Shown piece by piece: positions 1 to 64,000 of a DNA stretch of 64,000 nt. The position numbers and the translations under genes are program-made. The stretch covers positions 1 through 64,000 of the forward strand of contig CAMVAP010000010.1 in assembly GCA_947165485.1 (NCBI GenBank). Reading direction: 5' to 3'. Positions within the stretch are counted from its first letter, which is position 1; each line of letters opens with the position of its first letter. The stretch is from an uncultured Prevotellaceae bacterium. GTDB taxonomy: Bacteria > Bacteroidota > Bacteroidia > Bacteroidales > Muribaculaceae. The notes under the pieces were generated by a model. It had not been told where the DNA came from and ran no database searches. It saw only the letters and a program-made list of their open reading frames with translations.

Positions 1-1
1 A

Positions 2-34
2 CTGAATTTCAATAATTTCAAAGAACTTTTATGA
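2..34 (+). pseudogene. possible 3' end of a CDS cut by the window edge
   Basis: Frame 2 reads LNFNNFKELL followed by TGA. Asn/Phe-rich ends of this kind remind me of Bacteroidales IS transposases, but ten codons cannot identify a family. The sequence just after the stop (TAGTGGACACTAATG, around 40-54) could be an IS terminus. This is a weak call and needs the sequence to the left. Confidence 0.25.
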
Positions 35-721
35 TTTTTTAGTGGACACTAATGATCCACAGTCTGTTATTTGTTTAAAATGACGGCTGTTGATAGGGGA
101 GAAGAGTAGGGTGAATACCATCTTATTGTGTAAAGTTTAATTTAATGGTCAAGATATTAATATTTAATTTGTTGAATTACAATATAATACATAAAAAATA
201 TTTTAAAATTAAATCTCATTTTCAAGAAAAATTCGTCATTACATGGATGAGTCGATTACAATTCATCATCATCAAGAAAATATTTTCTAAATGAATACTT
301 TATAATTAATAAAAAAATAATATATAAATCAGCAATATAGATTCCTCATGATGATTTATTATATTGGATGACGTTTTGGCATTAGGAAACGATGAACATA
401 CTATAACGAGACCTTGCAAAGTCCTATTTTTCTGTTTGCTCAACCCGCTGAGATTTTAAAATTCAGTGATTGATTTGATGATAACCGGAATTGACTAACG
501 CATTCAGGCTCTCCATTCTGTGATAGTTGATCAATTCTGTTCCCCAAAAGAATAATATCCTAAAAAAATTGAAATTGATATTATGTAAAATAAACATTCT
601 CTCATTTTAATATAGGTGCCCTATTGCCAGAGAAATGTCTCCTCAAGGACTCGATAAGCGAAATGGATAATAGCTCGATTTATAGAATGGTCATGTGACA
701 ATGTGTCATGACAGCCACTAA
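35..721. other. AT-rich intergenic region, no gene seen
   Basis: About 690 bases of very AT-rich DNA with no convincing coding frame. A short palindrome containing GTCATG...CATGAC lies at 690-712, just beyond the stop of the helicase gene, and might help end its transcript. I see no tRNA, array or other repeat here. Confidence 0.5.
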
Positions 722-2812
722 CTACGGCTTCTTCTTTTTCTTTGATTTGGATTTATACAATGCTTTGCTCAGGCGTTCAGCAATCTCTTGCTCCGCTTCG
801 GCCAGGTCTTCAAAGCCGATTTTCTCGTAGATAGCCTGTAGCCGCTCATGCGGCAGGGGCATTATCTTGTCTGCTTTGGCTGCTTTCTTATACGACTTGA
901 TGGCTTCAGGAATATCGCGGTTTTGTTCCATCAATTCCCCCATTGTTACATGGGCTTGATAATTGTTCCGGTCCAGATCCAGTGCTTTGATCAACTCCTG
1001 CTCAGCACTGTCCAACTCATCAATGGCCATGAGTAGCCGCGCCTTACCTAATAGCGCTTGAATGCAGTCGGGCATAATGCGCAACGCTTTGTTGTAATTG
1101 GCCATAGCAGAACGTATAGCAATGTCATCCAGGCGTTTACCATAAGGAGCACTCCCCTCTCCCACTACCCCACTCTCGTCAAGAGAGAGCGCTTGATCAC
1201 CTAGTGAAGCATATTCTTGAGCTAGGCTGTGGAGCATCTTCTTCTGACTCTCTATCACGGCTCTCAGGCGATCCATCTCTTTCAGCTTCATCTTAAAAGT
1301 ATTCAACTTCTTTGAAATCAGTCGTTTCACGGCTGGATTTTGAAGTTGATCTTTAATTTTCATAGCGTCGGCAAAGTGGTTCACACAGTCCTCATACTCT
1401 TGATGATCAAAAGCATGAACAGCTCTGAGATACAGCTGATTAGCACGTTCTTGCTCTATTGCCTCATTGATAATCTGGCGATTATTGAACTGACGGCTAA
1501 ACTCCACAACAGCCATGTTTACGATAATATCCCTCTCGCTGAGTGGTTTAAGCAGCGTGATACCTTCCATCGACGTGCAACGAGATAGGGCCACATAGGT
1601 TTGTCCCCCAGTAAAAGCGCCACCCGCAAAATCGATTACAACGTGATTGAAAGTTAGACCTTGGCTCCTGTGCACCGTGAGAGCCCACGCCGGTTTGATA
1701 GGAATCTGTGAGAAAGACCCCAGCACCTTCTCTTCCACCTTCTTATCCTTCTCGTTGTAGGTGTACTGCATGTTTTCCCACACCTCGCGCTCTACCAGCA
1801 TCTCTTCACCGTTCTCCAGAGCCACAAACACTGATGTTTCACTCAATCGGGTCACCTTACCAATCGTGCCGTTACACCAGCGTCCTTCCTTGTCATTGCG
1901 GATGAAGATTACCTGGGCACCTTCTTTCAAGGCTAAATTAAAGGCTGTCGGCAAACTGTTTTCCGGGAAATCCCCTTCAATGGCCCCTTCATAGACATAT
2001 TCTGGTGTCTTGAGAGCCTTCATGTGTTCGTCATTGATGGAATCAACCGTATCACGGCGGGTAGCTAGTGTGATGACAAACTGATCGTTGACTTCCTGAT
2101 AATCAGGATTACACCGCTGGTTGAGACGTGCCATGTCGGCTTGGGTAGCACGATTGACGCGCACACGGTCGAGCAATGAGATAAATTCGCTATCATTCTG
2201 GCGGTATATCTTGCGTAATTCAATGGATACCAGATTAATGTGCTCAAACACACGCGCATTGAAAAAGAAGAAATTCTTGTAATATCGCCTCAATATGTCA
2301 CGTGTGTCGTGGGTTACCACGGGTTCGAGTTGGAAGATGTCACCCACGAGCAATAATTGTTTGCCGCCAAAAGGCTCACGCATGTTTCCCGAATAAACGC
2401 GCAACACCCTGTCCACAAAGTCGATAATGTCGGCCCTCACCATCGAAATCTCGTCAATGACAATGAGGTCCAGTTGCTGGATAAGCTTTACTTTCTCCTT
2501 GGTGTAACGCAGCATCTTGCGCATCCTGGCAGGATTGGAATAGTCAGGATCATCGGGAAGCATCGGCTTAAATGGAATCTTGAAGAACGAGTGCATCGTC
2601 TGACCACCAACGTTGACGGCAGCAATGCCAGTCGGCGCCAGCACAACGGTTTTCTTCTTGATGTTGGCACAGATGTACTTGAGGAATGTGCTCTTGCCCG
2701 TTCCAGCCTTACCAGTCAGGAACACCGAACGGTGGGTGCGTTGCAGTACGCCCCATGCATCCTGAAATTCAGGATTGTCAAGGTCAATATGTTGCAGCTC
2801 ATCGCTAGACAC
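722..2812 (-). CDS. PIF1-like SF1 DNA helicase with C-terminal TPR region
   Basis: A 696-residue ATP-dependent DNA helicase of the RecD/PIF1 group. Visible motifs are Walker A GKAGTGKST (residues 34-42), Walker B IVIDEISMV, the motif III-like VGDIFQLEPV, ALTVHRSQGLTF (motif V) and QTYVALSRCTS (motif VI). After about residue 440 the sequence becomes helical and includes tetratricopeptide-like repeats (for example NYNKALRIMPDCIQALLGKA), ending in a lysine-rich tail. The family resolves G-quadruplexes, R-loops or stalled forks; the TPR tail suggests a protein partner. It starts four bases after the lepA stop, so the two are probably cotranscribed. The exact role is not shown by the sequence. Confidence 0.85.
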   Translation of the reverse strand: MSSDELQHIDLDNPEFQDAWGVLQRTHRSVFLTGKAGTGKSTFLKYICANIKKKTVVLAPTGIAAVNVGGQTMHSFFKIPFKPMLPDDPDYSNPARMRKMLRYTKEKVKLIQQLDLIVIDEISMVRADIIDFVDRVLRVYSGNMREPFGGKQLLLVGDIFQLEPVVTHDTRDILRRYYKNFFFFNARVFEHINLVSIELRKIYRQNDSEFISLLDRVRVNRATQADMARLNQRCNPDYQEVNDQFVITLATRRDTVDSINDEHMKALKTPEYVYEGAIEGDFPENSLPTAFNLALKEGAQVIFIRNDKEGRWCNGTIGKVTRLSETSVFVALENGEEMLVEREVWENMQYTYNEKDKKVEEKVLGSFSQIPIKPAWALTVHRSQGLTFNHVVIDFAGGAFTGGQTYVALSRCTSMEGITLLKPLSERDIIVNMAVVEFSRQFNNRQIINEAIEQERANQLYLRAVHAFDHQEYEDCVNHFADAMKIKDQLQNPAVKRLISKKLNTFKMKLKEMDRLRAVIESQKKMLHSLAQEYASLGDQALSLDESGVVGEGSAPYGKRLDDIAIRSAMANYNKALRIMPDCIQALLGKARLLMAIDELDSAEQELIKALDLDRNNYQAHVTMGELMEQNRDIPEAIKSYKKAAKADKIMPLPHERLQAIYEKIGFEDLAEAEQEIAERLSKALYKSKSKKKKKP

Positions 2813-2816
2813 CAGA

Positions 2817-4604
2817 TCAATCGAGTTTGAGCACTGCCAGGAAAGCCTTTTGAGGCACTTGCACCGTGCCGATTTGCTTCATGCGCTTTTTACCGGCTTT
2901 CTGCTTCTCCAGCAGTTTGCGCTTGCGGCTCACATCACCACCATAGCACTTGGCCGTTACATCCTTGCGCACCTGCTTCACCGTCTCGCGCGCGATAATC
3001 TTGGCACCGATGGCGGCTTGAATGGCGATATCATATTGCTGACGCGGAATCAGTTCCTTGAGTTTCTCACACATGCGACGTCCTAGCGTGACAGCATTAT
3101 CCACATGTGTCAGCGTGCTCAAGGCGTCCACTGGTTGCCCATTGAGCAGGATGTCCAGTTTGATGAGCTTGGACTCACGGTAGCCGTTGATGTAATAGTC
3201 AAATGAGGCATACCCCTTGCTGATGCTCTTGAGCTTGTCATAGAAATCAATAACGATTTCGCCCAACGGAATATCAAACGTCAATTCCAGTCGATTGCCC
3301 GAAATGTATTCCTGCTTGGCTAGTTCACCACGCTTGGACAGGCACAGGGTGATGATGGGTCCCATATATTCGCTCTGGGTGATAATCGATGCCCGGATGT
3401 AAGGCTCCTCGATTTTCTCGATGATGGCGATGTCGGGCAACCCAGCGGGATTGTGAACCTCGGTCAAGCCGCCTTTCTTGTCATACACCTTATAAGAAAC
3501 ATTAGGCACCGTGGTGATAACCTCCATGTTGAACTCGCGGCTCAAGCGTTCTTGCACAATCTCCATGTGCAGCAGCCCCAAGAAACCGCAGCGGAAACCA
3601 AAGCCCAGTGCAACCGACGATTCGGGAGTAAAGGTTAAAGCCGCATCGTTGAGTTGCAATTTTTCCAGCGAGGCACGCAGATTCTCAAAATCCTCGGGAT
3701 CGATGGGATAGACACCAGCAAACACCATGGGTTTCACCTCCTGAAAACCTTCAATTGCTTTCTCGCAGGGACGTTGCACATGAGTAATGGTGTCACCCAC
3801 ACGCACTTCGGTCGAGTTCTTGATGCCCGAAATGATATAACCGACATTGCCTGCCGAGAGACGGTCACACGGCTGTTGACGCAGCTTCAATACTCCTAAT
3901 TCGTCGATATTATACTCCTTCTCGGTATTGACAAACTTGACAAAGTCTCCCTTGGCAATCGATCCATTCAGGATCTTGAAATACACAATGATTCCACGGA
4001 AAGAATTGAACACCGAGTCAAAGATCAATGCCTGCAACGGCGCTTCGGGGTCGCCCACTGGTGCAGGAATGCGATCCACAATGGCATCGAGAATGGCAGG
4101 TACACCCACTCCCGTGCGGGCACTACAACGTATAATGTCACTGGGGTCGCACCCTAGCAACTCCACAATCTCGTCTTCTACCTCGTCGGGGTGTGCGCTG
4201 TCCATGTCGATCTTGTTGATAACAGGAATGATTTCCAGCCCATTATCAATGGCCATGTAGAGGTTACTGATCGTCTGGGCCTGCACGCCCTGGGTAGCAT
4301 CCACCACCAGCAGAGCGCCCTCACAGGCAGCAATCGAACGTGAGACCTCGTAGGAAAAGTCCACGTGTCCCGGAGTGTCAATCAGGTTGAGGGTATATTT
4401 CTCTCCGTCCTTCACATAGTCCATCTGGATGGCGTGGCTCTTGATGGTGATACCGCGCTCACGTTCCAGATCCATATCGTCGAGCACCTGGGCCTGCATG
4501 TCCTTGCCAGCGACGGTGTTGGTGACTTCCAGCAGTCGGTCGGCGAGTGTACTCTTGCCGTGGTCGATGTGTGCCACAATGCAGAAGTTGCGTATTGTCT
4601 TCAT
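2817..4604 (-). CDS. lepA: elongation factor 4 (LepA)
   Basis: A 595-residue translational GTPase that back-translocates or remodels stalled ribosomes. G1 is AHIDHGKST near the start, the switch II region is DTPGHVDF, and NKIDM is G4. The C-terminal LepA-specific domain follows the EF-G-like domains III and V, and the length matches the family. I chose the ATG at 4604 ([19 protein letters not shown]) because LepA proteins begin this way; the longer frame to 4643 adds 13 unrelated residues and would start inside the -7 promoter element. The helicase gene follows directly downstream. Confidence 0.95.
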
Positions 4605-4640
4605 ATATATGGTTTTCTTGTTATTATCCGATTTGGAGTG

Positions 4641-4648
4641 CAAAGTTA
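4641..4648 (-). promoter_or_regulatory. -7 element for lepA
   Basis: On the minus strand this reads TAACTTTG, a match to the Bacteroidales -7 consensus TAnnTTTG, 37 bases before the lepA ATG. No clear -33 TTTG is seen at the usual distance, so it is less certain than others in the window. Confidence 0.5.
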
Positions 4649-4743
4649 GTGTTTTTTTTCCACATTAAAGTGGAATATAGGCATTAAAACATCGGCAAAG
4701 GAGCAGCAATCATGTTTGACAAGGTCTATTTTATTGCCAATAC

Positions 4744-4775
4744 TTTGCTTACAAGGCTAATTTGTTTTATTTTTG
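4744..4775 (+). promoter_or_regulatory. Bacteroidales-type promoter for the transglutaminase-like gene and hydE
   Basis: TTTG (4744-4747), a 20-base spacer, then TATTTTTG (4768-4775): a full match to the -33/-7 consensus. Transcription would begin around 4782. This rules against the upstream in-frame ATG at 4762 and supports the start at 4804. Confidence 0.75.
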
Positions 4776-4803
4776 TAGAAAATTTCATAACAATTGGATT
4801 CCG

Positions 4804-7380
4804 ATGAAGAAGATATTTGCGATATTATTGATGGCATTCGCTGTAGCTGGAATCGGTCAGGCCGCGACTGTCGAGGAATTGAGAACACCTGACGTGACAG
4901 GCTTGAACGTGACCACCCAGGAGATGGACGCCTTGCGCTTTCTATATGCCTACATGCCCCTGGCCGATATCACCGATTACAGTGTGCAGTTCCATCTCGA
5001 GAATGTGCGTGCCACATTTGAGGCCCGGGAGCAGATGCCTTGGGGCAAAACCGTTCCCGATCTGTTGTTCAACCATTTTGTTCTGCCATTAAGGGTCAAC
5101 AATGAGGCTTTGGACATGTCCCGTCCTGTATTTTTTGCCGAATTAAAGGAACGTGTGGCGGGGATGAGTATGGAGGAAGCCATTCTAGAGGTTAATCACT
5201 GGTGCCACGAGCATGTAACCTATCAACCTAGCGATGCCCGCACACTGTCTCCACTGGCTTGCATGAAAACAGCCATTGGACGTTGTGGAGAGGAATCCAC
5301 GTTTACTGTGGCCGCCCTCCGCTCTATCGGAATTCCAGCTCGCCAGGTCTATACGCCACGCTGGGCTCACACCGATGACAACCATGCCTGGGTAGAAGCC
5401 TGGGCCAATGGCAAGTGGCACTTCATGGGAGCCTGTGAACCTGAAGCCGTGCTTGACCTGGGGTGGTTCAATGCCCCAGCATCCAGGGCCTTGCTGATGC
5501 ACACGCGGGCCTTTGGCGATTACAATGGCCCCGAGGAAGTGATGTCCCGCACCCGCAATTTCACCGAGATCAACCTCATTGGCAACTACGCAGCCACGGC
5601 TTCAGCCCAGGTGCAAGTACTCGACCGCACGGGCTCTCCAGTCAGCGGGGCACGGGTTGAGTTCCGCATTTATAACTATGGAGAGTTCTACCCTGCCGCC
5701 ACCAAGTATTCCGATAAAAAAGGCATGTCCTCGCTCACCGCTGGCAAGGGCGACATGCTGGTGTGGGCCAGTAAGGACGGCTGGTATGGTTACAGCAAGG
5801 TCACCTTCGGCAAAGACCGTAAAGTTGTAATAACGCTCAACAAGAGCAATAGCCTCAAGAGTGGCCCCACCTATGAGACCTTTGACATCGCTCCACCGGT
5901 TGAACATGCAGTCATTCCCCATGTGAGTCCCGAAATGTCGGCCATTAACAAGATGCGTTTTGCCCAAGAGGACTCCATTCGCAAGGCTTATATGGCCAAC
6001 ACATTCATTTCAGCCGAAGCCGCACAATCCCTCTGTCCTATGGCTGCCGATTATCTGGTCAAGGCCCGCAGCAACTGGAAAACAATCTACCAGTTTATCA
6101 CAGATCATCCCGAGAATCAGGATCGAGTCATGGGAATCATCAAGGAGTTGAACGACAAGGATATGAGAGACGTTTCTAAAGTGATACTTGAAGATACGTT
6201 CAACGCCCGTAGTCAGCAGCTATCCCAACGTGTGGAATATGAGATGATCACCTCTCCCTTCAAGTGCCTACTGCAAGATGCCTTTGATCCAGCCACCACC
6301 CAGAAAATGCGAAATGATCCCCGATTGCTCGTGGCATGGGTGAGGGATAACATCGCCCTGCATCCCGAGGAGAATGCTTTGCACATCGCCCAGACACCGA
6401 TGGGAGTGTGGCGCGCGAGAGTAGCCGACGGCAGGGGACGTGACATCTTTTTTGTTGACCTAGCTCGCTCACTCGACATTGAGGCCCGCATGGATCCGAT
6501 CACTAGCAAGGTTCAATACCGCACTCAGGGCGATTGGCAAGACGTGAACTTTGAAACAGAACAGCAGCAGAACGCCCAAACCGGGACCTTGAAATTGCGC
6601 TACGCCCCTACCCCAGCCCTCGATGACCCCAAGTATTACAACCACTTCTCCATTTCCCGCATCATGGATGACGGCACCACACAATTGCTGAACTATGACG
6701 AGGGGGATTCAGGGTTGGAAGATGGTTCGTCATGGAGCAACACTTTCCAGAACGGCACTCCGCTTGATGCCGGCACTTACATGCTCACCAGCGGAACCCG
6801 TGCGGCAAGCGGCAAGGTACTGGTTGCCAACCGGATTTTCAAGGTGAATCCTGGCGAAACCACTACCATCCACTTGACAATGCGCCAGAGCGATGAAATC
6901 GTGGCTGTGATAGGCAACTTCAATTCAGAATCTAAATTCCAGCTTCTCGACAATCATTTTGCGCCCGTGTCTAGCGATGCCGTCAGCATCCTGTCCCAAA
7001 CTGGCCGCGGCTATTTTATCGTGGGACTATTGCACACTGGCCAGGAACCGACCAATCATGCCATGCGTGACATCGCCAAGATGAGCAAGGAAATCGACAG
7101 ATGGGGACGACCCATGGTGTTGCTGTTCGAGAGCGAGAAAGAAGCTCAGAAGTACCGTCAGGAAAATTATGGCACACTGCCCAAGAATATCATCTACGGT
7201 ATCGACAATGACGGCAGCATCCTCCAGCAGATTGTCCAAGAGATGAAACTCACCGACAAGTCCCAACTGCCCATCTTTATACTGGCCGACACTTTTAACC
7301 GCGTGGTGTTCTGTTCCCAGGGTTACACCATCGGTCTGGGTGAACAGCTCAACAATGTCATCAATAGATTGGACAAATGA
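4804..7380 (+). CDS. secreted transglutaminase-like protein with C-terminal thioredoxin-like domain
   Basis: 858 residues with an N-terminal signal peptide (MKKIFAILLMAFAVAGIGQA). Residues 125-215 form a transglutaminase-like papain fold: Cys161 in GRCGEES, His194 in DDNHAWVEAW, and Glu212 in GACEPE where most relatives have Asp. A carboxypeptidase-regulatory-like beta domain follows (VQVLDRTGSPVSGARVEF). The last 150 residues look like a thioredoxin fold without a CxxC pair, so a redox role for that part is unlikely. The substrate is unknown; such proteins act in the periplasm or on peptides. It overlaps hydE by four bases (ATGA), so the two are translationally coupled, an odd partnership with no known explanation. 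Confidence 0.8.
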   Translation: MKKIFAILLMAFAVAGIGQAATVEELRTPDVTGLNVTTQEMDALRFLYAYMPLADITDYSVQFHLENVRATFEAREQMPWGKTVPDLLFNHFVLPLRVNNEALDMSRPVFFAELKERVAGMSMEEAILEVNHWCHEHVTYQPSDARTLSPLACMKTAIGRCGEESTFTVAALRSIGIPARQVYTPRWAHTDDNHAWVEAWANGKWHFMGACEPEAVLDLGWFNAPASRALLMHTRAFGDYNGPEEVMSRTRNFTEINLIGNYAATASAQVQVLDRTGSPVSGARVEFRIYNYGEFYPAATKYSDKKGMSSLTAGKGDMLVWASKDGWYGYSKVTFGKDRKVVITLNKSNSLKSGPTYETFDIAPPVEHAVIPHVSPEMSAINKMRFAQEDSIRKAYMANTFISAEAAQSLCPMAADYLVKARSNWKTIYQFITDHPENQDRVMGIIKELNDKDMRDVSKVILEDTFNARSQQLSQRVEYEMITSPFKCLLQDAFDPATTQKMRNDPRLLVAWVRDNIALHPEENALHIAQTPMGVWRARVADGRGRDIFFVDLARSLDIEARMDPITSKVQYRTQGDWQDVNFETEQQQNAQTGTLKLRYAPTPALDDPKYYNHFSISRIMDDGTTQLLNYDEGDSGLEDGSSWSNTFQNGTPLDAGTYMLTSGTRAASGKVLVANRIFKVNPGETTTIHLTMRQSDEIVAVIGNFNSESKFQLLDNHFAPVSSDAVSILSQTGRGYFIVGLLHTGQEPTNHAMRDIAKMSKEIDRWGRPMVLLFESEKEAQKYRQENYGTLPKNIIYGIDNDGSILQQIVQEMKLTDKSQLPIFILADTFNRVVFCSQGYTIGLGEQLNNVINRLDK

Positions 7381-8420
7381 TGAAAACACTCATCGACACC
7401 TTGCGCCATCATCATGAGTTGAAGCCAGCTCAATATAGGGCACTGCTCATGACACGTGACTCTCAAGTGGTTGAATATCTCATGACTCAAGCTCGTGAGG
7501 TGGCTCAGGCCCATTACGGTACAGGCATCTACCTGCGCGGGTTAATCGAATTGTCCAACATGTGCCGCAACGATTGCTTGTATTGCGGCATTCGCCGCAG
7601 TAACCGCCATGTTTCCCGTTACACACTCACGAGGGAGCAGGTCCTGGCTTGCTGCGAGCAAGGATACAAGCTCGGGTTCCGCACATTTGTGCTGCAAGGT
7701 GGAGAATGGGGCGAAGAGCGTAGCCAATGGATTGCCGACCTCGTCAGTGACATCAGGCGTGGCTGGCCCGACTGTGCCATCACCCTGTCGCTAGGCGAGC
7801 ATCCACGCGAGACTTATGCCATGTGGCGTGAAGCAGGTGCCAACCGTTACTTATTACGCCACGAGACCCACAACGAGCGGCTGTACGGCCTGCTTCATCC
7901 CCGCGGCATGACCATCGGTCATCGCCTGCAATGCCTGGAATGGCTCAAGGAGCTGGGCTATCAGGTGGGTGCGGGCATCATGGTGGGGTCCCCCTTCCAG
8001 AGCCTTGCAAGCATGGTTGAGGACATCCAATATCTCGTGCAATTCAAGCCCCAGATGATTGGCATTGGCCCCTTTATTCCACAGCATGACACACCGCTAG
8101 CCCGTTTTCCCGCTGGCAGCGTTGACATGACAGCCCGCCTGTATGCCATCATGCGCCTTGCCCTGCCCTGGTCGTTGATTCCCAGCACCACCGCCATGGC
8201 AACGTTGTCACCCGATGGCAGGCTGCGAGGAATCCTTGCTGGAGCCAATGTCGTGATGCCCAACCTCTCGCCCGAGGATCACCGCAAGCAGTATGCCCTC
8301 TATGACAACAAGGCCGCCCTGGGGGCAGAATCGGCCCAAGGCATCCAGGCGCTCGACAACGAGTTATCCACCATCGGCTACCACATCGACTGGTCCCGTG
8401 GTGACAGCCCCAACTGGTAA
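7377..8420 (+). CDS. hydE: [FeFe]-hydrogenase maturase HydE, radical SAM
   Basis: 347 residues. Cys63, Cys67 and Cys70 (CRNDCLYC, CX3CX2C) bind the radical-SAM 4Fe-4S cluster, with LQGGEWG as the following SAM-binding glycine stretch. HydE acts with HydG and HydF to assemble the diiron subcluster of [FeFe] hydrogenases, here those at 50228-54539. BioB-like relatives such as PylB are possible, but the presence of hydF, hydG and hydA in the same window fits HydE best. It is coupled by ATGA overlap to the gene before it and lies about 40 kb from its partner genes. Confidence 0.9.
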   Translation: MMKTLIDTLRHHHELKPAQYRALLMTRDSQVVEYLMTQAREVAQAHYGTGIYLRGLIELSNMCRNDCLYCGIRRSNRHVSRYTLTREQVLACCEQGYKLGFRTFVLQGGEWGEERSQWIADLVSDIRRGWPDCAITLSLGEHPRETYAMWREAGANRYLLRHETHNERLYGLLHPRGMTIGHRLQCLEWLKELGYQVGAGIMVGSPFQSLASMVEDIQYLVQFKPQMIGIGPFIPQHDTPLARFPAGSVDMTARLYAIMRLALPWSLIPSTTAMATLSPDGRLRGILAGANVVMPNLSPEDHRKQYALYDNKAALGAESAQGIQALDNELSTIGYHIDWSRGDSPNW

Positions 8421-8492
8421 ACTAAAGAGATGGACCCACCCGTTCAGGACGCGTCCACCTCTATTTGGGATTCAATTACAGTCAGCCGATTT

Positions 8493-8810
<318 letters not shown>

Positions 8811-8898
8811 TTCTTTTAATTTTTCTTTTTTTTAAGTTGGTTGATAATTGGGTTATTTCGATTATATGTTAGCAATTATAATGCCAAGCCGCAACACG

Positions 8899-11800
8899 TT
8901 ACAGGCGGGCATTGATTTTGAATTGAATTTCGGCCTCTTTCAGGGCATCCATCAAGTGTTTATCGACCGCAATGGGCTTCTTGGAACGCAACATGACATA
9001 ATTACCGCTCGCCTGATCCTTCATGCGGAAGTAAAGGTCACACCGGTTGTCGCCCTGTGCCCCTAGGTTGGATTTCAGGAACTCCACATTGCCCAAGTCG
9101 TCATCCTTGAGGGTGATGACCAGGTTTTTCACCATTTTGCCCTTGAGGTTGTCGAGCAGGTCGATGGAATGGACGTTAAACCTCACATTATTGCTAAATC
9201 CCTTCTCAAAGGCTCCCCGCACGACGACAGCCAGGCCAGGGACACCGAACTTCTGATAATCCACAAACTTGTTACCAAACAGCATAAAATCGGTTGAGCC
9301 CGAGTAGTCTTCAATCTTGAGGATGCCAAACTGGCCGCCCTTCTTGCCCATGCGGGTCTGGAAATCAACGACAAGACCACCCATCGTGATTTCATGATCA
9401 AGCTTGTCGCTGCGGGTGTTGACCTCGGCCAACGGGGTGTCGCAGCCATAGGTGACCTCCATGTAGTAGGGATCCAGCGGATGGGCCGACAGGTACATTC
9501 CCACCAGGTCCCGCTCACGGTTCAAGCGCTCCAGCTGTGACCATGGCTCGGCATGGGGAATGGGCGGTGTAGCCACCTCGATAGCGCCAAAGGCACCGAA
9601 CAACGAGTTCTGCATCTCCTGTTGACTGGCCTGGTAACGCTGGCCAAACCTCATGAGCGTCTCGCTATAGGATTCTCCTCGGGGATTTGTCTCAAAGAAG
9701 TCCTCGCGCTTGATTTCCTTGAAGTCGTCAAACGCTCCAGCAAGTGCCATCGACTCCAGCGCCTTGCGGTTGCAGGCACCCTGGTTGATGCGCTGCACAA
9801 AGTCAAAGATGTCCTTGTAGTTGCCGTTCTTGGCACGTTCCTCGACAATGGCGTCAACACAGCTGGCTCCCACGCCCTTGATACCTGCAAGGCCGAAGCG
9901 GATGCGGCCATCCCTGGTCGCGCTGAAGTTCTTGTAACTCTCGTTGATGTTAGGCCCCAGCACCTGAATGCCCATCGAGCGGCATTCGTCCATGTACTTG
10001 GACAGTTTATCCACGTTGTTGAGGTTACTGCTCAGCACGGCGGCCATGTACTCACTGGGGTAATTGGCCTTGAGATAGGCCGTCTGATAGGCTACCCAAC
10101 TGTAGCAGGTGGCGTGTGATTTGTTGAAGGCATAGGAGGCAAACTTCTTCCAGTCTTCCCAAATCTTGTTCAACACCTTCTTGTCGTGCCCATTCTTCTC
10201 GCCGCCCTCATAGAACAGTGCCTCCAGCTCGTTCATCTTCTCGATCTGCTTCTTACCCATCGCCTTGCGCAACGTGTCGCTCTGGCCACGGGTGAATCCC
10301 GCCAGCTGGCGCGACAGCAGCATCACCTGCTCTTGATAGACCGTGATGCCGTAGGTCTCCTTGAGGTACTTCTCCATGCAGGGTATGTCATACTCGATGG
10401 GTTCCCTGCCCTGCTTGCGGTTGATAAACGAGGGAATGTAATCCATGGGACCCGGGCGATACAGGGCATTCATCGCAATCAGGTCCTCAAAGCAGGTGGG
10501 ATGCAGCTCGATGAGGTACTTCTGCATACCGGCGCTCTCAAACTGGAACGTGCCCGACGTCTGCCCCTTGCAATACAGCTCGTAGGTCTTGGGGTCATCG
10601 ATAGGGATCTTCTCGATATCGATTTCCTTACCGTGGTTGAGCTTGATATTGGCCAGGGCCTCGTTGATGATCGTGAGGTTCTTCAGCCCCAGGAAGTCCA
10701 TCTTGATCAGCCCCGTGCTCTCGATCACACCGCCCTCATACTGGGTCACGATGATTTTCTCGCCATCGCTGTCGGTGGCCGTGCTCACGGGCACCCAGTC
10801 GGTGATGTCGTCACGACCGATGATCACGCCGCAGGCGTGCACACCCGTGCTGCGCACGCTGCCCTCCAGCTTCTCGGCAAAGCGGATGGTCTCGCCCACA
10901 CGCGGATCCTGGTTATCGAGCTCGGCGCGGAACTCGGGGAAGCACTCCAGGCAGTTCTTCACCGTGATCTTGTATTTCTTGCCATTCTTCTGCTCGGGCA
11001 TCTCGTTGGGCGACGACGGGATAAACTTGGCCAGGCGGTCACTCTCGGGCAAGGGCAAGTCCTCGACGCGGGCCACATCCTTGATGGCGCTCTTGGCGGC
11101 CATCGTGCCATAGGTCACGATGTGGGCCACCTTCTCGGCACCATATTTCTCGGTGACATAATTCAGCACCGCGGCACGGCCATCGTCATCAAAGTCGGTA
11201 TCGATATCGGGCAACGATATACGGTCGGGGTTCAGGAAACGCTCAAACAGCAGGTCATACTTCAACGGGTCAATCTTGGTGATGCCCAGGCAGTAGGCAA
11301 CTGCCGAGCCCGCTGCCGAGCCACGGCCAGGCCCCACGGTGCAGCCCAGCTTGGGCGCCATCCTGATGTAGTCCTGCACGATGAGGAAGTAGCCCGGGAA
11401 ACCCATGTTCTTGATCGTCTCCAGCTCAAAGTCCAGCCGCTCCCGCTGCTCATCGGTCAGCTCGGGCCAGCGCTCCTTGGCACCCTCATACACCAGGTAG
11501 CGCAGGTACTCATCCGCGTCCTTAAAGCCCTCAGGCAAGGGGAAATCGGGCAGGATGGGACCGTGGTCGATGCTGTAGATCTCCACCTTGTCCAGTATCT
11601 CATTGGTGTTCTGCAACGCCTCGGGAATGTCGGCAAACACGCCGTTCATCTCCTCCTGGGTCTTGAACCACTCCTGCTTGCTGTAGAGCATCACGTTCTC
11701 GTCGGTCAGCTTCTTGCCCGTCGAGAGGCAGATGAGGCGCTCATGGGCATCGGCATCCTCCTCGTTGACAAAGTGGGAGTCGTTGGTGCAGATGAGCTTG

Positions 11801-12450
11801 ATGTCCAGTTCACGGGCCAGCTTGATCAACGCGTCGTTGACCAGGCATTGCTTCTCGTAGGTCTCATGATTGGCACGCGCCACGGTCGCCTTGTGGCGTT
11901 GCAGCTCCAGATAATAGTCGTCGCCAAACACGCCCTTGAACCACTTCACCGTCTCCCGCGCCTGGTTCATCTGGCCACCCATGATCAGTTGCGGCACCTC
12001 ACCGCCCAGGCAGGCCGAGCAGCAGATGATGCCCTCGTGGTACTTCTCCAGCTCGCTGTGGTCGGTGCGGGGGTGGTAATACATGCCCTCGGTCCAGGCA
12101 TGGGACACAATCTTGATCAGGTTCTTGTAGCCCTTCAGGTTCTTGGCCAGCAGGATCAAGTGATTGCCGTTGTCACGCTTGTCGTTGCGGTCATGGCGGT
12201 CCTTCCATGCCACATACACCTCGCAGCCAAAGATGGGCGTGAACGCCTCCAAGCCCTCCTTGCCACGCTGCTTGTTCAGCTTGTTCACATAGTCGTGGAA
12301 CTCCTTGATGCCAAACATGTTGCCGTGGTCGGTAATCGCCATGCCGCGCATACCGTCGGCAATCGCCTTATCGACCAGCGCCTTGACCGGTGCCTGCCCG
12401 TCAAGGATCGAGTACTGGGAATGCACATGCAGATGTACAAATGGTATCAT
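8899..12450 (-). CDS. dnaE: DNA polymerase III subunit alpha
   Basis: 1183 residues, normal for DnaE1. The N-terminal PHP domain starts FVHLHVHSQYSILDG and has TDHGNMFG. The polymerase core carries GPGRGSAAGS near residue 370 and the catalytic PDIDTDF near residue 412, with helix-hairpin-helix and OB-fold regions towards the C-terminus. It is the replicative polymerase catalytic subunit. Its 5' leader, about 210 bases, holds a large heptamer repeat array (12469-12654) between the predicted promoter and the ATG, so the array would be transcribed. Confidence 0.97.
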   Translation of the reverse strand: MIPFVHLHVHSQYSILDGQAPVKALVDKAIADGMRGMAITDHGNMFGIKEFHDYVNKLNKQRGKEGLEAFTPIFGCEVYVAWKDRHDRNDKRDNGNHLILLAKNLKGYKNLIKIVSHAWTEGMYYHPRTDHSELEKYHEGIICCSACLGGEVPQLIMGGQMNQARETVKWFKGVFGDDYYLELQRHKATVARANHETYEKQCLVNDALIKLARELDIKLICTNDSHFVNEEDADAHERLICLSTGKKLTDENVMLYSKQEWFKTQEEMNGVFADIPEALQNTNEILDKVEIYSIDHGPILPDFPLPEGFKDADEYLRYLVYEGAKERWPELTDEQRERLDFELETIKNMGFPGYFLIVQDYIRMAPKLGCTVGPGRGSAAGSAVAYCLGITKIDPLKYDLLFERFLNPDRISLPDIDTDFDDDGRAAVLNYVTEKYGAEKVAHIVTYGTMAAKSAIKDVARVEDLPLPESDRLAKFIPSSPNEMPEQKNGKKYKITVKNCLECFPEFRAELDNQDPRVGETIRFAEKLEGSVRSTGVHACGVIIGRDDITDWVPVSTATDSDGEKIIVTQYEGGVIESTGLIKMDFLGLKNLTIINEALANIKLNHGKEIDIEKIPIDDPKTYELYCKGQTSGTFQFESAGMQKYLIELHPTCFEDLIAMNALYRPGPMDYIPSFINRKQGREPIEYDIPCMEKYLKETYGITVYQEQVMLLSRQLAGFTRGQSDTLRKAMGKKQIEKMNELEALFYEGGEKNGHDKKVLNKIWEDWKKFASYAFNKSHATCYSWVAYQTAYLKANYPSEYMAAVLSSNLNNVDKLSKYMDECRSMGIQVLGPNINESYKNFSATRDGRIRFGLAGIKGVGASCVDAIVEERAKNGNYKDIFDFVQRINQGACNRKALESMALAGAFDDFKEIKREDFFETNPRGESYSETLMRFGQRYQASQQEMQNSLFGAFGAIEVATPPIPHAEPWSQLERLNRERDLVGMYLSAHPLDPYYMEVTYGCDTPLAEVNTRSDKLDHEITMGGLVVDFQTRMGKKGGQFGILKIEDYSGSTDFMLFGNKFVDYQKFGVPGLAVVVRGAFEKGFSNNVRFNVHSIDLLDNLKGKMVKNLVITLKDDDLGNVEFLKSNLGAQGDNRCDLYFRMKDQASGNYVMLRSKKPIAVDKHLMDALKEAEIQFKINARL

Positions 12451-12468
12451 ATTTTTTTCAGTTGTTAG

Positions 12469-12654
12469 TTCTTAGTTGTTAGTTGTTAGTTGTTTTAGTT
12501 TCTAGTCCCTAGTTTCTAGTTCCTAGTTTCTAGCTGGCATCCGCAAACGCCTAAAGCCTAAAACCTAAAACCTAAAGCCTAATGCCTAAAACCTAAAACC
12601 TAAAGCCTAAAGCCTAAAGCCTAAAGCCTAAAGCCTAAAGCCTAAAGCCTAACT
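12469..12654 (-). repeat. heptamer composite element, copy 1 (dnaE leader)
   Basis: Read towards dnaE (minus strand) it has three parts: 15 heptamers of the CTTTAGG type (12550-12654 on the plus strand as CCTAAAG), the core GCGGATGCCA (12535-12544), then CTAGAAA-type and CTAACAA-type heptamers up to 18 bases before the dnaE ATG. The same order and orientation relative to the downstream gene recurs at 16105-16200, 16352-16419 and 21943-22062. Confidence 0.9.
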
Positions 12655-12666
12655 AGTTTAAGAGCG

Positions 12667-12697
12667 TAAAATTACACCATTTTACCCACCCCACAAA
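12667..12697 (-). promoter_or_regulatory. probable dnaE promoter
   Basis: Minus strand TTTG, a 19-base spacer, then TAATTTTA, one mismatch from TAnnTTTG. If used, the transcript begins just upstream of the heptamer array and carries it as 5' leader. Confidence 0.5.
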
Positions 12698-12780
12698 AAA
12701 AAGTTATCAACAACCAGCCTAGATACAGTGAGGCGCCAGAAAACCATGTCCCTGACGCCCAAACTGGCGGTTTCCATTTT

Positions 12781-12806
12781 TTCCATTTTTCCACGAGCAC
12801 ACGGGG
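12781..12806 (+). repeat. 26-bp repeat, left copy, flanking the terminase/ATPase pair
   Basis: The stretch TTCCATTTTTCCACGAG followed by CACACGGGG recurs with few changes at 16072-16097 (TTCCATTTTTTCCACGAG, then TACAGGGG). Both copies lie on the plus strand, just past the 3' ends of the terminase gene and of the divergent ATPase gene. They could be target-site or recombination repeats. The TTCCATTTTTTCC part also occurs elsewhere in gaps, so only the CCACGAG...GGGG portion is distinctive. Confidence 0.5.
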
Positions 12807-12809
12807 TTT

Positions 12810-14660
12810 TTACAGTCCGTAGCCTTGCAGACGCAAGATGTCGGCGGGCGTATAGGGTGCGGTTGACTTCAAGGCGATTTCCCTGACGATGAACAGCGCC
12901 TCGGCCCGATTCACGAGATACTGCTGATGCTCACGGTGTTCGGCATAATAGCGGCCATTGGGTAACAGGGTCATGTGGGCTATCGCCGTGGCTGCCGTCT
13001 TGTCACGGTCACAATACAGGTTATTCTTGGCACTCAATATCAATTCATAGAACATCAACGAGAAGTTTTTCTTATCCACCTCCAGCACATTGCCGCGGCG
13101 CTCATTGAAGTAGAGGTTGCGGTATTTCATGAACAACTCATTCTGGACAAAGGTGCCCTGCTGACGGTTGCTCTGCCTCGACTCGATATCATTATTCTCG
13201 ATGACCAGCAAGGCGTTGTCATAGCTTCCCGCCACCCTCATGGCATCGACGGCCAGCAGGTTGAGCGGTTTATTGCCCACCCACTGGGCGACCAGTGACG
13301 GACGCCCGGGCTTGCCCGAGTTGTCACGGTTGGTGTCCCAAATGCTCATCACCGTGGGCAGATTCACGTCGGTCTCGCTACCGATGGTCAACATGGCCAG
13401 ATAACGGCTACTGAGCCCTCGACGGACGGGGTTAGGCATTTGCCACACTTCATCATTGCGACTGGCGGGCGACGCTGTTGTCCCGTGTTCTATCCCTTGC
13501 CAGATGTCCCAGCCGCTCGACGTCTGCTCCCGCGGCGCCTCGATGGCTTCGATGATCTGTTCTTGCTCCATGGTCGAGAAGACGTGTTCCACACTGTTCT
13601 CAAACGCCTCGTGGGCGTTGCTGGGAAACTCGGCTTTCATCAGGTTGTGCTCGCTGTACTCCTTGCGCTTCTCGTGGTACCAGTTGACCTGCTCCAGCGT
13701 GCAGCCCTGCTCCCACAGTGCCCGCTCGTAGTCATCACACTGGTCCAGGTCAAAATCATCGTCGAGGGGCAACTGATAGATGTCGATTTCATGCCAGGCG
13801 ACAAACACGGGCTTGAAGGCACTCCTGCCCTCCACCGCCCGTTGCCACTCGGTGTAGAAAAAGGAGTTGGTGCCGTTGGCCGTGCTCTCCATCACGATGA
13901 CCGTGCCTGCTGCCATGGGGATGGTGCCCGTGACGGTGCGTATCAGGTCGTTAGGGTCGATGTTGCGGTTAGCGTTCCAGAAGGCCACCTCGCTCAGGTG
14001 GGCCAGCGACAGGTTCAATCCCCTGGCCGAGTCGGGCGAGTAGCTGCTGGTCAGGCAGACGAGGCTATCCCTTGTGGTGAGTTCCTGAATGTCCTTGCTG
14101 TCGGGCACGTTCTTGAGCTTCAACTGCTCGCCCTCGTCAAGCATCTCGGGCGGATAATTGGCCAGCATGGTCTTGAACATCTGCTTGATGGCAAAGCTGC
14201 TATTGCGCTTGTGTCCCACGATGACCGAGTTACGCCCCTTGCCAGCGGCAATCTGGAGCCAGGCGATATACATCTGCACCAGCGTGGAGCCGCCCCACTG
14301 GCGGGCCTTCAACAGGATAATGCGCACGGGCTGACCCGACAGCCGCTGCTCCTCCATGGCAGCCAGCAGCTTGCGTTGCGGGCGATTGAGGACAAAGGGG
14401 ATGAGACGGCCCGACATCTTGTCGATGATCTTGACGCAGCGCCAGCACCAGTATTCAAAGTCGTGCCTGATTCTCGCCCGCTGCTGCTCGATGCTGGTCA
14501 TGTTCATGTAATCGGGACACTCCTCAAGCAGGGTCACTGGCACACGAGCACCATTACAATCAACCCGATCACCCTGACAATGAATGCCAAGTTCGGGGTC
14601 ATACTGCTCTTGCAGCTGTTGAATGCGTTTTTCATTTTCTATCAATAATTGTGTCTTCAT
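12810..14660 (-). CDS. phage terminase large subunit-like protein
   Basis: 616 residues. The ATPase domain has a Walker A-like KARQWGGST (118-126), a Walker B-like SLAHLSEVAFW near residue 215 and a coupling segment VIVMESTANGTNSF. The C-terminal half has the nuclease-like LLAVDAMRVAGSYDN and LLVIENND. Terminases package DNA into phage heads. No portal, capsid or small terminase gene lies nearby, so this may be an orphan, a satellite gene or a domesticated nuclease-ATPase. It is intact, and a full-consensus promoter precedes it. I chose the ATG at 14660 over 14690 because the upstream start would lie on the promoter element. Confidence 0.75.
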   Translation of the reverse strand: MKTQLLIENEKRIQQLQEQYDPELGIHCQGDRVDCNGARVPVTLLEECPDYMNMTSIEQQRARIRHDFEYWCWRCVKIIDKMSGRLIPFVLNRPQRKLLAAMEEQRLSGQPVRIILLKARQWGGSTLVQMYIAWLQIAAGKGRNSVIVGHKRNSSFAIKQMFKTMLANYPPEMLDEGEQLKLKNVPDSKDIQELTTRDSLVCLTSSYSPDSARGLNLSLAHLSEVAFWNANRNIDPNDLIRTVTGTIPMAAGTVIVMESTANGTNSFFYTEWQRAVEGRSAFKPVFVAWHEIDIYQLPLDDDFDLDQCDDYERALWEQGCTLEQVNWYHEKRKEYSEHNLMKAEFPSNAHEAFENSVEHVFSTMEQEQIIEAIEAPREQTSSGWDIWQGIEHGTTASPASRNDEVWQMPNPVRRGLSSRYLAMLTIGSETDVNLPTVMSIWDTNRDNSGKPGRPSLVAQWVGNKPLNLLAVDAMRVAGSYDNALLVIENNDIESRQSNRQQGTFVQNELFMKYRNLYFNERRGNVLEVDKKNFSLMFYELILSAKNNLYCDRDKTAATAIAHMTLLPNGRYYAEHREHQQYLVNRAEALFIVREIALKSTAPYTPADILRLQGYGL

Positions 14661-14687
14661 GATATTGGATTTAATGATTTGTGGATG

Positions 14688-14718
14688 CAAAATTACAACA
14701 TCAATAGACCGATTGCAA
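14688..14718 (-). promoter_or_regulatory. promoter for the terminase-like gene
   Basis: Minus strand TTG (14718-14716), 20-base spacer, TAATTTTG (14695-14688): a good match to the Bacteroidales consensus. The -7 element ends 27 bases before the chosen ATG. Confidence 0.65.
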
Positions 14719-14809
14719 GTATTATTGGTGAAATTTCATCATTTTGTTAATAAAATAACCATATATAATAATGTAAAGATGGTGTGATGCAAATTTTTTC
14801 ACGAAATTA

Positions 14810-14841
14810 TTTGTTACTTTACAATTATTGATATACCTTTG
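14810..14841 (+). promoter_or_regulatory. promoter for the ATPase/primase-like operon
   Basis: TTTG (14810-14813), 20-base spacer, TACCTTTG (14834-14841). It drives rightward transcription into the gene at 14929 and is back to back with the terminase promoter about 100 bases away. Confidence 0.75.
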
Positions 14842-14928
14842 CACCCACAACAGATTTATTAATCACAGTTTGCCAGCGAGGCATCCATGCTCAACTGGCA
14901 TCAAATCCATTAAAAACACAAATTTACC

Positions 14929-16011
14929 ATGAACAACAATGATTTCATCAATGAGCTACGGCTCGACCGTGAGCAGCTTGCCGCTCAAGAAACCTTCATC
15001 GAGAAGAAGAAAAGGGAGTATTGCATTGACCGCAACATCGACTACCCCGACCCCGACTATCTCATCGAGATCGGGGGCGTGCCCACCATGCCCAAGGGTA
15101 ACCTCGTCGCCTTGAGCGCCAAGTGGAAGAACGGCAAGACCTTCTTCTGTGACATCCTGAGCGCCGTCTTCCTGGGGGCAAACGGTTTTGGCGCAGTGCG
15201 AGCGTTGAAACCCAGCGGCAAGGTGCAGTTCTATGACACCGAGCAGGCAGTGAGCGACACCGCCCGCATTCTCAAGGTGATTAACTCGATGACCAGCGAG
15301 CACCGGCACGACGACATCAAAGTCTATTGCCTGCGTAACGCTTGCATCGAGAATATGGACAATAACACCAACGAAATCACCAGGCTGGACTTTATCAGCC
15401 AGACGATTGCCAGCGACCGCCCCGACATGGTCATTATCGACGGTATTGCCGACTTGATCTACAACTACAATGACGTGATCGAGAGTCAGACGGTGGTCAA
15501 CAACCTGGCCGCGCTGGCCAATGAGAACAATTGCTGCATCGTCGTGGTCATGCACCAGAACAAGTCCAAGCAGGACAAGGCCATGAAAGGCCACCTGGGT
15601 ACCATGCTGTTCCAGAAGTGCAGCGACGTGTTCAGCGTCGAGAAAGTCTCCAACCTGTTTATCGTCTCCCACCAGGTGTCACGCCACCGCCAGTGTGAAG
15701 ACTTCGTCTTCAAGATCGGGCTTGACGGCGTTCCCGTCGATGCCGCTGCCGACCGCCAGCAGGCCGAGGAGTTGAAGAAGCAAAGCGAGCAGCAACAGCT
15801 CATCACCACCATGCGGCAGGTCATGCAGAACGGCGCGCGGGAATGCCAGCGCAAGTACATCGTCAAGCACATGACCGAGCAAGGCATGTGCAAGACGAGC
15901 AAGGCCTATCAATATGTCAACGAAGCCATTGAGCAAAAAATCCTCGAGAGCGATAACGGTGTCACCTATCGCTTGTCGCCACAGTATTGCGACAGCAATA
16001 CTCCTTTATAA
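14929..16011 (+). CDS. RecA-fold (RepA/AAA_25-like) ATPase with C-terminal winged helix
   Basis: 360 residues. Residues 55-260 form a RecA-like ATPase: SAKWKNGKTFF (63-73) as a Walker A variant, PDMVIIDGIADL as Walker B, and VVVMHQNKS as a later sensor. The C-terminal 60 residues (ECQRKYIVKHM...YVNEAIEQKIL) look like a winged helix. This layout is typical of plasmid and mobile-element RepA-like helicases or loader ATPases in Bacteroidales. With the TOPRIM protein downstream it suggests a small replication module. A role outside replication cannot be excluded. Confidence 0.7.
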   Translation: MNNNDFINELRLDREQLAAQETFIEKKKREYCIDRNIDYPDPDYLIEIGGVPTMPKGNLVALSAKWKNGKTFFCDILSAVFLGANGFGAVRALKPSGKVQFYDTEQAVSDTARILKVINSMTSEHRHDDIKVYCLRNACIENMDNNTNEITRLDFISQTIASDRPDMVIIDGIADLIYNYNDVIESQTVVNNLAALANENNCCIVVVMHQNKSKQDKAMKGHLGTMLFQKCSDVFSVEKVSNLFIVSHQVSRHRQCEDFVFKIGLDGVPVDAAADRQQAEELKKQSEQQQLITTMRQVMQNGARECQRKYIVKHMTEQGMCKTSKAYQYVNEAIEQKILESDNGVTYRLSPQYCDSNTPL

Positions 16012-16071
16012 TATATATTGATGTAAAAAATGGAAAAAATAAAAAATGGAAAATTCCAACCATTCCATCCA

Positions 16072-16097
16072 TTCCATTTTTTCCACGAGTACAGGGG
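16072..16097 (+). repeat. 26-bp repeat, right copy
   Basis: Direct-repeat partner of 12781-12806, lying 60 bases past the ATPase stop. The pair brackets the divergent terminase and ATPase genes. Confidence 0.5.
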
Positions 16098-16104
16098 TAT
16101 CATT

Positions 16105-16200
16105 TTTTAGGCTTTAGGTTTTAGGCTTTAGGCTTTAGGCGTTTGCGGATGCCAACTAGAAACTAGAAACTAGGGACTAGAAACTAAAAAAACTAACAAC
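16105..16200 (+). repeat. heptamer composite element, copy 2
   Basis: About five TTTAGGC-type heptamers, the core GCGGATGCCA (16145-16154), then ACTAGAA/ACTAGGG heptamers and CTAACAA, ending a few bases before the ATG at 16205. It has the same order and orientation to the next gene as the other copies. Confidence 0.9.
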
Positions 16201-16204
16201 TATC

Positions 16205-16354
16205 ATGGAATTTACAATCGACATCATCGACATCAAGACTGGGGAAACCGTGGACTGCTACTTCACTGAGAGCTCCAGCGCATGGGAAGCCATCCGTGAA
16301 GCTAAAGAGTATGCAGGCTATGACCCCGAGGATTATGAATTTGAAATCGTTTAG
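16205..16354 (+). CDS. small acidic protein of unknown function (49 aa)
   Basis: ATG at 16205, TAG at 16352-16354; the protein begins MEFTIDIIDIKTGETVDCYF and ends in EDYEFEIV. It is rich in Asp/Glu and reads like a small beta-alpha domain. The frame fills the space between two heptamer elements: its ATG follows one array with the spacer CTATC, and its stop codon is part of the first TTTAGGC unit of the next array. The next gene starts with the same CTATCATG junction, which supports this being a real gene. The function is not recognised; position suggests an accessory role in the replication module. Confidence 0.65.
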   Translation: MEFTIDIIDIKTGETVDCYFTESSSAWEAIREAKEYAGYDPEDYEFEIV

Positions 16355-16419
16355 GCTTTAGGTCTTAGGCTTTAGGCGGATGCCAACTAACAACTAACAA
16401 CTAACAACTAATAACTATC
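16352..16419 (+). repeat. heptamer composite element, copy 3
   Basis: About four TTTAGGC-type units, the core GCGGATGCCA (16376-16385), then four ACTAACA-type heptamers ending in CTATC directly before the ATG at 16420. This copy lacks the ACTAGAA block. Confidence 0.9.
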
Positions 16420-17061
16420 ATGGACATGATTGAAATCATCAACGAGTTAAGAAAACAGTACCTCTCCAGCGACAATCAGGTACTTGTCATCACTGTGTTT
16501 AACGACGGCTTTATGGTCAACCGCAAGCCCCGCTATGGGAAGAATGTGGAAAACGCCCTTGCCGAACTGGAAAAGACCGTGACGGACAGGGCAGGCTCGG
16601 CGGCACCAGCCGTTAAAGTTCCCCCCGTCAAGCCCATCAAGGTGCTCCCCATCGACCGTGACGGCGCGCGCAAGCGTGTTCCCAGTGGCGAACAGGTGCT
16701 CTCGGGCAGTCACACCAGCAAGTGGTGGTCACGCTACCACTTTGAGAAAAACCTGCTCACGCTGGCCTTCCACCAGCTACAGGATGAGTTCCCCGGTCAA
16801 CACTGGTTTGTCTCTACCCGGGTAGCCCAGGTGATGAGCCAGGTGATGGGCTTGAAGATCGCCACGGCCAAGAAGCACATCACCACCGCCCTCAAGCTGG
16901 GCATCATCATCAAGGCCAGGGATGGCGCCAACACCATCATCGCCATGGCCGCAGTAGCCGACACCGAAGAGGCCGACACGGCCACCGATGAGGGCGGTGA
17001 CGGGCAGGACACCACATTCACAAAGCAAGCAGCCGATGAAATCGAGAAAGCGCTCCCCTAG
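16420..17061 (+). CDS. unknown protein with winged-helix-like region
   Basis: 213 residues. Residues 1-50 form a small alpha/beta segment; 55-95 are proline- and basic-rich; about 98-168 (SKWWSRYHFEKNLL...VAQVMSQVMGLKIATAKKHITTALKLGII) resemble a winged helix-turn-helix; the tail is acidic. Such a domain next to a RecA-fold ATPase and a primase-like protein would suit an initiator or loader, but this is inferred from position. Its 3' end overlaps the next gene by 26 bases if that gene starts at 17036. Confidence 0.55.
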   Translation: MDMIEIINELRKQYLSSDNQVLVITVFNDGFMVNRKPRYGKNVENALAELEKTVTDRAGSAAPAVKVPPVKPIKVLPIDRDGARKRVPSGEQVLSGSHTSKWWSRYHFEKNLLTLAFHQLQDEFPGQHWFVSTRVAQVMSQVMGLKIATAKKHITTALKLGIIIKARDGANTIIAMAAVADTEEADTATDEGGDGQDTTFTKQAADEIEKALP

Positions 17062-18109
17062 ATCGGGCTATTACTACCCCGTTGACATCGACCAGCTCGC
17101 CAGCGACCTCGTCGCACGGGGCATCGACATCGCCCCCACCCGCCAGTCATGGACCGCTGTGGCACGGGACATCGCCGATGGCGCTGGCGAGGCGGGCAGG
17201 GAGGCCTTTCACCTCATCGCCAGCGTGTGGCCCGACTACTCCCGCCGCGACAGCGAGCACTGCTTTGACCGTGCCCTGAGGCAAGCCGACGGTTCACGGG
17301 CCCACATGCCCTATGTCAAGGCGGCCTGCCGTCGCCATGGCATTCTTATCGACAACCGGCGTTACCGCAAGGGCGCTCCAGTCAAGTTTCAAGTAAAAAC
17401 CATCAACAAAACAACAACAGTCATGATAGATAAAGAAAAATTCAAGCGCAGCCAGCTGGGCGGGCGCTCACTCAGGGGGCTATGCCCGTTGACCGACCTG
17501 ATGCTCAACCTGTTCCCGCAACAAGCGGTGCTCGATGCCGCCAGCGACTACCTGCTGGGCTTCAACGCCATCCTCAACGGCACTGTGGCCGATTCACTCA
17601 TCTTCTGGCAAGTGGATGAGAACTATAACATCGTCAACGCCAAGCGCATCTACTACAAGAGCAACGGGCACCGTGACAAGCGATATAACCCCATGGTCAT
17701 GTTCCCCGCCAACGGGCAATGCCTGTTCGGGCTGCACCTGCTCCACGAGAAGCCCGACCTGCCCATCGGCATCGTCGAGAGCGAGAAATCGGCCATCGTC
17801 ATGGCGGTCAACGACCCGTCCATGTTGTGGATGGCCACGGGCAGTCTAGACAACTTCAACGGCAGGATGCTCCTGCCACTGGCAGGCAGGAGGATTATCG
17901 CCTATCCCGACCTCGACAACAAGCGGGGCAAGGGCAGCGTTTATAGCTACACCCTTGAGCAATGGAGAAAAACCGCTGTCGAGCTGAGTAAAAGCGGCCT
18001 TGATATCACCGTGAGCGACAAGCTGGAGAAGATGGCTAATGCCGCCAAGCGGCTTGCCAAGTGGGACATCGCCGACTTTGTGATCTATTCACGCATTTAT
18101 CATCTATAA
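17036..18109 (+). CDS. TOPRIM primase-like protein (DUF6371-type)
   Basis: 357 residues from ATG 17036; a start at 16988 would add 16 residues and lengthen the overlap with the upstream gene. Residues 20-85 resemble the primase C-terminal PriCT-like helical domain (WTAVARDIADGAGEAGREAFHLI cut short here). The later part has TOPRIM-like acidic motifs: GIVESEKSAIVMA (catalytic Glu) and IIAYPDLDNK (DxD). Bacteroidales mobile elements often carry such proteins for primer synthesis. Likely a replication partner of the ATPase at 14929. The fold assignment is by eye and moderately sure. Confidence 0.6.
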   Translation: MKSRKRSPRSGYYYPVDIDQLASDLVARGIDIAPTRQSWTAVARDIADGAGEAGREAFHLIASVWPDYSRRDSEHCFDRALRQADGSRAHMPYVKAACRRHGILIDNRRYRKGAPVKFQVKTINKTTTVMIDKEKFKRSQLGGRSLRGLCPLTDLMLNLFPQQAVLDAASDYLLGFNAILNGTVADSLIFWQVDENYNIVNAKRIYYKSNGHRDKRYNPMVMFPANGQCLFGLHLLHEKPDLPIGIVESEKSAIVMAVNDPSMLWMATGSLDNFNGRMLLPLAGRRIIAYPDLDNKRGKGSVYSYTLEQWRKTAVELSKSGLDITVSDKLEKMANAAKRLAKWDIADFVIYSRIYHL

Positions 18110-18122
18110 ATATAAATAAAAA

Positions 18123-18413
18123 ATGGAAAATCAGCAAGAACACCCCCGATTCAATCCCAGCGCGGCAATGACACTGGGCAAAGCGCTCGACGCTGTCCAC
18201 ACCATCCAGGCCAGGGTCGCTCCCGTGCATGACCTCGTCATGGAGGTGAGAGTGAATAGCGGCGACTCGATCGATGCCAGTCTCTACCTTGCCTTGAATG
18301 ACGGCAGCTTGATCATCCTTTACTCGGTCCACCTCAAGAAAGGCCAACCCCACGAGGATATCACAGCAAGGCTGCAATGCATGAATGCCATCGCCGATTG
18401 TTTCACCAACTAA
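18123..18413 (+). CDS. small protein of unknown function (96 aa)
   Basis: Begins MENQQEHPRFNPSAAMTLG, 13 bases after the primase-like gene on the same strand, so probably part of the same operon. It looks like one alpha/beta domain with strands around MEVRVNSGDSIDASLYLALN and LIILYSVHL. It has no membrane segment or motif I recognise. Confidence 0.6.
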   Translation: MENQQEHPRFNPSAAMTLGKALDAVHTIQARVAPVHDLVMEVRVNSGDSIDASLYLALNDGSLIILYSVHLKKGQPHEDITARLQCMNAIADCFTN

Positions 18414-18429
18414 AACACTATCATAAAAA

Positions 18430-18828
18430 ATGAACGACAATTATAACTACCCAGCCGGAGCCGACAATGCAGACGCTCCCTGGAATCAACCACCCGATCC
18501 TGAACCCATCGTCGTCAACGTGGAAGTGTTCGTCACCTTGAGGCATGAATCCACCGTGGGAACCGATAATTACACCGAGGGCGTTGATGGCTCGGGCTGC
18601 TACAACCGTGAGTTGCATGACAGCAGTGCCGACATCGAGAAGCTGTATAGAAACCAGCACTTCATGGTGCCTCGACTGCTAGAGCAACTCGCCCGCTACA
18701 TCGAGCAGGATCTCAAGGACCCATCAATCGACCGTGCAAGACGCCAGCAACTCAAGTTGATGCTGCTAGAGTGCCAGGGGTGGAAAGTCGATGATGTCTA
18801 TGTCGATTCCTACTATCACGAGTATTGA
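18430..18828 (+). CDS. protein of unknown function (132 aa), last gene of the island
   Basis: Starts 16 bases after the previous stop. The N-terminus is Asn/Asp/Pro-rich; a strand segment VVNVEVFVTLRHES and two helices (YRNQHFMVPRLLEQLARYIEQ; SIDRARRQQLKLMLLEC) follow. The family is not recognised. It ends the rightward gene set; a repeat-rich gap follows. Confidence 0.55.
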   Translation: MNDNYNYPAGADNADAPWNQPPDPEPIVVNVEVFVTLRHESTVGTDNYTEGVDGSGCYNRELHDSSADIEKLYRNQHFMVPRLLEQLARYIEQDLKDPSIDRARRQQLKLMLLECQGWKVDDVYVDSYYHEY

Positions 18829-19344
18829 AACCATTATTGAGCATTGACAGGGCGCTAAGTTCTTTGATAATAAATGATTGGTGTCCGGGGATAGTCCCGT
18901 TAGGGACGACCAGGGCATAGGCAGGGGTGTAACGAGGCGAAACCGAGTGCAACCCCTGCGATTGTCAAGGCTCTCGCCCAAGCCCCATCGGGGCGGCAGA
19001 GAGTTGATGATGATGAGCCTGCCGCCCCGATGGGGCTAAATATTGGGGGTGCCGACTTGATGCAGGGGTTCCGTTCGGCTTCGCCTCACTGCACCGCCTG
19101 CCTATAACCTGGCCAGCCCTAACGGGCTTCAGATGAAGAATCCTTTTTCTCGGCCTGCCATAAATCTCACGCCAGGGCGCTAAGTTCTTTGATAATAAAT
19201 GACTTAGTGTCTTAGCGTGGGGCTCCGTTGGCTGACCAGTTACCCGTGTGTTGGTGGAAAAAATGGAAAAAATGGAAGCCGCCCATGAGAGGGTGACTGA
19301 CTCACGGTTTTGCAAATGAGGATATATGGGGGGCTTGAGAGGTT
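18829..19344. other. repeat-rich intergenic region
   Basis: Apart from the palindromic element at 18848-19202, this gap holds CTTAGCGTG-type sequence near 19212 and a TGGAAAAAATGGAAAAAATGG stretch near 19256. I see no convincing gene or RNA gene. Possible frames across it are by-products of the palindrome. Confidence 0.5.
18848..19202. repeat. imperfect palindrome (~235 bp) flanked by a perfect 30-bp direct repeat
   Basis: The 30-mer starting CAGGGCGCTAAGTTCTTTG is identical at 18848-18877 and 19173-19202. Between the copies, 18894-19128 reads as one long imperfect palindrome centred near 19010. CCCGTTAGGG at 18896 has its reverse complement at 19117; a segment with GAGGCGAAACCGAG at 18934 has an inverted relative at about 19073-19087; and the centre is a perfect 19-bp inverted repeat (18981-18999 and 19019-19037, AGCCCCATCGGGGCGGCAG). 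This resembles a REP/BIME or MITE-like element. No transposase is encoded inside it. Confidence 0.8.
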
Positions 19345-21909
19345 CTAGAAGTTGAGGTGGAGGGCGATGCGGATGCCGTGGCGGTCGCTGGCGGCGTGCT
19401 GGCGGTGGGTGAGGCGCCACACGTAGTCGATGCGCAGCACGGTGAGGATGTTGTCGAGGCCCACGCCCATCTCGATGTAGGGTTTGCCTGCCAGGGGCTG
19501 GCAGGGAGCGTCGGTGGGGAAGAGGAAAATGCCGCGCAGGGGCGAGGCGGAGCCCATCACTTGCCGTTGCGGGGCGTTCTTTTCGCTCAATGAGCCCCAG
19601 ATGCCGCGCAGGGTGATGACCTCGCGCAGGCGCAGCCGCTTGATGAGCGGCAGGCGGTTCATCAGCACGCCGTTGCCCCAGTAGGTCAAGTCCCACGTGA
19701 GGGCTTGGTCGCTGATAAATTCCATGGGCTTCATCAGGGCGAAGGCCTCGGGCTGGATGGTGTAAGAGAGGTTGACGTTGGGCATCAACAGGTCGGGATA
19801 GGCCACGCGGCTCCACACTTTCTCGCCCTTGAGGATGACGTCGGCATAGCCGAAGGCCGAGAACCAGAACCGTTTCTGTAACCCCAACTCGGTCTTGTTG
19901 ACCTCGTAGAGGCTACCCATCAGTCCACGGGGCATGTAGGTGTGGTTGAGGGTGATGATGGGAGCGTCCATGTTGATGGGGATGCGGTAGGAACGTGCCT
20001 GGTAGAAGGTCTCGCCCGGGGCATACCGCAGCTGGATGGTAAAGCCCGCCTGGGTGTAGCGCTGGCGGGAGCTCCCGTCGGGACTGATGAAGGGCACATA
20101 CCGTGTCGCCTCGTGGATGTTGTGCTCCAGGCCCAGGGCAATGGACAGGTGGTTGTACCACTCGTGACGGTATTCCAGACGGGTGGTGCGCAGGTATTGC
20201 ATCCTCACGTCCTTGTGGCGCCTGAGGGTGAGGAAAACGTTGTCCTGGTTGGTGTAGAGGTAGTGCTGGGCCAGCTTATCGACGTCATAGCGGTGGGTGA
20301 GGCGCAGGCTGTGGATGGGAAACTCCTGATCCATCGCCCGCTTGGGGGTAAAGGAATACTCCAGCGAGCCCATGTACTTGAACTTGCGGTCGCGCGTACC
20401 GTAGGCCAGATAGGCACGGGCGAACCAATGGCGGCTCAAGTTGACTGTGGTCATTCCTCCCAAGCGCAACCGCACGCCCTCCAGCGAGTTGCCGCTGATG
20501 AGGGTGTTCAGGGGTCCCAGGTCCAGCTTGCTCACCCTGGCCGTGGGCACATAGCCGTTGACGAGCACCACCACGGCTTGCTCGGCCCAATAGAACAGCT
20601 TGGAGCCACGCAGGCGCTGCATCAGTCCCCTGGCGGTGGCAGTGGTGGCTCGCACCCCGGCAGGGCGGTATTCCTGCCAGAACTCATCGGGCATGTAGGG
20701 CGCATGGTTATCGACGGTGCGCTCGGCCTTGCCATTGAACACGCCCCCCTGTGGCCGCTCAAAGTTGTGGTCGCGGTAGGTCGTCTCGCGACGGGCAAAG
20801 AGCTCGGGCACCCCGGGCATCAGCTTGATGCTCACTTCCACATTGTCGCGCACCTTGAGACGCGATCCGTCCGGGGCACGCTCATAGTCCTGCACGATGC
20901 TCATGCGCTCCACATAGTTGAGGTTGATATCATAGGGGACACCCATCGACACGCGCTTGATAAACATGGTGGTGTCCTCAAGCGACACATACAGGCGTCC
21001 CAGGAATCCAAACGTCTGTGGCGTGAAGGGCACAAAACTCAATACCGCACACCGCTCACCATCGACCACGACGGTGTCATTGAGATAGAACTTATAGAAG
21101 TCCACGGCGATGCGCGACAGCGGGCTGACAAAGCGGTTGGTCAACAGCGTGACATCGTTCTGGAAAATATTCACCTCGCCCATGAAGTCATCAAGCACTT
21201 TCTTGATGTTCTCCTGGTCAATCTTCTCGTCCAGCCCGGCACTCTTCACGCCCAGGATCACCTGCTTGTGGGCATCGGGATTGCTGCTGTAGTAATCACG
21301 GGCAACGGTCTCCTTGATGGAAAACGGCAACACGCGTTTACCGGTGAGCAATGACGTGTCGGCATACTCCCTAATCCACTGTTGATCCTCGGGCTTGCGG
21401 ATCACCTCATCCAGGTCACCCAAGCCCACCATCATGCGTTCATATTGCGTATAGCCATAATGGGGCTGGCGCCGCGGGTCGTTGTCGTCACGCCGTGCCC
21501 GCAGCCGCTTGATCATATCCACAGCCGGATTATTCTTCTTACTGTATTTCTCCTTGCCCTTGTGCACAACGACTTCCCCCAGCTCGACGCCACTGGGTGA
21601 GAGGTCAACGAGCACGACACTGCCTTGGCCCGCGCGAATGGGAACGTCCTTGCCGGCATAGCCCATTGCCGTGACACGCAACGTGTTGAAGCTGGCACGG
21701 GTCATGATCGTGAAACCTCCCTTGTCATTAGCCAGGGTGCCCTCGCTGGTTCCCTTCAACACGATGGACGCATAGGCGATCGGCTCATGCGAGACCGAGT
21801 CGCGCACAAGCCCCGTTATCTGCGTCACCGCAGCCTGCTGTCCCATGGTCACCAGGGCAGAGGCCAGTAACGCCATCAAGCACACGATATGTCGGGCCGC
21901 GTCTTTCAC
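19345..21909 (-). CDS. DUF5686-family outer-membrane protein with carboxypeptidase-like N-terminal domain
   Basis: 854 residues. A signal peptide (hydrophobic around CLMALLASALVTMG) is followed by a carboxypeptidase-D-regulatory-like plug domain (TGLVRDSVSHEPIAYASIV). The middle region is the DUF5686 part, and the C-terminal 350 residues show alternating beta-barrel pattern ending in a terminal Phe (IALHLNF), as expected for an outer-membrane barrel. The family is conserved in Bacteroidota, function uncertain. The gene diverges from the LptF/G permease, with a heptamer element between them. Confidence 0.85.
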   Translation of the reverse strand: MKDAARHIVCLMALLASALVTMGQQAAVTQITGLVRDSVSHEPIAYASIVLKGTSEGTLANDKGGFTIMTRASFNTLRVTAMGYAGKDVPIRAGQGSVVLVDLSPSGVELGEVVVHKGKEKYSKKNNPAVDMIKRLRARRDDNDPRRQPHYGYTQYERMMVGLGDLDEVIRKPEDQQWIREYADTSLLTGKRVLPFSIKETVARDYYSSNPDAHKQVILGVKSAGLDEKIDQENIKKVLDDFMGEVNIFQNDVTLLTNRFVSPLSRIAVDFYKFYLNDTVVVDGERCAVLSFVPFTPQTFGFLGRLYVSLEDTTMFIKRVSMGVPYDINLNYVERMSIVQDYERAPDGSRLKVRDNVEVSIKLMPGVPELFARRETTYRDHNFERPQGGVFNGKAERTVDNHAPYMPDEFWQEYRPAGVRATTATARGLMQRLRGSKLFYWAEQAVVVLVNGYVPTARVSKLDLGPLNTLISGNSLEGVRLRLGGMTTVNLSRHWFARAYLAYGTRDRKFKYMGSLEYSFTPKRAMDQEFPIHSLRLTHRYDVDKLAQHYLYTNQDNVFLTLRRHKDVRMQYLRTTRLEYRHEWYNHLSIALGLEHNIHEATRYVPFISPDGSSRQRYTQAGFTIQLRYAPGETFYQARSYRIPINMDAPIITLNHTYMPRGLMGSLYEVNKTELGLQKRFWFSAFGYADVILKGEKVWSRVAYPDLLMPNVNLSYTIQPEAFALMKPMEFISDQALTWDLTYWGNGVLMNRLPLIKRLRLREVITLRGIWGSLSEKNAPQRQVMGSASPLRGIFLFPTDAPCQPLAGKPYIEMGVGLDNILTVLRIDYVWRLTHRQHAASDRHGIRIALHLNF

Positions 21910-21916
21910 AAGGGTG

Positions 21917-21924
21917 CAAAGGTA
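21917..21924 (-). promoter_or_regulatory. -7 element for the DUF5686 gene
   Basis: Minus strand TACCTTTG, seven bases upstream of the ATG at 21909. If used, the message has almost no leader. There is no clear -33 box; the heptamer array lies directly upstream instead. Confidence 0.45.
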
Positions 21925-21942
21925 ATAATTTTTTTTCAGTTG

Positions 21943-22062
21943 TTTAGGTTTTAGGCTTTAGGTGTTAGGCTTTAGGCTTTAGGCTTTAGGCTTTAGGCTT
22001 TAGGCTTTAGGTGTTTGCGGATGCCAACTAGAAACTAGGGACTAGAAACTAGGGACTAGAAA
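21943..22062 (+). repeat. heptamer composite element, copy 4
   Basis: About ten TTTAGGC-type heptamers, the core GCGGATGCCA (22017-22026), then ACTAGAA/ACTAGGG heptamers to about 22062. It is oriented towards the permease gene at 22124. Unlike copies 2 and 3, about 60 bases with a -7 element separate it from the start codon. Confidence 0.9.
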
Positions 22063-22087
22063 TAGCGTGGAATTGCAAAGAATTTTG

Positions 22088-22120
22088 TAATTTTGCCGCG
22101 TTAATTGCTGCCAGAGGAGG
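22088..22120 (+). promoter_or_regulatory. -7 element and unusually strong Shine-Dalgarno site for the permease
   Basis: TAATTTTG (22088-22095) fits the -7 consensus; no -33 is seen. AGGAGG (22115-22120) sits three bases before the ATG at 22124. Strong ribosome-binding sites are rare in Bacteroidales, and this one fixes the start. Confidence 0.5.
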
Positions 22121-22123
22121 CTC

Positions 22124-24064
22124 ATGTTTAAAATTAAGAGATTATACACGTTTATGCTGTCAAGATTCTTGCCCAGATTCTTGATGACATTCTGCATCTG
22201 CCTGTTCATCGTCATCATGCAGTTCCTGTGGAGGTACATCGACGAGCTGGTGGGCAAGGGACTGAGCATCGACCTGATAGCCGAACTCTTTTTCCACGCC
22301 GCCCTGTCGCTGCTGCCGCTGGCCCTGCCATTGAGCATCTTGCTGGCAGCGCTGATGACCTTTGGCGACCTGGGTGAGCACATCGAGCTGACCGCCCTCA
22401 AGTCATCGGGCATCTCGTTGACCACCATCATGAAGCCCATTGCCATCCTGATGGCCTTTGTCGCCATCGGGGCATTCTTCTTCATGAACAACGCCTTGCC
22501 CAAGTCCCAGGTCAAGATGTGGACCCTGCTGTTCTCGATGCGTCAGACCTCCCCCACCCTTGACATCCCCGAGGGTACCGTCTATAGCCAGATTCCAGGA
22601 TACAACATCTATGTCAAGCGCAAGGACAAGGAGCGTGACATGCTCTATAACATGCTCATCTATGATGTGTCGAACGGCACCATGTTTCCACGCATCGTGG
22701 CGGCTGACTCGGGACGGCTGAGCATGACCCAAGACAAGCGTCACCTGGTGCTCACCCTGTTCAAGGGAGCCTGGTATGAGGAAATGAAAGGTGGCGGTGG
22801 CGTGAGCGGCATGAGCGGAGACCTGTACCGCCGTGAGACGTTCCATGACAAAGAAATCCTCATCCCATACGATGCCAACTTCACCCGCATGGACGACGAG
22901 AAGATGAAGTCCCAATATGTGGGAAAGAATATCACACAATTGCAGCAGACCATCGACTCCATGAGGCTGAAGGTGGATTCGGCGGCCACGGTGATCGTGA
23001 ACAATCTGCGGCAGAAGCCCGTTTGCGGCCTGCCCTCCCAGCGCACCATATTTAAAGATGGCAAGGCGCACACCGAACCCATTCAAGAAGTTCAACTCGA
23101 CAAGCCGGTAAAGCTCGAAGACCTGATCAAGGAGTTACCACGGTCCGAGCAGCAACAGGTCATCAACCAGGCCTTGATGCACACCACCACATCGATGCAG
23201 GACTTGCAGTTCCAAGGTTACACGGTCAACGATGACAATTACGTGATACGCCGTCACCAGATTGAGCTGATGAAGAAATTCACCCTCTCGCTGGCCTGTC
23301 TCATCTTCTTCTTTATCGGAGCCCCATTGGGCGCCATCATCCGCAAGGGCGGACTGGGAATGCCCATCGTCATCTCGGTCATCCTGTTTATTGTCTATTA
23401 CATCATTGACAACATGGGCTATAAACTGGCCCGTGACGGACGCTGGCCCGTGTGGCAGGGCATCTGGCTCAGCTCGGCAGTGCTGTTACCGCTAGGAATT
23501 TTCCTGACCAAGAAAGCCGTCAACGACTCCGCAGTATTCAACCCCGACGCCTGGCTCAACTTCCTGCGCCGATTCACAGGCCTGCACCAGACCCGCAAGC
23601 TCGCTGCCAAGGAGGTGATTATCAACGAGGTGGTATCTTGCGAGGCATTGGCACAAATTGACTCGCTCAAGGCATCGTGCCAGCAGTTCCTCGACCGGTA
23701 TCCAGGCCGCCAGCGTTATCTCGACTACTGGCAGCAAGGATATGACAAGACCGCCATCAAGGCCCTTGCCGAGCAGGTGGACGGGGTGGTTGACTATCTG
23801 TCCAACTCCCGTGACCAGATGGTGCTCAACAAGGCGATGGATTTCCCCGTCATACGCCAACTGCTCACCTACCACCCCACGACCAGCAAGGCCGTAGGAA
23901 CAGTGCTCGCTGCCCTATTCCCCATTGGCTTACCAGCATGGCTCGTGGGCTTGAGGCACCAGAAGAACCTCAAGCGGGATATCCAACTCACCATCAAGAC
24001 CTGTGATCAACTCGTCGCCATTTATCATGGTGAATACAACCGCGAGGCAGAATATAGAGAATAA
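22124..24064 (+). CDS. LptF/LptG-family permease (YjgP/YjgQ)
   Basis: 646 residues. Membrane helices lie near residues 15-35, 62-85 and 100-125, then a large periplasmic jellyroll-like region (about 130-340), then three more helices (FTLSLACLIFFFIGAPLGAII onward). A cytoplasmic extension of about 150 residues follows, as in Bacteroidota members. It is a subunit of the ABC exporter that extracts lipopolysaccharide from the inner membrane; the LptD partner at 44507-47239 is in this window. Stop and next start overlap as TAATG, coupling it to the HD gene. Confidence 0.88.
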   Translation: MFKIKRLYTFMLSRFLPRFLMTFCICLFIVIMQFLWRYIDELVGKGLSIDLIAELFFHAALSLLPLALPLSILLAALMTFGDLGEHIELTALKSSGISLTTIMKPIAILMAFVAIGAFFFMNNALPKSQVKMWTLLFSMRQTSPTLDIPEGTVYSQIPGYNIYVKRKDKERDMLYNMLIYDVSNGTMFPRIVAADSGRLSMTQDKRHLVLTLFKGAWYEEMKGGGGVSGMSGDLYRRETFHDKEILIPYDANFTRMDDEKMKSQYVGKNITQLQQTIDSMRLKVDSAATVIVNNLRQKPVCGLPSQRTIFKDGKAHTEPIQEVQLDKPVKLEDLIKELPRSEQQQVINQALMHTTTSMQDLQFQGYTVNDDNYVIRRHQIELMKKFTLSLACLIFFFIGAPLGAIIRKGGLGMPIVISVILFIVYYIIDNMGYKLARDGRWPVWQGIWLSSAVLLPLGIFLTKKAVNDSAVFNPDAWLNFLRRFTGLHQTRKLAAKEVIINEVVSCEALAQIDSLKASCQQFLDRYPGRQRYLDYWQQGYDKTAIKALAEQVDGVVDYLSNSRDQMVLNKAMDFPVIRQLLTYHPTTSKAVGTVLAALFPIGLPAWLVGLRHQKNLKRDIQLTIKTCDQLVAIYHGEYNREAEYRE

Positions 24065-24747
24065 TGCCCCGCGCGAGGCAGCGCTTCAACAACAATGCTC
24101 AAAACCAAATGCAGATGAGGACACTTGAGGAAATAACGGATTTTGTGCAACGGGAGATTGTTCCTCGTTACGATGATTTTGATGCAGGGCATGGCCGAGA
24201 CCACGTCCAGACTGTCATTTCTCAAGCTCTGACATTGGCCCAATATTATCCCGAGGTGGATCAATGCCTCCTGCTTGTCGCCGCAGCCTATCATGACCTG
24301 GGTCTCGCCTATGGCCGTGACCAGCATCACACCCACAGCGCCCGCATCGTGCGTGAGGACAATCGGCTGCGCAAGTGGTTCAGCGAGAGTGAAATCGACA
24401 TCATAGCCGATGCCGCCGAGGATCACCGCGCATCGAGTGGCCACGAGCCCCGCACCATCTATGGGCGCATCGTTGCCGAGGCCGACCGCATCATTGACAG
24501 CGAGACGATCGTGCGCCGAGCCCTGCTATATGGCATGAAACACGAGCCAGGCCTGGACCGCGAGCGTCAATATCACCGCCTGATGGATCACATGCGCGAG
24601 AAATATGACTACGGCGGCTACCTCAAATTGTGGATTCCGCAAGGCGACAATGCCCGACGGCTGGAAGAGTTTCGCCAGACCCTTGCCGATGAAAAAGCCT
24701 TCAGACATCTGTTTGACACCATCTATGACTCAATAATCACCAAATAA
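24064..24747 (+). CDS. HD-domain phosphohydrolase
   Basis: 227 residues. HD motifs are GHGRDHV, AAAYHDLGL (the His-Asp pair), the downstream EDHR and EADRIID, so a metal-dependent phosphohydrolase acting on nucleotides or a similar phosphoester. The fold resembles stand-alone HD proteins of the YedJ type. The TAATG junction supports the start at 24064, although an internal ATG at 24109 or 24115 would begin just before the conserved region. Substrate not predictable. Confidence 0.8.
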   Translation: MPRARQRFNNNAQNQMQMRTLEEITDFVQREIVPRYDDFDAGHGRDHVQTVISQALTLAQYYPEVDQCLLLVAAAYHDLGLAYGRDQHHTHSARIVREDNRLRKWFSESEIDIIADAAEDHRASSGHEPRTIYGRIVAEADRIIDSETIVRRALLYGMKHEPGLDRERQYHRLMDHMREKYDYGGYLKLWIPQGDNARRLEEFRQTLADEKAFRHLFDTIYDSIITK

Positions 24748-24778
24748 AAAAAATAAAAAAATAAAAAAAAGTATTATA

Positions 24779-26605
24779 ATGAAAAGAATCAACACCCTAC
24801 TGCTATTGAGCATACTCACAGCGATGATGTCGCTGGCCGACATCCCTAATGGTTATTACACCAATGCCGAGGGCAAGCAAGACGAACCACTGATGACTGC
24901 CCTAGAAGGTATCATTTACCCCCACACCCAACTGGGCTACAATGACTTGTGGCAAGCGTTCGATTCCACCGATACCGGTAACGACGGCTACTACATCGAC
25001 ATGTATTCCACCTGCAAGTACAATTATTATTCCTATCACGTGGGCAGTGCCTCCTATGTGGGACAGGGGATTAACCGCGAGCATTCATTCCCCAAGAGCT
25101 GGTTTGGAGGAGAGGAATACCCGATGTACACCGACCTGACCATGCTCATTCCCACCGATGGATACGTCAACCAGCGCCGCAGCAACAACCCTTACGGCGT
25201 GTGTGCAGGCGGCATCACCTACACCAACGAGGATATGGGCGTGACCATGCTGGGCAAATTGGGAAAAAGCACTTACAATGGCTACACACAGACCGTGTTT
25301 GAGCCCGACGATGAATACAAGGGAGACTTTGCCCGTATCTATTTCTATATGGTCACCTGCTACAAGAGTAAGGTGGGCACGTGGCCCGGGTGTGCACAAT
25401 TGGATTACGCCAGCAACAACTACCAGGCGTTCTCTGATTGGTCGATGCAGCTTCTCATGGAGTGGCACCGTGCCGACCCCGTTAGCGCCAAAGAGATCAA
25501 CCGTAACGAGGCTGTGTATGTTAAACAGGGCAACCGCAACCCCTTTGTCGATCATCCCGAACTGGCAGAACACATCTGGGGCACCAAGCAACACACCCCA
25601 TGGTCGAGCGGCAGTGACATCCCTGAACCTATCACCAAAGAAGTTCCCGTCATGTTAACTGTTGACGAGACGGCAGTTGAAGCAACGGCTTTCCGAGCCG
25701 ACTGGACCGCTGTCGAGAATGTATCCAGCTACACCCTTAAGGTCAATCGCATTGCCGTGCCTGGTGACGAGACTGCCACCCTGCTAATGACAGAGAACTT
25801 TTCTAAAGTCACGGCCACATCCGATGGCTATACCGATGTCGGCTCATCACTTGACGACTACACCGACAATAAGGGTTGGACAGGATATAAGGTTTATACC
25901 GCAGCAGGCACTAGCTTGAAAGTGGGCACGAGTGCAGCCATCGGCTACCTCATTTCTCCCGAGTTACCACTCACCTCAACTGTAACCGTCGTTTTCAATG
26001 CCAAGAACTGGATCGCATCTAACGGCAATAGTGACGGCAGTTCAGTCATCGTGTCTTGTGGCGACGTGAGCCAGACGATCCAATTGTCTGACACGCCTAC
26101 AGATTATACCGTTGTGCTCAACGGCTGCACCGACAATCATGTGAAGCTATCGATGAATGCCGTCAAAAAACGCAGCTACATTTATAATGTGAGCATCTAC
26201 AATGGAGACCTCACAGCCAAGACCAGCGCTCCCCGCCGTGTTATCATCGAGGAAGGTGATTCGACCTGGCGCAGCGTGAGCGGCATTAATGACGACCACT
26301 ACACGGTTAAGGCCCTGGATGGCGGCATCTATGAATACATGGTCAAGGCCATCTATACCGACGGTACCGAGAGCGTGTGGTCCAACATTCAGCAAGTGAC
26401 CTTGACAGGCAACGGTGATGCTCCGCTCGTTGGCGATGTGAACGGTGACGGTGAAGTCTCGATTGGCGACATCACAGCCCTTATTGACTATCTGCTGGGC
26501 AAAACAGACACCATTGCCAACCAAGAGATGGCTGATGTGAACAATGACGGCGAAGTCACCATCGGCGATATCACTGCCATCATTGACTTGTTGTTGACCC
26601 AATAG
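24779..26605 (+). CDS. secreted endonuclease I family nuclease with dockerin-like C-terminus
   Basis: 608 residues. A signal peptide (MKRINTLLLLSILTAMMSLA) precedes an endonuclease I (EndA/NucM-type) domain with INREHSFPKSWF (His102 region) and DLTMLIPTDGYVNQRRSN. Residues about 300-545 are beta-rich, fibronectin-III-like modules. The end carries two calcium-binding dockerin-like repeats, GDVNGDGEVSIGDITALIDY and ADVNNDGEVTIGDITAIIDL. The enzyme probably degrades extracellular DNA or RNA for nutrients. The dockerin pair is shared with five other proteins in this window. Confidence 0.88.
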   Translation: MKRINTLLLLSILTAMMSLADIPNGYYTNAEGKQDEPLMTALEGIIYPHTQLGYNDLWQAFDSTDTGNDGYYIDMYSTCKYNYYSYHVGSASYVGQGINREHSFPKSWFGGEEYPMYTDLTMLIPTDGYVNQRRSNNPYGVCAGGITYTNEDMGVTMLGKLGKSTYNGYTQTVFEPDDEYKGDFARIYFYMVTCYKSKVGTWPGCAQLDYASNNYQAFSDWSMQLLMEWHRADPVSAKEINRNEAVYVKQGNRNPFVDHPELAEHIWGTKQHTPWSSGSDIPEPITKEVPVMLTVDETAVEATAFRADWTAVENVSSYTLKVNRIAVPGDETATLLMTENFSKVTATSDGYTDVGSSLDDYTDNKGWTGYKVYTAAGTSLKVGTSAAIGYLISPELPLTSTVTVVFNAKNWIASNGNSDGSSVIVSCGDVSQTIQLSDTPTDYTVVLNGCTDNHVKLSMNAVKKRSYIYNVSIYNGDLTAKTSAPRRVIIEEGDSTWRSVSGINDDHYTVKALDGGIYEYMVKAIYTDGTESVWSNIQQVTLTGNGDAPLVGDVNGDGEVSIGDITALIDYLLGKTDTIANQEMADVNNDGEVTIGDITAIIDLLLTQ

Positions 26606-26715
26606 CAGGCAATAGAACCAGCCACCAGGGTCCAGAAACCTGAAATGGCACAATGTTTGCGATAGAATATTGTGACAACACAATACTAACTAGCAAAGAA
26701 AGGATTTATAAACGC

Positions 26716-28908
26716 ATGATTGATCATCAATATAAACTCCAGCAAAACCACTGGAGACAAGACATTACGCTGCCCAAGGCAGGTGCCGACTTCCCCGACG
26801 AAGAGGACGAGGAAGAGGATGACCTGCCTGGTGCCGGTCCCACAGGAGACAAGGAGAATCCATCCTATCGCGAGACTCGACAGCGACGAAATGTCAGTCG
26901 AGGTGACAATTCTTCCACTCCGGTCATCGACAAGTATGGCAAGGACATCACCCGTGAGGCCGCCGAGGGGCGTCTTGATCCCGTCGTGGGCCGTGAAACT
27001 GAAATCGAAAGGCTTGCCCAAATTCTGAGCCGCCGCAAGAAGAACAACCCCGTGATGATCGGTGAGCCTGGTGTAGGCAAGAGTGCAATCATCGAGGGAC
27101 TCTCCAAGCGCATTGTGGAGCGCAAAGTGCCCCGCACCCTCCTTGACAAGCGCATCATCTCCCTTGACATGGCAGCCATCGTGGCTGGCACCAAGTACCG
27201 TGGCCAGTTTGAAGAGCGTCTCAAGGCAGTCATCGATGAGGTGTCGTCCAACAAGAACGTGATCATGTTTATCGATGAGATCCACAACATCGTGGGTGCC
27301 GGTAATGCCAGTGGTTCGATGGATGCCGCCAATCTGCTCAAGCCAGCACTTGCCCGTGGTGAGTTCCAGTGCATTGGAGCCACAACACTGGATGAGTACC
27401 GCAAGAGCATCGAGAAGGACGGTGCCCTTGAGCGCCGTTTCCAGAAGGTGCTTATTGAACCCACCACCCCCGAGCAGACCCTTGAGATTCTGCACAACAT
27501 CAAGGAGATGTACGAGAAACACCATGGGGTGAACTATACCGATGAGGCATTGAAAGCCTGTGTAACGCTTACCGACCGTTACATCAGCGACCGTTTCTTC
27601 CCCGACAAGGCGATTGACGCTATGGACGAGGCTGGTTCACGCGTGCACATCACCAAGGTCGATACCCCCAAGGAAATTGAAGAGCTGGAGCAACGCATCG
27701 CTCAAGCGCAAGAAAATAAATTCAAGGCCGTACAGGCTCAAAACTTTGAGAGTGCGGCCAACTACCGTGACCAGCAAGAAAAGCTCAAGGAAGAGCTGCA
27801 AGAAGCCAAGGAACGCTGGGAGCAAGAGCTGGATAGCCGCCGCGTGACTGTTAATGAGGGCCATATAGCCGAAGTTGTCGCCATGATGACTGGTGTTCCC
27901 GCACAGCGCATCGCCCAGAGTGAGGGCCTGCGACTGCTGGGCATGACCGACGAGCTCAAGAAACAGGTCATCGGACAGGACGAGGCCATCGACAAGATCG
28001 CGCGCAGCATCCGCCGCAACCGTGCCGGCCTGCGAGATCCCAAACGTCCCATCGGCTCATTCATGTTCTTGGGACCGACCGGCGTGGGCAAGACCCTGCT
28101 GGCCAAGAAACTCGCTCAATTCCTGTTCAATAGTGATGATGCTCTCATCCGTGTTGACATGAGTGAATATATGGAGAAATTCAACGTCTCCAGGCTCGTG
28201 GGAGCGCCCCCGGGCTACGTGGGCTATGAGGAGGGCGGACAGTTGACCGAGAAGGTGCGCCGTCATCCTTACAGCGTGGTGCTGCTCGACGAGATCGAGA
28301 AAGCCCATCCCGATGTGTTCAACATGATGTTGCAAGTCCTTGACGAGGGTAACCTCACCGACGGATTGGGTCGCAAGGTGGACTTCAAGAACACGATCAT
28401 CATCATGACGTCCAACATTGGTACCAGGGAGCTGAAAGACTTTGGTGCAGGCGTGGGATTCCATTCCGGTGAGTTGACCAAGGAGCGCAGCGACTCGGTA
28501 ATACGCAAGGCGCTGAACCGCAAGTTCTCGCCCGAATTCCTGAACCGTGTGGACGACATTGTTACCTTCGGCTCACTCAATCATGATTGCATCCTCAAGA
28601 TTGTCGATATCGAGTTGGCTTCTTTCTACAAGCGTGTAGAGGAGAATGGTTTAAAACTTGAAATCACCGATGCGGCCAAGGGGCAGGTTGCCGACCGCGG
28701 CTTTGATATCCAGTATGGCGCCCGTCCATTGAAGCGTGCCATCCAGAGTGAAATAGAAGACCCCTTGAGCGAGATGCTGCTACGCGAGGAGGCCACAGCT
28801 GGCGACACCATTGTCATCGATGTCAATGATGGCAAGATCGAAGCCAGCATCAAGAAACGCACCTCAGCCCCCCAAATGGCCACGACCGAGAAAGCGGGGC
28901 AAGAATAA
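26716..28908 (+). CDS. ClpC-like AAA+ unfoldase lacking the Clp N-domain
   Basis: 730 residues from ATG 26716. The usual 150-residue Clp N-domain is missing; instead there is a short region with an acidic patch ([12 protein letters not shown]). Both AAA+ modules are complete: D1 Walker [10 protein letters not shown] and Walker B MFIDEIHN, a short middle domain with a UVR-like segment, and D2 Walker [14 protein letters not shown] and Walker [14 protein letters not shown] ClpP-docking VGF tripeptide occurs in GAGVGFHSG. It probably feeds substrates to ClpP, with altered adaptor use. A start at 26653 is possible but adds residues with no family match. Confidence 0.88.
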
Positions 28909-28936
28909 GAATTTTATTTCACACTTTTTTAAAGGG

Positions 28937-28976
28937 ACCATCAAGGGGGCAGCGGCAATGTTGCTCCCTTGATGGT
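28937..28976 (+). terminator. terminator-like hairpin after clp
   Basis: Inverted arms ACCATCAAGGG and CCCTTGATGGT, with further GC pairing (GCAGC/GTTGC) inside. The run of Ts after it is short. Confidence 0.6.
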
Positions 28977-29014
28977 ATTAGGCGTTTTATGAGAGAATTT
29001 TTCATGGCGACGTT

Positions 29015-29046
29015 ATTGGCAGACTGTAGTTTTTTCATTAACTTTG
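29015..29046 (+). promoter_or_regulatory. promoter for mgtC
   Basis: ATTG (29015-29018), 20-base spacer, TAACTTTG (29039-29046), 22 bases before the ATG at 29068. Confidence 0.65.
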
Positions 29047-29067
29047 CACTAAACTAAAAACTTACCT

Positions 29068-29784
29068 ATGCTAGAGAACATATATAACCAACTGATAAGC
29101 CCCGATGTCAACCTGATTAATGCGCTGGCCAAGCTATTGCTCAGCCTGACATTGGGCGCTACCATCGGCCTTGAACGGCGTCGCAAGGGGCAAATCGCAG
29201 GGCTACGCACCTTTGCTCTCATTTCCATGGGTGCTACCCTGGCCATGCTCATTTCCATCTATATCCCGCAAGTATATCTTGGACTCAAGAACGGTGACCC
29301 AGGGCGCATTGCCGCCCAGGTGGTCAGCGGTGTGGGCTTTCTTGGTGCTGGTGCCATCATTCAGATGAAAGGCTCGGTGCGTGGCCTCACGACAGCAGCC
29401 GGCATCTGGATGACTGCATGTATCGGCCTGGCAGTGGGGGCAGGCATGTATCTGATCAGTATTATCGCCACCCTGCTCATTATTTTTATTCTGGTCAATA
29501 TTGAGCGCATCGAGGTGCGCCACAATTTCTTGTGGGAATCCAAGATCATCAGGGTCAAAATGCACGGCATCCTGGATGATATCCAGCCCTTGCGCGACAT
29601 TATCACCAGCAATGCGGTCCACATCAGTGACGAATTCATGAAATTCAACTATGAGGACAACATCACCATTATCAACTTCATGGTGCGCAGCACCAGTGGA
29701 GTGAATATGCCACATCTGTTCAAGTGCATCAAGCAACAGGGCGATCCCATCTCCATTACCATTACCAACGAGATGAGCATGTGA
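29068..29784 (+). CDS. MgtC/SapB family membrane protein
   Basis: 238 residues. The N-terminal 140 residues hold four to five membrane helices with the family signature GLERRRKGQIAGLRTFALIS and GVGFLGAGAII. The C-terminal 90 residues form a soluble ACT-like domain. Relatives affect magnesium limitation, membrane potential or stress survival; their transport activity is debated. It lies 70 bases ahead of a cation:proton antiporter on the same strand, which suggests a shared ion-homeostasis unit. Confidence 0.85.
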   Translation: MLENIYNQLISPDVNLINALAKLLLSLTLGATIGLERRRKGQIAGLRTFALISMGATLAMLISIYIPQVYLGLKNGDPGRIAAQVVSGVGFLGAGAIIQMKGSVRGLTTAAGIWMTACIGLAVGAGMYLISIIATLLIIFILVNIERIEVRHNFLWESKIIRVKMHGILDDIQPLRDIITSNAVHISDEFMKFNYEDNITIINFMVRSTSGVNMPHLFKCIKQQGDPISITITNEMSM

Positions 29785-29854
29785 TGTGATGAAATAATGA
29801 TCGTAGTTTCACAACCATCAATCCTCCTCCACTATACCAAAAAAACTGGAAAAA

Positions 29855-32098
29855 ATGGAAAGCATTGATATCAACAGCCTGATAAGCGACCTGGCCCTGA
29901 TTCTGGTGCTGGGAGCCATCGCCACCGTTATTTTCAAGATGCTCAAGCAACCCGTCGTGCTGGGCTACATCGTTGCCGGCTTTCTTGCCAGTCCACACTT
30001 TGCCCTGCTGCCCTCGATTGTCGGTGAAGCCAACATCGAGTTTTGGGCCCAGATCGGCATCATTGTGCTGCTGTTCTCCCTGGGACTTGAGTTCAGTTTC
30101 AAGAAGCTCATCGACGTGGGAGGCTCGGCCATCATCACGGCACTGATCATCGTGCTGGGCATGATGAGCCTGGGATTTGTGGTGGGCAAGTTCTTGGGCT
30201 ATGGCCTTGTCAACAGCATCTTCCTGGGCGGCATGATCTCAATGTCCTCGACCACTATCATCATCAAAGCCCTGACCGACCTCAACATGCGGCAACGTCG
30301 CTTTGTTCCCATGACATTTGCCGTGCTCATTGTCGAGGACCTGTTTGCCGTGGTGATGATGGTCATTCTGTCATCCATTGCCCTGAACAACAGCGTCAAG
30401 GGGCAGGAGATGGTGGGCAGCATCCTCAAGCTGTCGTTCTTCCTCATCATGTGGTTTACAGTGGGCATCTTCATGATACCCACCCTGTTCAAGCGGTTCA
30501 AGCGATACATCAGTGACGAGCAGATGCTCATTATCGCCATGGGATTGTGCTTTGCTATGGTGCTCTTCTCCATCCAGTCAGGCTTCTCGGCGGCATTGGG
30601 CGCGTTTGTCATGGGTTCCATCCTAGCAGGAACCATCGAGGCCGAACGCATCGAACGCCTCATTTCGTCGGTAAAGGACCTCTTTGGCGCCGTGTTCTTT
30701 ATCTCGGTGGGCATGATGGTCAATCCCACCGTCATGACTCAGCACTGGAGCGTCATTGCGCTGCTGGCGGTGGTAGTGATAGTGGGTATGATCGTGTTTG
30801 GCACCTTTGGCATGATAGCTACTGGCCAACCTCTCAAGCTAGCGATGGAATCAGGCTTCTCGTTGACCCAGATTGGTGAGTTCTCCTTTATCATCGCCAC
30901 GCTGGGCACCAGCCTGGGCGTGCTCGACAAGAGCATCTACCCCATCATCGTCGCGGTATCGGTCATTACCACGTTTACCACACCTTTTTTCATCAAGCAG
31001 GCGGTACCCTGCTACAATGCCCTGTACAAGGTGTTGCCCAAGAGCTGGACCCGACTGCTTAACGGCTATAGCCAGAATGCCAGCGAGAGCGAGAGCAGCG
31101 AGACCCGCCGACTGTGGAAATCCATCGCAAGCCGCTATGTGATCAGGCTAGTGGTCTATTCGGTGGTCATCATCACATTGATTTTCCTGTGCCGCACCTA
31201 TTTGATGCCGTTCATCCTCCAGTGGGTGGGCGAGAACAGCTGGGGACGGCTGGCCTGTGCCATAGCCACCCTGGTGATCATATTGCCTTTTATCGCATCC
31301 ATCATCCTGCCAACTGTGAAACGCAGCGAGTGGGATCGCCTCATCGAGACTACCGGGGCGGTATCCTATGTGCCTCTTGTGGTCATGTCGATTGTGAGCT
31401 CCCTGGTCTCCATTGTCTTTGTCATGTCGGTCCTGCACGGAGTTTACACCAGCGCAGTGTCGGTCATTGCGGCTATCCTGATTGTGGGATTGGGGCTGGT
31501 ATTCCTCTCCATTGTCCCCACGCCACTGCGTCAACGTGTCAACAACATCGAGAAACGATTCATCAGCAACATCAACGAGCGTGAGAACCGTCGCACTGGA
31601 CATGAGAACAACCTGGTGAGCGACCTGCATCTGGCCTATATGACCGTGGGGCACGACTGCCCCTTTGTGGGCGACCGGTTGCGCAACCTGGACCTGCGCT
31701 CCCGCTATGGGGTCAACCTGGTCAATATCCAGCGCGGCAGCAAGCTGCATCCCGTTCCCACGGGCGACATGCGCATCTTTCCGGGTGACATCCTGGGCGT
31801 GATCGGGACCGAGGAGCAGATCCAGCGCATGTTACCACTTGTCGAGGCCCAGAACGACCACGGCGAGATACCCAACAATCATGAGGTGAAATTTATCCAC
31901 TTTGCCATCGGTGAGCACTCTCCCATCATCGGTGTACCCCTCGAGAACACAAGGCTGCGCGAGGATTATGGCGCACTGCTGGTGGCAGTACAACGAGGTG
32001 AGGAAGAATTTATCTCCCCCACCCCCGATTTAACGTTTGTCGCTGGTGACATCTTGTGGATCGTGGGCGACCCCAAGCAACTCACCCGCCTCAAGTAG
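29855..32098 (+). CDS. cation:proton antiporter (CPA2, KefB-like) with two RCK_C domains
   Basis: 747 residues. Ten to twelve membrane helices in residues 1-400 carry CPA2 features (GYIVAGFLASPHF, LLFSLGLEFSFKKL, AVLIVEDLFAVVMM). A second membrane block of four to five helices follows at about 435-560. The cytoplasmic end has two TrkA-C/RCK_C domains (DMRIFPGDILGVIG; DLTFVAGDILWIVG) but no full nucleotide-binding RCK_N. It exchanges K+ or Na+ for protons; the ion is not decided by sequence. Confidence 0.85.
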   Translation: MESIDINSLISDLALILVLGAIATVIFKMLKQPVVLGYIVAGFLASPHFALLPSIVGEANIEFWAQIGIIVLLFSLGLEFSFKKLIDVGGSAIITALIIVLGMMSLGFVVGKFLGYGLVNSIFLGGMISMSSTTIIIKALTDLNMRQRRFVPMTFAVLIVEDLFAVVMMVILSSIALNNSVKGQEMVGSILKLSFFLIMWFTVGIFMIPTLFKRFKRYISDEQMLIIAMGLCFAMVLFSIQSGFSAALGAFVMGSILAGTIEAERIERLISSVKDLFGAVFFISVGMMVNPTVMTQHWSVIALLAVVVIVGMIVFGTFGMIATGQPLKLAMESGFSLTQIGEFSFIIATLGTSLGVLDKSIYPIIVAVSVITTFTTPFFIKQAVPCYNALYKVLPKSWTRLLNGYSQNASESESSETRRLWKSIASRYVIRLVVYSVVIITLIFLCRTYLMPFILQWVGENSWGRLACAIATLVIILPFIASIILPTVKRSEWDRLIETTGAVSYVPLVVMSIVSSLVSIVFVMSVLHGVYTSAVSVIAAILIVGLGLVFLSIVPTPLRQRVNNIEKRFISNINERENRRTGHENNLVSDLHLAYMTVGHDCPFVGDRLRNLDLRSRYGVNLVNIQRGSKLHPVPTGDMRIFPGDILGVIGTEEQIQRMLPLVEAQNDHGEIPNNHEVKFIHFAIGEHSPIIGVPLENTRLREDYGALLVAVQRGEEEFISPTPDLTFVAGDILWIVGDPKQLTRLK

Positions 32099-32102
32099 CA
32101 AT

Positions 32103-33134
32103 TCAGTTAGAACCCAACAGTCTGTCAATCAGCGTGGTCACATCGGCAATGGTCACGTCACCGCTCTCGTTGACATCGGCACACTGGCTACAGATGCCGT
32201 TATCACCACTCAGGAGAGAATCGACAAGGTCGGTCACGTCCTTGATCGAAACCACGCCATCATGGTTCACGTCACCCGCCTCATAGCCATGGCCATCGGT
32301 CAAGGGCAGGGTCACTTCCTGAACATTGGAGGGAATATCGACCGTGGGTTCCCCCCAGTGATGCTTTGAGACGACATAGTACTCATAGGTGGCACCAGGA
32401 GTCAGGCCCTCCAGCAGATAGGTGCGACCGGGCAACGGTTCATTATTTCCCCATTCACTCACGTGGGTCAGAGCCGGAATGTCGGCAATAACGGTCGTTT
32501 CCTGGGTGGCCTTGTTGGTCACATACAGGTCATAGCCCACAAATCCCGCATGTTGCATGCAATTGGGCTCACTGCTCCAGTCGGCGACAAATGAGGTGGA
32601 TGTCACCTCGGTAGCAGGATGCATCTGGGGGAACACTTCGAGATAGATGATGTCCGACGAATTCCTCACGCCGTCAACCGTGTAATGAACCTGGATACCG
32701 ATGCGCCATGTGAAGAAAGGATCGGCAGTAGCCGTTATCGCATTGCGGTTCTCAAAATACAGCGTGGTTCCATCACAGCACATGCCCTCAAAGCCATAAG
32801 GCAGCTCGGTTGTCGGCTCGGTAAAATCTTGGGGAAACTCCTCGGGTGTGAACACAAAGAGCTGATCATCGTCGGTATAGATGCTGTAGGTCACCTTGTC
32901 GGCATCCAGGATAGTGTAGTCACCACCAGTGAACAAGGCCTCGACGGTACAGTCATCGGCAACGGGATTTCCCGACCAATCGGTCTCGATAGTGAACATT
33001 AACTGCTGACTAGTCCCCCATGCTTCTTCCCAATAATCAATCTTGGGGTTCTTGGGTTTGGGTACATTGTTTTGTGCCACTGCGCTGAGGGCAAATGCCA
33101 GCAACGCAACAATGAGTAAAGATGATTTTTTCAT
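32103..33134 (-). CDS. secreted dockerin-tagged protein, fibronectin-III-like
   Basis: 343 residues with signal peptide (MKKSSLLIVALLAFALSAVA). Residues 25-170 form a beta-rich domain shared with the protein at 38096-38749 (TDDDQLFVF and PFFTWRIGIQ in both). A fibronectin-III-like module follows (TSTSFVADWSSEPN...TPGATYEYYVVSKH). The end has two dockerin-like repeats (GDVNHDGVVSIKDVTDLVDS, ADVNESGDVTIADVTTLID). No catalytic motif is seen. It is probably a surface or exported binding protein. Its stop faces the antiporter stop with only four bases between. Confidence 0.75.
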   Translation of the reverse strand: MKKSSLLIVALLAFALSAVAQNNVPKPKNPKIDYWEEAWGTSQQLMFTIETDWSGNPVADDCTVEALFTGGDYTILDADKVTYSIYTDDDQLFVFTPEEFPQDFTEPTTELPYGFEGMCCDGTTLYFENRNAITATADPFFTWRIGIQVHYTVDGVRNSSDIIYLEVFPQMHPATEVTSTSFVADWSSEPNCMQHAGFVGYDLYVTNKATQETTVIADIPALTHVSEWGNNEPLPGRTYLLEGLTPGATYEYYVVSKHHWGEPTVDIPSNVQEVTLPLTDGHGYEAGDVNHDGVVSIKDVTDLVDSLLSGDNGICSQCADVNESGDVTIADVTTLIDRLLGSN

Positions 33135-33259
33135 AAATAGATTGAATTAAAAACTATATAAAAATAATACTTGTTTAAGCTTAGCAAGTATATAACTTGC
33201 TTGCTGATTAGCGAGTAATACTTAACCATTCACACGCTTGAACGCTCAAGTTAAAGTTG

Positions 33260-33291
33260 CAAATATAGCTATTAATCGAGTAATAACCAAA
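33260..33291 (-). promoter_or_regulatory. promoter for the dockerin protein at 32103-33134
   Basis: Minus strand TTTG (33291-33288), 20-base spacer, TATATTTG (33267-33260). It leaves a leader of about 120 bases in which GCAAGT...ACTTGC can pair (about 33184-33201). Confidence 0.75.
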
Positions 33292-33318
33292 TTTTTACGT
33301 CCGTTTCTTCCTTAAATA

Positions 33319-33398
33319 GAATACCTGGCCACATGAAGGGGCCAGGCATTCTATAAAATTGTTTGGGTAGAGTACCATGTTTTACTTGAAAACATGGT
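33319..33398 (-). terminator. two hairpins after the adhesin-like gene at 33414
   Basis: ACCATGTTTT / AAAACATGGT (33374-33383 and 33389-33398) is a perfect 10-bp stem 16 bases past the stop. A second stem, CCTGGCC / GGCCAGG with flanking GAAT/ATTC, spans 33319-33351. Either could end the leftward transcript. Confidence 0.55.
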
Positions 33399-33413
33399 CA
33401 CAGGGGATTGTCA

Positions 33414-33981
33414 TCAATTACTAGAGAGCAACATGTCGATCAGAACAGTCACGTCACCGATAGTTACATCACCGTCCTGGTTAACGTCGGCATTGACTGC
33501 GTTCCAGGGCGTGGCGCTACCTGACAGCAGGTAGTCGGTCATCGTCGTAACGTCGGAAATGGTAACAAAGCCGTCATCGTTGGCATCACCCAGCAGAGGC
33601 TCGGGACCACCAATCTTCTCGATGATGAGCTTCATGCTGGCCAGATCAACGGTCAGATTGTACTCACCCTTCTTCAACTTGAAGGCCTGGCCACCCTCGT
33701 TGGTAAGGCTCAGGGGCTGACCCAGATACTCGTCAAATACCTCAAAGTCACCGTCGCTCACGGCACCGAAGCGATAGGGAGCAATGTAGTCCCAACCACC
33801 CTGGTCGTTGTTCTCGGCGATCTCGGTGGTGAAGCTGAAGTAGTTGTAGTCGCTGTTGCGGCCATCAAGGGTTACGGTAGCGGTGTAGATGTTGTCCTCC
33901 TCGTTGTAGGTCATCTTAAGACCAGCATTGGGAGCCCATGCCTGACTGTTCACCTCACCCAGGATGTAAACATCGGGGGTA
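33414..33981 (-). repeat. near-identical 568-bp direct repeat, copy A
   Basis: Matches 35585-36152 with only scattered single-base differences (for example GTTACATC against GTAACTTC near 33465). It covers the SusE/F-like and dockerin-like coding regions and ends sharply just before the linker (ACATCGGGGGT). Confidence 0.9.
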
Positions 33982-35312
33982 GCAGCGAGCGTGGTGAAAC
34001 TGGTAGCAGCACTCCATTCGCTAGACTTGCCGTTATCAGCAACGGCCTGTACTTGTACTTGATAATCAGTTTCGGGAGTCAGGCCATCAATCGTGTAAGG
34101 ATTCTCGGTAACATTCTCGATGGTACTCCATTCACCAGGCCACTCGCCATTAGGAACTTCAACGGTAAAGTCATCAAGAACCAGGAAGAACTGATCTGTT
34201 ACATTGTAATGACGAACAGCAATATAGCCAGTTCCCTGGTATGCACTCAAGTCAAAGGTATATTCCGTCATATCAACGCCAGTGGTAATGTCGTCCGAAA
34301 TCTTAATGAAGTCATCAAAGCTCTTGATGGTATCTACAGGAGCAACATATACAGCAAAGACCTCATTGCAATAGGTAGAGTCTTGACCACAAGCCCAGAA
34401 CGACACCTTACCGCCTAAAGTAACACTAGGGCTAATCAACCAATCGTCAGGAGTAAGAGCCTTAGCGCTATCGTTGTCATAGCTTGCCGATACCAGTACG
34501 CCATTGCCACTATGAGTCCTGAAGCCAGAGGTTACAGGCATCCAACCGAAATCATCGCCATCATAGTCGATGCTCATCCAATCATTGAGTTGATTCTCGT
34601 CCTCAAAGTCCCAAAGCAGATTGCAAGCCTCAGGCATCATGCGGTAACGCACATTCCATGCGGTAGCATTGCCATTCTCGGTCCATGCGACAGCGGCACT
34701 GGTGGCAGCAGGCTCGGCCAGCACACTGGTGGGAACAGGAATAACCTTAGTAATCACTACATCATAGGTATAAAGGAAGAAGGCAAATGATGTGGTGTTA
34801 GTGTTCTCCATCATATAGTTCTGCAAGGTAAACACACCCTCGCTTTCATTGTACTCAAAGGTGATGTTATCCAACGTTGATCCATCGGTTGAACCAGCCG
34901 AATAAATGGAATAGTTTCCATAAGTACCCATATACTGGCCCAATTCAAACGTTGCAGTGGTACCATTGATCGTACCTTTCATCCAAGCATCAGGACATGT
35001 AACATACAGGCCCTTAATGTAAACATCACTACCGTCAAATGCCACTTCGATCGCATTGGGATTGTAGTAGTTTCCATTATTATTGATATAGGTACCAGTG
35101 AGAACCCAATTGGTCTCGATGGTTGCGGTTTCGGGCGGCGTGACGAGCACATCACCATCGGCTCTAAGAGGAGCTGCCAGTCTATTTGACTTAAGCAGCT
35201 TTGTTTTTTGGACACCATTAAATGGTAACATTTTTCCCTGAGGGACAATTTGGGCAGCAGTTGACATCGTGAATGCGATGGCAAGTGCTAGAATCAGTTG
35301 TAATTTTTTCAT
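33414..35312 (-). CDS. secreted multidomain adhesin-like protein with SusE/F-like and dockerin-like ends
   Basis: 632 residues from ATG 35312 (MKKLQLILALAIAFTMSTAAQ signal). Order: a beta domain (40-180), a cleaved-adhesin/MAM-like jellyroll (LLWDFEDENQLNDW...LTPDDWLISPSVTLGGKVSF), a fibronectin-III module (YTIDGLTPETDYQVQVQAV), a SusE/F-like starch-binding-type module (VYILGEVNSQAWAPNAGLKM), then two dockerin-like repeats (GDANDDGFVTISDVTTMTDY, ADVNQDGDVTIGDVTVLIDM). Probably a surface protein binding glycan or host ligand. Its last 190 codons are almost identical in DNA to those of the next gene, showing a recent exchange. Confidence 0.78.
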   Translation of the reverse strand: MKKLQLILALAIAFTMSTAAQIVPQGKMLPFNGVQKTKLLKSNRLAAPLRADGDVLVTPPETATIETNWVLTGTYINNNGNYYNPNAIEVAFDGSDVYIKGLYVTCPDAWMKGTINGTTATFELGQYMGTYGNYSIYSAGSTDGSTLDNITFEYNESEGVFTLQNYMMENTNTTSFAFFLYTYDVVITKVIPVPTSVLAEPAATSAAVAWTENGNATAWNVRYRMMPEACNLLWDFEDENQLNDWMSIDYDGDDFGWMPVTSGFRTHSGNGVLVSASYDNDSAKALTPDDWLISPSVTLGGKVSFWACGQDSTYCNEVFAVYVAPVDTIKSFDDFIKISDDITTGVDMTEYTFDLSAYQGTGYIAVRHYNVTDQFFLVLDDFTVEVPNGEWPGEWSTIENVTENPYTIDGLTPETDYQVQVQAVADNGKSSEWSAATSFTTLAATPDVYILGEVNSQAWAPNAGLKMTYNEEDNIYTATVTLDGRNSDYNYFSFTTEIAENNDQGGWDYIAPYRFGAVSDGDFEVFDEYLGQPLSLTNEGGQAFKLKKGEYNLTVDLASMKLIIEKIGGPEPLLGDANDDGFVTISDVTTMTDYLLSGSATPWNAVNADVNQDGDVTIGDVTVLIDMLLSSN

Positions 35313-35372
35313 AATAAAGGGTTTTAGAAATAAATGAATGGTAATAAAATAAAAACACAAACAATTTCACGG

Positions 35373-35403
35373 CAAATATAGTAATATTCAAAAACACGGC
35401 AAA
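35373..35403 (-). promoter_or_regulatory. promoter for the adhesin-like gene at 33414-35312
   Basis: Minus strand TTTG (35403-35400), 19-base spacer, TATATTTG (35380-35373), with a leader of about 55 bases. A start at 35360 would lie too close to this element, supporting 35312. Confidence 0.75.
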
Positions 35404-35510
35404 CTTTTTACCAGGAAAATTCAAGAAAAAATGGCATTTTTCTGCACTATTACTTTACTTGATGGCTTTTTTCCACTCGTCCCTTTCTATTTGCTAAATT
35501 ACTTAAATCA

Positions 35511-35543
35511 GTGAAGGGCGTGTCACCAAGACACACCCTTCAC
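35511..35543 (-). terminator. terminator hairpin after the gene at 35585
   Basis: Arms GTGAAGGGCGTGTC and GACACACCCTTCAC around a five-base loop, with one internal mismatch, 42 bases past the stop on the minus strand. Confidence 0.65.
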
Positions 35544-35584
35544 ACTACTTAATGTATTTCAATCAATACTTGATTGTATTGTCA

Positions 35585-36152
35585 TCAATTACCAGAGAGC
35601 AACATGTCGATCAGAACAGTCACGTCACCGATAGTAACTTCACCGTCCTGGTTGACGTCGGCATTGACTGCGTTCCAGGGCGTTGTGCTACCTGACAGCA
35701 GGTAGTCGGTCATCGTCGTAACGTCGGAAATGGTAACAAAGCCGTCATCGTTGGCATCACCCAGCAGAGGCTCGGGACCACCAATCTTCTCGATGATGAG
35801 CTTCATGCTGGCCAGATCAACGGTCAGATTGTACTCACCCTTCTTCAACTTGAAGGCCTGGCCACCCTCGTTGGTAAGGCTCAGGGGCTGACCCAGATAC
35901 TCGTCAAATACCTCAAAGTCACCGTCGCTCACGGCACCGAAGCGATAGGGAGCAATGTAGTCCCAACCACCCTGGTCGTTGTTCTCGGCGATCTCGGTGG
36001 TGAAGCTGAAGTAGTTGTAGTCGCTGTTGCGGCCATCAAGGGTTACGGTAGCGGTGTAGATGTTGTCCTCCTCGTTGTAGGTCATCTTGAGACCAGCATT
36101 GGGAGCCCAAGCCTGATCGTTCACCTCACCCAGGATGTAAACATCGGGGGTG
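35585..36152 (-). repeat. near-identical 568-bp direct repeat, copy B
   Basis: Partner of 33414-33981. The two copies are about 2.2 kb apart in direct orientation, so recombination between them would remove one gene or fuse the two N-termini to one tail. Confidence 0.9.
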
Positions 36153-37651
36153 GCGGGAGCCTCGGCCAGCGTGGTGAACCTAACGACCTCACTCCATGCT
36201 GACTCATGAGCCTCATTATAACCCATTACCTGAACCTCATACTCGGTCTCGGGGGTCAGACCAGTGATGGTGTAGTTAGGCTCGGTCAACTCGTTGACAT
36301 AGATCCACTCGGGAGCCTCAACAACCTCGGCATTGGGATCACCGATGAAGATGTCGTCAAGATACATAGCCATCTGGTCGGAGCAGTTGTAGTGACGGAA
36401 GACGATGCAACCAACTTCACCACCGAACTGGCTCAAATCAATCTCTACAGTCTGGTGAGTCGTCGAGGTTACATAATCAGTCTCGGCGAGAGGAATGAGA
36501 TCTTCACCAACCATGGCATATACCATGAAATTCTCCACATAGGTGTCGGAAGCGCCCCAATAGGTGAAACGCAGAGTACCCTTCAGGTAGAGGTCAGGCG
36601 AAATCAGGAAATTATCGGGGGTGAGAGCGCTATAAGTATCATATGACCATGATTCCGAGTAGAGGCAAACGTCGGTTTTGGTGTCATCTGAATAGGCTAA
36701 GCCCCAGTTGTTGCCATCGCCATCACCATCATAGATTGCCCAGCCAGCCATATCCTGCTGATAGGAATCAAGAGTGAAGTGACAGTCAATGGGGTTGCCC
36801 AGGATGTCAACATAGGGACGATAGCGCAGGTTCCAACCATCGGCATTCTCGGTAGTCCATGCTACATCGGCAGTCGTTGCGGCAGGAGTAACAGTTACAA
36901 CAGGAACTGTAGGAGTAGGAATGATAACTGAGCCTGCATCCAGAACAATGTCATCGATGTTCATGATGAACATGTCAGTCACGTTGTGGTGTACGATAGC
37001 AAAGTGACCCACCTGGCCCTGATAAGCGCTCAAGTCGAATTCATACTGTACATATTCACCAGTAACAGTGATATCGGTGCCTACTTGAACAAAGTCGGTA
37101 AAGTCTCCGGGGGTGCCGATGCAAACATAAACACCAAACACCTCATCACAATAACTGGCATCCTGCCCCATTGCCCAGAGACTCAAAACACCACCCAGGG
37201 TCACCTCGGGAGAAATCAGCCAGTTGTCGGGGGTGAGTGCCGTGCCACCAGTGCCTTCTTCATTGTTGTGGTAACTCTCAGAGCAGATGAGGCCATCGCC
37301 ACCATGAGCGGTCATCAGGCCAGTAGTCAAGCCCGTGTTGCTGTGGTAGTACCAGTTATAGCCGTCACCATCGTTGTCAATGCAATTGAAGTCAGCAAAC
37401 TGAGCAGCGTCCTCAAAGTCCCAAGTGATGGCTTGGTCGCTCTTGAACATGGCCTTGGCCTGCCTGTCCCAACCGAAGAACTGGCCGTAAGCAGTGGGTG
37501 TGATAACAGAGTGATCACGAGTGGCCTTAGTCACCTTGGTCGTCATAGCCTTGCGATTAGCAACCTTCTTGTCTAGGTTAGTTCGAGTAATGCCTGCCGA
37601 AGCTGAAATGGCTACAGCAGCACTTAACAATAGGAATAAAAATTTTTTCAT
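35585..37651 (-). CDS. secreted adhesin-like protein, two MAM-like jellyrolls, SusE/F-like and dockerin-like ends
   Basis: 688 residues from ATG 37651 (MKKFLFLLLSAAVAISASA signal; a start two codons earlier is possible). It has two cleaved-adhesin/MAM-like jellyrolls (AITWDFEDAAQFADFNCID...; LDSYQQDMAGWAIYDGDGDG...), each with LTPDNWLISPEV or LTPDNFLISPDL. Then come a fibronectin-III module (YTITGLTPETEYEVQVMGY) and the same SusE/F-like plus dockerin-like end as the gene at 33414. Probably a surface-exposed binding protein. The N-terminal parts of the two neighbours have diverged while their tails stayed the same. Confidence 0.78.
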   Translation of the reverse strand: MKKFLFLLLSAAVAISASAGITRTNLDKKVANRKAMTTKVTKATRDHSVITPTAYGQFFGWDRQAKAMFKSDQAITWDFEDAAQFADFNCIDNDGDGYNWYYHSNTGLTTGLMTAHGGDGLICSESYHNNEEGTGGTALTPDNWLISPEVTLGGVLSLWAMGQDASYCDEVFGVYVCIGTPGDFTDFVQVGTDITVTGEYVQYEFDLSAYQGQVGHFAIVHHNVTDMFIMNIDDIVLDAGSVIIPTPTVPVVTVTPAATTADVAWTTENADGWNLRYRPYVDILGNPIDCHFTLDSYQQDMAGWAIYDGDGDGNNWGLAYSDDTKTDVCLYSESWSYDTYSALTPDNFLISPDLYLKGTLRFTYWGASDTYVENFMVYAMVGEDLIPLAETDYVTSTTHQTVEIDLSQFGGEVGCIVFRHYNCSDQMAMYLDDIFIGDPNAEVVEAPEWIYVNELTEPNYTITGLTPETEYEVQVMGYNEAHESAWSEVVRFTTLAEAPATPDVYILGEVNDQAWAPNAGLKMTYNEEDNIYTATVTLDGRNSDYNYFSFTTEIAENNDQGGWDYIAPYRFGAVSDGDFEVFDEYLGQPLSLTNEGGQAFKLKKGEYNLTVDLASMKLIIEKIGGPEPLLGDANDDGFVTISDVTTMTDYLLSGSTTPWNAVNADVNQDGEVTIGDVTVLIDMLLSGN

Positions 37652-38095
37652 AAACATAAATGTTTTAGTTAATAATAATTGGAGTAAAAACGGTAATAAT
37701 CTCGGTTTTAAGTTTATACAACATCCAAATCATAGAATTGAATAAAATGCCATTTGCGATGTCATGAGATTCTTGAATCTGGTTCTTGCATAAAGTATTG
37801 CAAATATAATACATTAATCTCAATCACGATTAAAAATATTATTTTTTTTTAAAAAAAAATTATTAACAATTATCAAATCAACCGAAAACAGTAGTAATCT
37901 ACCGCAACATTGCAGTGACGGATAACAATCATATCAACACTAAAAACTATCATTTTGGTAATTTATAGAAGTCCCCTCAAGTTTCTCTGTCGTCTAAACA
38001 ACGGGAGCGTTGATGTTGCAGCAACAAGTTTTTGTTCACATGCAACATCAACGCCCTCTCACACCCCTAATCTTGGGGGAATAGCAGCAAGATAA
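37652..38095. other. AT-rich gap between two dockerin protein genes
   Basis: Holds a possible -7 element for the left gene (minus strand TATATTTG at 37808-37801, without a good -33), a poly-T/poly-A stretch near 37840-37860 and the terminator hairpin at 38007-38054. No gene seen. Confidence 0.5.
38007..38054 (-). terminator. terminator hairpin after the gene at 38096
   Basis: Perfect 14-bp arms GCGTTGATGTTGCA (38007-38020) and TGCAACATCAACGC (38041-38054), with AACAA/TTGTT also pairing in the loop, 42 bases past the stop on the minus strand. Confidence 0.7.
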
Positions 38096-38749
38096 TTACT
38101 CGCTCCAGCTGCCGCTCAACAGGAAATCGATAATGGCAGTCACGTCACCGATACCGACGCCCTCTAGTCCATCCACATCGGCATTAGCCTCGTTGATCTC
38201 ACCGCCACTGAGCAGATAGTCAATCAGGATGGTAACATCTGTGATATTCACCAGACCATCGTTGTCAACGTCACCTAATATCACGTCAGTCTCGTGAGGG
38301 AACACCTCGGTATAGACGATGTTGGAGTAGGTCTTGGTATTATCATCATTGATATACACGGCCTGGATACCAATGCGCCAAGTGAAGAACGGGTTATTGG
38401 CGTCGGCATTGGTCTTGTAGAAATAGGTATAGGTGGGACGGAAATCAGTACCACTGCTGAAGATCCAGTAGTAAATCTCGGTCTGATCAGCATAGAGGTC
38501 ATCATAGGTATAAACCGATGCTTCAAAGGTGAACAGCTGGTCATCATCGGTAAACACACGATAGCCCAGATTATCCAAGTTCAATGGATTCCCCTCGGTA
38601 TCCACCTGAGGCAAGGAGTACATCAAACGGCTAAAGCCATTGTCACTACCACAGTCGTACCATGACACATTAGTGGGATCGGCAGGGGTGGCAGCCAGGG
38701 CACTTGCCGCAACAAAAAGACTTGATAACGCAAAGAAAATTTTCCTCAT
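38096..38749 (-). CDS. small secreted dockerin-tagged protein
   Basis: 217 residues with a signal peptide (MRKIFFALSSLFVAASALA). One beta-rich domain (20-150) is related to the N-terminal domain of the protein at 32103-33134 (YRVFTDDDQLFTFEAS; PFFTWRIGIQAVY; IVYTEVFP). It is followed by two dockerin-like repeats (GDVDNDGLVNITDVTILIDY, ADVDGLEGVGIGDVTAIIDF), the second with a degenerate calcium loop. No known enzyme motif. It may represent the minimal form of this domain family. Confidence 0.72.
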   Translation of the reverse strand: MRKIFFALSSLFVAASALAATPADPTNVSWYDCGSDNGFSRLMYSLPQVDTEGNPLNLDNLGYRVFTDDDQLFTFEASVYTYDDLYADQTEIYYWIFSSGTDFRPTYTYFYKTNADANNPFFTWRIGIQAVYINDDNTKTYSNIVYTEVFPHETDVILGDVDNDGLVNITDVTILIDYLLSGGEINEANADVDGLEGVGIGDVTAIIDFLLSGSWSE

Positions 38750-38799
38750 AATGTTTAAGTTTAAGTTAGTTGGTTAATAAATAATGCTATTATTATCTA

Positions 38800-38807
38800 C
38801 AAAGGTA
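38800..38807 (-). promoter_or_regulatory. -7 element for the gene at 38096-38749
   Basis: Minus strand TACCTTTG, about 50 bases before the ATG. No -33 TTTG at the normal distance. Confidence 0.45.
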
Positions 38808-38946
38808 ATCATTCTTTTTCAAATAGAAATCATTAGTACTGGGAATATTATTAACAATTCAAGAAACCATTGTTTCCTGTTCTTGACACAATCCCCGCAT
38901 GAGCCGGGTCACAGCAATCCAGGCTGCGCCAGCGATAAGCTGAATA

Positions 38947-39738
38947 CTATGTACTGGGGACTAAGAATGCGCTGACTTCAAAGAGGAGATAGATGGGCAG
39001 GAACACCACCATCAGGGTAAAGGGGTCGCCCGTAGGGGTAATAATCGCGGCTAACACCAGCAACACAACGACGGCGTGACGGCGATAGGTCCTGAAGAAG
39101 CCACGTTTCAACACGCCCAGCACCCCCAGCAGCCAAGACATCAACGGCAGCTCAAAGATGACGCCCATGACAAAGATGAGCATCAGGAACGTGTCCATGT
39201 AGCTGTCGAGCGAAATCTGATTGGGGACCAGCAAGCTCACATGATAGTCGGCAAGGAAACGCAGGGTGACAGGAAAGACGATGAAATATCCCACGGCAAC
39301 GCCCATGAAGAACATCAGGCATCCGATAAAGAAAGCGGTCTTCACACCCCGCTTCTCACTGGGATACAGTGCCGGGGCAATAAATGTCCACAACTGGTAG
39401 AGCACAAACGGGAACATCAGCACCAGCGCCAGCCAGAAGGATGTGGACATGTGGATAAAGAATTGAGATGCCAGCTTGATGTTGATCAGTTCCACATGGA
39501 AATCGGCGGTAGAGAACTGCGGCAACCAGGCGACCGATGACGTCATGCGCTCAAACAGCCGATAGAGCACAAAGTCGCCATGACATGGTGCCAGGATCAC
39601 GGTATCAAAGATGGTGGGCATCAGGCAGAACAAGCCCACGGTTGCCACCACCAGCACAATGATGATGCGCACCAGCACCGATCGCAACGCGTCGATGTGG
39701 TCCCAGAACGACATTTCCTGCAACTTGTCCTGTGCCAT
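38947..39738 (-). CDS. tatC: Sec-independent translocase TatC
   Basis: 263 residues from ATG 39738 (MAQDKLQEMSFWDHIDALR). TatC proteins in this group begin with a short helix then FWDHxxxLR; ATGs at 39759 and 39774 would add 7 or 12 residues. Six membrane helices are visible, with the conserved FVLYQLWTFIAPALYPSEKR loop and late ITPTGDPFT. It is the signal-peptide receptor of the twin-arginine pathway for folded proteins. It follows tatA closely on the same strand, making a minimal two-gene Tat operon. Confidence 0.93.
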   Translation of the reverse strand: MAQDKLQEMSFWDHIDALRSVLVRIIIVLVVATVGLFCLMPTIFDTVILAPCHGDFVLYRLFERMTSSVAWLPQFSTADFHVELINIKLASQFFIHMSTSFWLALVLMFPFVLYQLWTFIAPALYPSEKRGVKTAFFIGCLMFFMGVAVGYFIVFPVTLRFLADYHVSLLVPNQISLDSYMDTFLMLIFVMGVIFELPLMSWLLGVLGVLKRGFFRTYRRHAVVVLLVLAAIITPTGDPFTLMVVFLPIYLLFEVSAFLVPST

Positions 39739-39790
39739 CAATGATAATGAAGCAGTCATGCGCAAGCCGCGCACTCACTCACAGCGCCCA

Positions 39791-40015
39791 TCAGGCGTTC
39801 TTGTCCTTGTCTTGCTTGTCGAGATCCTCGATGGGCTTCTTCAACTCATCCTCTACCTCGTTCATCCCCTGCTTGAAGCTTTTCACACCCTTGCCCAGGC
39901 CACGCATCAGCTCGGGAATCTTCCTGCCGCCAAACAGCAACAAGATGACAGCCACAATCGCGATAATCTCACCTGTTCCCAAGTTCAAGAAAGCCAATAT
40001 TCCGTTAAGTGTCAT
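39791..40015 (-). CDS. tatA: Tat translocase subunit TatA/E
   Basis: 74 residues: one N-terminal membrane helix (EIIAIVAVILLLFGGRKIP), the FGxxKxPE hinge in the form FGGRKIPEL, then an amphipathic helix (MRGLGKGVKSFKQGMNEVED) and a charged tail. It forms the pore of the twin-arginine translocase with TatC downstream. TatB is absent, as is usual when one TatA serves both roles. Confidence 0.93.
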   Translation of the reverse strand: MTLNGILAFLNLGTGEIIAIVAVILLLFGGRKIPELMRGLGKGVKSFKQGMNEVEDELKKPIEDLDKQDKDKNA

Positions 40016-40054
40016 GATTCAAAAAATGATAAATGGGTTGTACTTAATAGGATG

Positions 40055-40085
40055 CAAAGGTAGTGTAACCCGAGCACAACGGCAA
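40055..40085 (-). promoter_or_regulatory. tatA-tatC promoter
   Basis: Minus strand TTG (40085-40083), 20-base spacer, TACCTTTG (40062-40055), about 40 bases before the tatA ATG. Confidence 0.65.
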
Positions 40086-40189
40086 GAAAAAAAAAGGATT
40101 TTTCTTGCCACCATGTTGATACACACCGTTGATTGTCCACGGGCAGGGAATGGATTACAACCATTTTTTTTCAACAAGATGAAAAAAAA

Positions 40190-40221
40190 TTGTGCCATGT
40201 TGTAAAATTGTAGTAATTTTG
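40190..40221 (+). promoter_or_regulatory. ptb-buk promoter
   Basis: TTG (40190-40192), 21-base spacer, TAATTTTG (40214-40221), 40 bases before the ptb ATG. Confidence 0.6.
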
Positions 40222-40261
40222 GGGCATTGAAAACCATTAACTTCTTAACAACATTTTATAA

Positions 40262-41173
40262 ATGAATACCATTAAGAATTTTGATGAGTTGCTTGCTCAT
40301 CTCAAAGAGAACAACGTGAAGAAACGTGTGGCTGTCGTTTGGGCCGCCGATGAAAAAACGCCTGCTGCCTGTGCCCAAGCACTTCAGGCAGGGTTTATCG
40401 AAGTCATCTTTGTGGGATGTGAAGACAAGCTCAAAGCCAATGAGGCCTTGAAGCCGTTTGCCGACAAGATCACCTATGTTGACGCTAGCGATGCCGATGA
40501 TGCCGCAGCCAAGGCTGTCGCCCTGGTGCGCGAGAACAAGGCCGACGTGCTGATGAAAGGTCTCATCAACACCGACAACCTGTTGCGTGCCGTCCTGAAC
40601 AAGGAAACCGGCATCCTGCCCAAGGGCAACGTGCTCACCCACGCCGCTGTGGCCTCTATTCCCAGCTATCACAAGTTCTTGATCTTCACCGATGCCGCTG
40701 TGATTCCCTACCCCACTCGCGAACAGCGCATCGAGATGGTGAAATACATGGCCAATGTGGCCCGCAACTTTGGCATCGAGGAGCCCAAGGTTGCTCTCAT
40801 CCACTGCACCGAGAAGGTCAACGGCAAGCACTTCCCCTTCACCGAGGATTATCCCGTAATCATCGAGATGGCTCAAAAGGGCGAGCTGGGCAAGTGCATC
40901 GTGGACGGACCGCTTGACGCCAAGTGCGCATGCAGCCTTCACGCTATGGAGGCCAAGGGGCTCACGTCACCCTTGCAGGGCGACAGTGATGTCCTCATCA
41001 TGCCCGACATCGAGGCCGGAAACGTGTTCTATAAAGCCATCACGCTGTTTGCCGGAGCCAGCACCGCAGGCCTGCTCCTGGGTGCCAAGTGCCCCGCCGT
41101 GGTTCCCTCACGTGCCGACAGCGCCCAGTCCAAGTTCTACAGCCTCGCTGTAGCCACCATGGCAGCCGAGTAA
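40262..41173 (+). CDS. ptb: phosphate butyryltransferase
   Basis: 303 residues, the length of Ptb. It transfers butyryl from CoA to phosphate. Recognisable family segments are ADVLMKGLINTDNLLRAVLNKE, the IFTDAAVIPYP motif and DVLIMPDIEAGNVFYKAI near the end. The butyrate kinase gene lies 51 bases downstream, so the two form the Ptb-Buk route that makes one ATP per acyl-CoA. Related phosphotransacetylases differ in length and partner. The natural substrate could also be isobutyryl- or isovaleryl-CoA. Confidence 0.9.
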   Translation: MNTIKNFDELLAHLKENNVKKRVAVVWAADEKTPAACAQALQAGFIEVIFVGCEDKLKANEALKPFADKITYVDASDADDAAAKAVALVRENKADVLMKGLINTDNLLRAVLNKETGILPKGNVLTHAAVASIPSYHKFLIFTDAAVIPYPTREQRIEMVKYMANVARNFGIEEPKVALIHCTEKVNGKHFPFTEDYPVIIEMAQKGELGKCIVDGPLDAKCACSLHAMEAKGLTSPLQGDSDVLIMPDIEAGNVFYKAITLFAGASTAGLLLGAKCPAVVPSRADSAQSKFYSLAVATMAAE

Positions 41174-41224
41174 TCCGTTTAAACATTATTATTAATAAAG
41201 TATATTAAACACCGAGAACTAATA

Positions 41225-42277
41225 ATGAAAATCTTAGTCATTAATCCAGGTTCAACGTCCACCAAGATTGCAGTATTTGAGGACAACAATGCCGTTTTTA
41301 ACAAGACTATCAGGCATTCAGCCGAGGAACTCGCACCCTTCAGTAAGATTACCGACCAGCTCGACTTCCGCCGTCAGATGATCCTGGGTGAGCTCGAGAA
41401 AGCCGGCATTCCTGCCAAGTTTGACGCTATCGTTGCCCGTGGCGGCTTGACCAAGCCCGTCCCCTGTGGAGTGTATGCGATCGACGACAACATGATCAAG
41501 GCGACCTTTGAATCAGAGCATCAGCACGCTACCGACCTGGGATGCGTCATCGCCCGTGAGATTTCCAAGGGCGAGTGCCCCTGCTTCATTGCCGACCCCG
41601 CATGCTCCGACGAGTTGAATGACTATGCCCGCGTCTGCGGTAATGCCATGTTCTCGCGCATCAGCATCTGGCACGCCCTCAACCAGCGCGCCATCGCCCG
41701 CCGCTATGCCAAGGAGCACGGCAAGCGCTATGAGGACCTGAACCTGATTATCGCCCACCTGGGTGGAGGCATCTCGGTAGCAGCCCACGAGCATGGCCGC
41801 GCTGTTGACACCAACAACTGCCTGGATGGTGAAGGCCCGTTCTCGCCCGAACGCGCCGGCAGCCTGCCCGCCCGCGATCTGGTGAACCTGTGCTTCAGCG
41901 GTAAATATACCAAGGAAGAGATCATCAAGATGATTGCCGGTAAGGGTGGTGTATTCTCCCACCTGGGCACGACCGACATGATCGAGGCCGAGAAGCGCAT
42001 GGATGCCGGCGACGAGAAAGCACGTCTGGTGATCCACGCCATGATCTACCATGTGGCCAAGGCGATTGCCGAGAAGGGCGCTGTGCTGTGTGGCAAGATT
42101 GACGGTATCATCATCACTGGTGGTATTGCCTACTGGGGTTACCTTGTTGACGAGCTCAAGAAGCGCATCGACTGGATGGCTCCCGTTTCCGTATATCCGG
42201 GCGAGGACGAGATGTCGGCACTGGCCGAGAACGCCCTTGGAGCCCTTAACGGTGACCTGGAAGTCAAGAAGTATTGA
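41225..42277 (+). CDS. buk: butyrate kinase
   Basis: 350 residues of the acetate/butyrate kinase (ASKHA) family: NPGSTSTKIAVF phosphate motif at the start, HLGGGISVAAHEHGRAVDT and IDGIIITGGIAYW adenosine motifs. It phosphorylates ADP from butyryl-phosphate. The length and the pairing with ptb favour butyrate over acetate kinase. A strong terminator follows. Confidence 0.92.
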   Translation: MKILVINPGSTSTKIAVFEDNNAVFNKTIRHSAEELAPFSKITDQLDFRRQMILGELEKAGIPAKFDAIVARGGLTKPVPCGVYAIDDNMIKATFESEHQHATDLGCVIAREISKGECPCFIADPACSDELNDYARVCGNAMFSRISIWHALNQRAIARRYAKEHGKRYEDLNLIIAHLGGGISVAAHEHGRAVDTNNCLDGEGPFSPERAGSLPARDLVNLCFSGKYTKEEIIKMIAGKGGVFSHLGTTDMIEAEKRMDAGDEKARLVIHAMIYHVAKAIAEKGAVLCGKIDGIIITGGIAYWGYLVDELKKRIDWMAPVSVYPGEDEMSALAENALGALNGDLEVKKY

Positions 42278-42308
42278 TTACCGACACTTCATCCCAGAAC
42301 ATAAAACG

Positions 42309-42356
42309 GTGCCTGCCGATTGCCTTCACAAGGCTCTCGCAGGCACTTTTCGTTTT
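42309..42356 (+). terminator. strong intrinsic terminator after buk
   Basis: Arms GTGCCTGC and GCAGGCAC with an inner GCCTT/AAGGC stem, followed by TTTTCGTTTT. Confidence 0.85.
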
Positions 42357-42421
42357 AATGATTTCAATGGGTGTGTGCTAATTAATGTCTTGCTGGTGGG
42401 GAGAAAGTAAAATCTTTTTAC

Positions 42422-42429
42422 TACCTTTG
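42422..42429 (+). promoter_or_regulatory. -7 element for the LysE-type gene
   Basis: TACCTTTG, 26 bases before the proposed TTG start at 42456. No -33 found at the usual spacing. Confidence 0.45.
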
Positions 42430-42455
42430 TGGGTTATTTGTGAAAACCTCCTGTA

Positions 42456-43112
42456 TTGGGTACGATCATATCCATATTAATCGGTTGTGTGTCAATAGGT
42501 ATCATCCTGTCGGCACCCATGGGTCCTATAGGCATCCTGTGCATCCAGCGCACGTTGAACAAGGGTCGCAATTCAGGCTTCTTCACGGGTGTTGGAGCCG
42601 CGGCCAGCGATTTGTTCTACTGTCTGCTGGTGGGCCTGGGCATCTCACTGGTGACCGACTTCATCGCCGCCCACGTCAATGAGTTGCAGATCACCGGCAG
42701 TGTGATCCTGATTGTCTATGCCCTGTACATGATTTTTCACAACCCTGTGAGCCAGATCAAGGAGAACATCGATCAGCGCGACGACTACGTGCGTGACACG
42801 GCCACGGGTTTCTTGTTCACCTTGAGCAATCCGCTCATCATGTTCCTGATTATCCCCCTGTTTGCGCGATTTGGTTTCCCCTTGCCTGAATACAAGTTTT
42901 ACCACATCATCCTGGGCTATGCCTTCATCGTGCTGGGAGCGTTGATCTGGTGGGCAGTCATCACGTTCTTTGTTGACAAGGTGAGGACACACTTCAACAT
43001 CCGCTCGATGTGGCTCATCAACCGCATCATCGGCATCATCATCATTATACTCTCGTGCTATGGTCTGGTGACAGGCGTCATTGCCTATCTCCATCAATTA
43101 GCGATCATCTAA
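42456..43112 (+). CDS. LysE-family exporter
   Basis: 218 residues with five to six membrane helices and the family signature SAPMGPIGILCIQRTLNKGR near the start. LysE/RhtB proteins export amino acids or related small molecules; the substrate is unknown. I see no ATG before the first helix, and the -7 element at 42422 leaves little room, so the TTG at 42456 is the likely start. The stop overlaps the convergent gene by four bases. Confidence 0.82.
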   Translation: MGTIISILIGCVSIGIILSAPMGPIGILCIQRTLNKGRNSGFFTGVGAAASDLFYCLLVGLGISLVTDFIAAHVNELQITGSVILIVYALYMIFHNPVSQIKENIDQRDDYVRDTATGFLFTLSNPLIMFLIIPLFARFGFPLPEYKFYHIILGYAFIVLGALIWWAVITFFVDKVRTHFNIRSMWLINRIIGIIIIILSCYGLVTGVIAYLHQLAII

Positions 43113-43894
43113 CCGTTATCATCCCTGAAATAGTATTGTCGCTTACCACGCGTGCGGCCAGCAAAGTCGATGGCATGGGCCGGACAATGATGGTAGCAGG
43201 CAAAGCATGTGGTGCACAGTCCATTGTGCTGCCACTCGGGAGGATTGCCGTTGGCGCAATCGATATTCCCCACGGGGCACACTTGCTGGCACTTGCCACA
43301 GCGGATGCAGGCACCGGTGTCAACAGTAAACTTGCAGTCGGTCACCCAATGTTTGAGAAAAAAGCCGCCCAGCAGGTGGCTATTGGTGCGCGGCCATCGG
43401 CTCTTATTGATATTTTTTATTCCACGTTCACGATTGACGATAGACGGTATCACGACCGTCAAGTGCTCACGTGCAGCGGCAATCTTGCGCTGGGCACTCT
43501 CGGGTGTGTCGATCTGATCAATGACAGGGAAATTATAGGTTTCGGGCATGATGACCGAGAACACGCTATCCAACGTGATGCCGATAGCTTGGAGATCTTG
43601 TGCCAGGAAATCAAAGGTCAAGCCCACATCATCGCCACAGGTGGCGAATGCGTAGCAATACTGCCCTGAATAGTTGGTCAAGCACAGTCGCTTGATAAAA
43701 TCCCTGACGATGAAGGGCGGCCTCCAGCCATGAATCGGGAAACAGAAACCGATACGCTCATTGGCCTCTAACTGATAGTCATAGACCACCTGTACCACCG
43801 CATCGGCGATAGAAATGAGGCGGTCATCGGTAGCCGTGGCCAACTGCGATGCCACAAATCGAGTATTGCCTGTACCTGTGAAATAAAAAATCAT
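43109..43894 (-). CDS. flavodoxin-ferredoxin fusion (EFR1-type)
   Basis: 261 residues. The N-terminus is a flavodoxin-like domain with the FMN phosphate loop YFTGTGNTRFVA. The C-terminus has two 4Fe-4S sites, CIRCGKCQQVCP and CTTCFACYHHCP. It is a cytoplasmic electron carrier or reductase, partner unknown. The start overlaps the preceding gene by four bases, so it is coupled to the YiiX-like gene. It may link to the hydrogenase metabolism nearby, but nothing in the sequence proves this. Confidence 0.85.
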   Translation of the reverse strand: MIFYFTGTGNTRFVASQLATATDDRLISIADAVVQVVYDYQLEANERIGFCFPIHGWRPPFIVRDFIKRLCLTNYSGQYCYAFATCGDDVGLTFDFLAQDLQAIGITLDSVFSVIMPETYNFPVIDQIDTPESAQRKIAAAREHLTVVIPSIVNRERGIKNINKSRWPRTNSHLLGGFFLKHWVTDCKFTVDTGACIRCGKCQQVCPVGNIDCANGNPPEWQHNGLCTTCFACYHHCPAHAIDFAGRTRGKRQYYFRDDNG

Positions 43895-44526
43895 CGTGTC
43901 CTGGTGAATTTGCCAATAATCGTTATCTGGGGGCGGCGTGACAATTCACCGGGATTGGTACCTGGCTCACCCTCGGGAACAGTCATGCCACGCTGCCTGT
44001 AAAATTCAATCCAATAGTCGGTCACTCGCCCATTGTCGTCATGAAATGACATGGGAACAGGCGCAAAGACCAGCGACCCATCACTTGTCACATAATTCAG
44101 TTGTACCAGCTCACTGCAATACACAGCACTGTCCCCAGGCAAGTAAAGGTCATCGTAAGGCTTATCCAGCATCGTGATACACTTCTTGACCGATCGCTCC
44201 ATCGAACAATCGGCAGTTACGCGCCCCACAATCACGTGAGGACTACGATACAGAAACGTATCAATGGGAGTGAGCTGCACTACGGGCTGAATCGCTTCAA
44301 CCACAAAGGGGATTCCCCTCTCGCCGCCAATGCGATGAAATACCGCCACATGGTCGATGGGGAGTTCCTCTACCCCACTGGTGACGGCAGTAATTGCGTT
44401 GGCCGTGTCGGCGCAGCAGAAGAGCAGGTCCCCTTCCTGCAATTCCTGTAGCGATTGTCCCGCCAGCGGCAGAGCAACACACATGGCCACCAGTGCCATT
44501 ATCAATTTAATACCACGTGACACCAT
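43891..44526 (-). CDS. YiiX/YebB-like permuted papain-fold amidase or peptidase
   Basis: 211 residues from ATG 44526. A signal peptide (LIMALVAMCVALPLAGQS) precedes a permuted NlpC/P60-type domain: GDLLFCCADTANAI, His in LPIDHVAVFH, Cys in SAVYCSELVQLNYV. Such enzymes cut peptide or amide bonds in the envelope. The start overlaps the lptD stop by 20 bases; ATG 44550 is the alternative. It lies between lptD and the EFR1-type gene in one leftward operon. Confidence 0.78.
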   Translation of the reverse strand: MVSRGIKLIMALVAMCVALPLAGQSLQELQEGDLLFCCADTANAITAVTSGVEELPIDHVAVFHRIGGERGIPFVVEAIQPVVQLTPIDTFLYRSPHVIVGRVTADCSMERSVKKCITMLDKPYDDLYLPGDSAVYCSELVQLNYVTSDGSLVFAPVPMSFHDDNGRVTDYWIEFYRQRGMTVPEGEPGTNPGELSRRPQITIIGKFTRTR

Positions 44527-47239
44527 TGTTGATGCTGGAATGCTTGTCATACTTCACATCTTGCAGGATGGACGACTTGACAGCGATGTGGAAATTATAG
44601 CTCTTGTAGGGTCCCACGGGCACAAAGCTGGCGCTCATCTCAAAGCAGTGCATCTGACGCGAGATGCTACAATTCATATAGGCTATCTTGTGGGCATCAA
44701 AATTGTAACTGCCCGATGCCGAGATTGACCAGTTCTTGGTGGGGCGGATGGTGGCATTGAAGCTCAGGTTCTGGGTCCACTTGCCGTTATACTCCAGTTT
44801 GTCGTAGTTGAATGTCCCGTAGCCATAGGACAACGAATAGTTGAGCGTCAAGCTCCACGGGCAGTCCCACTTGGCATAGCCGTCGATGAGTTCCAGGTCG
44901 GTCGTGGGGCCTGTCGGTTCCTTGCCATCGGCAGAATTCTCGCCCGTAGCATCGTTCTCGGCCCCCTGACGTGGCTGGGGGTTATTCTGCTTGCCCTTGT
45001 CTTTCTTACGCCTGAAGGTATCGTTGTTGAACGTGTAGGAGAATGAGGTGCCAGTGCTCGACAAGCGTCCCCAGCCCCCGCCATTGAACAAACGCAACTT
45101 ATTGATTCTCACTGGCGCGCCAGCCTCGTTGAGCGCATATTTATAGACATCCCATGTAGCACTCAGGTTGAGATTGAACCCCTTGGTCAACCGCAGCATG
45201 ATGCTCGTCGAGAGGTTGCTCCACTTCATCGAGTCGGCGGCCAGGTTGCACGACTGGCTCAATGTGAAATTCTCGATGAGCGATATCTTTTTAAACCCAG
45301 TGCTATCATTCTCGCTCTTGACCTTGGCTTCCAGGTTATTGGCAATATTGAACGAGATTGTCCCCGACTTGCCATTGGGCGCGTTGCCATACAGACCATG
45401 CTGGAAATAACTGTAGCGCACGGGAATGCGCCTGCCGTCGCTGGTCACCTGCTCATAGTTACCATAATAGCCCCAGAACGGGTCTCCAAAGTCGGGCGTG
45501 GCCGAGAACGAGACCGAAGGCGTCATCACGTGACGCACCATCTGTAGCTTATCGCTCAACTTGCCCAGGAACTTGAAGGGCTTAAAGAAGCCATAGACCT
45601 TGGTGCTCAATGACACGGCAAAGTTGAAGTCAAAGATATTGTAGAAGCCATAGGTGGTGTCCCTCACAACTGCACTGGCGTTGGGATCCCATTGCTGGCG
45701 TATCTTGCTGGTGTACATGCGGTCGTTCATGGTGATGGACGGTGTGATGTTGAAATACTTCATCACATTGAAGGTCGCCTGCACGGGTATAGTGTGGCTC
45801 ATGCCGTTGCGCCAGTCCTTCACCAGGCTCTTGTGCAAGAATTCGTTCTGCTTGGCCGTCAACGAGTTCTGGAAACGGCCCGTATAACTGATCTTGATTT
45901 TCTCATACCATCGCTCGTCACCCACGGCACGCTTGCGCTTGAAGGGGGCCGTCTGGGTCATATTAATGGTCAAGTTGGGGAACGAGACCGTCAACGTCGA
46001 GTCGGCGGTGCGTTGCGACACGTTGGCCGTCGTTGAGAACGACCACTTGCTATTGGGCACCTTGTATGTCAGATTGACAGTGCTGCTCTTGGTGTTCTCG
46101 GTAAAAGCATTGGTGTAATAAGTGTTCAGGCTGTTGCGACTATAGCCCGTAGTCGAAAAGTTCACACTGGCCGAGAAGGTCAAATATGGGTTGGCCTTCT
46201 GGTTCTGGGTATGGCTCCACAGAACCTGGAAGTTTTTCATCTTATTGTAGTCGCGATCGCCCTTCTCACCCGTGATTGTGGTGAGATAGTTGACGCTGAA
46301 CGAGCCAGAATACTTGTATCGTTTTGAGTAGGATGATTGGGCCGACAAGCCCCAAGAACCACGCGAGTAAATCTCACCCGTTAACGCCAGGTCGGCATAT
46401 TGTCCCAAGGCCAGATAATATCCACCGTTGCGCAAGTAGAATCCCCGATTGTAGTCCTCGCCAAACGTGGGCACCAAAATTCCGCTCTGGTACTTCTCGC
46501 TGAAGGGAAAGTAGCCAAAGGGAACCGCAATGGGCAGAGGCAGGTCCTCCAGCACCATGTAGGCCGGACCAGTTACCACATTCTTCTTGGGCTTAACCTT
46601 GGCCTTGGTCAGCTGGAAGTAGAAGTGAGGGTGCTCGTGATCGTCACAGGTGGTGTAACGACCATCCTTGATGTAGTAATAATCGTCTTCGGTCTTCTTG
46701 GTAATGCCACCTGTCAGGAATCCCTCTCCCTGCTCGGTCACGATGTCGGTGATATAGCCACGCTTGGTCTTGAAATTATACTTCATCACGCGCGACTGGT
46801 ATTCGCCACTATTGTCCTTGAAGACTGGAGTTCCCGTCAGCTCTCCGATGCTATCGGGCACACCGATGGCCTGCACCTGACTGCTGTCCATGTCCATACT
46901 GATCTGAGCCGCCGACATGTCGATGTCGCCATACAGGATCTTGCCATTACCATACATCACCGCCTGGTTACGCCCCATGAGGATAATACTGTCGCTGGCG
47001 TTAAACTCCACGACATGGTCAAGATCCACCTGTTCGCGCACAAAGCGGCTTGAGCCCTTCACTGCCGTAGTGTCAGTCGATCGAGCCATTGCAGCACTAT
47101 CACCCTCGGCCTTGAGGATGGAATCAACCGCCTGGGAAAGATTAAGCCCCCCGACGGGCTCCTGACCATGCGACAAAGCAGGCAGCAACACTATGGTGGC
47201 CACCAGCAACAGGATGATATGGATGCTTCGTCTTGTCAA
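44507..47239 (-). CDS. lptD: LPS-assembly outer-membrane protein LptD
   Basis: 910 residues. A signal peptide is followed by an OstA/LptA-like beta-jellyroll (NASDSIILMGRNQAVMYGNG, ILYGDIDMSAAQISMDMDSS). Then comes the LptD-type barrel domain with KRGYITDIVTEQGEGFLTGG, YTTCDDHEHPHFYFQLTKAK and PIAVPFGYFPFSEKYQSG. It inserts LPS into the outer leaflet and is the outer-membrane end of the pathway that includes the LptF/G permease at 22124. The family is long and diverged in Bacteroidota, but these segments are characteristic. Confidence 0.88.
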   Translation of the reverse strand: MTRRSIHIILLLVATIVLLPALSHGQEPVGGLNLSQAVDSILKAEGDSAAMARSTDTTAVKGSSRFVREQVDLDHVVEFNASDSIILMGRNQAVMYGNGKILYGDIDMSAAQISMDMDSSQVQAIGVPDSIGELTGTPVFKDNSGEYQSRVMKYNFKTKRGYITDIVTEQGEGFLTGGITKKTEDDYYYIKDGRYTTCDDHEHPHFYFQLTKAKVKPKKNVVTGPAYMVLEDLPLPIAVPFGYFPFSEKYQSGILVPTFGEDYNRGFYLRNGGYYLALGQYADLALTGEIYSRGSWGLSAQSSYSKRYKYSGSFSVNYLTTITGEKGDRDYNKMKNFQVLWSHTQNQKANPYLTFSASVNFSTTGYSRNSLNTYYTNAFTENTKSSTVNLTYKVPNSKWSFSTTANVSQRTADSTLTVSFPNLTINMTQTAPFKRKRAVGDERWYEKIKISYTGRFQNSLTAKQNEFLHKSLVKDWRNGMSHTIPVQATFNVMKYFNITPSITMNDRMYTSKIRQQWDPNASAVVRDTTYGFYNIFDFNFAVSLSTKVYGFFKPFKFLGKLSDKLQMVRHVMTPSVSFSATPDFGDPFWGYYGNYEQVTSDGRRIPVRYSYFQHGLYGNAPNGKSGTISFNIANNLEAKVKSENDSTGFKKISLIENFTLSQSCNLAADSMKWSNLSTSIMLRLTKGFNLNLSATWDVYKYALNEAGAPVRINKLRLFNGGGWGRLSSTGTSFSYTFNNDTFRRKKDKGKQNNPQPRQGAENDATGENSADGKEPTGPTTDLELIDGYAKWDCPWSLTLNYSLSYGYGTFNYDKLEYNGKWTQNLSFNATIRPTKNWSISASGSYNFDAHKIAYMNCSISRQMHCFEMSASFVPVGPYKSYNFHIAVKSSILQDVKYDKHSSINNGVTWY

Positions 47240-47258
47240 TTTTTGCTACTAAACGGCA

Positions 47259-47290
47259 AAATTACTCAAAATTGCTCAAGCTATGCCAAA
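47259..47290 (-). promoter_or_regulatory. lptD promoter
   Basis: Minus strand TTTG (47290-47287), 20-base spacer, TAATTTTG (47266-47259), 20 bases before the ATG. Confidence 0.75.
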
Positions 47291-47445
47291 TCGCATGGAT
47301 TTATTGACAAGAATTATACCAATTTTCGGCTTTATTATCTTTTTTTAGCAACTACGGGGGTCCATGGGCCACAAGAGCAGAGATATCAGTTATACCCGTG
47401 ATAAAAAAAGTCGTTTTACTTGTCGGCACTGTCTTTATATTTTCG

Positions 47446-47453
47446 TAACTTTG
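47446..47453 (+). promoter_or_regulatory. -7 element for hydG
   Basis: TAACTTTG, about 55 bases before the hydG ATG. The nearest TTG is 23 bases upstream, slightly beyond the normal spacing. Confidence 0.5.
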
Positions 47454-47507
47454 CAGGTTGGAACATTAAAGTAAGAAAACATCAACTAATAACTAAATAA
47501 TATCGAT

Positions 47508-48923
47508 ATGTATAACGTCAAGTCTAACCATGCCGATGAATTCATCGACGATAGCGAGATACTGGAAACATTATCCTACGCCGAGAAAAACAAGAGTAAC
47601 CGTGCCCTGATTGAAGAAATCATTAATAAGGCTGCCCTGTGTAAGGGTTTGACCCACCGCGAGGCTGCGGTGTTGCTCGACTGTGATCAGCCCGACCTGA
47701 TTGAGCGCTACGAGCAGTTGGCAAGAGACGTGAAGCGTCGCTTCTACGGCAACCGCATCGTGATGTTTGCCCCCTTGTACCTGTCCAACTACTGCATTAA
47801 CGGATGTGTATATTGCCCCTATCACGCCAAGAACAAGACCATTCCTCGCAAGAAGCTATCACAGGACGAGATTCGGGCCGAGGTCGAAGCCCTGGTCAAG
47901 ATGGGTCACAAGCGCATTGCCCTCGAAGCCGGTGAGCATCCTGTCATGAACCCGCTAGAGTATATTCTGGAATCCATCCACACCATCTATAATACTAAGG
48001 TGGGCAACGGCGAAATCCGTCGCTTGAACGTCAACATCGCCGCTACCGAAGTCGAAGCCTACGAGAAGTTGAAGGCAGCCGGCATTGGCACCTACATCCT
48101 TTTCCAGGAGACTTATAACCGCAAGAATTATGAGGCACTGCATCCCACTGGCCCCAAGAGCAATTACTGTTACCATACCGAGGCCATGGACCGTGCCCAG
48201 CTGGGTGGATGTGATGATGTGGGCATCGGTGTGCTTTATGGTTTGACAACCTACCGCTATGATTTCGTTGGCCTGCTGATGCACGCCGAGCACTTGGAGG
48301 CCCGCTTCGGCGTCGGCCCACACACCATCAGCGTGCCGCGCATCTGTCCTGCCGAGGACATCACCCTCGACGAGTTCCCCGACGTGTTGCCCGATGACAT
48401 CTTCTGCCGCATCATTGCAGTGATTCGCTTGGCAGTACCCTATACCGGCATGATCATCTCAACCCGCGAGAGCCAGAGTGTGCGCACCAAGGTGCTCGAC
48501 TTGGGCGTTTCCCAGATCAGCGGTGGCAGCCGCACGAGTGTGGGCGGTTACACGACTGTTGAGCGCCACGACGAGACGGCCCAATTTGACGTGAGCGATA
48601 CCCGCACGCTCGATGAGGTCATCAACTGGCTGCTCTCTATCGGCTACCTGCCCAGTTTCTGCACCGCTTGTTACCGCTCGGGACGCACCGGTGACCGCTT
48701 CATGTCGCTGTGCAAGGCTGGCAAGATTGGCGACATCTGCACGCCCAATGCCATCATGACGCTCAAGGAATACCTCATGGACTTTGCCAGTGATGACACC
48801 GTTGCCAAGGGTAACGTTCTCATCGAGCAGGAATTGGCCAAGATCAAGAACGACCGAGTGCGTGAAATCGCGACCCAGCACATCCAGGAGATTGCAGCCG
48901 GCAAGCGCGACTTCTATTTCTAA
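47508..48923 (+). CDS. hydG: [FeFe]-hydrogenase maturase HydG, radical SAM tyrosine lyase
   Basis: 471 residues. Cys96, Cys100 and Cys103 (CINGCVYC) bind the SAM cluster. The C-terminal FCTACYRSGRTGDRFMSLCK segment holds the second, Fe(CO)(CN)-forming cluster. HydG splits tyrosine to supply CO and cyanide ligands for the H-cluster. ThiH is the nearest relative, but the C-terminal CxxC motif and the neighbouring hydF identify HydG. Its stop is separated from hydF by a 105-base gap containing a perfect 20-bp inverted repeat. Confidence 0.95.
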   Translation: MYNVKSNHADEFIDDSEILETLSYAEKNKSNRALIEEIINKAALCKGLTHREAAVLLDCDQPDLIERYEQLARDVKRRFYGNRIVMFAPLYLSNYCINGCVYCPYHAKNKTIPRKKLSQDEIRAEVEALVKMGHKRIALEAGEHPVMNPLEYILESIHTIYNTKVGNGEIRRLNVNIAATEVEAYEKLKAAGIGTYILFQETYNRKNYEALHPTGPKSNYCYHTEAMDRAQLGGCDDVGIGVLYGLTTYRYDFVGLLMHAEHLEARFGVGPHTISVPRICPAEDITLDEFPDVLPDDIFCRIIAVIRLAVPYTGMIISTRESQSVRTKVLDLGVSQISGGSRTSVGGYTTVERHDETAQFDVSDTRTLDEVINWLLSIGYLPSFCTACYRSGRTGDRFMSLCKAGKIGDICTPNAIMTLKEYLMDFASDDTVAKGNVLIEQELAKIKNDRVREIATQHIQEIAAGKRDFYF

Positions 48924-48934
48924 TCAATCCATGA

Positions 48935-49006
48935 GAAAACAATAAATACAATAATCACAATCGCATTGAATATCAGCAATTTGTTTTTATTGTATTTATT
49001 GTTTTC
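48935..49006. repeat. perfect 20-bp AT-rich inverted repeat between hydG and hydF
   Basis: Arms at 48935-48954 (GAAAACAATAAATACAATAA) and 48987-49006 are exact reverse complements, separated by 32 bases. The right arm ends 22 bases before the hydF start. It could form a leader stem, a weak terminator or a binding site. Confidence 0.85.
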
Positions 49007-49028
49007 CTATATATAAACATAGTAGTGT

Positions 49029-50231
49029 ATGGCTGATAAGGGATTGAACGATACGCCCAGGAGTGAACGGCTGCACATCGCGTTGTTTGGGCGGCGCAAT
49101 GTGGGCAAGTCATCACTCATTAACGCGCTCACAGGGCAGCAGACAGCTCTGGTGAGCGATGTTCCTGGCACCACGACCGATCCAGTGAGCAAATCAATGG
49201 AAATTCTGCCACTGGGACCCTGTGTACTGATTGATACGGCAGGCTTTGACGACAGCGGAAAAGTGGGCGACCTGCGCACTGAACGCACACATGAGGTCAT
49301 CAAGCAGACCGACATCGCCATTCTCGTTACCGATGGCACAAAGCTCGATGATGAAGCTGCCTGGGCAAAACTGCTCAAGCAGGCCAATGTGCCATTTGTT
49401 GCCGTCTTGAACAAAGTGGACATCTTGCCAGAAGCGCCCACTACCCTACTCGCCCATATCGCCAAGCAGCTGGGATGTGACGTCATTCCCGTGAGTGCCA
49501 TCAAAGCCGAGGGACTTGACTTGCTACGTCAGACACTGGTGGGATTGATGCCCGAGGGAAGTAAACAGTCCCTCACGGGACGACTTGCCCAAAGGGGTGA
49601 CATGGTGCTGCTGGTCATGCCTCAAGACCCTCAAGCTCCCAAGGGACGTCTAATTCTGCCACAGGTACAAACCTTGCGGGATTTGCTCGACAAGGGCTGC
49701 ACCGCCATCTGTTGCACGACCGAGGACATCGACCGTACGCTGGAATCACTCAAGGAGCCGCCCAGTCTCATCGTTACCGACTCGCAGGTGTTTGACATCG
49801 TGGAAAAGAAAAAGCCAGAAGGTTGCCAGCTCACCTCGTTCTCGGTGCTGATGGCTGCCCACAAGGGGGACATCAACTATTTTGTAGAGAGTGCTTCAGC
49901 TATAGACCGCCTGACCGAGCAGTCACGTGTCCTTATTGCCGAGGCGTGCACCCATGCCCCGCTGGCCGAGGACATCGGGCGCGAAAAGATTCCCCGATTG
50001 CTGCGACAACGAGTGGGACAAGGGTTGACGGTAGATATTGTTGCGGGCAAAGACTTTCCTGCCGATGTGACGGGCTATGACCTGGTCATCCACTGCGGCG
50101 GCTGCATGTTTAATCGTCGTTTTATGCTCCAGCGTGTGGAGCAATGCCGCGCTCAAGGCGTACCGATGACCAACTACGGCATCACCATCGCCCACATCAA
50201 GGGCATCTTGAACAAAGTCTCGTTGCCTTAA
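49029..50231 (+). CDS. hydF: [FeFe]-hydrogenase maturation GTPase HydF
   Basis: 400 residues. The N-terminal Era-like GTPase has GRRNVGKSS (21-29), DVPGTTTDPV, DTAGFDD and NKVD. A dimerisation domain follows. The C-terminal cluster-binding domain carries CTHAPL and HCGGCMFNRR, giving the three Cys and His of the HydF 4Fe-4S site. It is the scaffold that carries the diiron precursor to HydA. Its end overlaps the convergent hydrogenase gene by four bases. Confidence 0.95.
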   Translation: MADKGLNDTPRSERLHIALFGRRNVGKSSLINALTGQQTALVSDVPGTTTDPVSKSMEILPLGPCVLIDTAGFDDSGKVGDLRTERTHEVIKQTDIAILVTDGTKLDDEAAWAKLLKQANVPFVAVLNKVDILPEAPTTLLAHIAKQLGCDVIPVSAIKAEGLDLLRQTLVGLMPEGSKQSLTGRLAQRGDMVLLVMPQDPQAPKGRLILPQVQTLRDLLDKGCTAICCTTEDIDRTLESLKEPPSLIVTDSQVFDIVEKKKPEGCQLTSFSVLMAAHKGDINYFVESASAIDRLTEQSRVLIAEACTHAPLAEDIGREKIPRLLRQRVGQGLTVDIVAGKDFPADVTGYDLVIHCGGCMFNRRFMLQRVEQCRAQGVPMTNYGITIAHIKGILNKVSLP

Positions 50232-52042
50232 AGGATTGACTTGTCACGGTACTTGGTATGGAGTAGTTCATGAGCCTTACCCTTCAAGGGCTCACCCAGG
50301 AACTCACGATATAAACGCAATATGACAGGATTCTCATGGCTCTTGCGTAATTTCTTGCCAACGTCCTCGCTGTAGATGGCGCGTTGTCGTGCTTTAATCA
50401 CCTCGATGTCACCGTGGTGATAGGGCTGGCCTGTACCTCCGATGCAACCACCAGGACATGCCATGACCTCGACAACATGGTATTCCAGTTCTCCTGCACG
50501 CAGTTTATCCATCACGATGCGGGCGTTGCTCAAGGTGTTGACCACACACACCTTCAACTCAAATCCGCCTAAATCAATAACGGCCTCGCGGATGCCATCC
50601 AGGCCACGCACCTGTTCAAACTCGATGTGAGGCAGTTCGTTTCCTGTAAACTCCTCATAGACAGTCCTTAATGCAGCTTCCATCACACCACCAGTGGTGC
50701 CAAAGATGGCCCCTGCACCACTAGAATCACCCAATGGCGCGTCAAACTCTCCATCCCGCAATCGACTGAAGTCAATGTTCATACGCTTGATCAGGTCGGC
50801 CAGCTCGATAGTGGTGATGGAATAGTCCACATCGGGGTTACCATCAGTAATGAATTCATCGCGGGCGCACTCATATTTCTTGGACAAGCACGGCATGACC
50901 GAAACGACGACCAGTTTGTCGCGGGGTATGCCCATTCGCTCGGCCCAATAGGTCTTGAGCACAGCGCCCAGCATCTGAGCTGGAGACTTGCAGGTCGAGG
51001 GGTATTCCCTCAAGTCGGGATAATCGTTCTCAAAGAAATTGACCCATGCCGGACAGCACGATGTGGTGATGGGAATGCGCACCGAACGATCACCGGCAAT
51101 GAATTTCCTCAAGCGGTCAACAATCTCGGCAGCCTCTTCCATGATGGTGATGTCGGCACCAAAGTCGGTATCAAACACATAGTCAACACCCACCTTGCGC
51201 AGGGCTGTAATCATTTTACCCGTCTGAATTGAACCGGGCGGCATACCAAATTCCTCGCCAAGCGCATAGCGCACCGCGGGTGCCGTTTGAGCAACAACGA
51301 CCTTATCGGGGTCGGCAACATCCACCAGCAGATCCTCGACATAGTTGCGCTCGGTGAAAGCTCCCACAGGACCATAAATCGCATCAAAGCGGCACTTGGT
51401 AGCACATTGACCACAACAAGTACATTTATAGGGGTTGACCACATGGGGATGACGCAGGTCGCCCACGATGGCATGGCTAGGACAGCCACGCTTGCAAGCG
51501 CCACAACCCTTGCACTTCTCGGGTTTGACAGCATAGGATAGCACCGAGAGGAACTTCTTGCCGCCAATCTCATAGAAGTAGTCATGCAACATGGCATCCA
51601 TCGACAACTGCTTGGGATAGGAGCTCCAGTGCTTGGCATCATCCATGACCTGATGGGCGGTGAAGTCAGCATAGTGCAAGTGTCCAACCAGTTTACCGCC
51701 CAGGATGTGCTCCTTGACGATCATCTCAACATCCTCGGGATGGACTTGAACATAGGTCGTGTTATCGGGCATAATCCTGACAATAGGCCCCTTGGCACAG
51801 AAACCGAAGCAACCCGTTGCCACAACATCCACCCTGCTGCCCAAGTTGTTGTCGGCTATTAAATGAATAAACTTGTCAATGATACTCAAGCTGCCTGAAT
51901 TGTAACACGACGAACCACTGCAACACAAAACCTGGATGTGGTCGTTGGCACATAGCCCGTAAGACTGCTGGAGCATATCTTGTGACTGGTGTTCTTGTCT
52001 TTCAGGGACAACGTTTGACGAGCTTTTATCTATTGTATTCAT
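50228..52042 (-). CDS. [FeFe] hydrogenase with NuoF-like 2Fe-2S N-terminus (chimeric HydA)
   Basis: 604 residues. Residues 35-125 are a thioredoxin-like 2Fe-2S domain (C41, C46, C78, C82) closely resembling the N-terminus of the NuoF-type protein at 54554. Residues 175-222 are a 2x4Fe-4S ferredoxin (C177/180/183/187; C207/210/213/217) like that protein's C-terminus. The rest is an H-cluster domain with TSCCPAW (327-333), MPCLSKKYE (383-391) and MACPGGC (527-533), so all H-cluster cysteines are present. There is no flavin/NADH core and no NuoG-type N-terminus. It has its own promoter. It may be a catalytic enzyme with a different electron partner, or a sensory hydrogenase. Confidence 0.9.
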   Translation of the reverse strand: MNTIDKSSSNVVPERQEHQSQDMLQQSYGLCANDHIQVLCCSGSSCYNSGSLSIIDKFIHLIADNNLGSRVDVVATGCFGFCAKGPIVRIMPDNTTYVQVHPEDVEMIVKEHILGGKLVGHLHYADFTAHQVMDDAKHWSSYPKQLSMDAMLHDYFYEIGGKKFLSVLSYAVKPEKCKGCGACKRGCPSHAIVGDLRHPHVVNPYKCTCCGQCATKCRFDAIYGPVGAFTERNYVEDLLVDVADPDKVVVAQTAPAVRYALGEEFGMPPGSIQTGKMITALRKVGVDYVFDTDFGADITIMEEAAEIVDRLRKFIAGDRSVRIPITTSCCPAWVNFFENDYPDLREYPSTCKSPAQMLGAVLKTYWAERMGIPRDKLVVVSVMPCLSKKYECARDEFITDGNPDVDYSITTIELADLIKRMNIDFSRLRDGEFDAPLGDSSGAGAIFGTTGGVMEAALRTVYEEFTGNELPHIEFEQVRGLDGIREAVIDLGGFELKVCVVNTLSNARIVMDKLRAGELEYHVVEVMACPGGCIGGTGQPYHHGDIEVIKARQRAIYSEDVGKKLRKSHENPVILRLYREFLGEPLKGKAHELLHTKYRDKSIL

Positions 52043-52096
52043 TGACTTCTAATCAATTAGAGCCCATATAACAGGGAGGACCATTAATTTTGATTA

Positions 52097-52127
52097 CAAA
52101 ATTACTTTTTTTTTGCCGTTTTCACAA
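52097..52127 (-). promoter_or_regulatory. promoter for the chimeric hydrogenase gene
   Basis: Minus strand TTG (52127-52125), 20-base spacer, TAATTTTG (52104-52097), about 55 bases before the ATG. It lies downstream of the terminator of the bifurcating-complex operon, so this gene can be expressed separately. Confidence 0.65.
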
Positions 52128-52165
52128 GTTGCTAAAGCATTTTTAATTCATAAAGCCACTAACAA

Positions 52166-52205
52166 CAGCGGGAAGTTCCCTCTTGTACAAGGAAACATCC
52201 CGCTG
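52166..52205 (-). terminator. hairpin after the nuoE-type gene
   Basis: CAGCGGGA / TCCCGCTG arms with inner TTCC/GGAA pairing, about 50 bases past the stop. The T-run after it is poor, so read-through is possible. Confidence 0.55.
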
Positions 52206-52255
52206 ATGAATAATTAGTGATGTTTAGTTTTTTCTTCCTGCTAGAAAGGCCTAGA

Positions 52256-52747
52256 TTAGTCCTGGGCAGCAACGTCATCAAGGATCTTGCGAACGTCCTT
52301 GACCTCAAGACGGCCATAGACGTGCTCACCGATCATGACAACAGGAGCCAGACCGCAGGCGCCCACGCAACGCAGGCAATCCAGCGAGAACTTGCCGTCG
52401 GGGGTCGTCTCGCCCACCTCAATGTTGAGAATGCGCTTGATTTCCTCCAGCAGGCGCTCAGAGCCGCGCACGTAGCAAGCGGTACCCAGGCACACCGAAA
52501 TCGGGTGCTTACCCTTGGGGGTCATGGTGAAGAACGAGTAGAACGTAACCACGCCATAAACCTTGGAGGCGGGCACACCCAGCTTGCGGGCAATGATGCG
52601 CTGCATCTCCTCGGGCAGATAGCCATGCAGTGCCTGACACTCGTGCAGCACATTAATCAGCTCACCAGGCTTGTTGCCATGCTTGTCGCAGATTTCCTCG
52701 ACCTGTTGAACAACGGCGCACGACAGTTTGATTTCTTGTTTCTTCAT
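52256..52747 (-). CDS. NuoE/HndA-type 2Fe-2S subunit of NADH-linked hydrogenase
   Basis: 163 residues, the size of 24-kDa subunits. A helical N-terminus (GELINVLHECQALHGYLPEEMQ) precedes a thioredoxin-like domain with CLGTACYVRG and CLRCVGACGLAP, giving the four Cys ligands. It transfers electrons next to the FMN subunit. It is the third gene of a leftward operon (NuoF-type, HydA, NuoE-type), the gene set of electron-bifurcating [FeFe] hydrogenases. Confidence 0.93.
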   Translation of the reverse strand: MKKQEIKLSCAVVQQVEEICDKHGNKPGELINVLHECQALHGYLPEEMQRIIARKLGVPASKVYGVVTFYSFFTMTPKGKHPISVCLGTACYVRGSERLLEEIKRILNIEVGETTPDGKFSLDCLRCVGACGLAPVVMIGEHVYGRLEVKDVRKILDDVAAQD

Positions 52748-52769
52748 ATCTGATGTTTTATCTAGTCAA

Positions 52770-54539
52770 TTAATGGATGGATTTGTCAACATAGTGCGTG
52801 TGAAGCAGGTGATGTGCTTTCTCACCACAAGGTTCACCCAGGAATTCCTTATAGAGCTTCTGGATATCAGGGTTCTCATGGCTCTTGCGCAGTGCCTTGC
52901 CTTCATCCTCACGATATACGGCGGCAGCACGGGCCTTGAGAATCTCGATGTTACCATGGTGATAGGGCTGACCAGCACCACCGATGCAACCACCGGGACA
53001 TGCCATCACCTCAACCACATGGTAGTTGAGTTTGCCAGCACGCAGCAGATTCATCACCTTGCGGGCATTGCTCAGGGTGTGTGCAACACAAACCTTCAGC
53101 TCAAAGCCGTTGAGGTCGATGGTTGCTTCCCTGATGCCTTCCAGACCGCGCACGTCGGTAAACTCGATGTGCGGCAGGGTCTTACCCGTGTGCACTTCAT
53201 AGACGGTGCGCAGTGCGGCCTCCATCACACCACCAGTGTTGGCAAAGATTGCGCCTGCACCCGTTGATTCACCCAGAGGAGAATCAAAGTCACTGTCGGG
53301 CAGGTTGGCAAAGTCAATGTTGGCACGCTTGATCAGGCGGCCCAGCTCACGGGTTGAGATGCTGTAATCCACATCGGGATTGCCATCCACCTTGAACTCT
53401 TCACGACCGCACTCATACTTCTTGGCCAGACAGGGCATGATAGAAACGACAACGAGTTTATCGCGGGGGATACCCATCTTCTCGGCCCAATAGGTCTTGG
53501 CAACAGCGCCAAACATCTGGGCGGGCGACTTGGCAGTCGAGGGATAATCGAGCAGATCGGGGAACTCGTGCTCATAGAAGTTCACCCATGCGGGGCAGCA
53601 AGATGTCATGACGGGCAGCTTCACATCCTTGTCGCCGGCCAGGAACTTGTTGAGACGACCCAGGATCTCATGACCTTCCTCCATGATGGTGAGGTCGGCT
53701 GCAAAGTCGGTATCAAACACGTAGTCAAAACCGAGGTCACGCAACGAGGTGGCCAGCTTGCCGGTAACAATGGTACCAGGCTTCATGCCAAATTCCTCGC
53801 CCAGAGCGACGCGCACTGCGGGAGCGGGCTGAGCAACAACCACCTTGTCGGGGTTGGTGAGGTCATCCATGAGCTGGTTGGTGTAGTCATGCTCGGTGAG
53901 GGCACCGGTAGGACAAACGGCAACACACTGGCCGCAATAAGTACAGTTGGTGTCCACAAACATCTTGTCGAACGTGGGAGCGATGGTGGTGTTGAAACCA
54001 CGACGGATAGCGCTCAGCACGCCTACCGACTGCACGTTGTTGCAGACGCTCTCGCAACGGCGGCAATAAACGCACTTCTCCATGTTGCGGGAGATGGCAG
54101 GGGTCAACTCCTGCTTGCGCTCGCTCTGTTCGCCACCATTATACGGCATCTGGCGGATGTTGAAGCGCATAACCAGGCGCTGCAATTCGCAATCACTGCA
54201 CTTGGGGCAGGTCAAGCAATCGTTGGGGTGGTCGCTTAGCATGAGCTCGGCAACGGTCTTGCGGGCGCGGATGACGCGGGCACTGTTGGTGTGAACCACC
54301 ATTCCCGGGGTCACGCGGGTAGCGCAGGCAGGGGCCAGGTTGCGACGGCCTTCGACCTCGACAACACAAATGCGGCACGAGGCGGGCATGTTCTGTACAC
54401 AAGTGCCCTCCAGGTTGATGTGGCACAGGGTGGGAATGCTGATGCCGACAGTCTTTGCAGCATCGAGCAGCATAGTCCCGGCAGGAACATTAACCTCGTG
54501 TTTATCAATCGTCAGAGTGATCATATTTTTTTCTTCCAT
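52770..54539 (-). CDS. NADH-linked [FeFe] hydrogenase catalytic subunit (HndD/HydA type)
   Basis: 589 residues. Order: a plant-type 2Fe-2S domain (C39, C55, C58, C72), a His-ligated 4Fe-4S site (H104, C108, C111, C117), two 4Fe-4S sites (C156-C166, C199-C209), then the H-cluster domain with TSCCPAW (312-318), MPCLAKKYE and MACPGGC. It makes or consumes H2. Together with the NuoF- and NuoE-type subunits it would couple NADH and ferredoxin oxidation to H2 formation. The H-domain is close to that of the gene at 50228, pointing to duplication. ATG 54524 (MITLTIDKHEV) is an alternative start. Confidence 0.95.
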   Translation of the reverse strand: MEEKNMITLTIDKHEVNVPAGTMLLDAAKTVGISIPTLCHINLEGTCVQNMPASCRICVVEVEGRRNLAPACATRVTPGMVVHTNSARVIRARKTVAELMLSDHPNDCLTCPKCSDCELQRLVMRFNIRQMPYNGGEQSERKQELTPAISRNMEKCVYCRRCESVCNNVQSVGVLSAIRRGFNTTIAPTFDKMFVDTNCTYCGQCVAVCPTGALTEHDYTNQLMDDLTNPDKVVVAQPAPAVRVALGEEFGMKPGTIVTGKLATSLRDLGFDYVFDTDFAADLTIMEEGHEILGRLNKFLAGDKDVKLPVMTSCCPAWVNFYEHEFPDLLDYPSTAKSPAQMFGAVAKTYWAEKMGIPRDKLVVVSIMPCLAKKYECGREEFKVDGNPDVDYSISTRELGRLIKRANIDFANLPDSDFDSPLGESTGAGAIFANTGGVMEAALRTVYEVHTGKTLPHIEFTDVRGLEGIREATIDLNGFELKVCVAHTLSNARKVMNLLRAGKLNYHVVEVMACPGGCIGGAGQPYHHGNIEILKARAAAVYREDEGKALRKSHENPDIQKLYKEFLGEPCGEKAHHLLHTHYVDKSIH

Positions 54540-54553
54540 GATGCTATCGATTT

Positions 54554-56461
54554 TTAATAGATTGAGATGGCGTCGAAGCGGCAGTTAGACTTACACATAC
54601 CGCAGCGGATGCACTCGAAGGGGTTAATAATGTGAGGCTTGCGCATGTCGCCCATAATGGCGTTGGCGGGGCACTTGCGGGCGCAGGCACCGCAACCCTT
54701 ACACTTGGCGGGATCAATGCTATAGGTCACGAGGGCCTTGCACTGCTTAGCGCGACAGGTGTGCTGTTTCACATGCTCAACATATTCGTCCCAGAAGTTG
54801 TTAATCGTCGATAACACGGGATTGGGAGAAGTCTGACCCAGACCACACAGGGCGGTATCCTTGATGGTCTCGCTCAACTCCTTGAGGCGGGTAAGGTCTT
54901 CCATCGTGCCCTTGCCCTCGGTAATGCGGGTAAGGATCTCCAGGAGGCGCTTGTTACCGATGCGGCAGGGGGTGCACTTACCGCAGCTCTCATCAACGGT
55001 GAACTCAAGATAGAACTTGGCCACGCTCACCATACAGTCATCCTCATCCATGACAATCATACCACCAGAACCCATCATCGAACCCGATGCGGCGAGGTGC
55101 TCATAGTCGATGGGGGTATCAAGGTGCTTTTGCGTCAAGCAGCCACCCGAGGGGCCACCAGTCTGCACAGCCTTGAACTCCTTATCGTTCTTCACGCCAC
55201 CACCGATGTCGTAGATGATCTCGCGCAGGGTGGTACCCATGGGAACCTCGATAAGTCCCACATTATTAATTTTACCTGCCAGGGCAAACACCTTGGTACC
55301 CTTGCTCTTCTCGGTACCAATCGATGCGAACCAGTCGGCGCCCTTGGTCAAGATGATGGGCACATTGGCAAGGGTCTCGACGTTGTTCACGTTGGTCGGC
55401 TTCATGTTGTAACCAGCCTCGGCGGGGAAGGGAGGCTTCAAGGTGGGCTCACCACGCTTACCCTCCATCGAGTGGATAAGGGCGGTCTCCTCACCGCAGA
55501 CAAATGCGCCAGCACCATAGCGGATCTCAATATCAAAGTCAAAGTCGGTACCCAAGATCTTCTTGCCGAGCAGACCATAATCGCGAGCCTGCTGGATAGC
55601 GACCTTCAAGCGGTGAACTGCCAGGGGGTACTCGGCACGGATATAAATCAGACCCTTGTGGGCATTGATGCAATAACCGCACACGGTCATGGCCTCAATC
55701 ACCGAGTTGGGGTCACCCTCCATGATAGAGCGGTCCATGAATGCACCGGGGTCGCCCTCATCAGCATTGCAGACCACATACTTCTCATCAGCCTCATAAC
55801 CGCGGGCAAAGCCCCACTTCATGCCAGTGGGGAAGCCAGCGCCACCACGTCCACGCAGGCCCGATGCCTTGATGATGTCAATCACCTCTTCGGGCGACTG
55901 GTGGAGCAGTGCGTTGGCAATACCCTGATAACCGTCACGGGCAATGTATTCCTCGATATTCTCAGGATCAATCAGACCGCAGTTGCGCAAAGCGATACGC
56001 ATCTGCTTGCGATAGAAGTCCATGTGCTTGCTGTCGCTCACCGTCTTGTTGGTCTTGGGGTCAACATAGAGCAGACGCTCTACGCGGCGACCACCGATGA
56101 TGTGCTCCTTAACGATTTCGGCAGCATCCTCAGGCTTCACCTGAGTGTAGAAAGTGTTGTCGGGTATCACCTTGACGATGGGACCCTTCTCGCAGAAACC
56201 GAAGCAACCCGTAGTGATGACATCCACCTTGTCGGCAATGCCATTTTCCTCTATGGCAGCTTTCAGGTTATCTACGATTTTGTGGCTGTTTGAAGCCTTG
56301 CAACCAGTACCACCGCAGCACAGCACTTGCAGATGCTCGGCTCCCGTTGCAAGACCACAACACTGCTCTGACGACTGGTCAGAACTTTCCTCGCGCAGCG
56401 CTAATGCTTGTTGCGCACGCTTCCTCAAGTTGTTGAGGTCGTTAATAGAAAGTATTTTCAC
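54554..56461 (-). CDS. NuoF/HndC-type flavoprotein subunit of NADH-linked hydrogenase
   Basis: 635 residues. The N-terminal thioredoxin-like 2Fe-2S domain has C49, C54, C86 and C90. The central FMN/NADH core has GLRGRGGAGFPTGMKW and CNADEGDPGAFMDRS. An SLBB region follows, then the 4Fe-4S motif ESCGKCTPCRIG. A C-terminal 2x4Fe-4S ferredoxin (CKGCGACARKCP; CIRCGMCKSNC) ends the protein. It oxidises NADH and passes electrons to the hydrogenase subunits. First gene of the operon; only 14 bases separate it from the HydA gene. Confidence 0.95.
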   Translation of the reverse strand: MKILSINDLNNLRKRAQQALALREESSDQSSEQCCGLATGAEHLQVLCCGGTGCKASNSHKIVDNLKAAIEENGIADKVDVITTGCFGFCEKGPIVKVIPDNTFYTQVKPEDAAEIVKEHIIGGRRVERLLYVDPKTNKTVSDSKHMDFYRKQMRIALRNCGLIDPENIEEYIARDGYQGIANALLHQSPEEVIDIIKASGLRGRGGAGFPTGMKWGFARGYEADEKYVVCNADEGDPGAFMDRSIMEGDPNSVIEAMTVCGYCINAHKGLIYIRAEYPLAVHRLKVAIQQARDYGLLGKKILGTDFDFDIEIRYGAGAFVCGEETALIHSMEGKRGEPTLKPPFPAEAGYNMKPTNVNNVETLANVPIILTKGADWFASIGTEKSKGTKVFALAGKINNVGLIEVPMGTTLREIIYDIGGGVKNDKEFKAVQTGGPSGGCLTQKHLDTPIDYEHLAASGSMMGSGGMIVMDEDDCMVSVAKFYLEFTVDESCGKCTPCRIGNKRLLEILTRITEGKGTMEDLTRLKELSETIKDTALCGLGQTSPNPVLSTINNFWDEYVEHVKQHTCRAKQCKALVTYSIDPAKCKGCGACARKCPANAIMGDMRKPHIINPFECIRCGMCKSNCRFDAISIY

Positions 56462-56527
56462 GTTGTAGAAATGAATTAGTTATTAGTTGTATGGTTGTAT
56501 ATTAGTTTTTATCTAGGTTAAGTGGCA

Positions 56528-56535
56528 CAAAATTA
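56528..56535 (-). promoter_or_regulatory. -7 element for the hydrogenase operon
   Basis: Minus strand TAATTTTG, about 65 bases before the NuoF-type ATG. The -33 region is not a good match. Confidence 0.45.
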
Positions 56536-56668
56536 GTCCATTTTTTTTAATTTCTGAAATTTTTCGGCAAATAATTATACAAAACACCTCATATAGCGTC
56601 AAAAATGGCTCTTGCAACAGAGATACGATACAACAAGACACACATCCCAACCACATATAAAAATAACA

Positions 56669-56700
56669 GTGCCGGCACCCTCATGCGAGAGTGTCGGCAC
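56669..56700 (-). terminator. rpsA terminator
   Basis: A 14-bp stem, GTGCCGGCACCCTC against GAGAGTGTCGGCAC with two weak pairs and a four-base loop, 28 bases past the rpsA stop. A T-rich stretch follows on the minus strand. Confidence 0.75.
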
Positions 56701-56728
56701 ACGGTTGATTTCGATCAGGATGATGGGA

Positions 56729-58546
56729 TTACTCCTCGGTCTTGGGAGCTTCTTCCTTACCCTCGTTCTTCTCGAGCTGAGCCTTGAGTGCAGCCAGGTC
56801 AGTAATGTCGCCCAGGGTAGTCTTCTCTACCTGAGGAGCTGCGGGAGCAGCCTCGGCGGCGGGCTTGGCGGCGGCAGCCTGACGACGGGCCTTGCGGGCC
56901 TCGTTGCGCTGCTCATCCTCAAAGATGCGGCTGTGAGACAGAATGATGTGCTTGCTGTCCTTGTTGAAGTCGATCACCTTGAACATCAAGGTCTCGCCCT
57001 GCTTAGCAGTGGTACCGTCTTCCTTGGTCAAGTGCTTGGGAGTTGCAAAGCCCTCAACGCCGTAGGGATCCAGACGGATCTGGCCACCACGCTCAGTGAG
57101 CTCGCTGATGGTACCCTCGTGCACGCTGCCACGGGTGAAGATGGTCTCATAGGTCTCCCAAGGATTCTCCTCGAGCTGCTTGTGACCCAGGCTCAGACGA
57201 CGGTTCTCCTTGTCGATGTCGAGAACGACAACGTCGATGGGAGCGTCAACCTTGGTAAACTCGCTCGGGTGCTTGATCTTCTTGGTCCAGGACAGGTCAC
57301 TGATGTGAATCAGACCCTCAACGCCCTCTTCCATCTCAACAAAGATACCGAAGTTGGTGAAGTTGCGCACCTTGGCGGTGTGCTTCGAGCCAACGGGGTA
57401 CTTCTCCTCGATGGTGTCCCAAGGATCATTGGTGAGCTGCTTAACGCCAAGCGACATCTTGCGGTCCTCGCGGTCCAGAGCCAGGATAACGGCCTCGACC
57501 TCGTCGCCCACCTTCATGAAGTCCTGTGCAGGACGCAGGCGCTGTGACCAGCTCATCTCGCTCACGTGAATCAAGCCCTCAACACCGGGAGCCACCTCAA
57601 CAAATGCACCGTAGTCGTACATAACGACAACCTTGCCCTTGATGTGGTCGCCCACCTTGAGGTTGGGATCCAGAGCATCCCAGGGATGCGGCTGGAGCTG
57701 CTTCAGACCCAGGGCGATGCGGTTCTTCTCCTCATTGAAGTCGAGGATAACCACGTTGAGCTTCTGCTCGGGTTGAACGATGTCGGCGGGGTTGTTGACA
57801 CGGCCCCACGACAGGTCGGTGATGTGAATCAGACCGTCCACGCCACCCAGGTCGATGAACACACCGTAGTTGGTGATGTTCTTGACGGTACCCTCGAGTA
57901 CCTGACCCTTCTCGAGCTTGGACATGATCTCTTTCTTCTGCTGTTCGAGCTCGGCCTCGATGAGTGCCTTGTGGCTCACAACAACATTGCGGAAGTCCTG
58001 GTTGATCTTCACGATCTTGAACTCCATGGTCTTGTCAACGTAATCATCGTAGTTGCGGATGGGGCGTACGTCGATCTGCGAACCAGGCAGGAAGGCCTCG
58101 ATGCCAAATACATCGACGATCATACCACCCTTGGTGCGGCACTTGATGTAACCCTTGATGATCTCGTTCTTCTCAAGCGCTTCGTTAACGCGATCCCAGC
58201 TCTTGGCCTGACGTGCACGCTTGTGCGACAGCACGAGCTGACCCTTCTTGTCCTCACGGTTCTCAACATACACTTCCACAGTGTCACCCACCTTGAGGTC
58301 GGGGTTGTAACGGAATTCGCTAACGGGAATGATGCCGTCCGACTTGGCACCGATGTTAACCACTACCTCGCGCTTGTTAATCGAGATAACAGTACCTTCG
58401 GTCACTTCGTTCTCCTGGAACTTGTTCAGGGAGTTGTCGTAGGTTTTTTCCAGTTCTTCAAAAGATTTGTCTCTTTTGGTCTCGCCTTTCTCATAGGCGT
58501 CCCAATCAAAATCGGCGATTGGAGAATTTTTTAATTCTTCGCTCAT
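56729..58546 (-). CDS. rpsA: 30S ribosomal protein S1
   Basis: 605 residues with six S1 RNA-binding repeats. The later ones carry clear signatures (GVFIDLGGVDGLIHITDLSW, GAFVEVAPGVEGLIHVSEMSW, GIFVEMEEGVEGLIHISDLSW). An Ala/Lys-rich low-complexity tail follows. S1 unwinds and delivers messages to the 30S subunit, likely important in a phylum with weak Shine-Dalgarno use. The leader contains a stem (58579-58602) and the upstream gap has two core-repeat relatives. Confidence 0.97.
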   Translation of the reverse strand: MSEELKNSPIADFDWDAYEKGETKRDKSFEELEKTYDNSLNKFQENEVTEGTVISINKREVVVNIGAKSDGIIPVSEFRYNPDLKVGDTVEVYVENREDKKGQLVLSHKRARQAKSWDRVNEALEKNEIIKGYIKCRTKGGMIVDVFGIEAFLPGSQIDVRPIRNYDDYVDKTMEFKIVKINQDFRNVVVSHKALIEAELEQQKKEIMSKLEKGQVLEGTVKNITNYGVFIDLGGVDGLIHITDLSWGRVNNPADIVQPEQKLNVVILDFNEEKNRIALGLKQLQPHPWDALDPNLKVGDHIKGKVVVMYDYGAFVEVAPGVEGLIHVSEMSWSQRLRPAQDFMKVGDEVEAVILALDREDRKMSLGVKQLTNDPWDTIEEKYPVGSKHTAKVRNFTNFGIFVEMEEGVEGLIHISDLSWTKKIKHPSEFTKVDAPIDVVVLDIDKENRRLSLGHKQLEENPWETYETIFTRGSVHEGTISELTERGGQIRLDPYGVEGFATPKHLTKEDGTTAKQGETLMFKVIDFNKDSKHIILSHSRIFEDEQRNEARKARRQAAAAKPAAEAAPAAPQVEKTTLGDITDLAALKAQLEKNEGKEEAPKTEE

Positions 58547-58578
58547 TTAAAAAGTTAATAATAAGTTAGTTATACAGC

Positions 58579-58602
58579 CTTTTCGGACACGTTCCCGAAA
58601 AG
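58579..58602 (-). promoter_or_regulatory. stem-loop in the rpsA leader
   Basis: Arms CTTTTCGG and CCGAAAAG (8 bp) around an eight-base loop, within the predicted transcript between promoter and ATG. S1 genes are often autoregulated through leader RNA; whether this stem does so is inference. Confidence 0.45.
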
Positions 58603-58610
58603 CGCGACTG

Positions 58611-58640
58611 CAAAGGTACAAATAATTTCCTGAATCACAA
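58611..58640 (-). promoter_or_regulatory. rpsA promoter
   Basis: Minus strand TTG (58640-58638), 19-base spacer, TACCTTTG (58618-58611). Confidence 0.7.
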
Positions 58641-58661
58641 GCAAAAACACCACGATTTTTC

Positions 58662-58815
58662 TAAAAAACAACTGAATAATCTGATTTTTCTGAGGCATCC
58701 GCGCTTGGTTGCATCACGCTATTTTAAAAACAACCATAACAACATTTTTCAAACAACTTGAAACAACCTTTTTTAAAAAACAACTGATTTATCTGAAAAA
58801 TCTGATGGCATCCGC
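58662..58815 (-). repeat. two core-element relatives with 9-base units upstream of rpsA
   Basis: Read towards rpsA, GCGGATGCC occurs at 58702-58694 and 58815-58807. Each copy is followed by three 9-base units beginning TCAG, the last being TCAGTTGTT in both, then a T-run. The GCGGATGCC core is the same as in the heptamer elements at 12469-22062, but the array type differs. Confidence 0.75.
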
Positions 58816-59070
58816 GTTATTTGAATTGGCAATGATATAGAAGTTGGCTCAAATCCTGTGGGGAAAACCTTATAAAGGCATTGGGTATCAAGAAATAATG
58901 AGTGATGTTTTTGAGATTACGGCTTTACTAACGTCACTGCACCATCAGTTATGCTTTTGCCATCCGAGCCAAACCACTGCTGAATGAGCAGGAGATGAAT
59001 TCGGGCATGGAGAAACTTATTCTAAAGATTTGAATTGCATGGTGATAAGTTTTAGGTTTGGTGGCTCATT

Positions 59071-59122
59071 GTTGAAATGCGCTCTTGTTTGCGCTAACGC
59101 GCTTTTTTGAGCGCATTTCAAC
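59071..59122 (-). terminator. terminator hairpin after the FGE-like gene
   Basis: Perfect 14-bp arms GTTGAAATGCGCTC (59071-59084) and GAGCGCATTTCAAC (59109-59122), with GCGC/GCGC pairing inside, 27 bases past the stop. Confidence 0.7.
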
Positions 59123-59148
59123 AACTCGCTTGTTTCTGAAGGGAAGAA

Positions 59149-60051
59149 CTATAGGGCAAGACGCAACCCAACGTCGTTGTTCGCGTACGACGGGGAGTCG
59201 CTGCTCCGGTTCGACACGTGGCAGTACCAGGCGCTGAGGAACCAACTGCCACCACGGTTCACGCGGTAAGAGCCCGATGCAGGGCCTGTTGGGTTTGTAG
59301 ATGGCGAACTGCTATAACTACCATACCAATCTTGACACCACTCCCAGACGTTGCCACTCATGTCGTACAAGCCCAATTCATTGGGAGCCTTGGTGCCAAC
59401 GGGGTGAGTACCATAATCGGGATGACTGCTGCCAAGTGCATAACTGTTACCGTCGTACCATGCCACATCACCGATGGTGTTGCTGCCCGCATACTTGTAG
59501 CCCTGGCTAAGGTTACCGCCACGGGCAGCAAATTCCCACTCGGCCTCGGTGGGCAAGCGGAAAGTCTTGCCCGTCATTTCATTCAACTTGGTGATAAACG
59601 TCTGGCAGTCGTTCCATGAAACCGTCTCCACAGGATGGTTCAAGTCTCCCGTGAAATCACTCGGGTTACTTCCCATCACGGCCTGCCACAGAGCCTGGGT
59701 CACCTCAGTCTCACCAATGCTGAACGACGACAACGTCACCTCGTGGGCGGGCTTTTCATTATCGAGGGCGTCGCTGCCCTGCTCGGCCGTCGCGCCCATC
59801 GTGAATGTGCCACCCTCGACGGCCACCATCTTGAATGAAACGCCATTAACGGTATAGGTCTCATTTCCTCCACCTGGGTTACCGGGCTCATCTCCCCATG
59901 TCCCTGCTAACAGGTAGTCAATCAAAGTGGTCACATCACTGATAGTCACTTGACCATCCTGGTTCACATCTCCTCGCTGATACTCAACACCCGCAGTGAA
60001 TGAGGCCAACATCAACGACAACACACAAAATAAGATTGCAGTCTTTTTCAT
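59149..60051 (-). CDS. secreted FGE-sulfatase/C-type-lectin-fold protein, probable variable protein
   Basis: 300 residues. A signal peptide (MKKTAILFCVLSLMLASFTAG) is followed by one dockerin-like repeat (GDVNQDGQVTISDVTTLIDY). A formylglycine-generating-enzyme-like domain follows (FKMVAVEGGTFTMGA, RLPTEAEWEFAARGG, GLYDMSGNVWEWCQDWYG, RVNRGGSWF). Residues 269-293 consist largely of NNC codons (TTC, CTC, AGC, TAC, CAC, AGC, AGC, GAC, TCC, TAC, AAC, AAC, GAC) between fixed TCG, CGG, CCG and GCG codons. That is the pattern left when adenines of AAC codons are mutated by a diversity-generating retroelement. No reverse transcriptase or template lies in this window. It is probably a displayed ligand-binding protein. 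Confidence 0.82.
   Translation of the reverse strand: MKKTAILFCVLSLMLASFTAGVEYQRGDVNQDGQVTISDVTTLIDYLLAGTWGDEPGNPGGGNETYTVNGVSFKMVAVEGGTFTMGATAEQGSDALDNEKPAHEVTLSSFSIGETEVTQALWQAVMGSNPSDFTGDLNHPVETVSWNDCQTFITKLNEMTGKTFRLPTEAEWEFAARGGNLSQGYKYAGSNTIGDVAWYDGNSYALGSSHPDYGTHPVGTKAPNELGLYDMSGNVWEWCQDWYGSYSSSPSTNPTGPASGSYRVNRGGSWFLSAWYCHVSNRSSDSPSYANNDVGLRLAL
59165..59263 (-). other. candidate DGR variable region
   Basis: The 3' part of the FGE-like gene, from CGCGTGAACCGT to just before the stop. Codons ending in C with varied first two bases alternate with fixed G-ending codons rarely used elsewhere in the gene. Boundaries are approximate because the template is not in view. Confidence 0.55.
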
Positions 60052-60214
60052 TTTCGCGTCTATTGAATAATTTATAAAGTAATACTTTTTAAAGTTGCTA
60101 CAAATAGATCACCCTATTTTTGGTCAATCTTCAAAGATTGTGGATTTATCTGAAATAATATCACAGAATGTCTGAAAAATGTATTCATTACAACTGATTA
60201 ACTGAAAAATGAGT

Positions 60215-60222
60215 TACCTTTG
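60215..60222 (+). promoter_or_regulatory. -7 element for the cyclo-ligase gene
   Basis: TACCTTTG, 16 bases before the ATG at 60238. No clear -33. The short leader makes ATG 60247 also possible. Confidence 0.5.
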
Positions 60223-60237
60223 CAGCGATTATAACAG

Positions 60238-60825
60238 ATGCACGAAATGACAAAGAAAGAACTGAGACAACAGATCAAGCAGTTGAAGGCGATGACGCCC
60301 GTGGCTGTGCGTGAGGTGGAGGCAAGCATGGTATTTAATACAATCAAGGCGATGCCCGTTTGGCAACAGGCACAGCACATCCTGTGCTACTGGTCGCTGC
60401 CCGACGAGTTGCCCACCCACGAGAGCGTGAACCAGTGGCTGGCCGACGGCAAGGACATCTACCTGCCTCGTGTCAAGGGGGATGACTTGGAGATTGTGCC
60501 CTATCATGGGTCACAAAGCCTGGACGATAACAACAAGTTCCACATCGGGGAGCCCGTGGGCGAACCAGTGGATGCCTCATGCCTGGAACTCATCATCGTG
60601 CCTGCCGTGGCACTGGACGGCAAGCGTAACCGCTTGGGGCGTGGCAAGGGCTTCTATGATAGATTGCTGAGCACGTGCGATTGTCCTACCATCGGCGTGG
60701 TGTGCGACTTTCAGCTGGTTGACGAGGTGCCTGTTGAGCCCCACGACCACCCGCTGGACTGCATCGTGACCAGCGACACCGTCATCGCCGATTCCGAAAA
60801 ACAAGCCCTGTTCGCCCGACTCTAA
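60238..60825 (+). CDS. 5-formyltetrahydrofolate cyclo-ligase
   Basis: 195 residues. It converts 5-formyl-THF with ATP to 5,10-methenyl-THF, salvaging a folate that inhibits one-carbon enzymes. Visible family segments are KKELRQQIK at the start, the IYLPRVKGDDLEIVPY strand region, and the signature VPAVALDGKRNRLGRGKGFYDRLL cut here to its key residues GRGKGFYDR. ATG 60247 (MTKKELR) may be the true start. The M16 peptidase follows 50 bases later. Confidence 0.92.
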   Translation: MHEMTKKELRQQIKQLKAMTPVAVREVEASMVFNTIKAMPVWQQAQHILCYWSLPDELPTHESVNQWLADGKDIYLPRVKGDDLEIVPYHGSQSLDDNNKFHIGEPVGEPVDASCLELIIVPAVALDGKRNRLGRGKGFYDRLLSTCDCPTIGVVCDFQLVDEVPVEPHDHPLDCIVTSDTVIADSEKQALFARL

Positions 60826-60829
60826 AACC

Positions 60830-60861
60830 TCACGCAAAGACGCAAAGGCGCTAAGTTTTAT
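60830..60861 (+). repeat. CGCAAAGACGCAAAGGCGCTAAG intergenic repeat
   Basis: The gap between the cyclo-ligase and peptidase genes contains CACGCAAAGACGC followed by AAAGGCGCTAAGTT. The GGCGCTAAGTT part also starts the 30-bp repeats at 18848 and 19173, so it is a dispersed intergenic motif. Confidence 0.6.
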
Positions 60862-60875
60862 TATTTAAGGACACC

Positions 60876-63677
60876 ATGGAGATAAAGAAGATTTTAGTGC
60901 TGCTGCTTGCCTTGGTCGCTGTGATGCAGATGGCAGGGGCCAAGGAGAAGGAGTTGCCGGTTGACCCGGGGTTGAGGATTGGACGGCTGGAGAATGGATT
61001 GACTTACTACATCCGCCACAACGAGCGGCCCAGCGGACGAGCCGAGTTCTGGCTGGTTCAGAACACGGGATCACTCGTCGAGGAAGATGACGAACGGGGA
61101 TTGGCCCACATGATTGAGCACATCGCCTTCCAGGGCACCCGTAATTTTCCTGGAATCAACATGGTGGATATCCTGCAAAACAATGGCGTGTCCTATGGTC
61201 GTGACATTAACGCCTCAACAGGATTTGACGACACGCGCTTTCAGATTTCTAATGTGCCGACTGACCGCACCGAGTTGCTTGACACGGTACTCCTGATGCT
61301 CAAGGACCTCTCCTATGAACTCAATTTTGACGACCGCGCCATCAATGAGGAACGTGGCGTGATACAAGAAGAGTGGCGCATGCATGCCGACCAGACAATG
61401 CGCCTGTATGAGAGCACGCTGCCCATCCTGCTATCCGGGAGCCGCTATGCTTATCGCATTCCCATTGGTGACATGACCATCATACGCAACGTGAGCCGCG
61501 GACAATTGCTCTCCTTCTATCAGCGCTGGTATTGCCCCCAGCGGCAGGCAGTCGTCGTTGTGGGCGACATAGATGTGGATAGCATCGAGCACAGCATCAA
61601 GCGCATCATGAGCCTGATACCCAAGCGCAATAATCCTGACCCCGATGCCAAATTGAAGCAGGTGCCAGGTCACAATGGCGTGAATTATGCTCTCCACACC
61701 GACCCCGAGGCCACAGGCACAATGGTTTACCTGATGTTTGAACATGATCCCACGCCGTGGCCGTTGCGCAACACCATGACCCACTTGCACAACCATGTGT
61801 TGTCAAGACTTGTTCAAGAAATGCTTAATGCCCGCATCGACGAGATGGCTCGTACCCAAGACTCACCCGTGGACTACAGCGCTGTCTATGACCGTCAATT
61901 CCTTGTGGCCAGTAGCCGCCAGGCGCTCACACTGGCCGCGATTGTCAAGGGGGGGCGAGCCCTTGAGGGACTGGATTCACTCACCACCCATGTGGTGAGA
62001 GCGATGCAACATGGATTCACTACAGGCGAACTAGAGCGGGCCAAGCGCAATCAAATCGCCTCTTGGAAAGACGATCAAGCGGAGGTGGGGAACCACGAGA
62101 GCCGCATCTTTGTAGAGGAATGTATCGATCACTTTGAGAACGGTGGTTATATCCCAGGAGTCTTTGCCGAGATGCAGCTGCTCATCGATGAGGCGCAGCG
62201 CATTTCCCTCAACGAGGTGAACGACTACCTGCGCTCCATCACGGGCAAGGACAACGTGAGTGTCATGATTTCGGGACCACAATCGATGTCGGGCAGGAGC
62301 CTCTATCCCACTTCCCGCGACGTCATTGCCCACTTTAACCGCATCATCAACACCCCTCAGTCTCCCTATATCGATCTTACTGCCAGCGACAGGCTACTGC
62401 CTCACGCCCCCCAACGAGGGAGCATCATCAATGAGACATTTGACCAACAGACGGGCATCACGACGATGACCTTGAGCAACGGAGCGACCGTGAGGCTCAA
62501 GCCCACAACGTTCAAGAATAATGAAGTCTTGTTCAACGCATTCAGTCTGGGAGGCGAATGGGCCTACGGCGACACAGCCGATGTGAACGTGCGACTCATG
62601 GATCAAGTCATCGAGGAGTGCGCCCTGGGGGGACACACCATCAATCAGCTCAACAGGATGATGAGCGGACATCAACTGGGTATCTCGTTCCTCCTGAATG
62701 ATGCCAACGAGCAACTGAACGGCAGTTGCTTGAGCGCCGATCTGGAAACCCTGCTACAACTGTGTTATCTCTACTTCACCGATGTGAGTCTGGATGAGGA
62801 AGCCTTTCAAGGAGTTAAAACCCGCATCCGTTCTCAGTTATCCCAGGCCGTCCATAATCCCAAGATGATATACGGTGATTCTATCGGTAGCACGCTCTAT
62901 CAAAGTAATCCCATGTACCGCCGCCTAAGCCCCGAGGAGGTGGATCGGCTTGATGGAGAACGAGTGCTGGATCTCTATCGACAGCGCGTGGCCAATGCCG
63001 GAGACTACACCTTCTCCATCGTGGGAGCCTTCACGGTCGATGAGGTGAGACCATTCATCAAGATGTACCTGGCGTCGTTACCCGACAACGGGAAGCGGGA
63101 GACCTACGGCAGCAGTTATCGTCCAACTATGGCATCGGGCATGGTGGAAAACCGCTTTGAGGTGCCCATGCGCAACCCCAAGTCATCCATCTATGTCAGC
63201 ATCATGGGTGACAAGAAATACAGTTATGATGACGAGTTCATGATGGACCTTGTGGGAGAATCGGTGGGTACGGCATTGCTCACCTATCTGCGGCATGAGA
63301 AGCACGGCACATACGATGTTGCAACCGACGGCATCCTGTCAATTTATCACAACCGCTGGATGATCAACTATGAGTTTGAGACAAGCACGAGCGATCGCGA
63401 CAGTATGTTGGTGTATGCCGATGAGGCCGTCAACGCCATTTTTTATAGCGGTGTGAGCGAAGATTTATTCAATAAGATGAAGGAGCGTGTCAGTCATCAA
63501 CACGAGGTGGCCATGACCACCAACGGTTATTGGCTCAGGGCCTTGCAGATGAAAGCGCTGGGAGTTGACATCATCGGTGGCTACGAGCACATCTTCCCCT
63601 CATTGACACAAGATTACCTCAACAACTACATCGCCGCCATGAGGCCGCACACACGTGTGAGAATCGTCATGAATTAG
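60876..63677 (+). CDS. M16-family zinc metallopeptidase (pitrilysin type), secreted
   Basis: 933 residues with a signal peptide (KKILVLLLALVAVMQMAGA). The N-terminal M16 domain has the inverted zinc motif HMIEH (78-82) and the distal ligand near Glu158 in INEERGVIQEEW. Three further M16-like domains follow, the third around TMTLSNGATVRLKPT, as in full-length pitrilysins and Bacteroidota periplasmic proteases. It degrades peptides outside the cytoplasm. The stop is followed by an octamer array. Confidence 0.92.
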   Translation: MEIKKILVLLLALVAVMQMAGAKEKELPVDPGLRIGRLENGLTYYIRHNERPSGRAEFWLVQNTGSLVEEDDERGLAHMIEHIAFQGTRNFPGINMVDILQNNGVSYGRDINASTGFDDTRFQISNVPTDRTELLDTVLLMLKDLSYELNFDDRAINEERGVIQEEWRMHADQTMRLYESTLPILLSGSRYAYRIPIGDMTIIRNVSRGQLLSFYQRWYCPQRQAVVVVGDIDVDSIEHSIKRIMSLIPKRNNPDPDAKLKQVPGHNGVNYALHTDPEATGTMVYLMFEHDPTPWPLRNTMTHLHNHVLSRLVQEMLNARIDEMARTQDSPVDYSAVYDRQFLVASSRQALTLAAIVKGGRALEGLDSLTTHVVRAMQHGFTTGELERAKRNQIASWKDDQAEVGNHESRIFVEECIDHFENGGYIPGVFAEMQLLIDEAQRISLNEVNDYLRSITGKDNVSVMISGPQSMSGRSLYPTSRDVIAHFNRIINTPQSPYIDLTASDRLLPHAPQRGSIINETFDQQTGITTMTLSNGATVRLKPTTFKNNEVLFNAFSLGGEWAYGDTADVNVRLMDQVIEECALGGHTINQLNRMMSGHQLGISFLLNDANEQLNGSCLSADLETLLQLCYLYFTDVSLDEEAFQGVKTRIRSQLSQAVHNPKMIYGDSIGSTLYQSNPMYRRLSPEEVDRLDGERVLDLYRQRVANAGDYTFSIVGAFTVDEVRPFIKMYLASLPDNGKRETYGSSYRPTMASGMVENRFEVPMRNPKSSIYVSIMGDKKYSYDDEFMMDLVGESVGTALLTYLRHEKHGTYDVATDGILSIYHNRWMINYEFETSTSDRDSMLVYADEAVNAIFYSGVSEDLFNKMKERVSHQHEVAMTTNGYWLRALQMKALGVDIIGGYEHIFPSLTQDYLNNYIAAMRPHTRVRIVMN

Positions 63678-63686
63678 GTTGATGAT

Positions 63687-63737
63687 CGATTATTCGAGTG
63701 ATCGAGTGGTCGAGTAATCGAGTAATCGAGTGATCGA
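63687..63737 (+). repeat. octamer array (CGAGTGAT/CGAGTAAT)
   Basis: Five units of 8 bases from 63695 (CGAGTGAT, CGAGTGGT, CGAGTAAT, CGAGTAAT, CGAGTGAT), bordered by ATCGAT-type sequence. It lies between convergent stops of the M16 peptidase and rsgA. Confidence 0.8.
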
Positions 63738-63755
63738 TTTAACGATCGTTAACTA

Positions 63756-64000
63756 CTAGAAGGGTTTTCGGTACTTGTTGTCGGGATCCTCTTCAAGGAT
63801 GCTCATGTAGCTGACGAAGCGGGAACGGGCGATATTACCCTCCTCAACAGCGTCAAGAACCGCACAGCCCGGCTCATGAGTGTGGGTACAATTATTGAAA
63901 CGGCAATTGTGTGAAGTCCTGAATATTTCGGGAAAATAGTGAGCCACCTCGGCACGTTCAAAATCGATGGTGCCAAAGGCCTTCACGCCCGGAGTGTCGA
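63756..64000 (-). CDS. rsgA: ribosome small-subunit-dependent GTPase A, 3' part
   Basis: Partial: the gene runs off the right edge. The frame includes DTPGVKAFG (G3 region of the circularly permuted GTPase) and the C-terminal zinc segment HNCRFNNCTHTHEPGC, both typical of RsgA, which checks maturation of the 30S subunit. The stop is at 63756. About 80 residues are visible of a usual 300. Confidence 0.88.
   Translation of the reverse strand, partial: DTPGVKAFGTIDFERAEVAHYFPEIFRTSHNCRFNNCTHTHEPGCAVLDAVEEGNIARSRFVSYMSILEEDPDNKYRKPF

Follow-up and report, generated by a model that had tools for sequence, protein, structure and literature searches.

Composite heptamer elements and their surroundings

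Four composite elements, each with heptamer arrays around a core, GCGGATGCC, lie ahead of genes in the window, the whole 64,000-nucleotide stretch of DNA that was analysed (Table 1). The first precedes dnaE, the next two precede the genes starting at 16205 and 16420, and the fourth lies where a DUF5686 gene (-) and an LptF_LptG gene (+) diverge. The coordinates and part order given in the first-pass annotation were reproduced for all four, as was its statement that three of them end within 20 bases of an ATG: the arrays stop 9 nt (dnaE), 4 nt (16205) and 2 nt (16420) from the start codon, versus 61 nt at 22124. Element 3 fills its entire gap, from a stop codon (TAG, 16352-16354) that sits within the first heptamer up to the ATG, and, correcting the earlier description, has no TTT ahead of its core. 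Element 1 lies between the dnaE ATG and a promoter-like block that, by eye, is also found upstream of dnaE in close relatives. By eye too, a TAnnTTTG-like box resembling TAATTTTG precedes the LptF_LptG gene in several relatives; we call it a promoter box by its likeness to the -7 consensus. No Rfam match at gathering score was found in the window.

Table 1. Features of the composite elements and the additional mosaic (window coordinates)
Feature	Position	Strand	Remarks
Element 1	12460-12652	-	Upstream of dnaE (by Pfam), ATG 12450
Element 1, ACTAACA arm	12460-12494	-	Followed by dnaE ATG
Element 1, ACTAGAA/ACTAGGG arm	12496-12533	-	
Element 1, core GCGGATGCC	12536-12544	-	
Element 1, TTAGG arm	12549-12652	-	
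dnaE promoter-like block	12666-12713	-	TTGTTGATAAC ... TAATTTTAC
Element 2	16105-16203	+	TTAGG arm, core 16145-16153, ACTAG arm, short ACTAACA arm; ATG 16205
Element 3	16352-16419	+	Core 16376-16384; ATG 16420
Element 4	21943-22062	+	TTAGG arm, core 22017-22025, ACTAG arm; ATG 22124
-7-like box TAATTTTG	22088-22095	+	LptF_LptG gene; downstream of element 4
Fifth mosaic	58650-58815	-	Gap between ORFs 56729-58546 and 59149-60051
Fifth mosaic, cores	58694-58702, 58807-58815	-	After the two copies of a 37-nt repeat

Beyond these four, in a fifth mosaic, a 37-nt repeat stands twice at a spacing of 112 nt, accompanied by AACAAC-type words; here the core separates periodic modules other than the TTAGG/ACTAR arms. 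Across 464,000 bases of this genome (the window together with 20 sampled 20-kb stretches) we counted 27 arrays of period 7, a few of them built from other words, versus 1 of period 6, 3 each of periods 8 and 9, and 8 of period 14. Genome-wide, TTTGCGGATGCC occurs 22 times and its reversed word 0 times, GCGGATGCCANNTA has 70 matches at up to one mismatch (37 exact) against 6 when reversed, and the 7-base array pattern TTAGNNNTTAGNNNTTAG has 577 matches against 3. The core alone is unspecific: of the 26 sites where it stands in the 464,000-base sample, 13 are inside ORFs, and with one mismatch allowed it is in mild excess in the window (30 versus 21.9 in shuffles).

Array polarity, gene side and orientation

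Neighbouring arrays face each other across the core. In a sample of this genome enriched for cores, 25 pairs were inward (TTAG arm, core, CTAR arm), 14 of them at a spacing of exactly 17, while 0 were outward and 11 same-strand; an unenriched sample gave 6 inward pairs, 4 of which are in the window, and 0 outward. Relatives yielded 17 inward pairs (some being the same sites in two genomes, G035 and G036), 1 outward and 1 same-strand, and a core with at most one mismatch was present in 9 of the 17, compared with 3.3% of random windows.

Word type follows gene side, with ACTRR-type arrays ahead of starts and TTAGG-type arrays after stops. The counts in this genome were ++6/--26 for CCTAA-type and ++30/--7 for ACTRR-type arrays (P = 2.1e-7); the corresponding figures were 2/11/9/3 in the unenriched subset (P = 0.005) and 12/21/37/8 in other genomes (P = 4.8e-5). 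Solitary arrays near a gene edge behaved likewise: of the ACTRR type, 10 stood at starts and 3 at stops, and of the CCTAA type, 1 and 9. Most arrays sit in co-directional gaps. Their position outside genes is partly built in because they contain stop codons. A gene edge lay no more than 20 nt from the outer array end in 54/93 cases and from the inner end in 6/93 (79/124 and 19/124 in other genomes), a contrast partly built in because paired arrays turn their inner ends to the core; arrays lacking a gene on both sides were left out (7 of 101 here, 9 of 135 elsewhere), and genes were called with a home-made caller whose starts may lean towards array edges. A at -3 was found in 65% of 23 genes with a heptad in -25..-1 and in 41% of 371 others. 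Selection on the units for stop codons, which all CTRR words except CTGG carry in the forward direction, was considered and set aside, as CTGG is undepleted here (9 seen, 7.8 expected); other genomes had 5 CTGG units against an expectation of about 17 that between-genome word differences inflate.

The first-pass annotation had the elements always pointing at the next gene, and proposed a genome-wide check of strand and distance to the start. Run on the TTAGG-core-ACTAR type, that check found 23 of 26 copies in the sense direction of the gene downstream (P = 9e-5), with 16 sense versus 2 in co-directional gaps (P = 0.0013), and 13 of the 23 sense copies ended within 20 nt of a predicted start. 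As a universal rule the claim fails: 3 of the 26 are antisense, and the 57 array-flanked cores taken together have no orientation bias (sense/sense 23, antisense/antisense 19), because other types bear the core reversed.

Presence and change in relatives

TTTGCGGATGCC occurs 22 times here and 0-7 times in each of 36 other genomes of the genus. The relatives compared lack the composite upstream of dnaE and lptF/G, so it is a lineage-specific gain; the lptF/G gap of G006 retains the same neighbour gene and has no element. Orthologous sites free of both core and array number two loci so far, the dnaE leader and the lptF/G gap. One stretch of a relative, N throughout, was dropped, as was one locus from the comparison of promoter and array loci in which the motif was not found.

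Between two species, G035 and G036, three array sites differ in length by 14, 7 and 21 bp, and the remaining intervals by 0, 1, 8 and -25 bp, so change is not always in sevens. After removal of 2 of 10 G035 clusters that appeared by eye to be chance runs inside genes, 7 of 8 had a counterpart at the same place in G036 (compared from G035 to G036), which argues against fast movement. In both species and in G032, arrays begin in register with the coding end of a neighbouring gene, which points to local seeding.

Whole-genome counts of GCGGATGCC were 67-203 in 18 genomes with at least 88% dnaE identity and 7-82 in the other 23, 2 of which gave no dnaE match. These counts mix genes and gaps and sampled cores are often in ORFs, so we dropped a clade-wide intergenic excess and claim no intergenic enrichment from them; this also slightly lowers our confidence in the copy-and-assemble reading given below. 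In the sampled stretches, exact 9-mers inside/outside ORFs numbered 13/13 in this genome, 10/3 in G026, 1/0 in G020, 5/4 in G033, 2/0 in G035, 1/0 in G036, 0/5 in G006 and 1/2 in G009. Among relatives, 29 of 50 exact cores lay outside long ORFs, where 18% of bases lie, though roughly eight of these appear to represent a single coding gene upstream of dnaE. For six control 9-mers the figures were 1/9, 2/26, 8/56, 1/1, 9/15 and 2/17. Within 70 nt of an intergenic core, one or more of five module types were present in 36/40 cases in named relatives (17% of random places), 18/30 in genus relatives (13%; 12/30 had none) and 5/7 in our own sample (12%), the module words having been picked after reading some of the sequences and then counted. 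Different modules thus occur in various orders around a recurrent motif, as in intergenic mosaic elements, and at locus L280 they are arranged in series.

Spread, possible roles and known repeats

We think it probable that these elements form, in a group of uncultured Bacteroidales, a lineage-specific, dispersed, non-coding, modular intergenic repeat family that spreads, changes by 7-bp slippage and survives where it fits gene edges. Its unit is two heptamer arrays that face each other across the 9-bp motif GCGGATGCC, with a YYAG skeleton in the 5' arm (e.g. TTTAGGC) and a CTRR skeleton in the 3' arm (e.g. ACTAGAA, ACTAACA); the motif can also divide other periodic modules. Copies would reach new gaps through putative movement of the unit, and arrays would then add or drop 7-bp units, most likely by slippage. 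Surviving copies would be those whose TTAGG arm provides the stop codon of the preceding gene or comes after it, and whose ACTRR arm stands ahead of the ATG, where it may affect expression; rich in A and poor in G, that arm would suit initiation without a Shine-Dalgarno sequence. Selection may underlie the sidedness. The regulatory role suggested in the first-pass annotation is one possible source of it, but selection against harmful placements can also produce it. Our best reading is that the family is filtered, or used, as a stop-side/start-side gene linker. More tentatively, and with considerable doubt, GCGGATGCC could be the recognition or junction site of a copy-and-assemble process that puts intergenic mosaics together out of short-period modules that can replace one another (7-mer and ~9-mer words), the mosaics being used as standard gene linkers, the TTAGG module closing the upstream gene and the A-rich module opening the next, in a phylum without Shine-Dalgarno initiation.

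Plain replication slippage, with heptamer minisatellites arising gap by gap, no mobile unit and an incidental core, is an unlikely account. The whole-unit length differences at three sites and the in-register starts at coding ends agree with it, as does an earlier survey, cited in the introduction of PMC4679880, with heptanucleotides as the commonest long simple repeats in most of its repeat-rich genomes, but it would not predict that one core, with its spacing and arm order, is found again and again at unrelated genes, that array polarity is fixed, or that words are common within a genome and differ between genomes (by eye). The first-pass view that the elements are more ordered than simple slippage is borne out by the shared core, inward polarity and side-specific words. 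Its term "mobile" fits the lineage-specific dispersal, but the analysis turned up neither a transposase nor a target duplication nor an exact boundary. Less probable still is an element of MITE or REP type that a transposase of a known kind would mobilise and whose recognised end or hairpin would be GCGGATGCC. The inward arms are inverted repeats, inverted core pairs surround short loops (L080, C38:8686/8714), and elements 1 and 2 are predicted to form a hairpin at the core; against this, the one syntenic empty gap aligned had no exact boundary and no duplication, and genes between inverted copies at three places look, by eye, HAD-type, lipoprotein-type and FKBP-type. Within the Y1 family (best place of each of 30 genomes, 92,778 bases), a heptamer array was found at 1 of 30 loci and an 8-bp core at 5; since the repeats do not as a rule flank the Y1 (RAYT) genes at these places, a RAYT partner was rejected. 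No viral relative of the island gene at 14929-16011 was confirmed in viral_contigs, from which records very near this genome may have been left out.

We also regard as improbable that the composite is a 5'-UTR element which tunes the translation of many genes, either through a trans-acting factor that binds it or through its own fold as RNA, as has been proposed for TAACTGA repeats in Beggiatoaceae (PMC4679880). The closeness to starts of three window copies and of 13/23 sense copies, and the place of element 1 between promoter block and ATG, are what such an element would predict, and the "leader element" of the first-pass annotation holds for three of four; element 4, with a promoter box downstream of it, is no leader. 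Stop-side arrays are as frequent as start-side arrays in this and other genomes, however, the composite is absent at the same places of the relatives compared, and 2 of 3 orthologous cores are unlike between G035 and G036. Folding is divided: elements 1 (folded in part) and 2, whose arms could pair in register as RNA, fall below shuffles (z -3.85 and -2.92), whereas elements 3 and 4 fold like them (z -0.42 and -0.51). Overall, copies score a little lower than shuffles on either strand (mean z -1.7 and -1.4; 56 of 57 copies, one not lying within a single sampled stretch), with P = 0.019 for core-sense versus antisense. The gene-sense strand folds no better than the antisense (42 copies, P = 0.28). 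We do not claim RNA structure as a function.

To our knowledge, bacterial heptamer arrays have been known for years with no agreed reason for them. Those described here have internal order, a common punctuation motif and a rule linking word type to gene side that is replicated in other genomes, so tests of spread and function become possible; if the linker reading is true, a spreading repeat gives start and stop contexts to many genes, including dnaE. The family is a variant of known intergenic heptamer and mosaic repeats; another close system is the BrickBuilt MITE of Porphyromonas gingivalis, a member of the Bacteroidota.

TAACTGA repeats of Beggiatoaceae, cyanobacteria and five Bacteroidetes (MacGregor 2015, PMC4679880) are likewise intergenic heptamer direct repeats. 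They often stand directly ahead of start codons, which here applies to part of the sense TTAGG-core-ACTAR copies, stop-side arrays being as frequent as start-side ones; their word fits the CTRR skeleton and has stops in forward frames, and some Bacteroidetes have longer mixed arrays. They use a single fixed word, whereas vocabularies here are species-specific (TTTAGGC, ACTAGAA, ACTAGGG and ACTAACA in this genome, with only the CTRR skeleton in common), and the sections compared describe no punctuation core, inverted arms or stop-/start-side rule. The GGGANTN / GGGGA(C/T)T heptamers of Xanthomonas and Nostoc (PMC4692102) are also mostly intergenic, degenerate on a fixed skeleton and variable in length between relatives, with inverted pairs (186 and 183 loci and 70 and 75 inverted pairs in two Xanthomonas genomes), but their words form G-quadruplexes and the passages compared give no common core. 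As characterised in the portion of PMC3049150 used, BOX (pneumococcus), NIME (Neisseria) and BIME are similarly non-coding, dispersed and modular, BOX having fixed modules next to one of variable copy number; their modules are not short-period degenerate arrays, and BOX is over-represented between convergent genes, unlike the arrays here, which lie mostly in co-directional gaps, in contact with gene edges. BrickBuilt, with 19 copies in one strain, is intergenic too and holds a tandem array within a repeat with inverted ends; in the sections of PMC4596501 compared, it has a 23-bp unit, leader and tail subunits and a distance of 49-591 nt from coding sequences, whereas the units here are 7 bp and often abut genes.

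Heptamer arrays and their core

The first-pass annotation described four composites in the window, each built from 7-base arrays with GCGGATGCC as core, and we found all four where it had placed them. The window and 20 further 20-kb stretches (464,000 bases of this genome in all) held 27 arrays of period 7, versus 1–3 for periods 6, 8 and 9. Genome-wide, the core with its TTT occurred in 22 copies and the reversed word in none, while a TTAG triple gave 577 matches versus 3 for its reverse; contig ends carry some arrays (e.g. C3:5-57). Among genus genomes a four-unit CTRR pattern matched 36 of 41, with the reversed control outnumbering it in a few (e.g. G004 and G016). Across the phylum, 20 of 395 genomes, this one among them, matched a fixed, N-free word set (CTRACAA type), versus 2 for the reversed control, so heptamer arrays at a low level extend more widely still.

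Features noted in the window and on G000 C9
Location	Strand	Feature
12460-12652	-	Element 1, before dnaE
12810-18828		Island-like genes: AAA_25 ATPase, DUF6371 protein, unassigned ORFs
16105-16203	+	Element 2
16352-16419	+	Element 3
18848-19202		Pair of identical 30-nt repeats (CAGGGCGCTAAG...), 325 nt apart; the stretch between holds nested inverted repeats, one of them a perfect 19-bp pair (18981-19037)
21943-22062	+	Element 4, before LptF_LptG gene
58650-58815		Mosaic in intergenic gap: AACAAC-type words and two cores, one after each of two 37-nt repeat copies with 81% identity and a spacing of 112 nt
63683-63737		Tandem array TGATCGAG/TAATCGAG, 8-base unit
G000 C9, ~17900-18200		MITE-like insert nested inside a class-C mosaic copy; its inverted ends are long (GGGAAAGAGAGTGTATCAAAAG...)

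To describe the architecture we used 602,865 bases (about 20% of the genome) enriched for cores, which held 101 arrays of at least four units and 57 cores (at most one mismatch) adjoining 7-periodic sequence. Array neighbours at most 60 bp apart in this core-enriched sample comprised 25 inward pairs (TTAG arm first, then CTRR arm), no outward and 11 same-strand pairs, and 14 of the inward pairs had a gap of exactly 17. Sampling without regard to the core gave 6 inward (four of them in the window), 0 outward and 1 same-strand. Relatives gave 17, 1 and 1, respectively, in 913,034 bases not chosen by core, where an array pattern was used to pick 30 of the loci and some inward pairs are the same sites counted in both G035 and G036. 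The core (at most one mismatch) lay within 9 of these 17 inward pairs versus 3.3% of random windows. The skeleton is the same in relatives and the words are other (e.g. TTTAGAG, ACTGACA, TCTAACG), with both orientations of the core found.

Cores also keep company with other words. We scored five module types (heptamers and AACAAC, AATTCG, CGCTAAG and GCGAGC words) within 70 nt of intergenic cores, taken as an 8-mer. At least one module was present at 36 of 40 cores in named relatives (MAGs titled as uncultured Bacteroidales, Prevotellaceae or Muribaculaceae, with sheep, goat and roe deer named in three of the titles), at 18 of 30 in genus relatives and at 5 of 7 in the sample of this genome, versus 17%, 13% and 12% of random intergenic places, a contrast that is partly circular because the words were picked after some of these sequences were read. 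Some of the 12 bare cores of genus relatives may be coding. At locus L280 (MAG RUG14590) modules stand in series, with the core as punctuation. Whole-genome 9-mer counts lump genes with gaps: 13 of 26 9-mer places in the sample of this genome lay outside ORFs, in 12% of bases, and only 3 of 13 in G026.

Array sidedness at gene edges

Stop codons are followed by CCTAA-type arrays (TTAGG read in sense) and starts are preceded by ACTRR-type arrays, both in this genome (P = 2.1e-7) and at 131 loci of other genomes (P = 4.8e-5), with genes called by a home-made dicodon scorer rather than a standard tool. Solitary arrays obey the same rule; TCTRR-type arrays had no side preference at the other-genome loci (8 and 8). 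In this genome 54/93 arrays had their outer end no more than 20 nt from a gene edge, and elsewhere 79/124 did, versus 6/93 and 19/124 for the inner end, a contrast partly built in because paired arrays turn their inner ends towards the core. Arrays fell within predicted genes in 1/94 and 2/135 cases, a rarity also partly built in because arrays contain stop codons; in some genes the first heptamers contain the stop codon (window gene 16205-16354 and one gene on contig C15).

The composites had been described as always pointing at the next gene. For copies of that type (at least two TTAGG-like units left, at least two ACTAR units right) the downstream gene was in sense in 23 of 26, so the bias held and the "always" did not; in co-directional gaps, sense outnumbered antisense 16 to 2. 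The orientation check on the core-enriched sample found a sense bias in this type but none across all 57 cores (23 sense/sense, 19 antisense/antisense and 9 mixed; the remaining 6 lacked a flanking gene). The array rule, linking word type to stop or start side, is stronger than the core-orientation bias.

Because core and words recur at unrelated genes and their presence is lineage-specific, the mosaic is dispersed through the genome. Its arrays, which are sided toward stops and starts, would grow by slippage, as 7-base steps at some sites suggest, and selection against badly placed copies would yield the rule without a regulator. PMC6847099 describes Bacteroidetes mRNAs as lacking Shine-Dalgarno sequences and translation in Flavobacterium johnsoniae as aided by A at -3, -6, -12 and -13. 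We found A at -3 in 65% of 23 heptad-bearing leaders versus 41% of 371 others.

Lineage history of individual sites

Close relatives show a promoter-like block, TTGTTAATAAC ... TAATTTTACA, upstream of dnaE; in this genome a 190-bp element sits between that block and the ATG, and the composite was absent upstream of dnaE in all 18 relatives compared. The dnaE leader is short in G026 (93% protein identity) and contains an AACTGAC array in G033, and G006 carries a TTAGG array with reversed core upstream of the block. The lptF/G gap of G006 has the same neighbour gene and lacks the element. Element 4 lies upstream of a TAATTTTG box and is therefore no leader. In more distant genus members (G003, G005, G010, G011, G015 and others) the dnaE alignment breaks into two segments at about residues 60-67, within one open frame, which suggests a short insertion there.

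Of the 8 array clusters of the relative G035 that are real, 7 are shared with another relative, G036. Three array sites had interval differences of 14, 7 and 21 bp; for the other four the differences were 0, 1, 8 and -25 bp. Two of three cores differed. In G032, G035 and G036 the start of an array keeps the register of the neighbouring gene's coding end; therefore, local seeding occurs too. In one array (G035 contig C1, ~68,400), G036 has four units with CCAG where G035 has CTAG, the GAA/GGG pattern being largely retained; simple unit copying is no explanation for this parallel change across units.

Known systems and neighbouring repeats

Heptamers occur inside the cyanobacterial tRNA-Leu intron, and heptamer arrays can contain small dispersed repeats. 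The systems closest to the Bacteroidales mosaics are the heptamer repeats of MacGregor 2015 (PMC4679880) and of the Xanthomonas/Nostoc paper (PMC4692102), the pneumococcal repeats (PMC3049150) and BrickBuilt (PMC4596501). We found no description of these mosaics in the literature searched, most subscription papers being outside its scope.

Relatives of the island AAA_25 ATPase (51-63% identity) occur at 26 loci of uncultured Bacteroidales, and many are followed by inverted repeats of short words flanking a TATATA stretch, the words differing from genome to genome.
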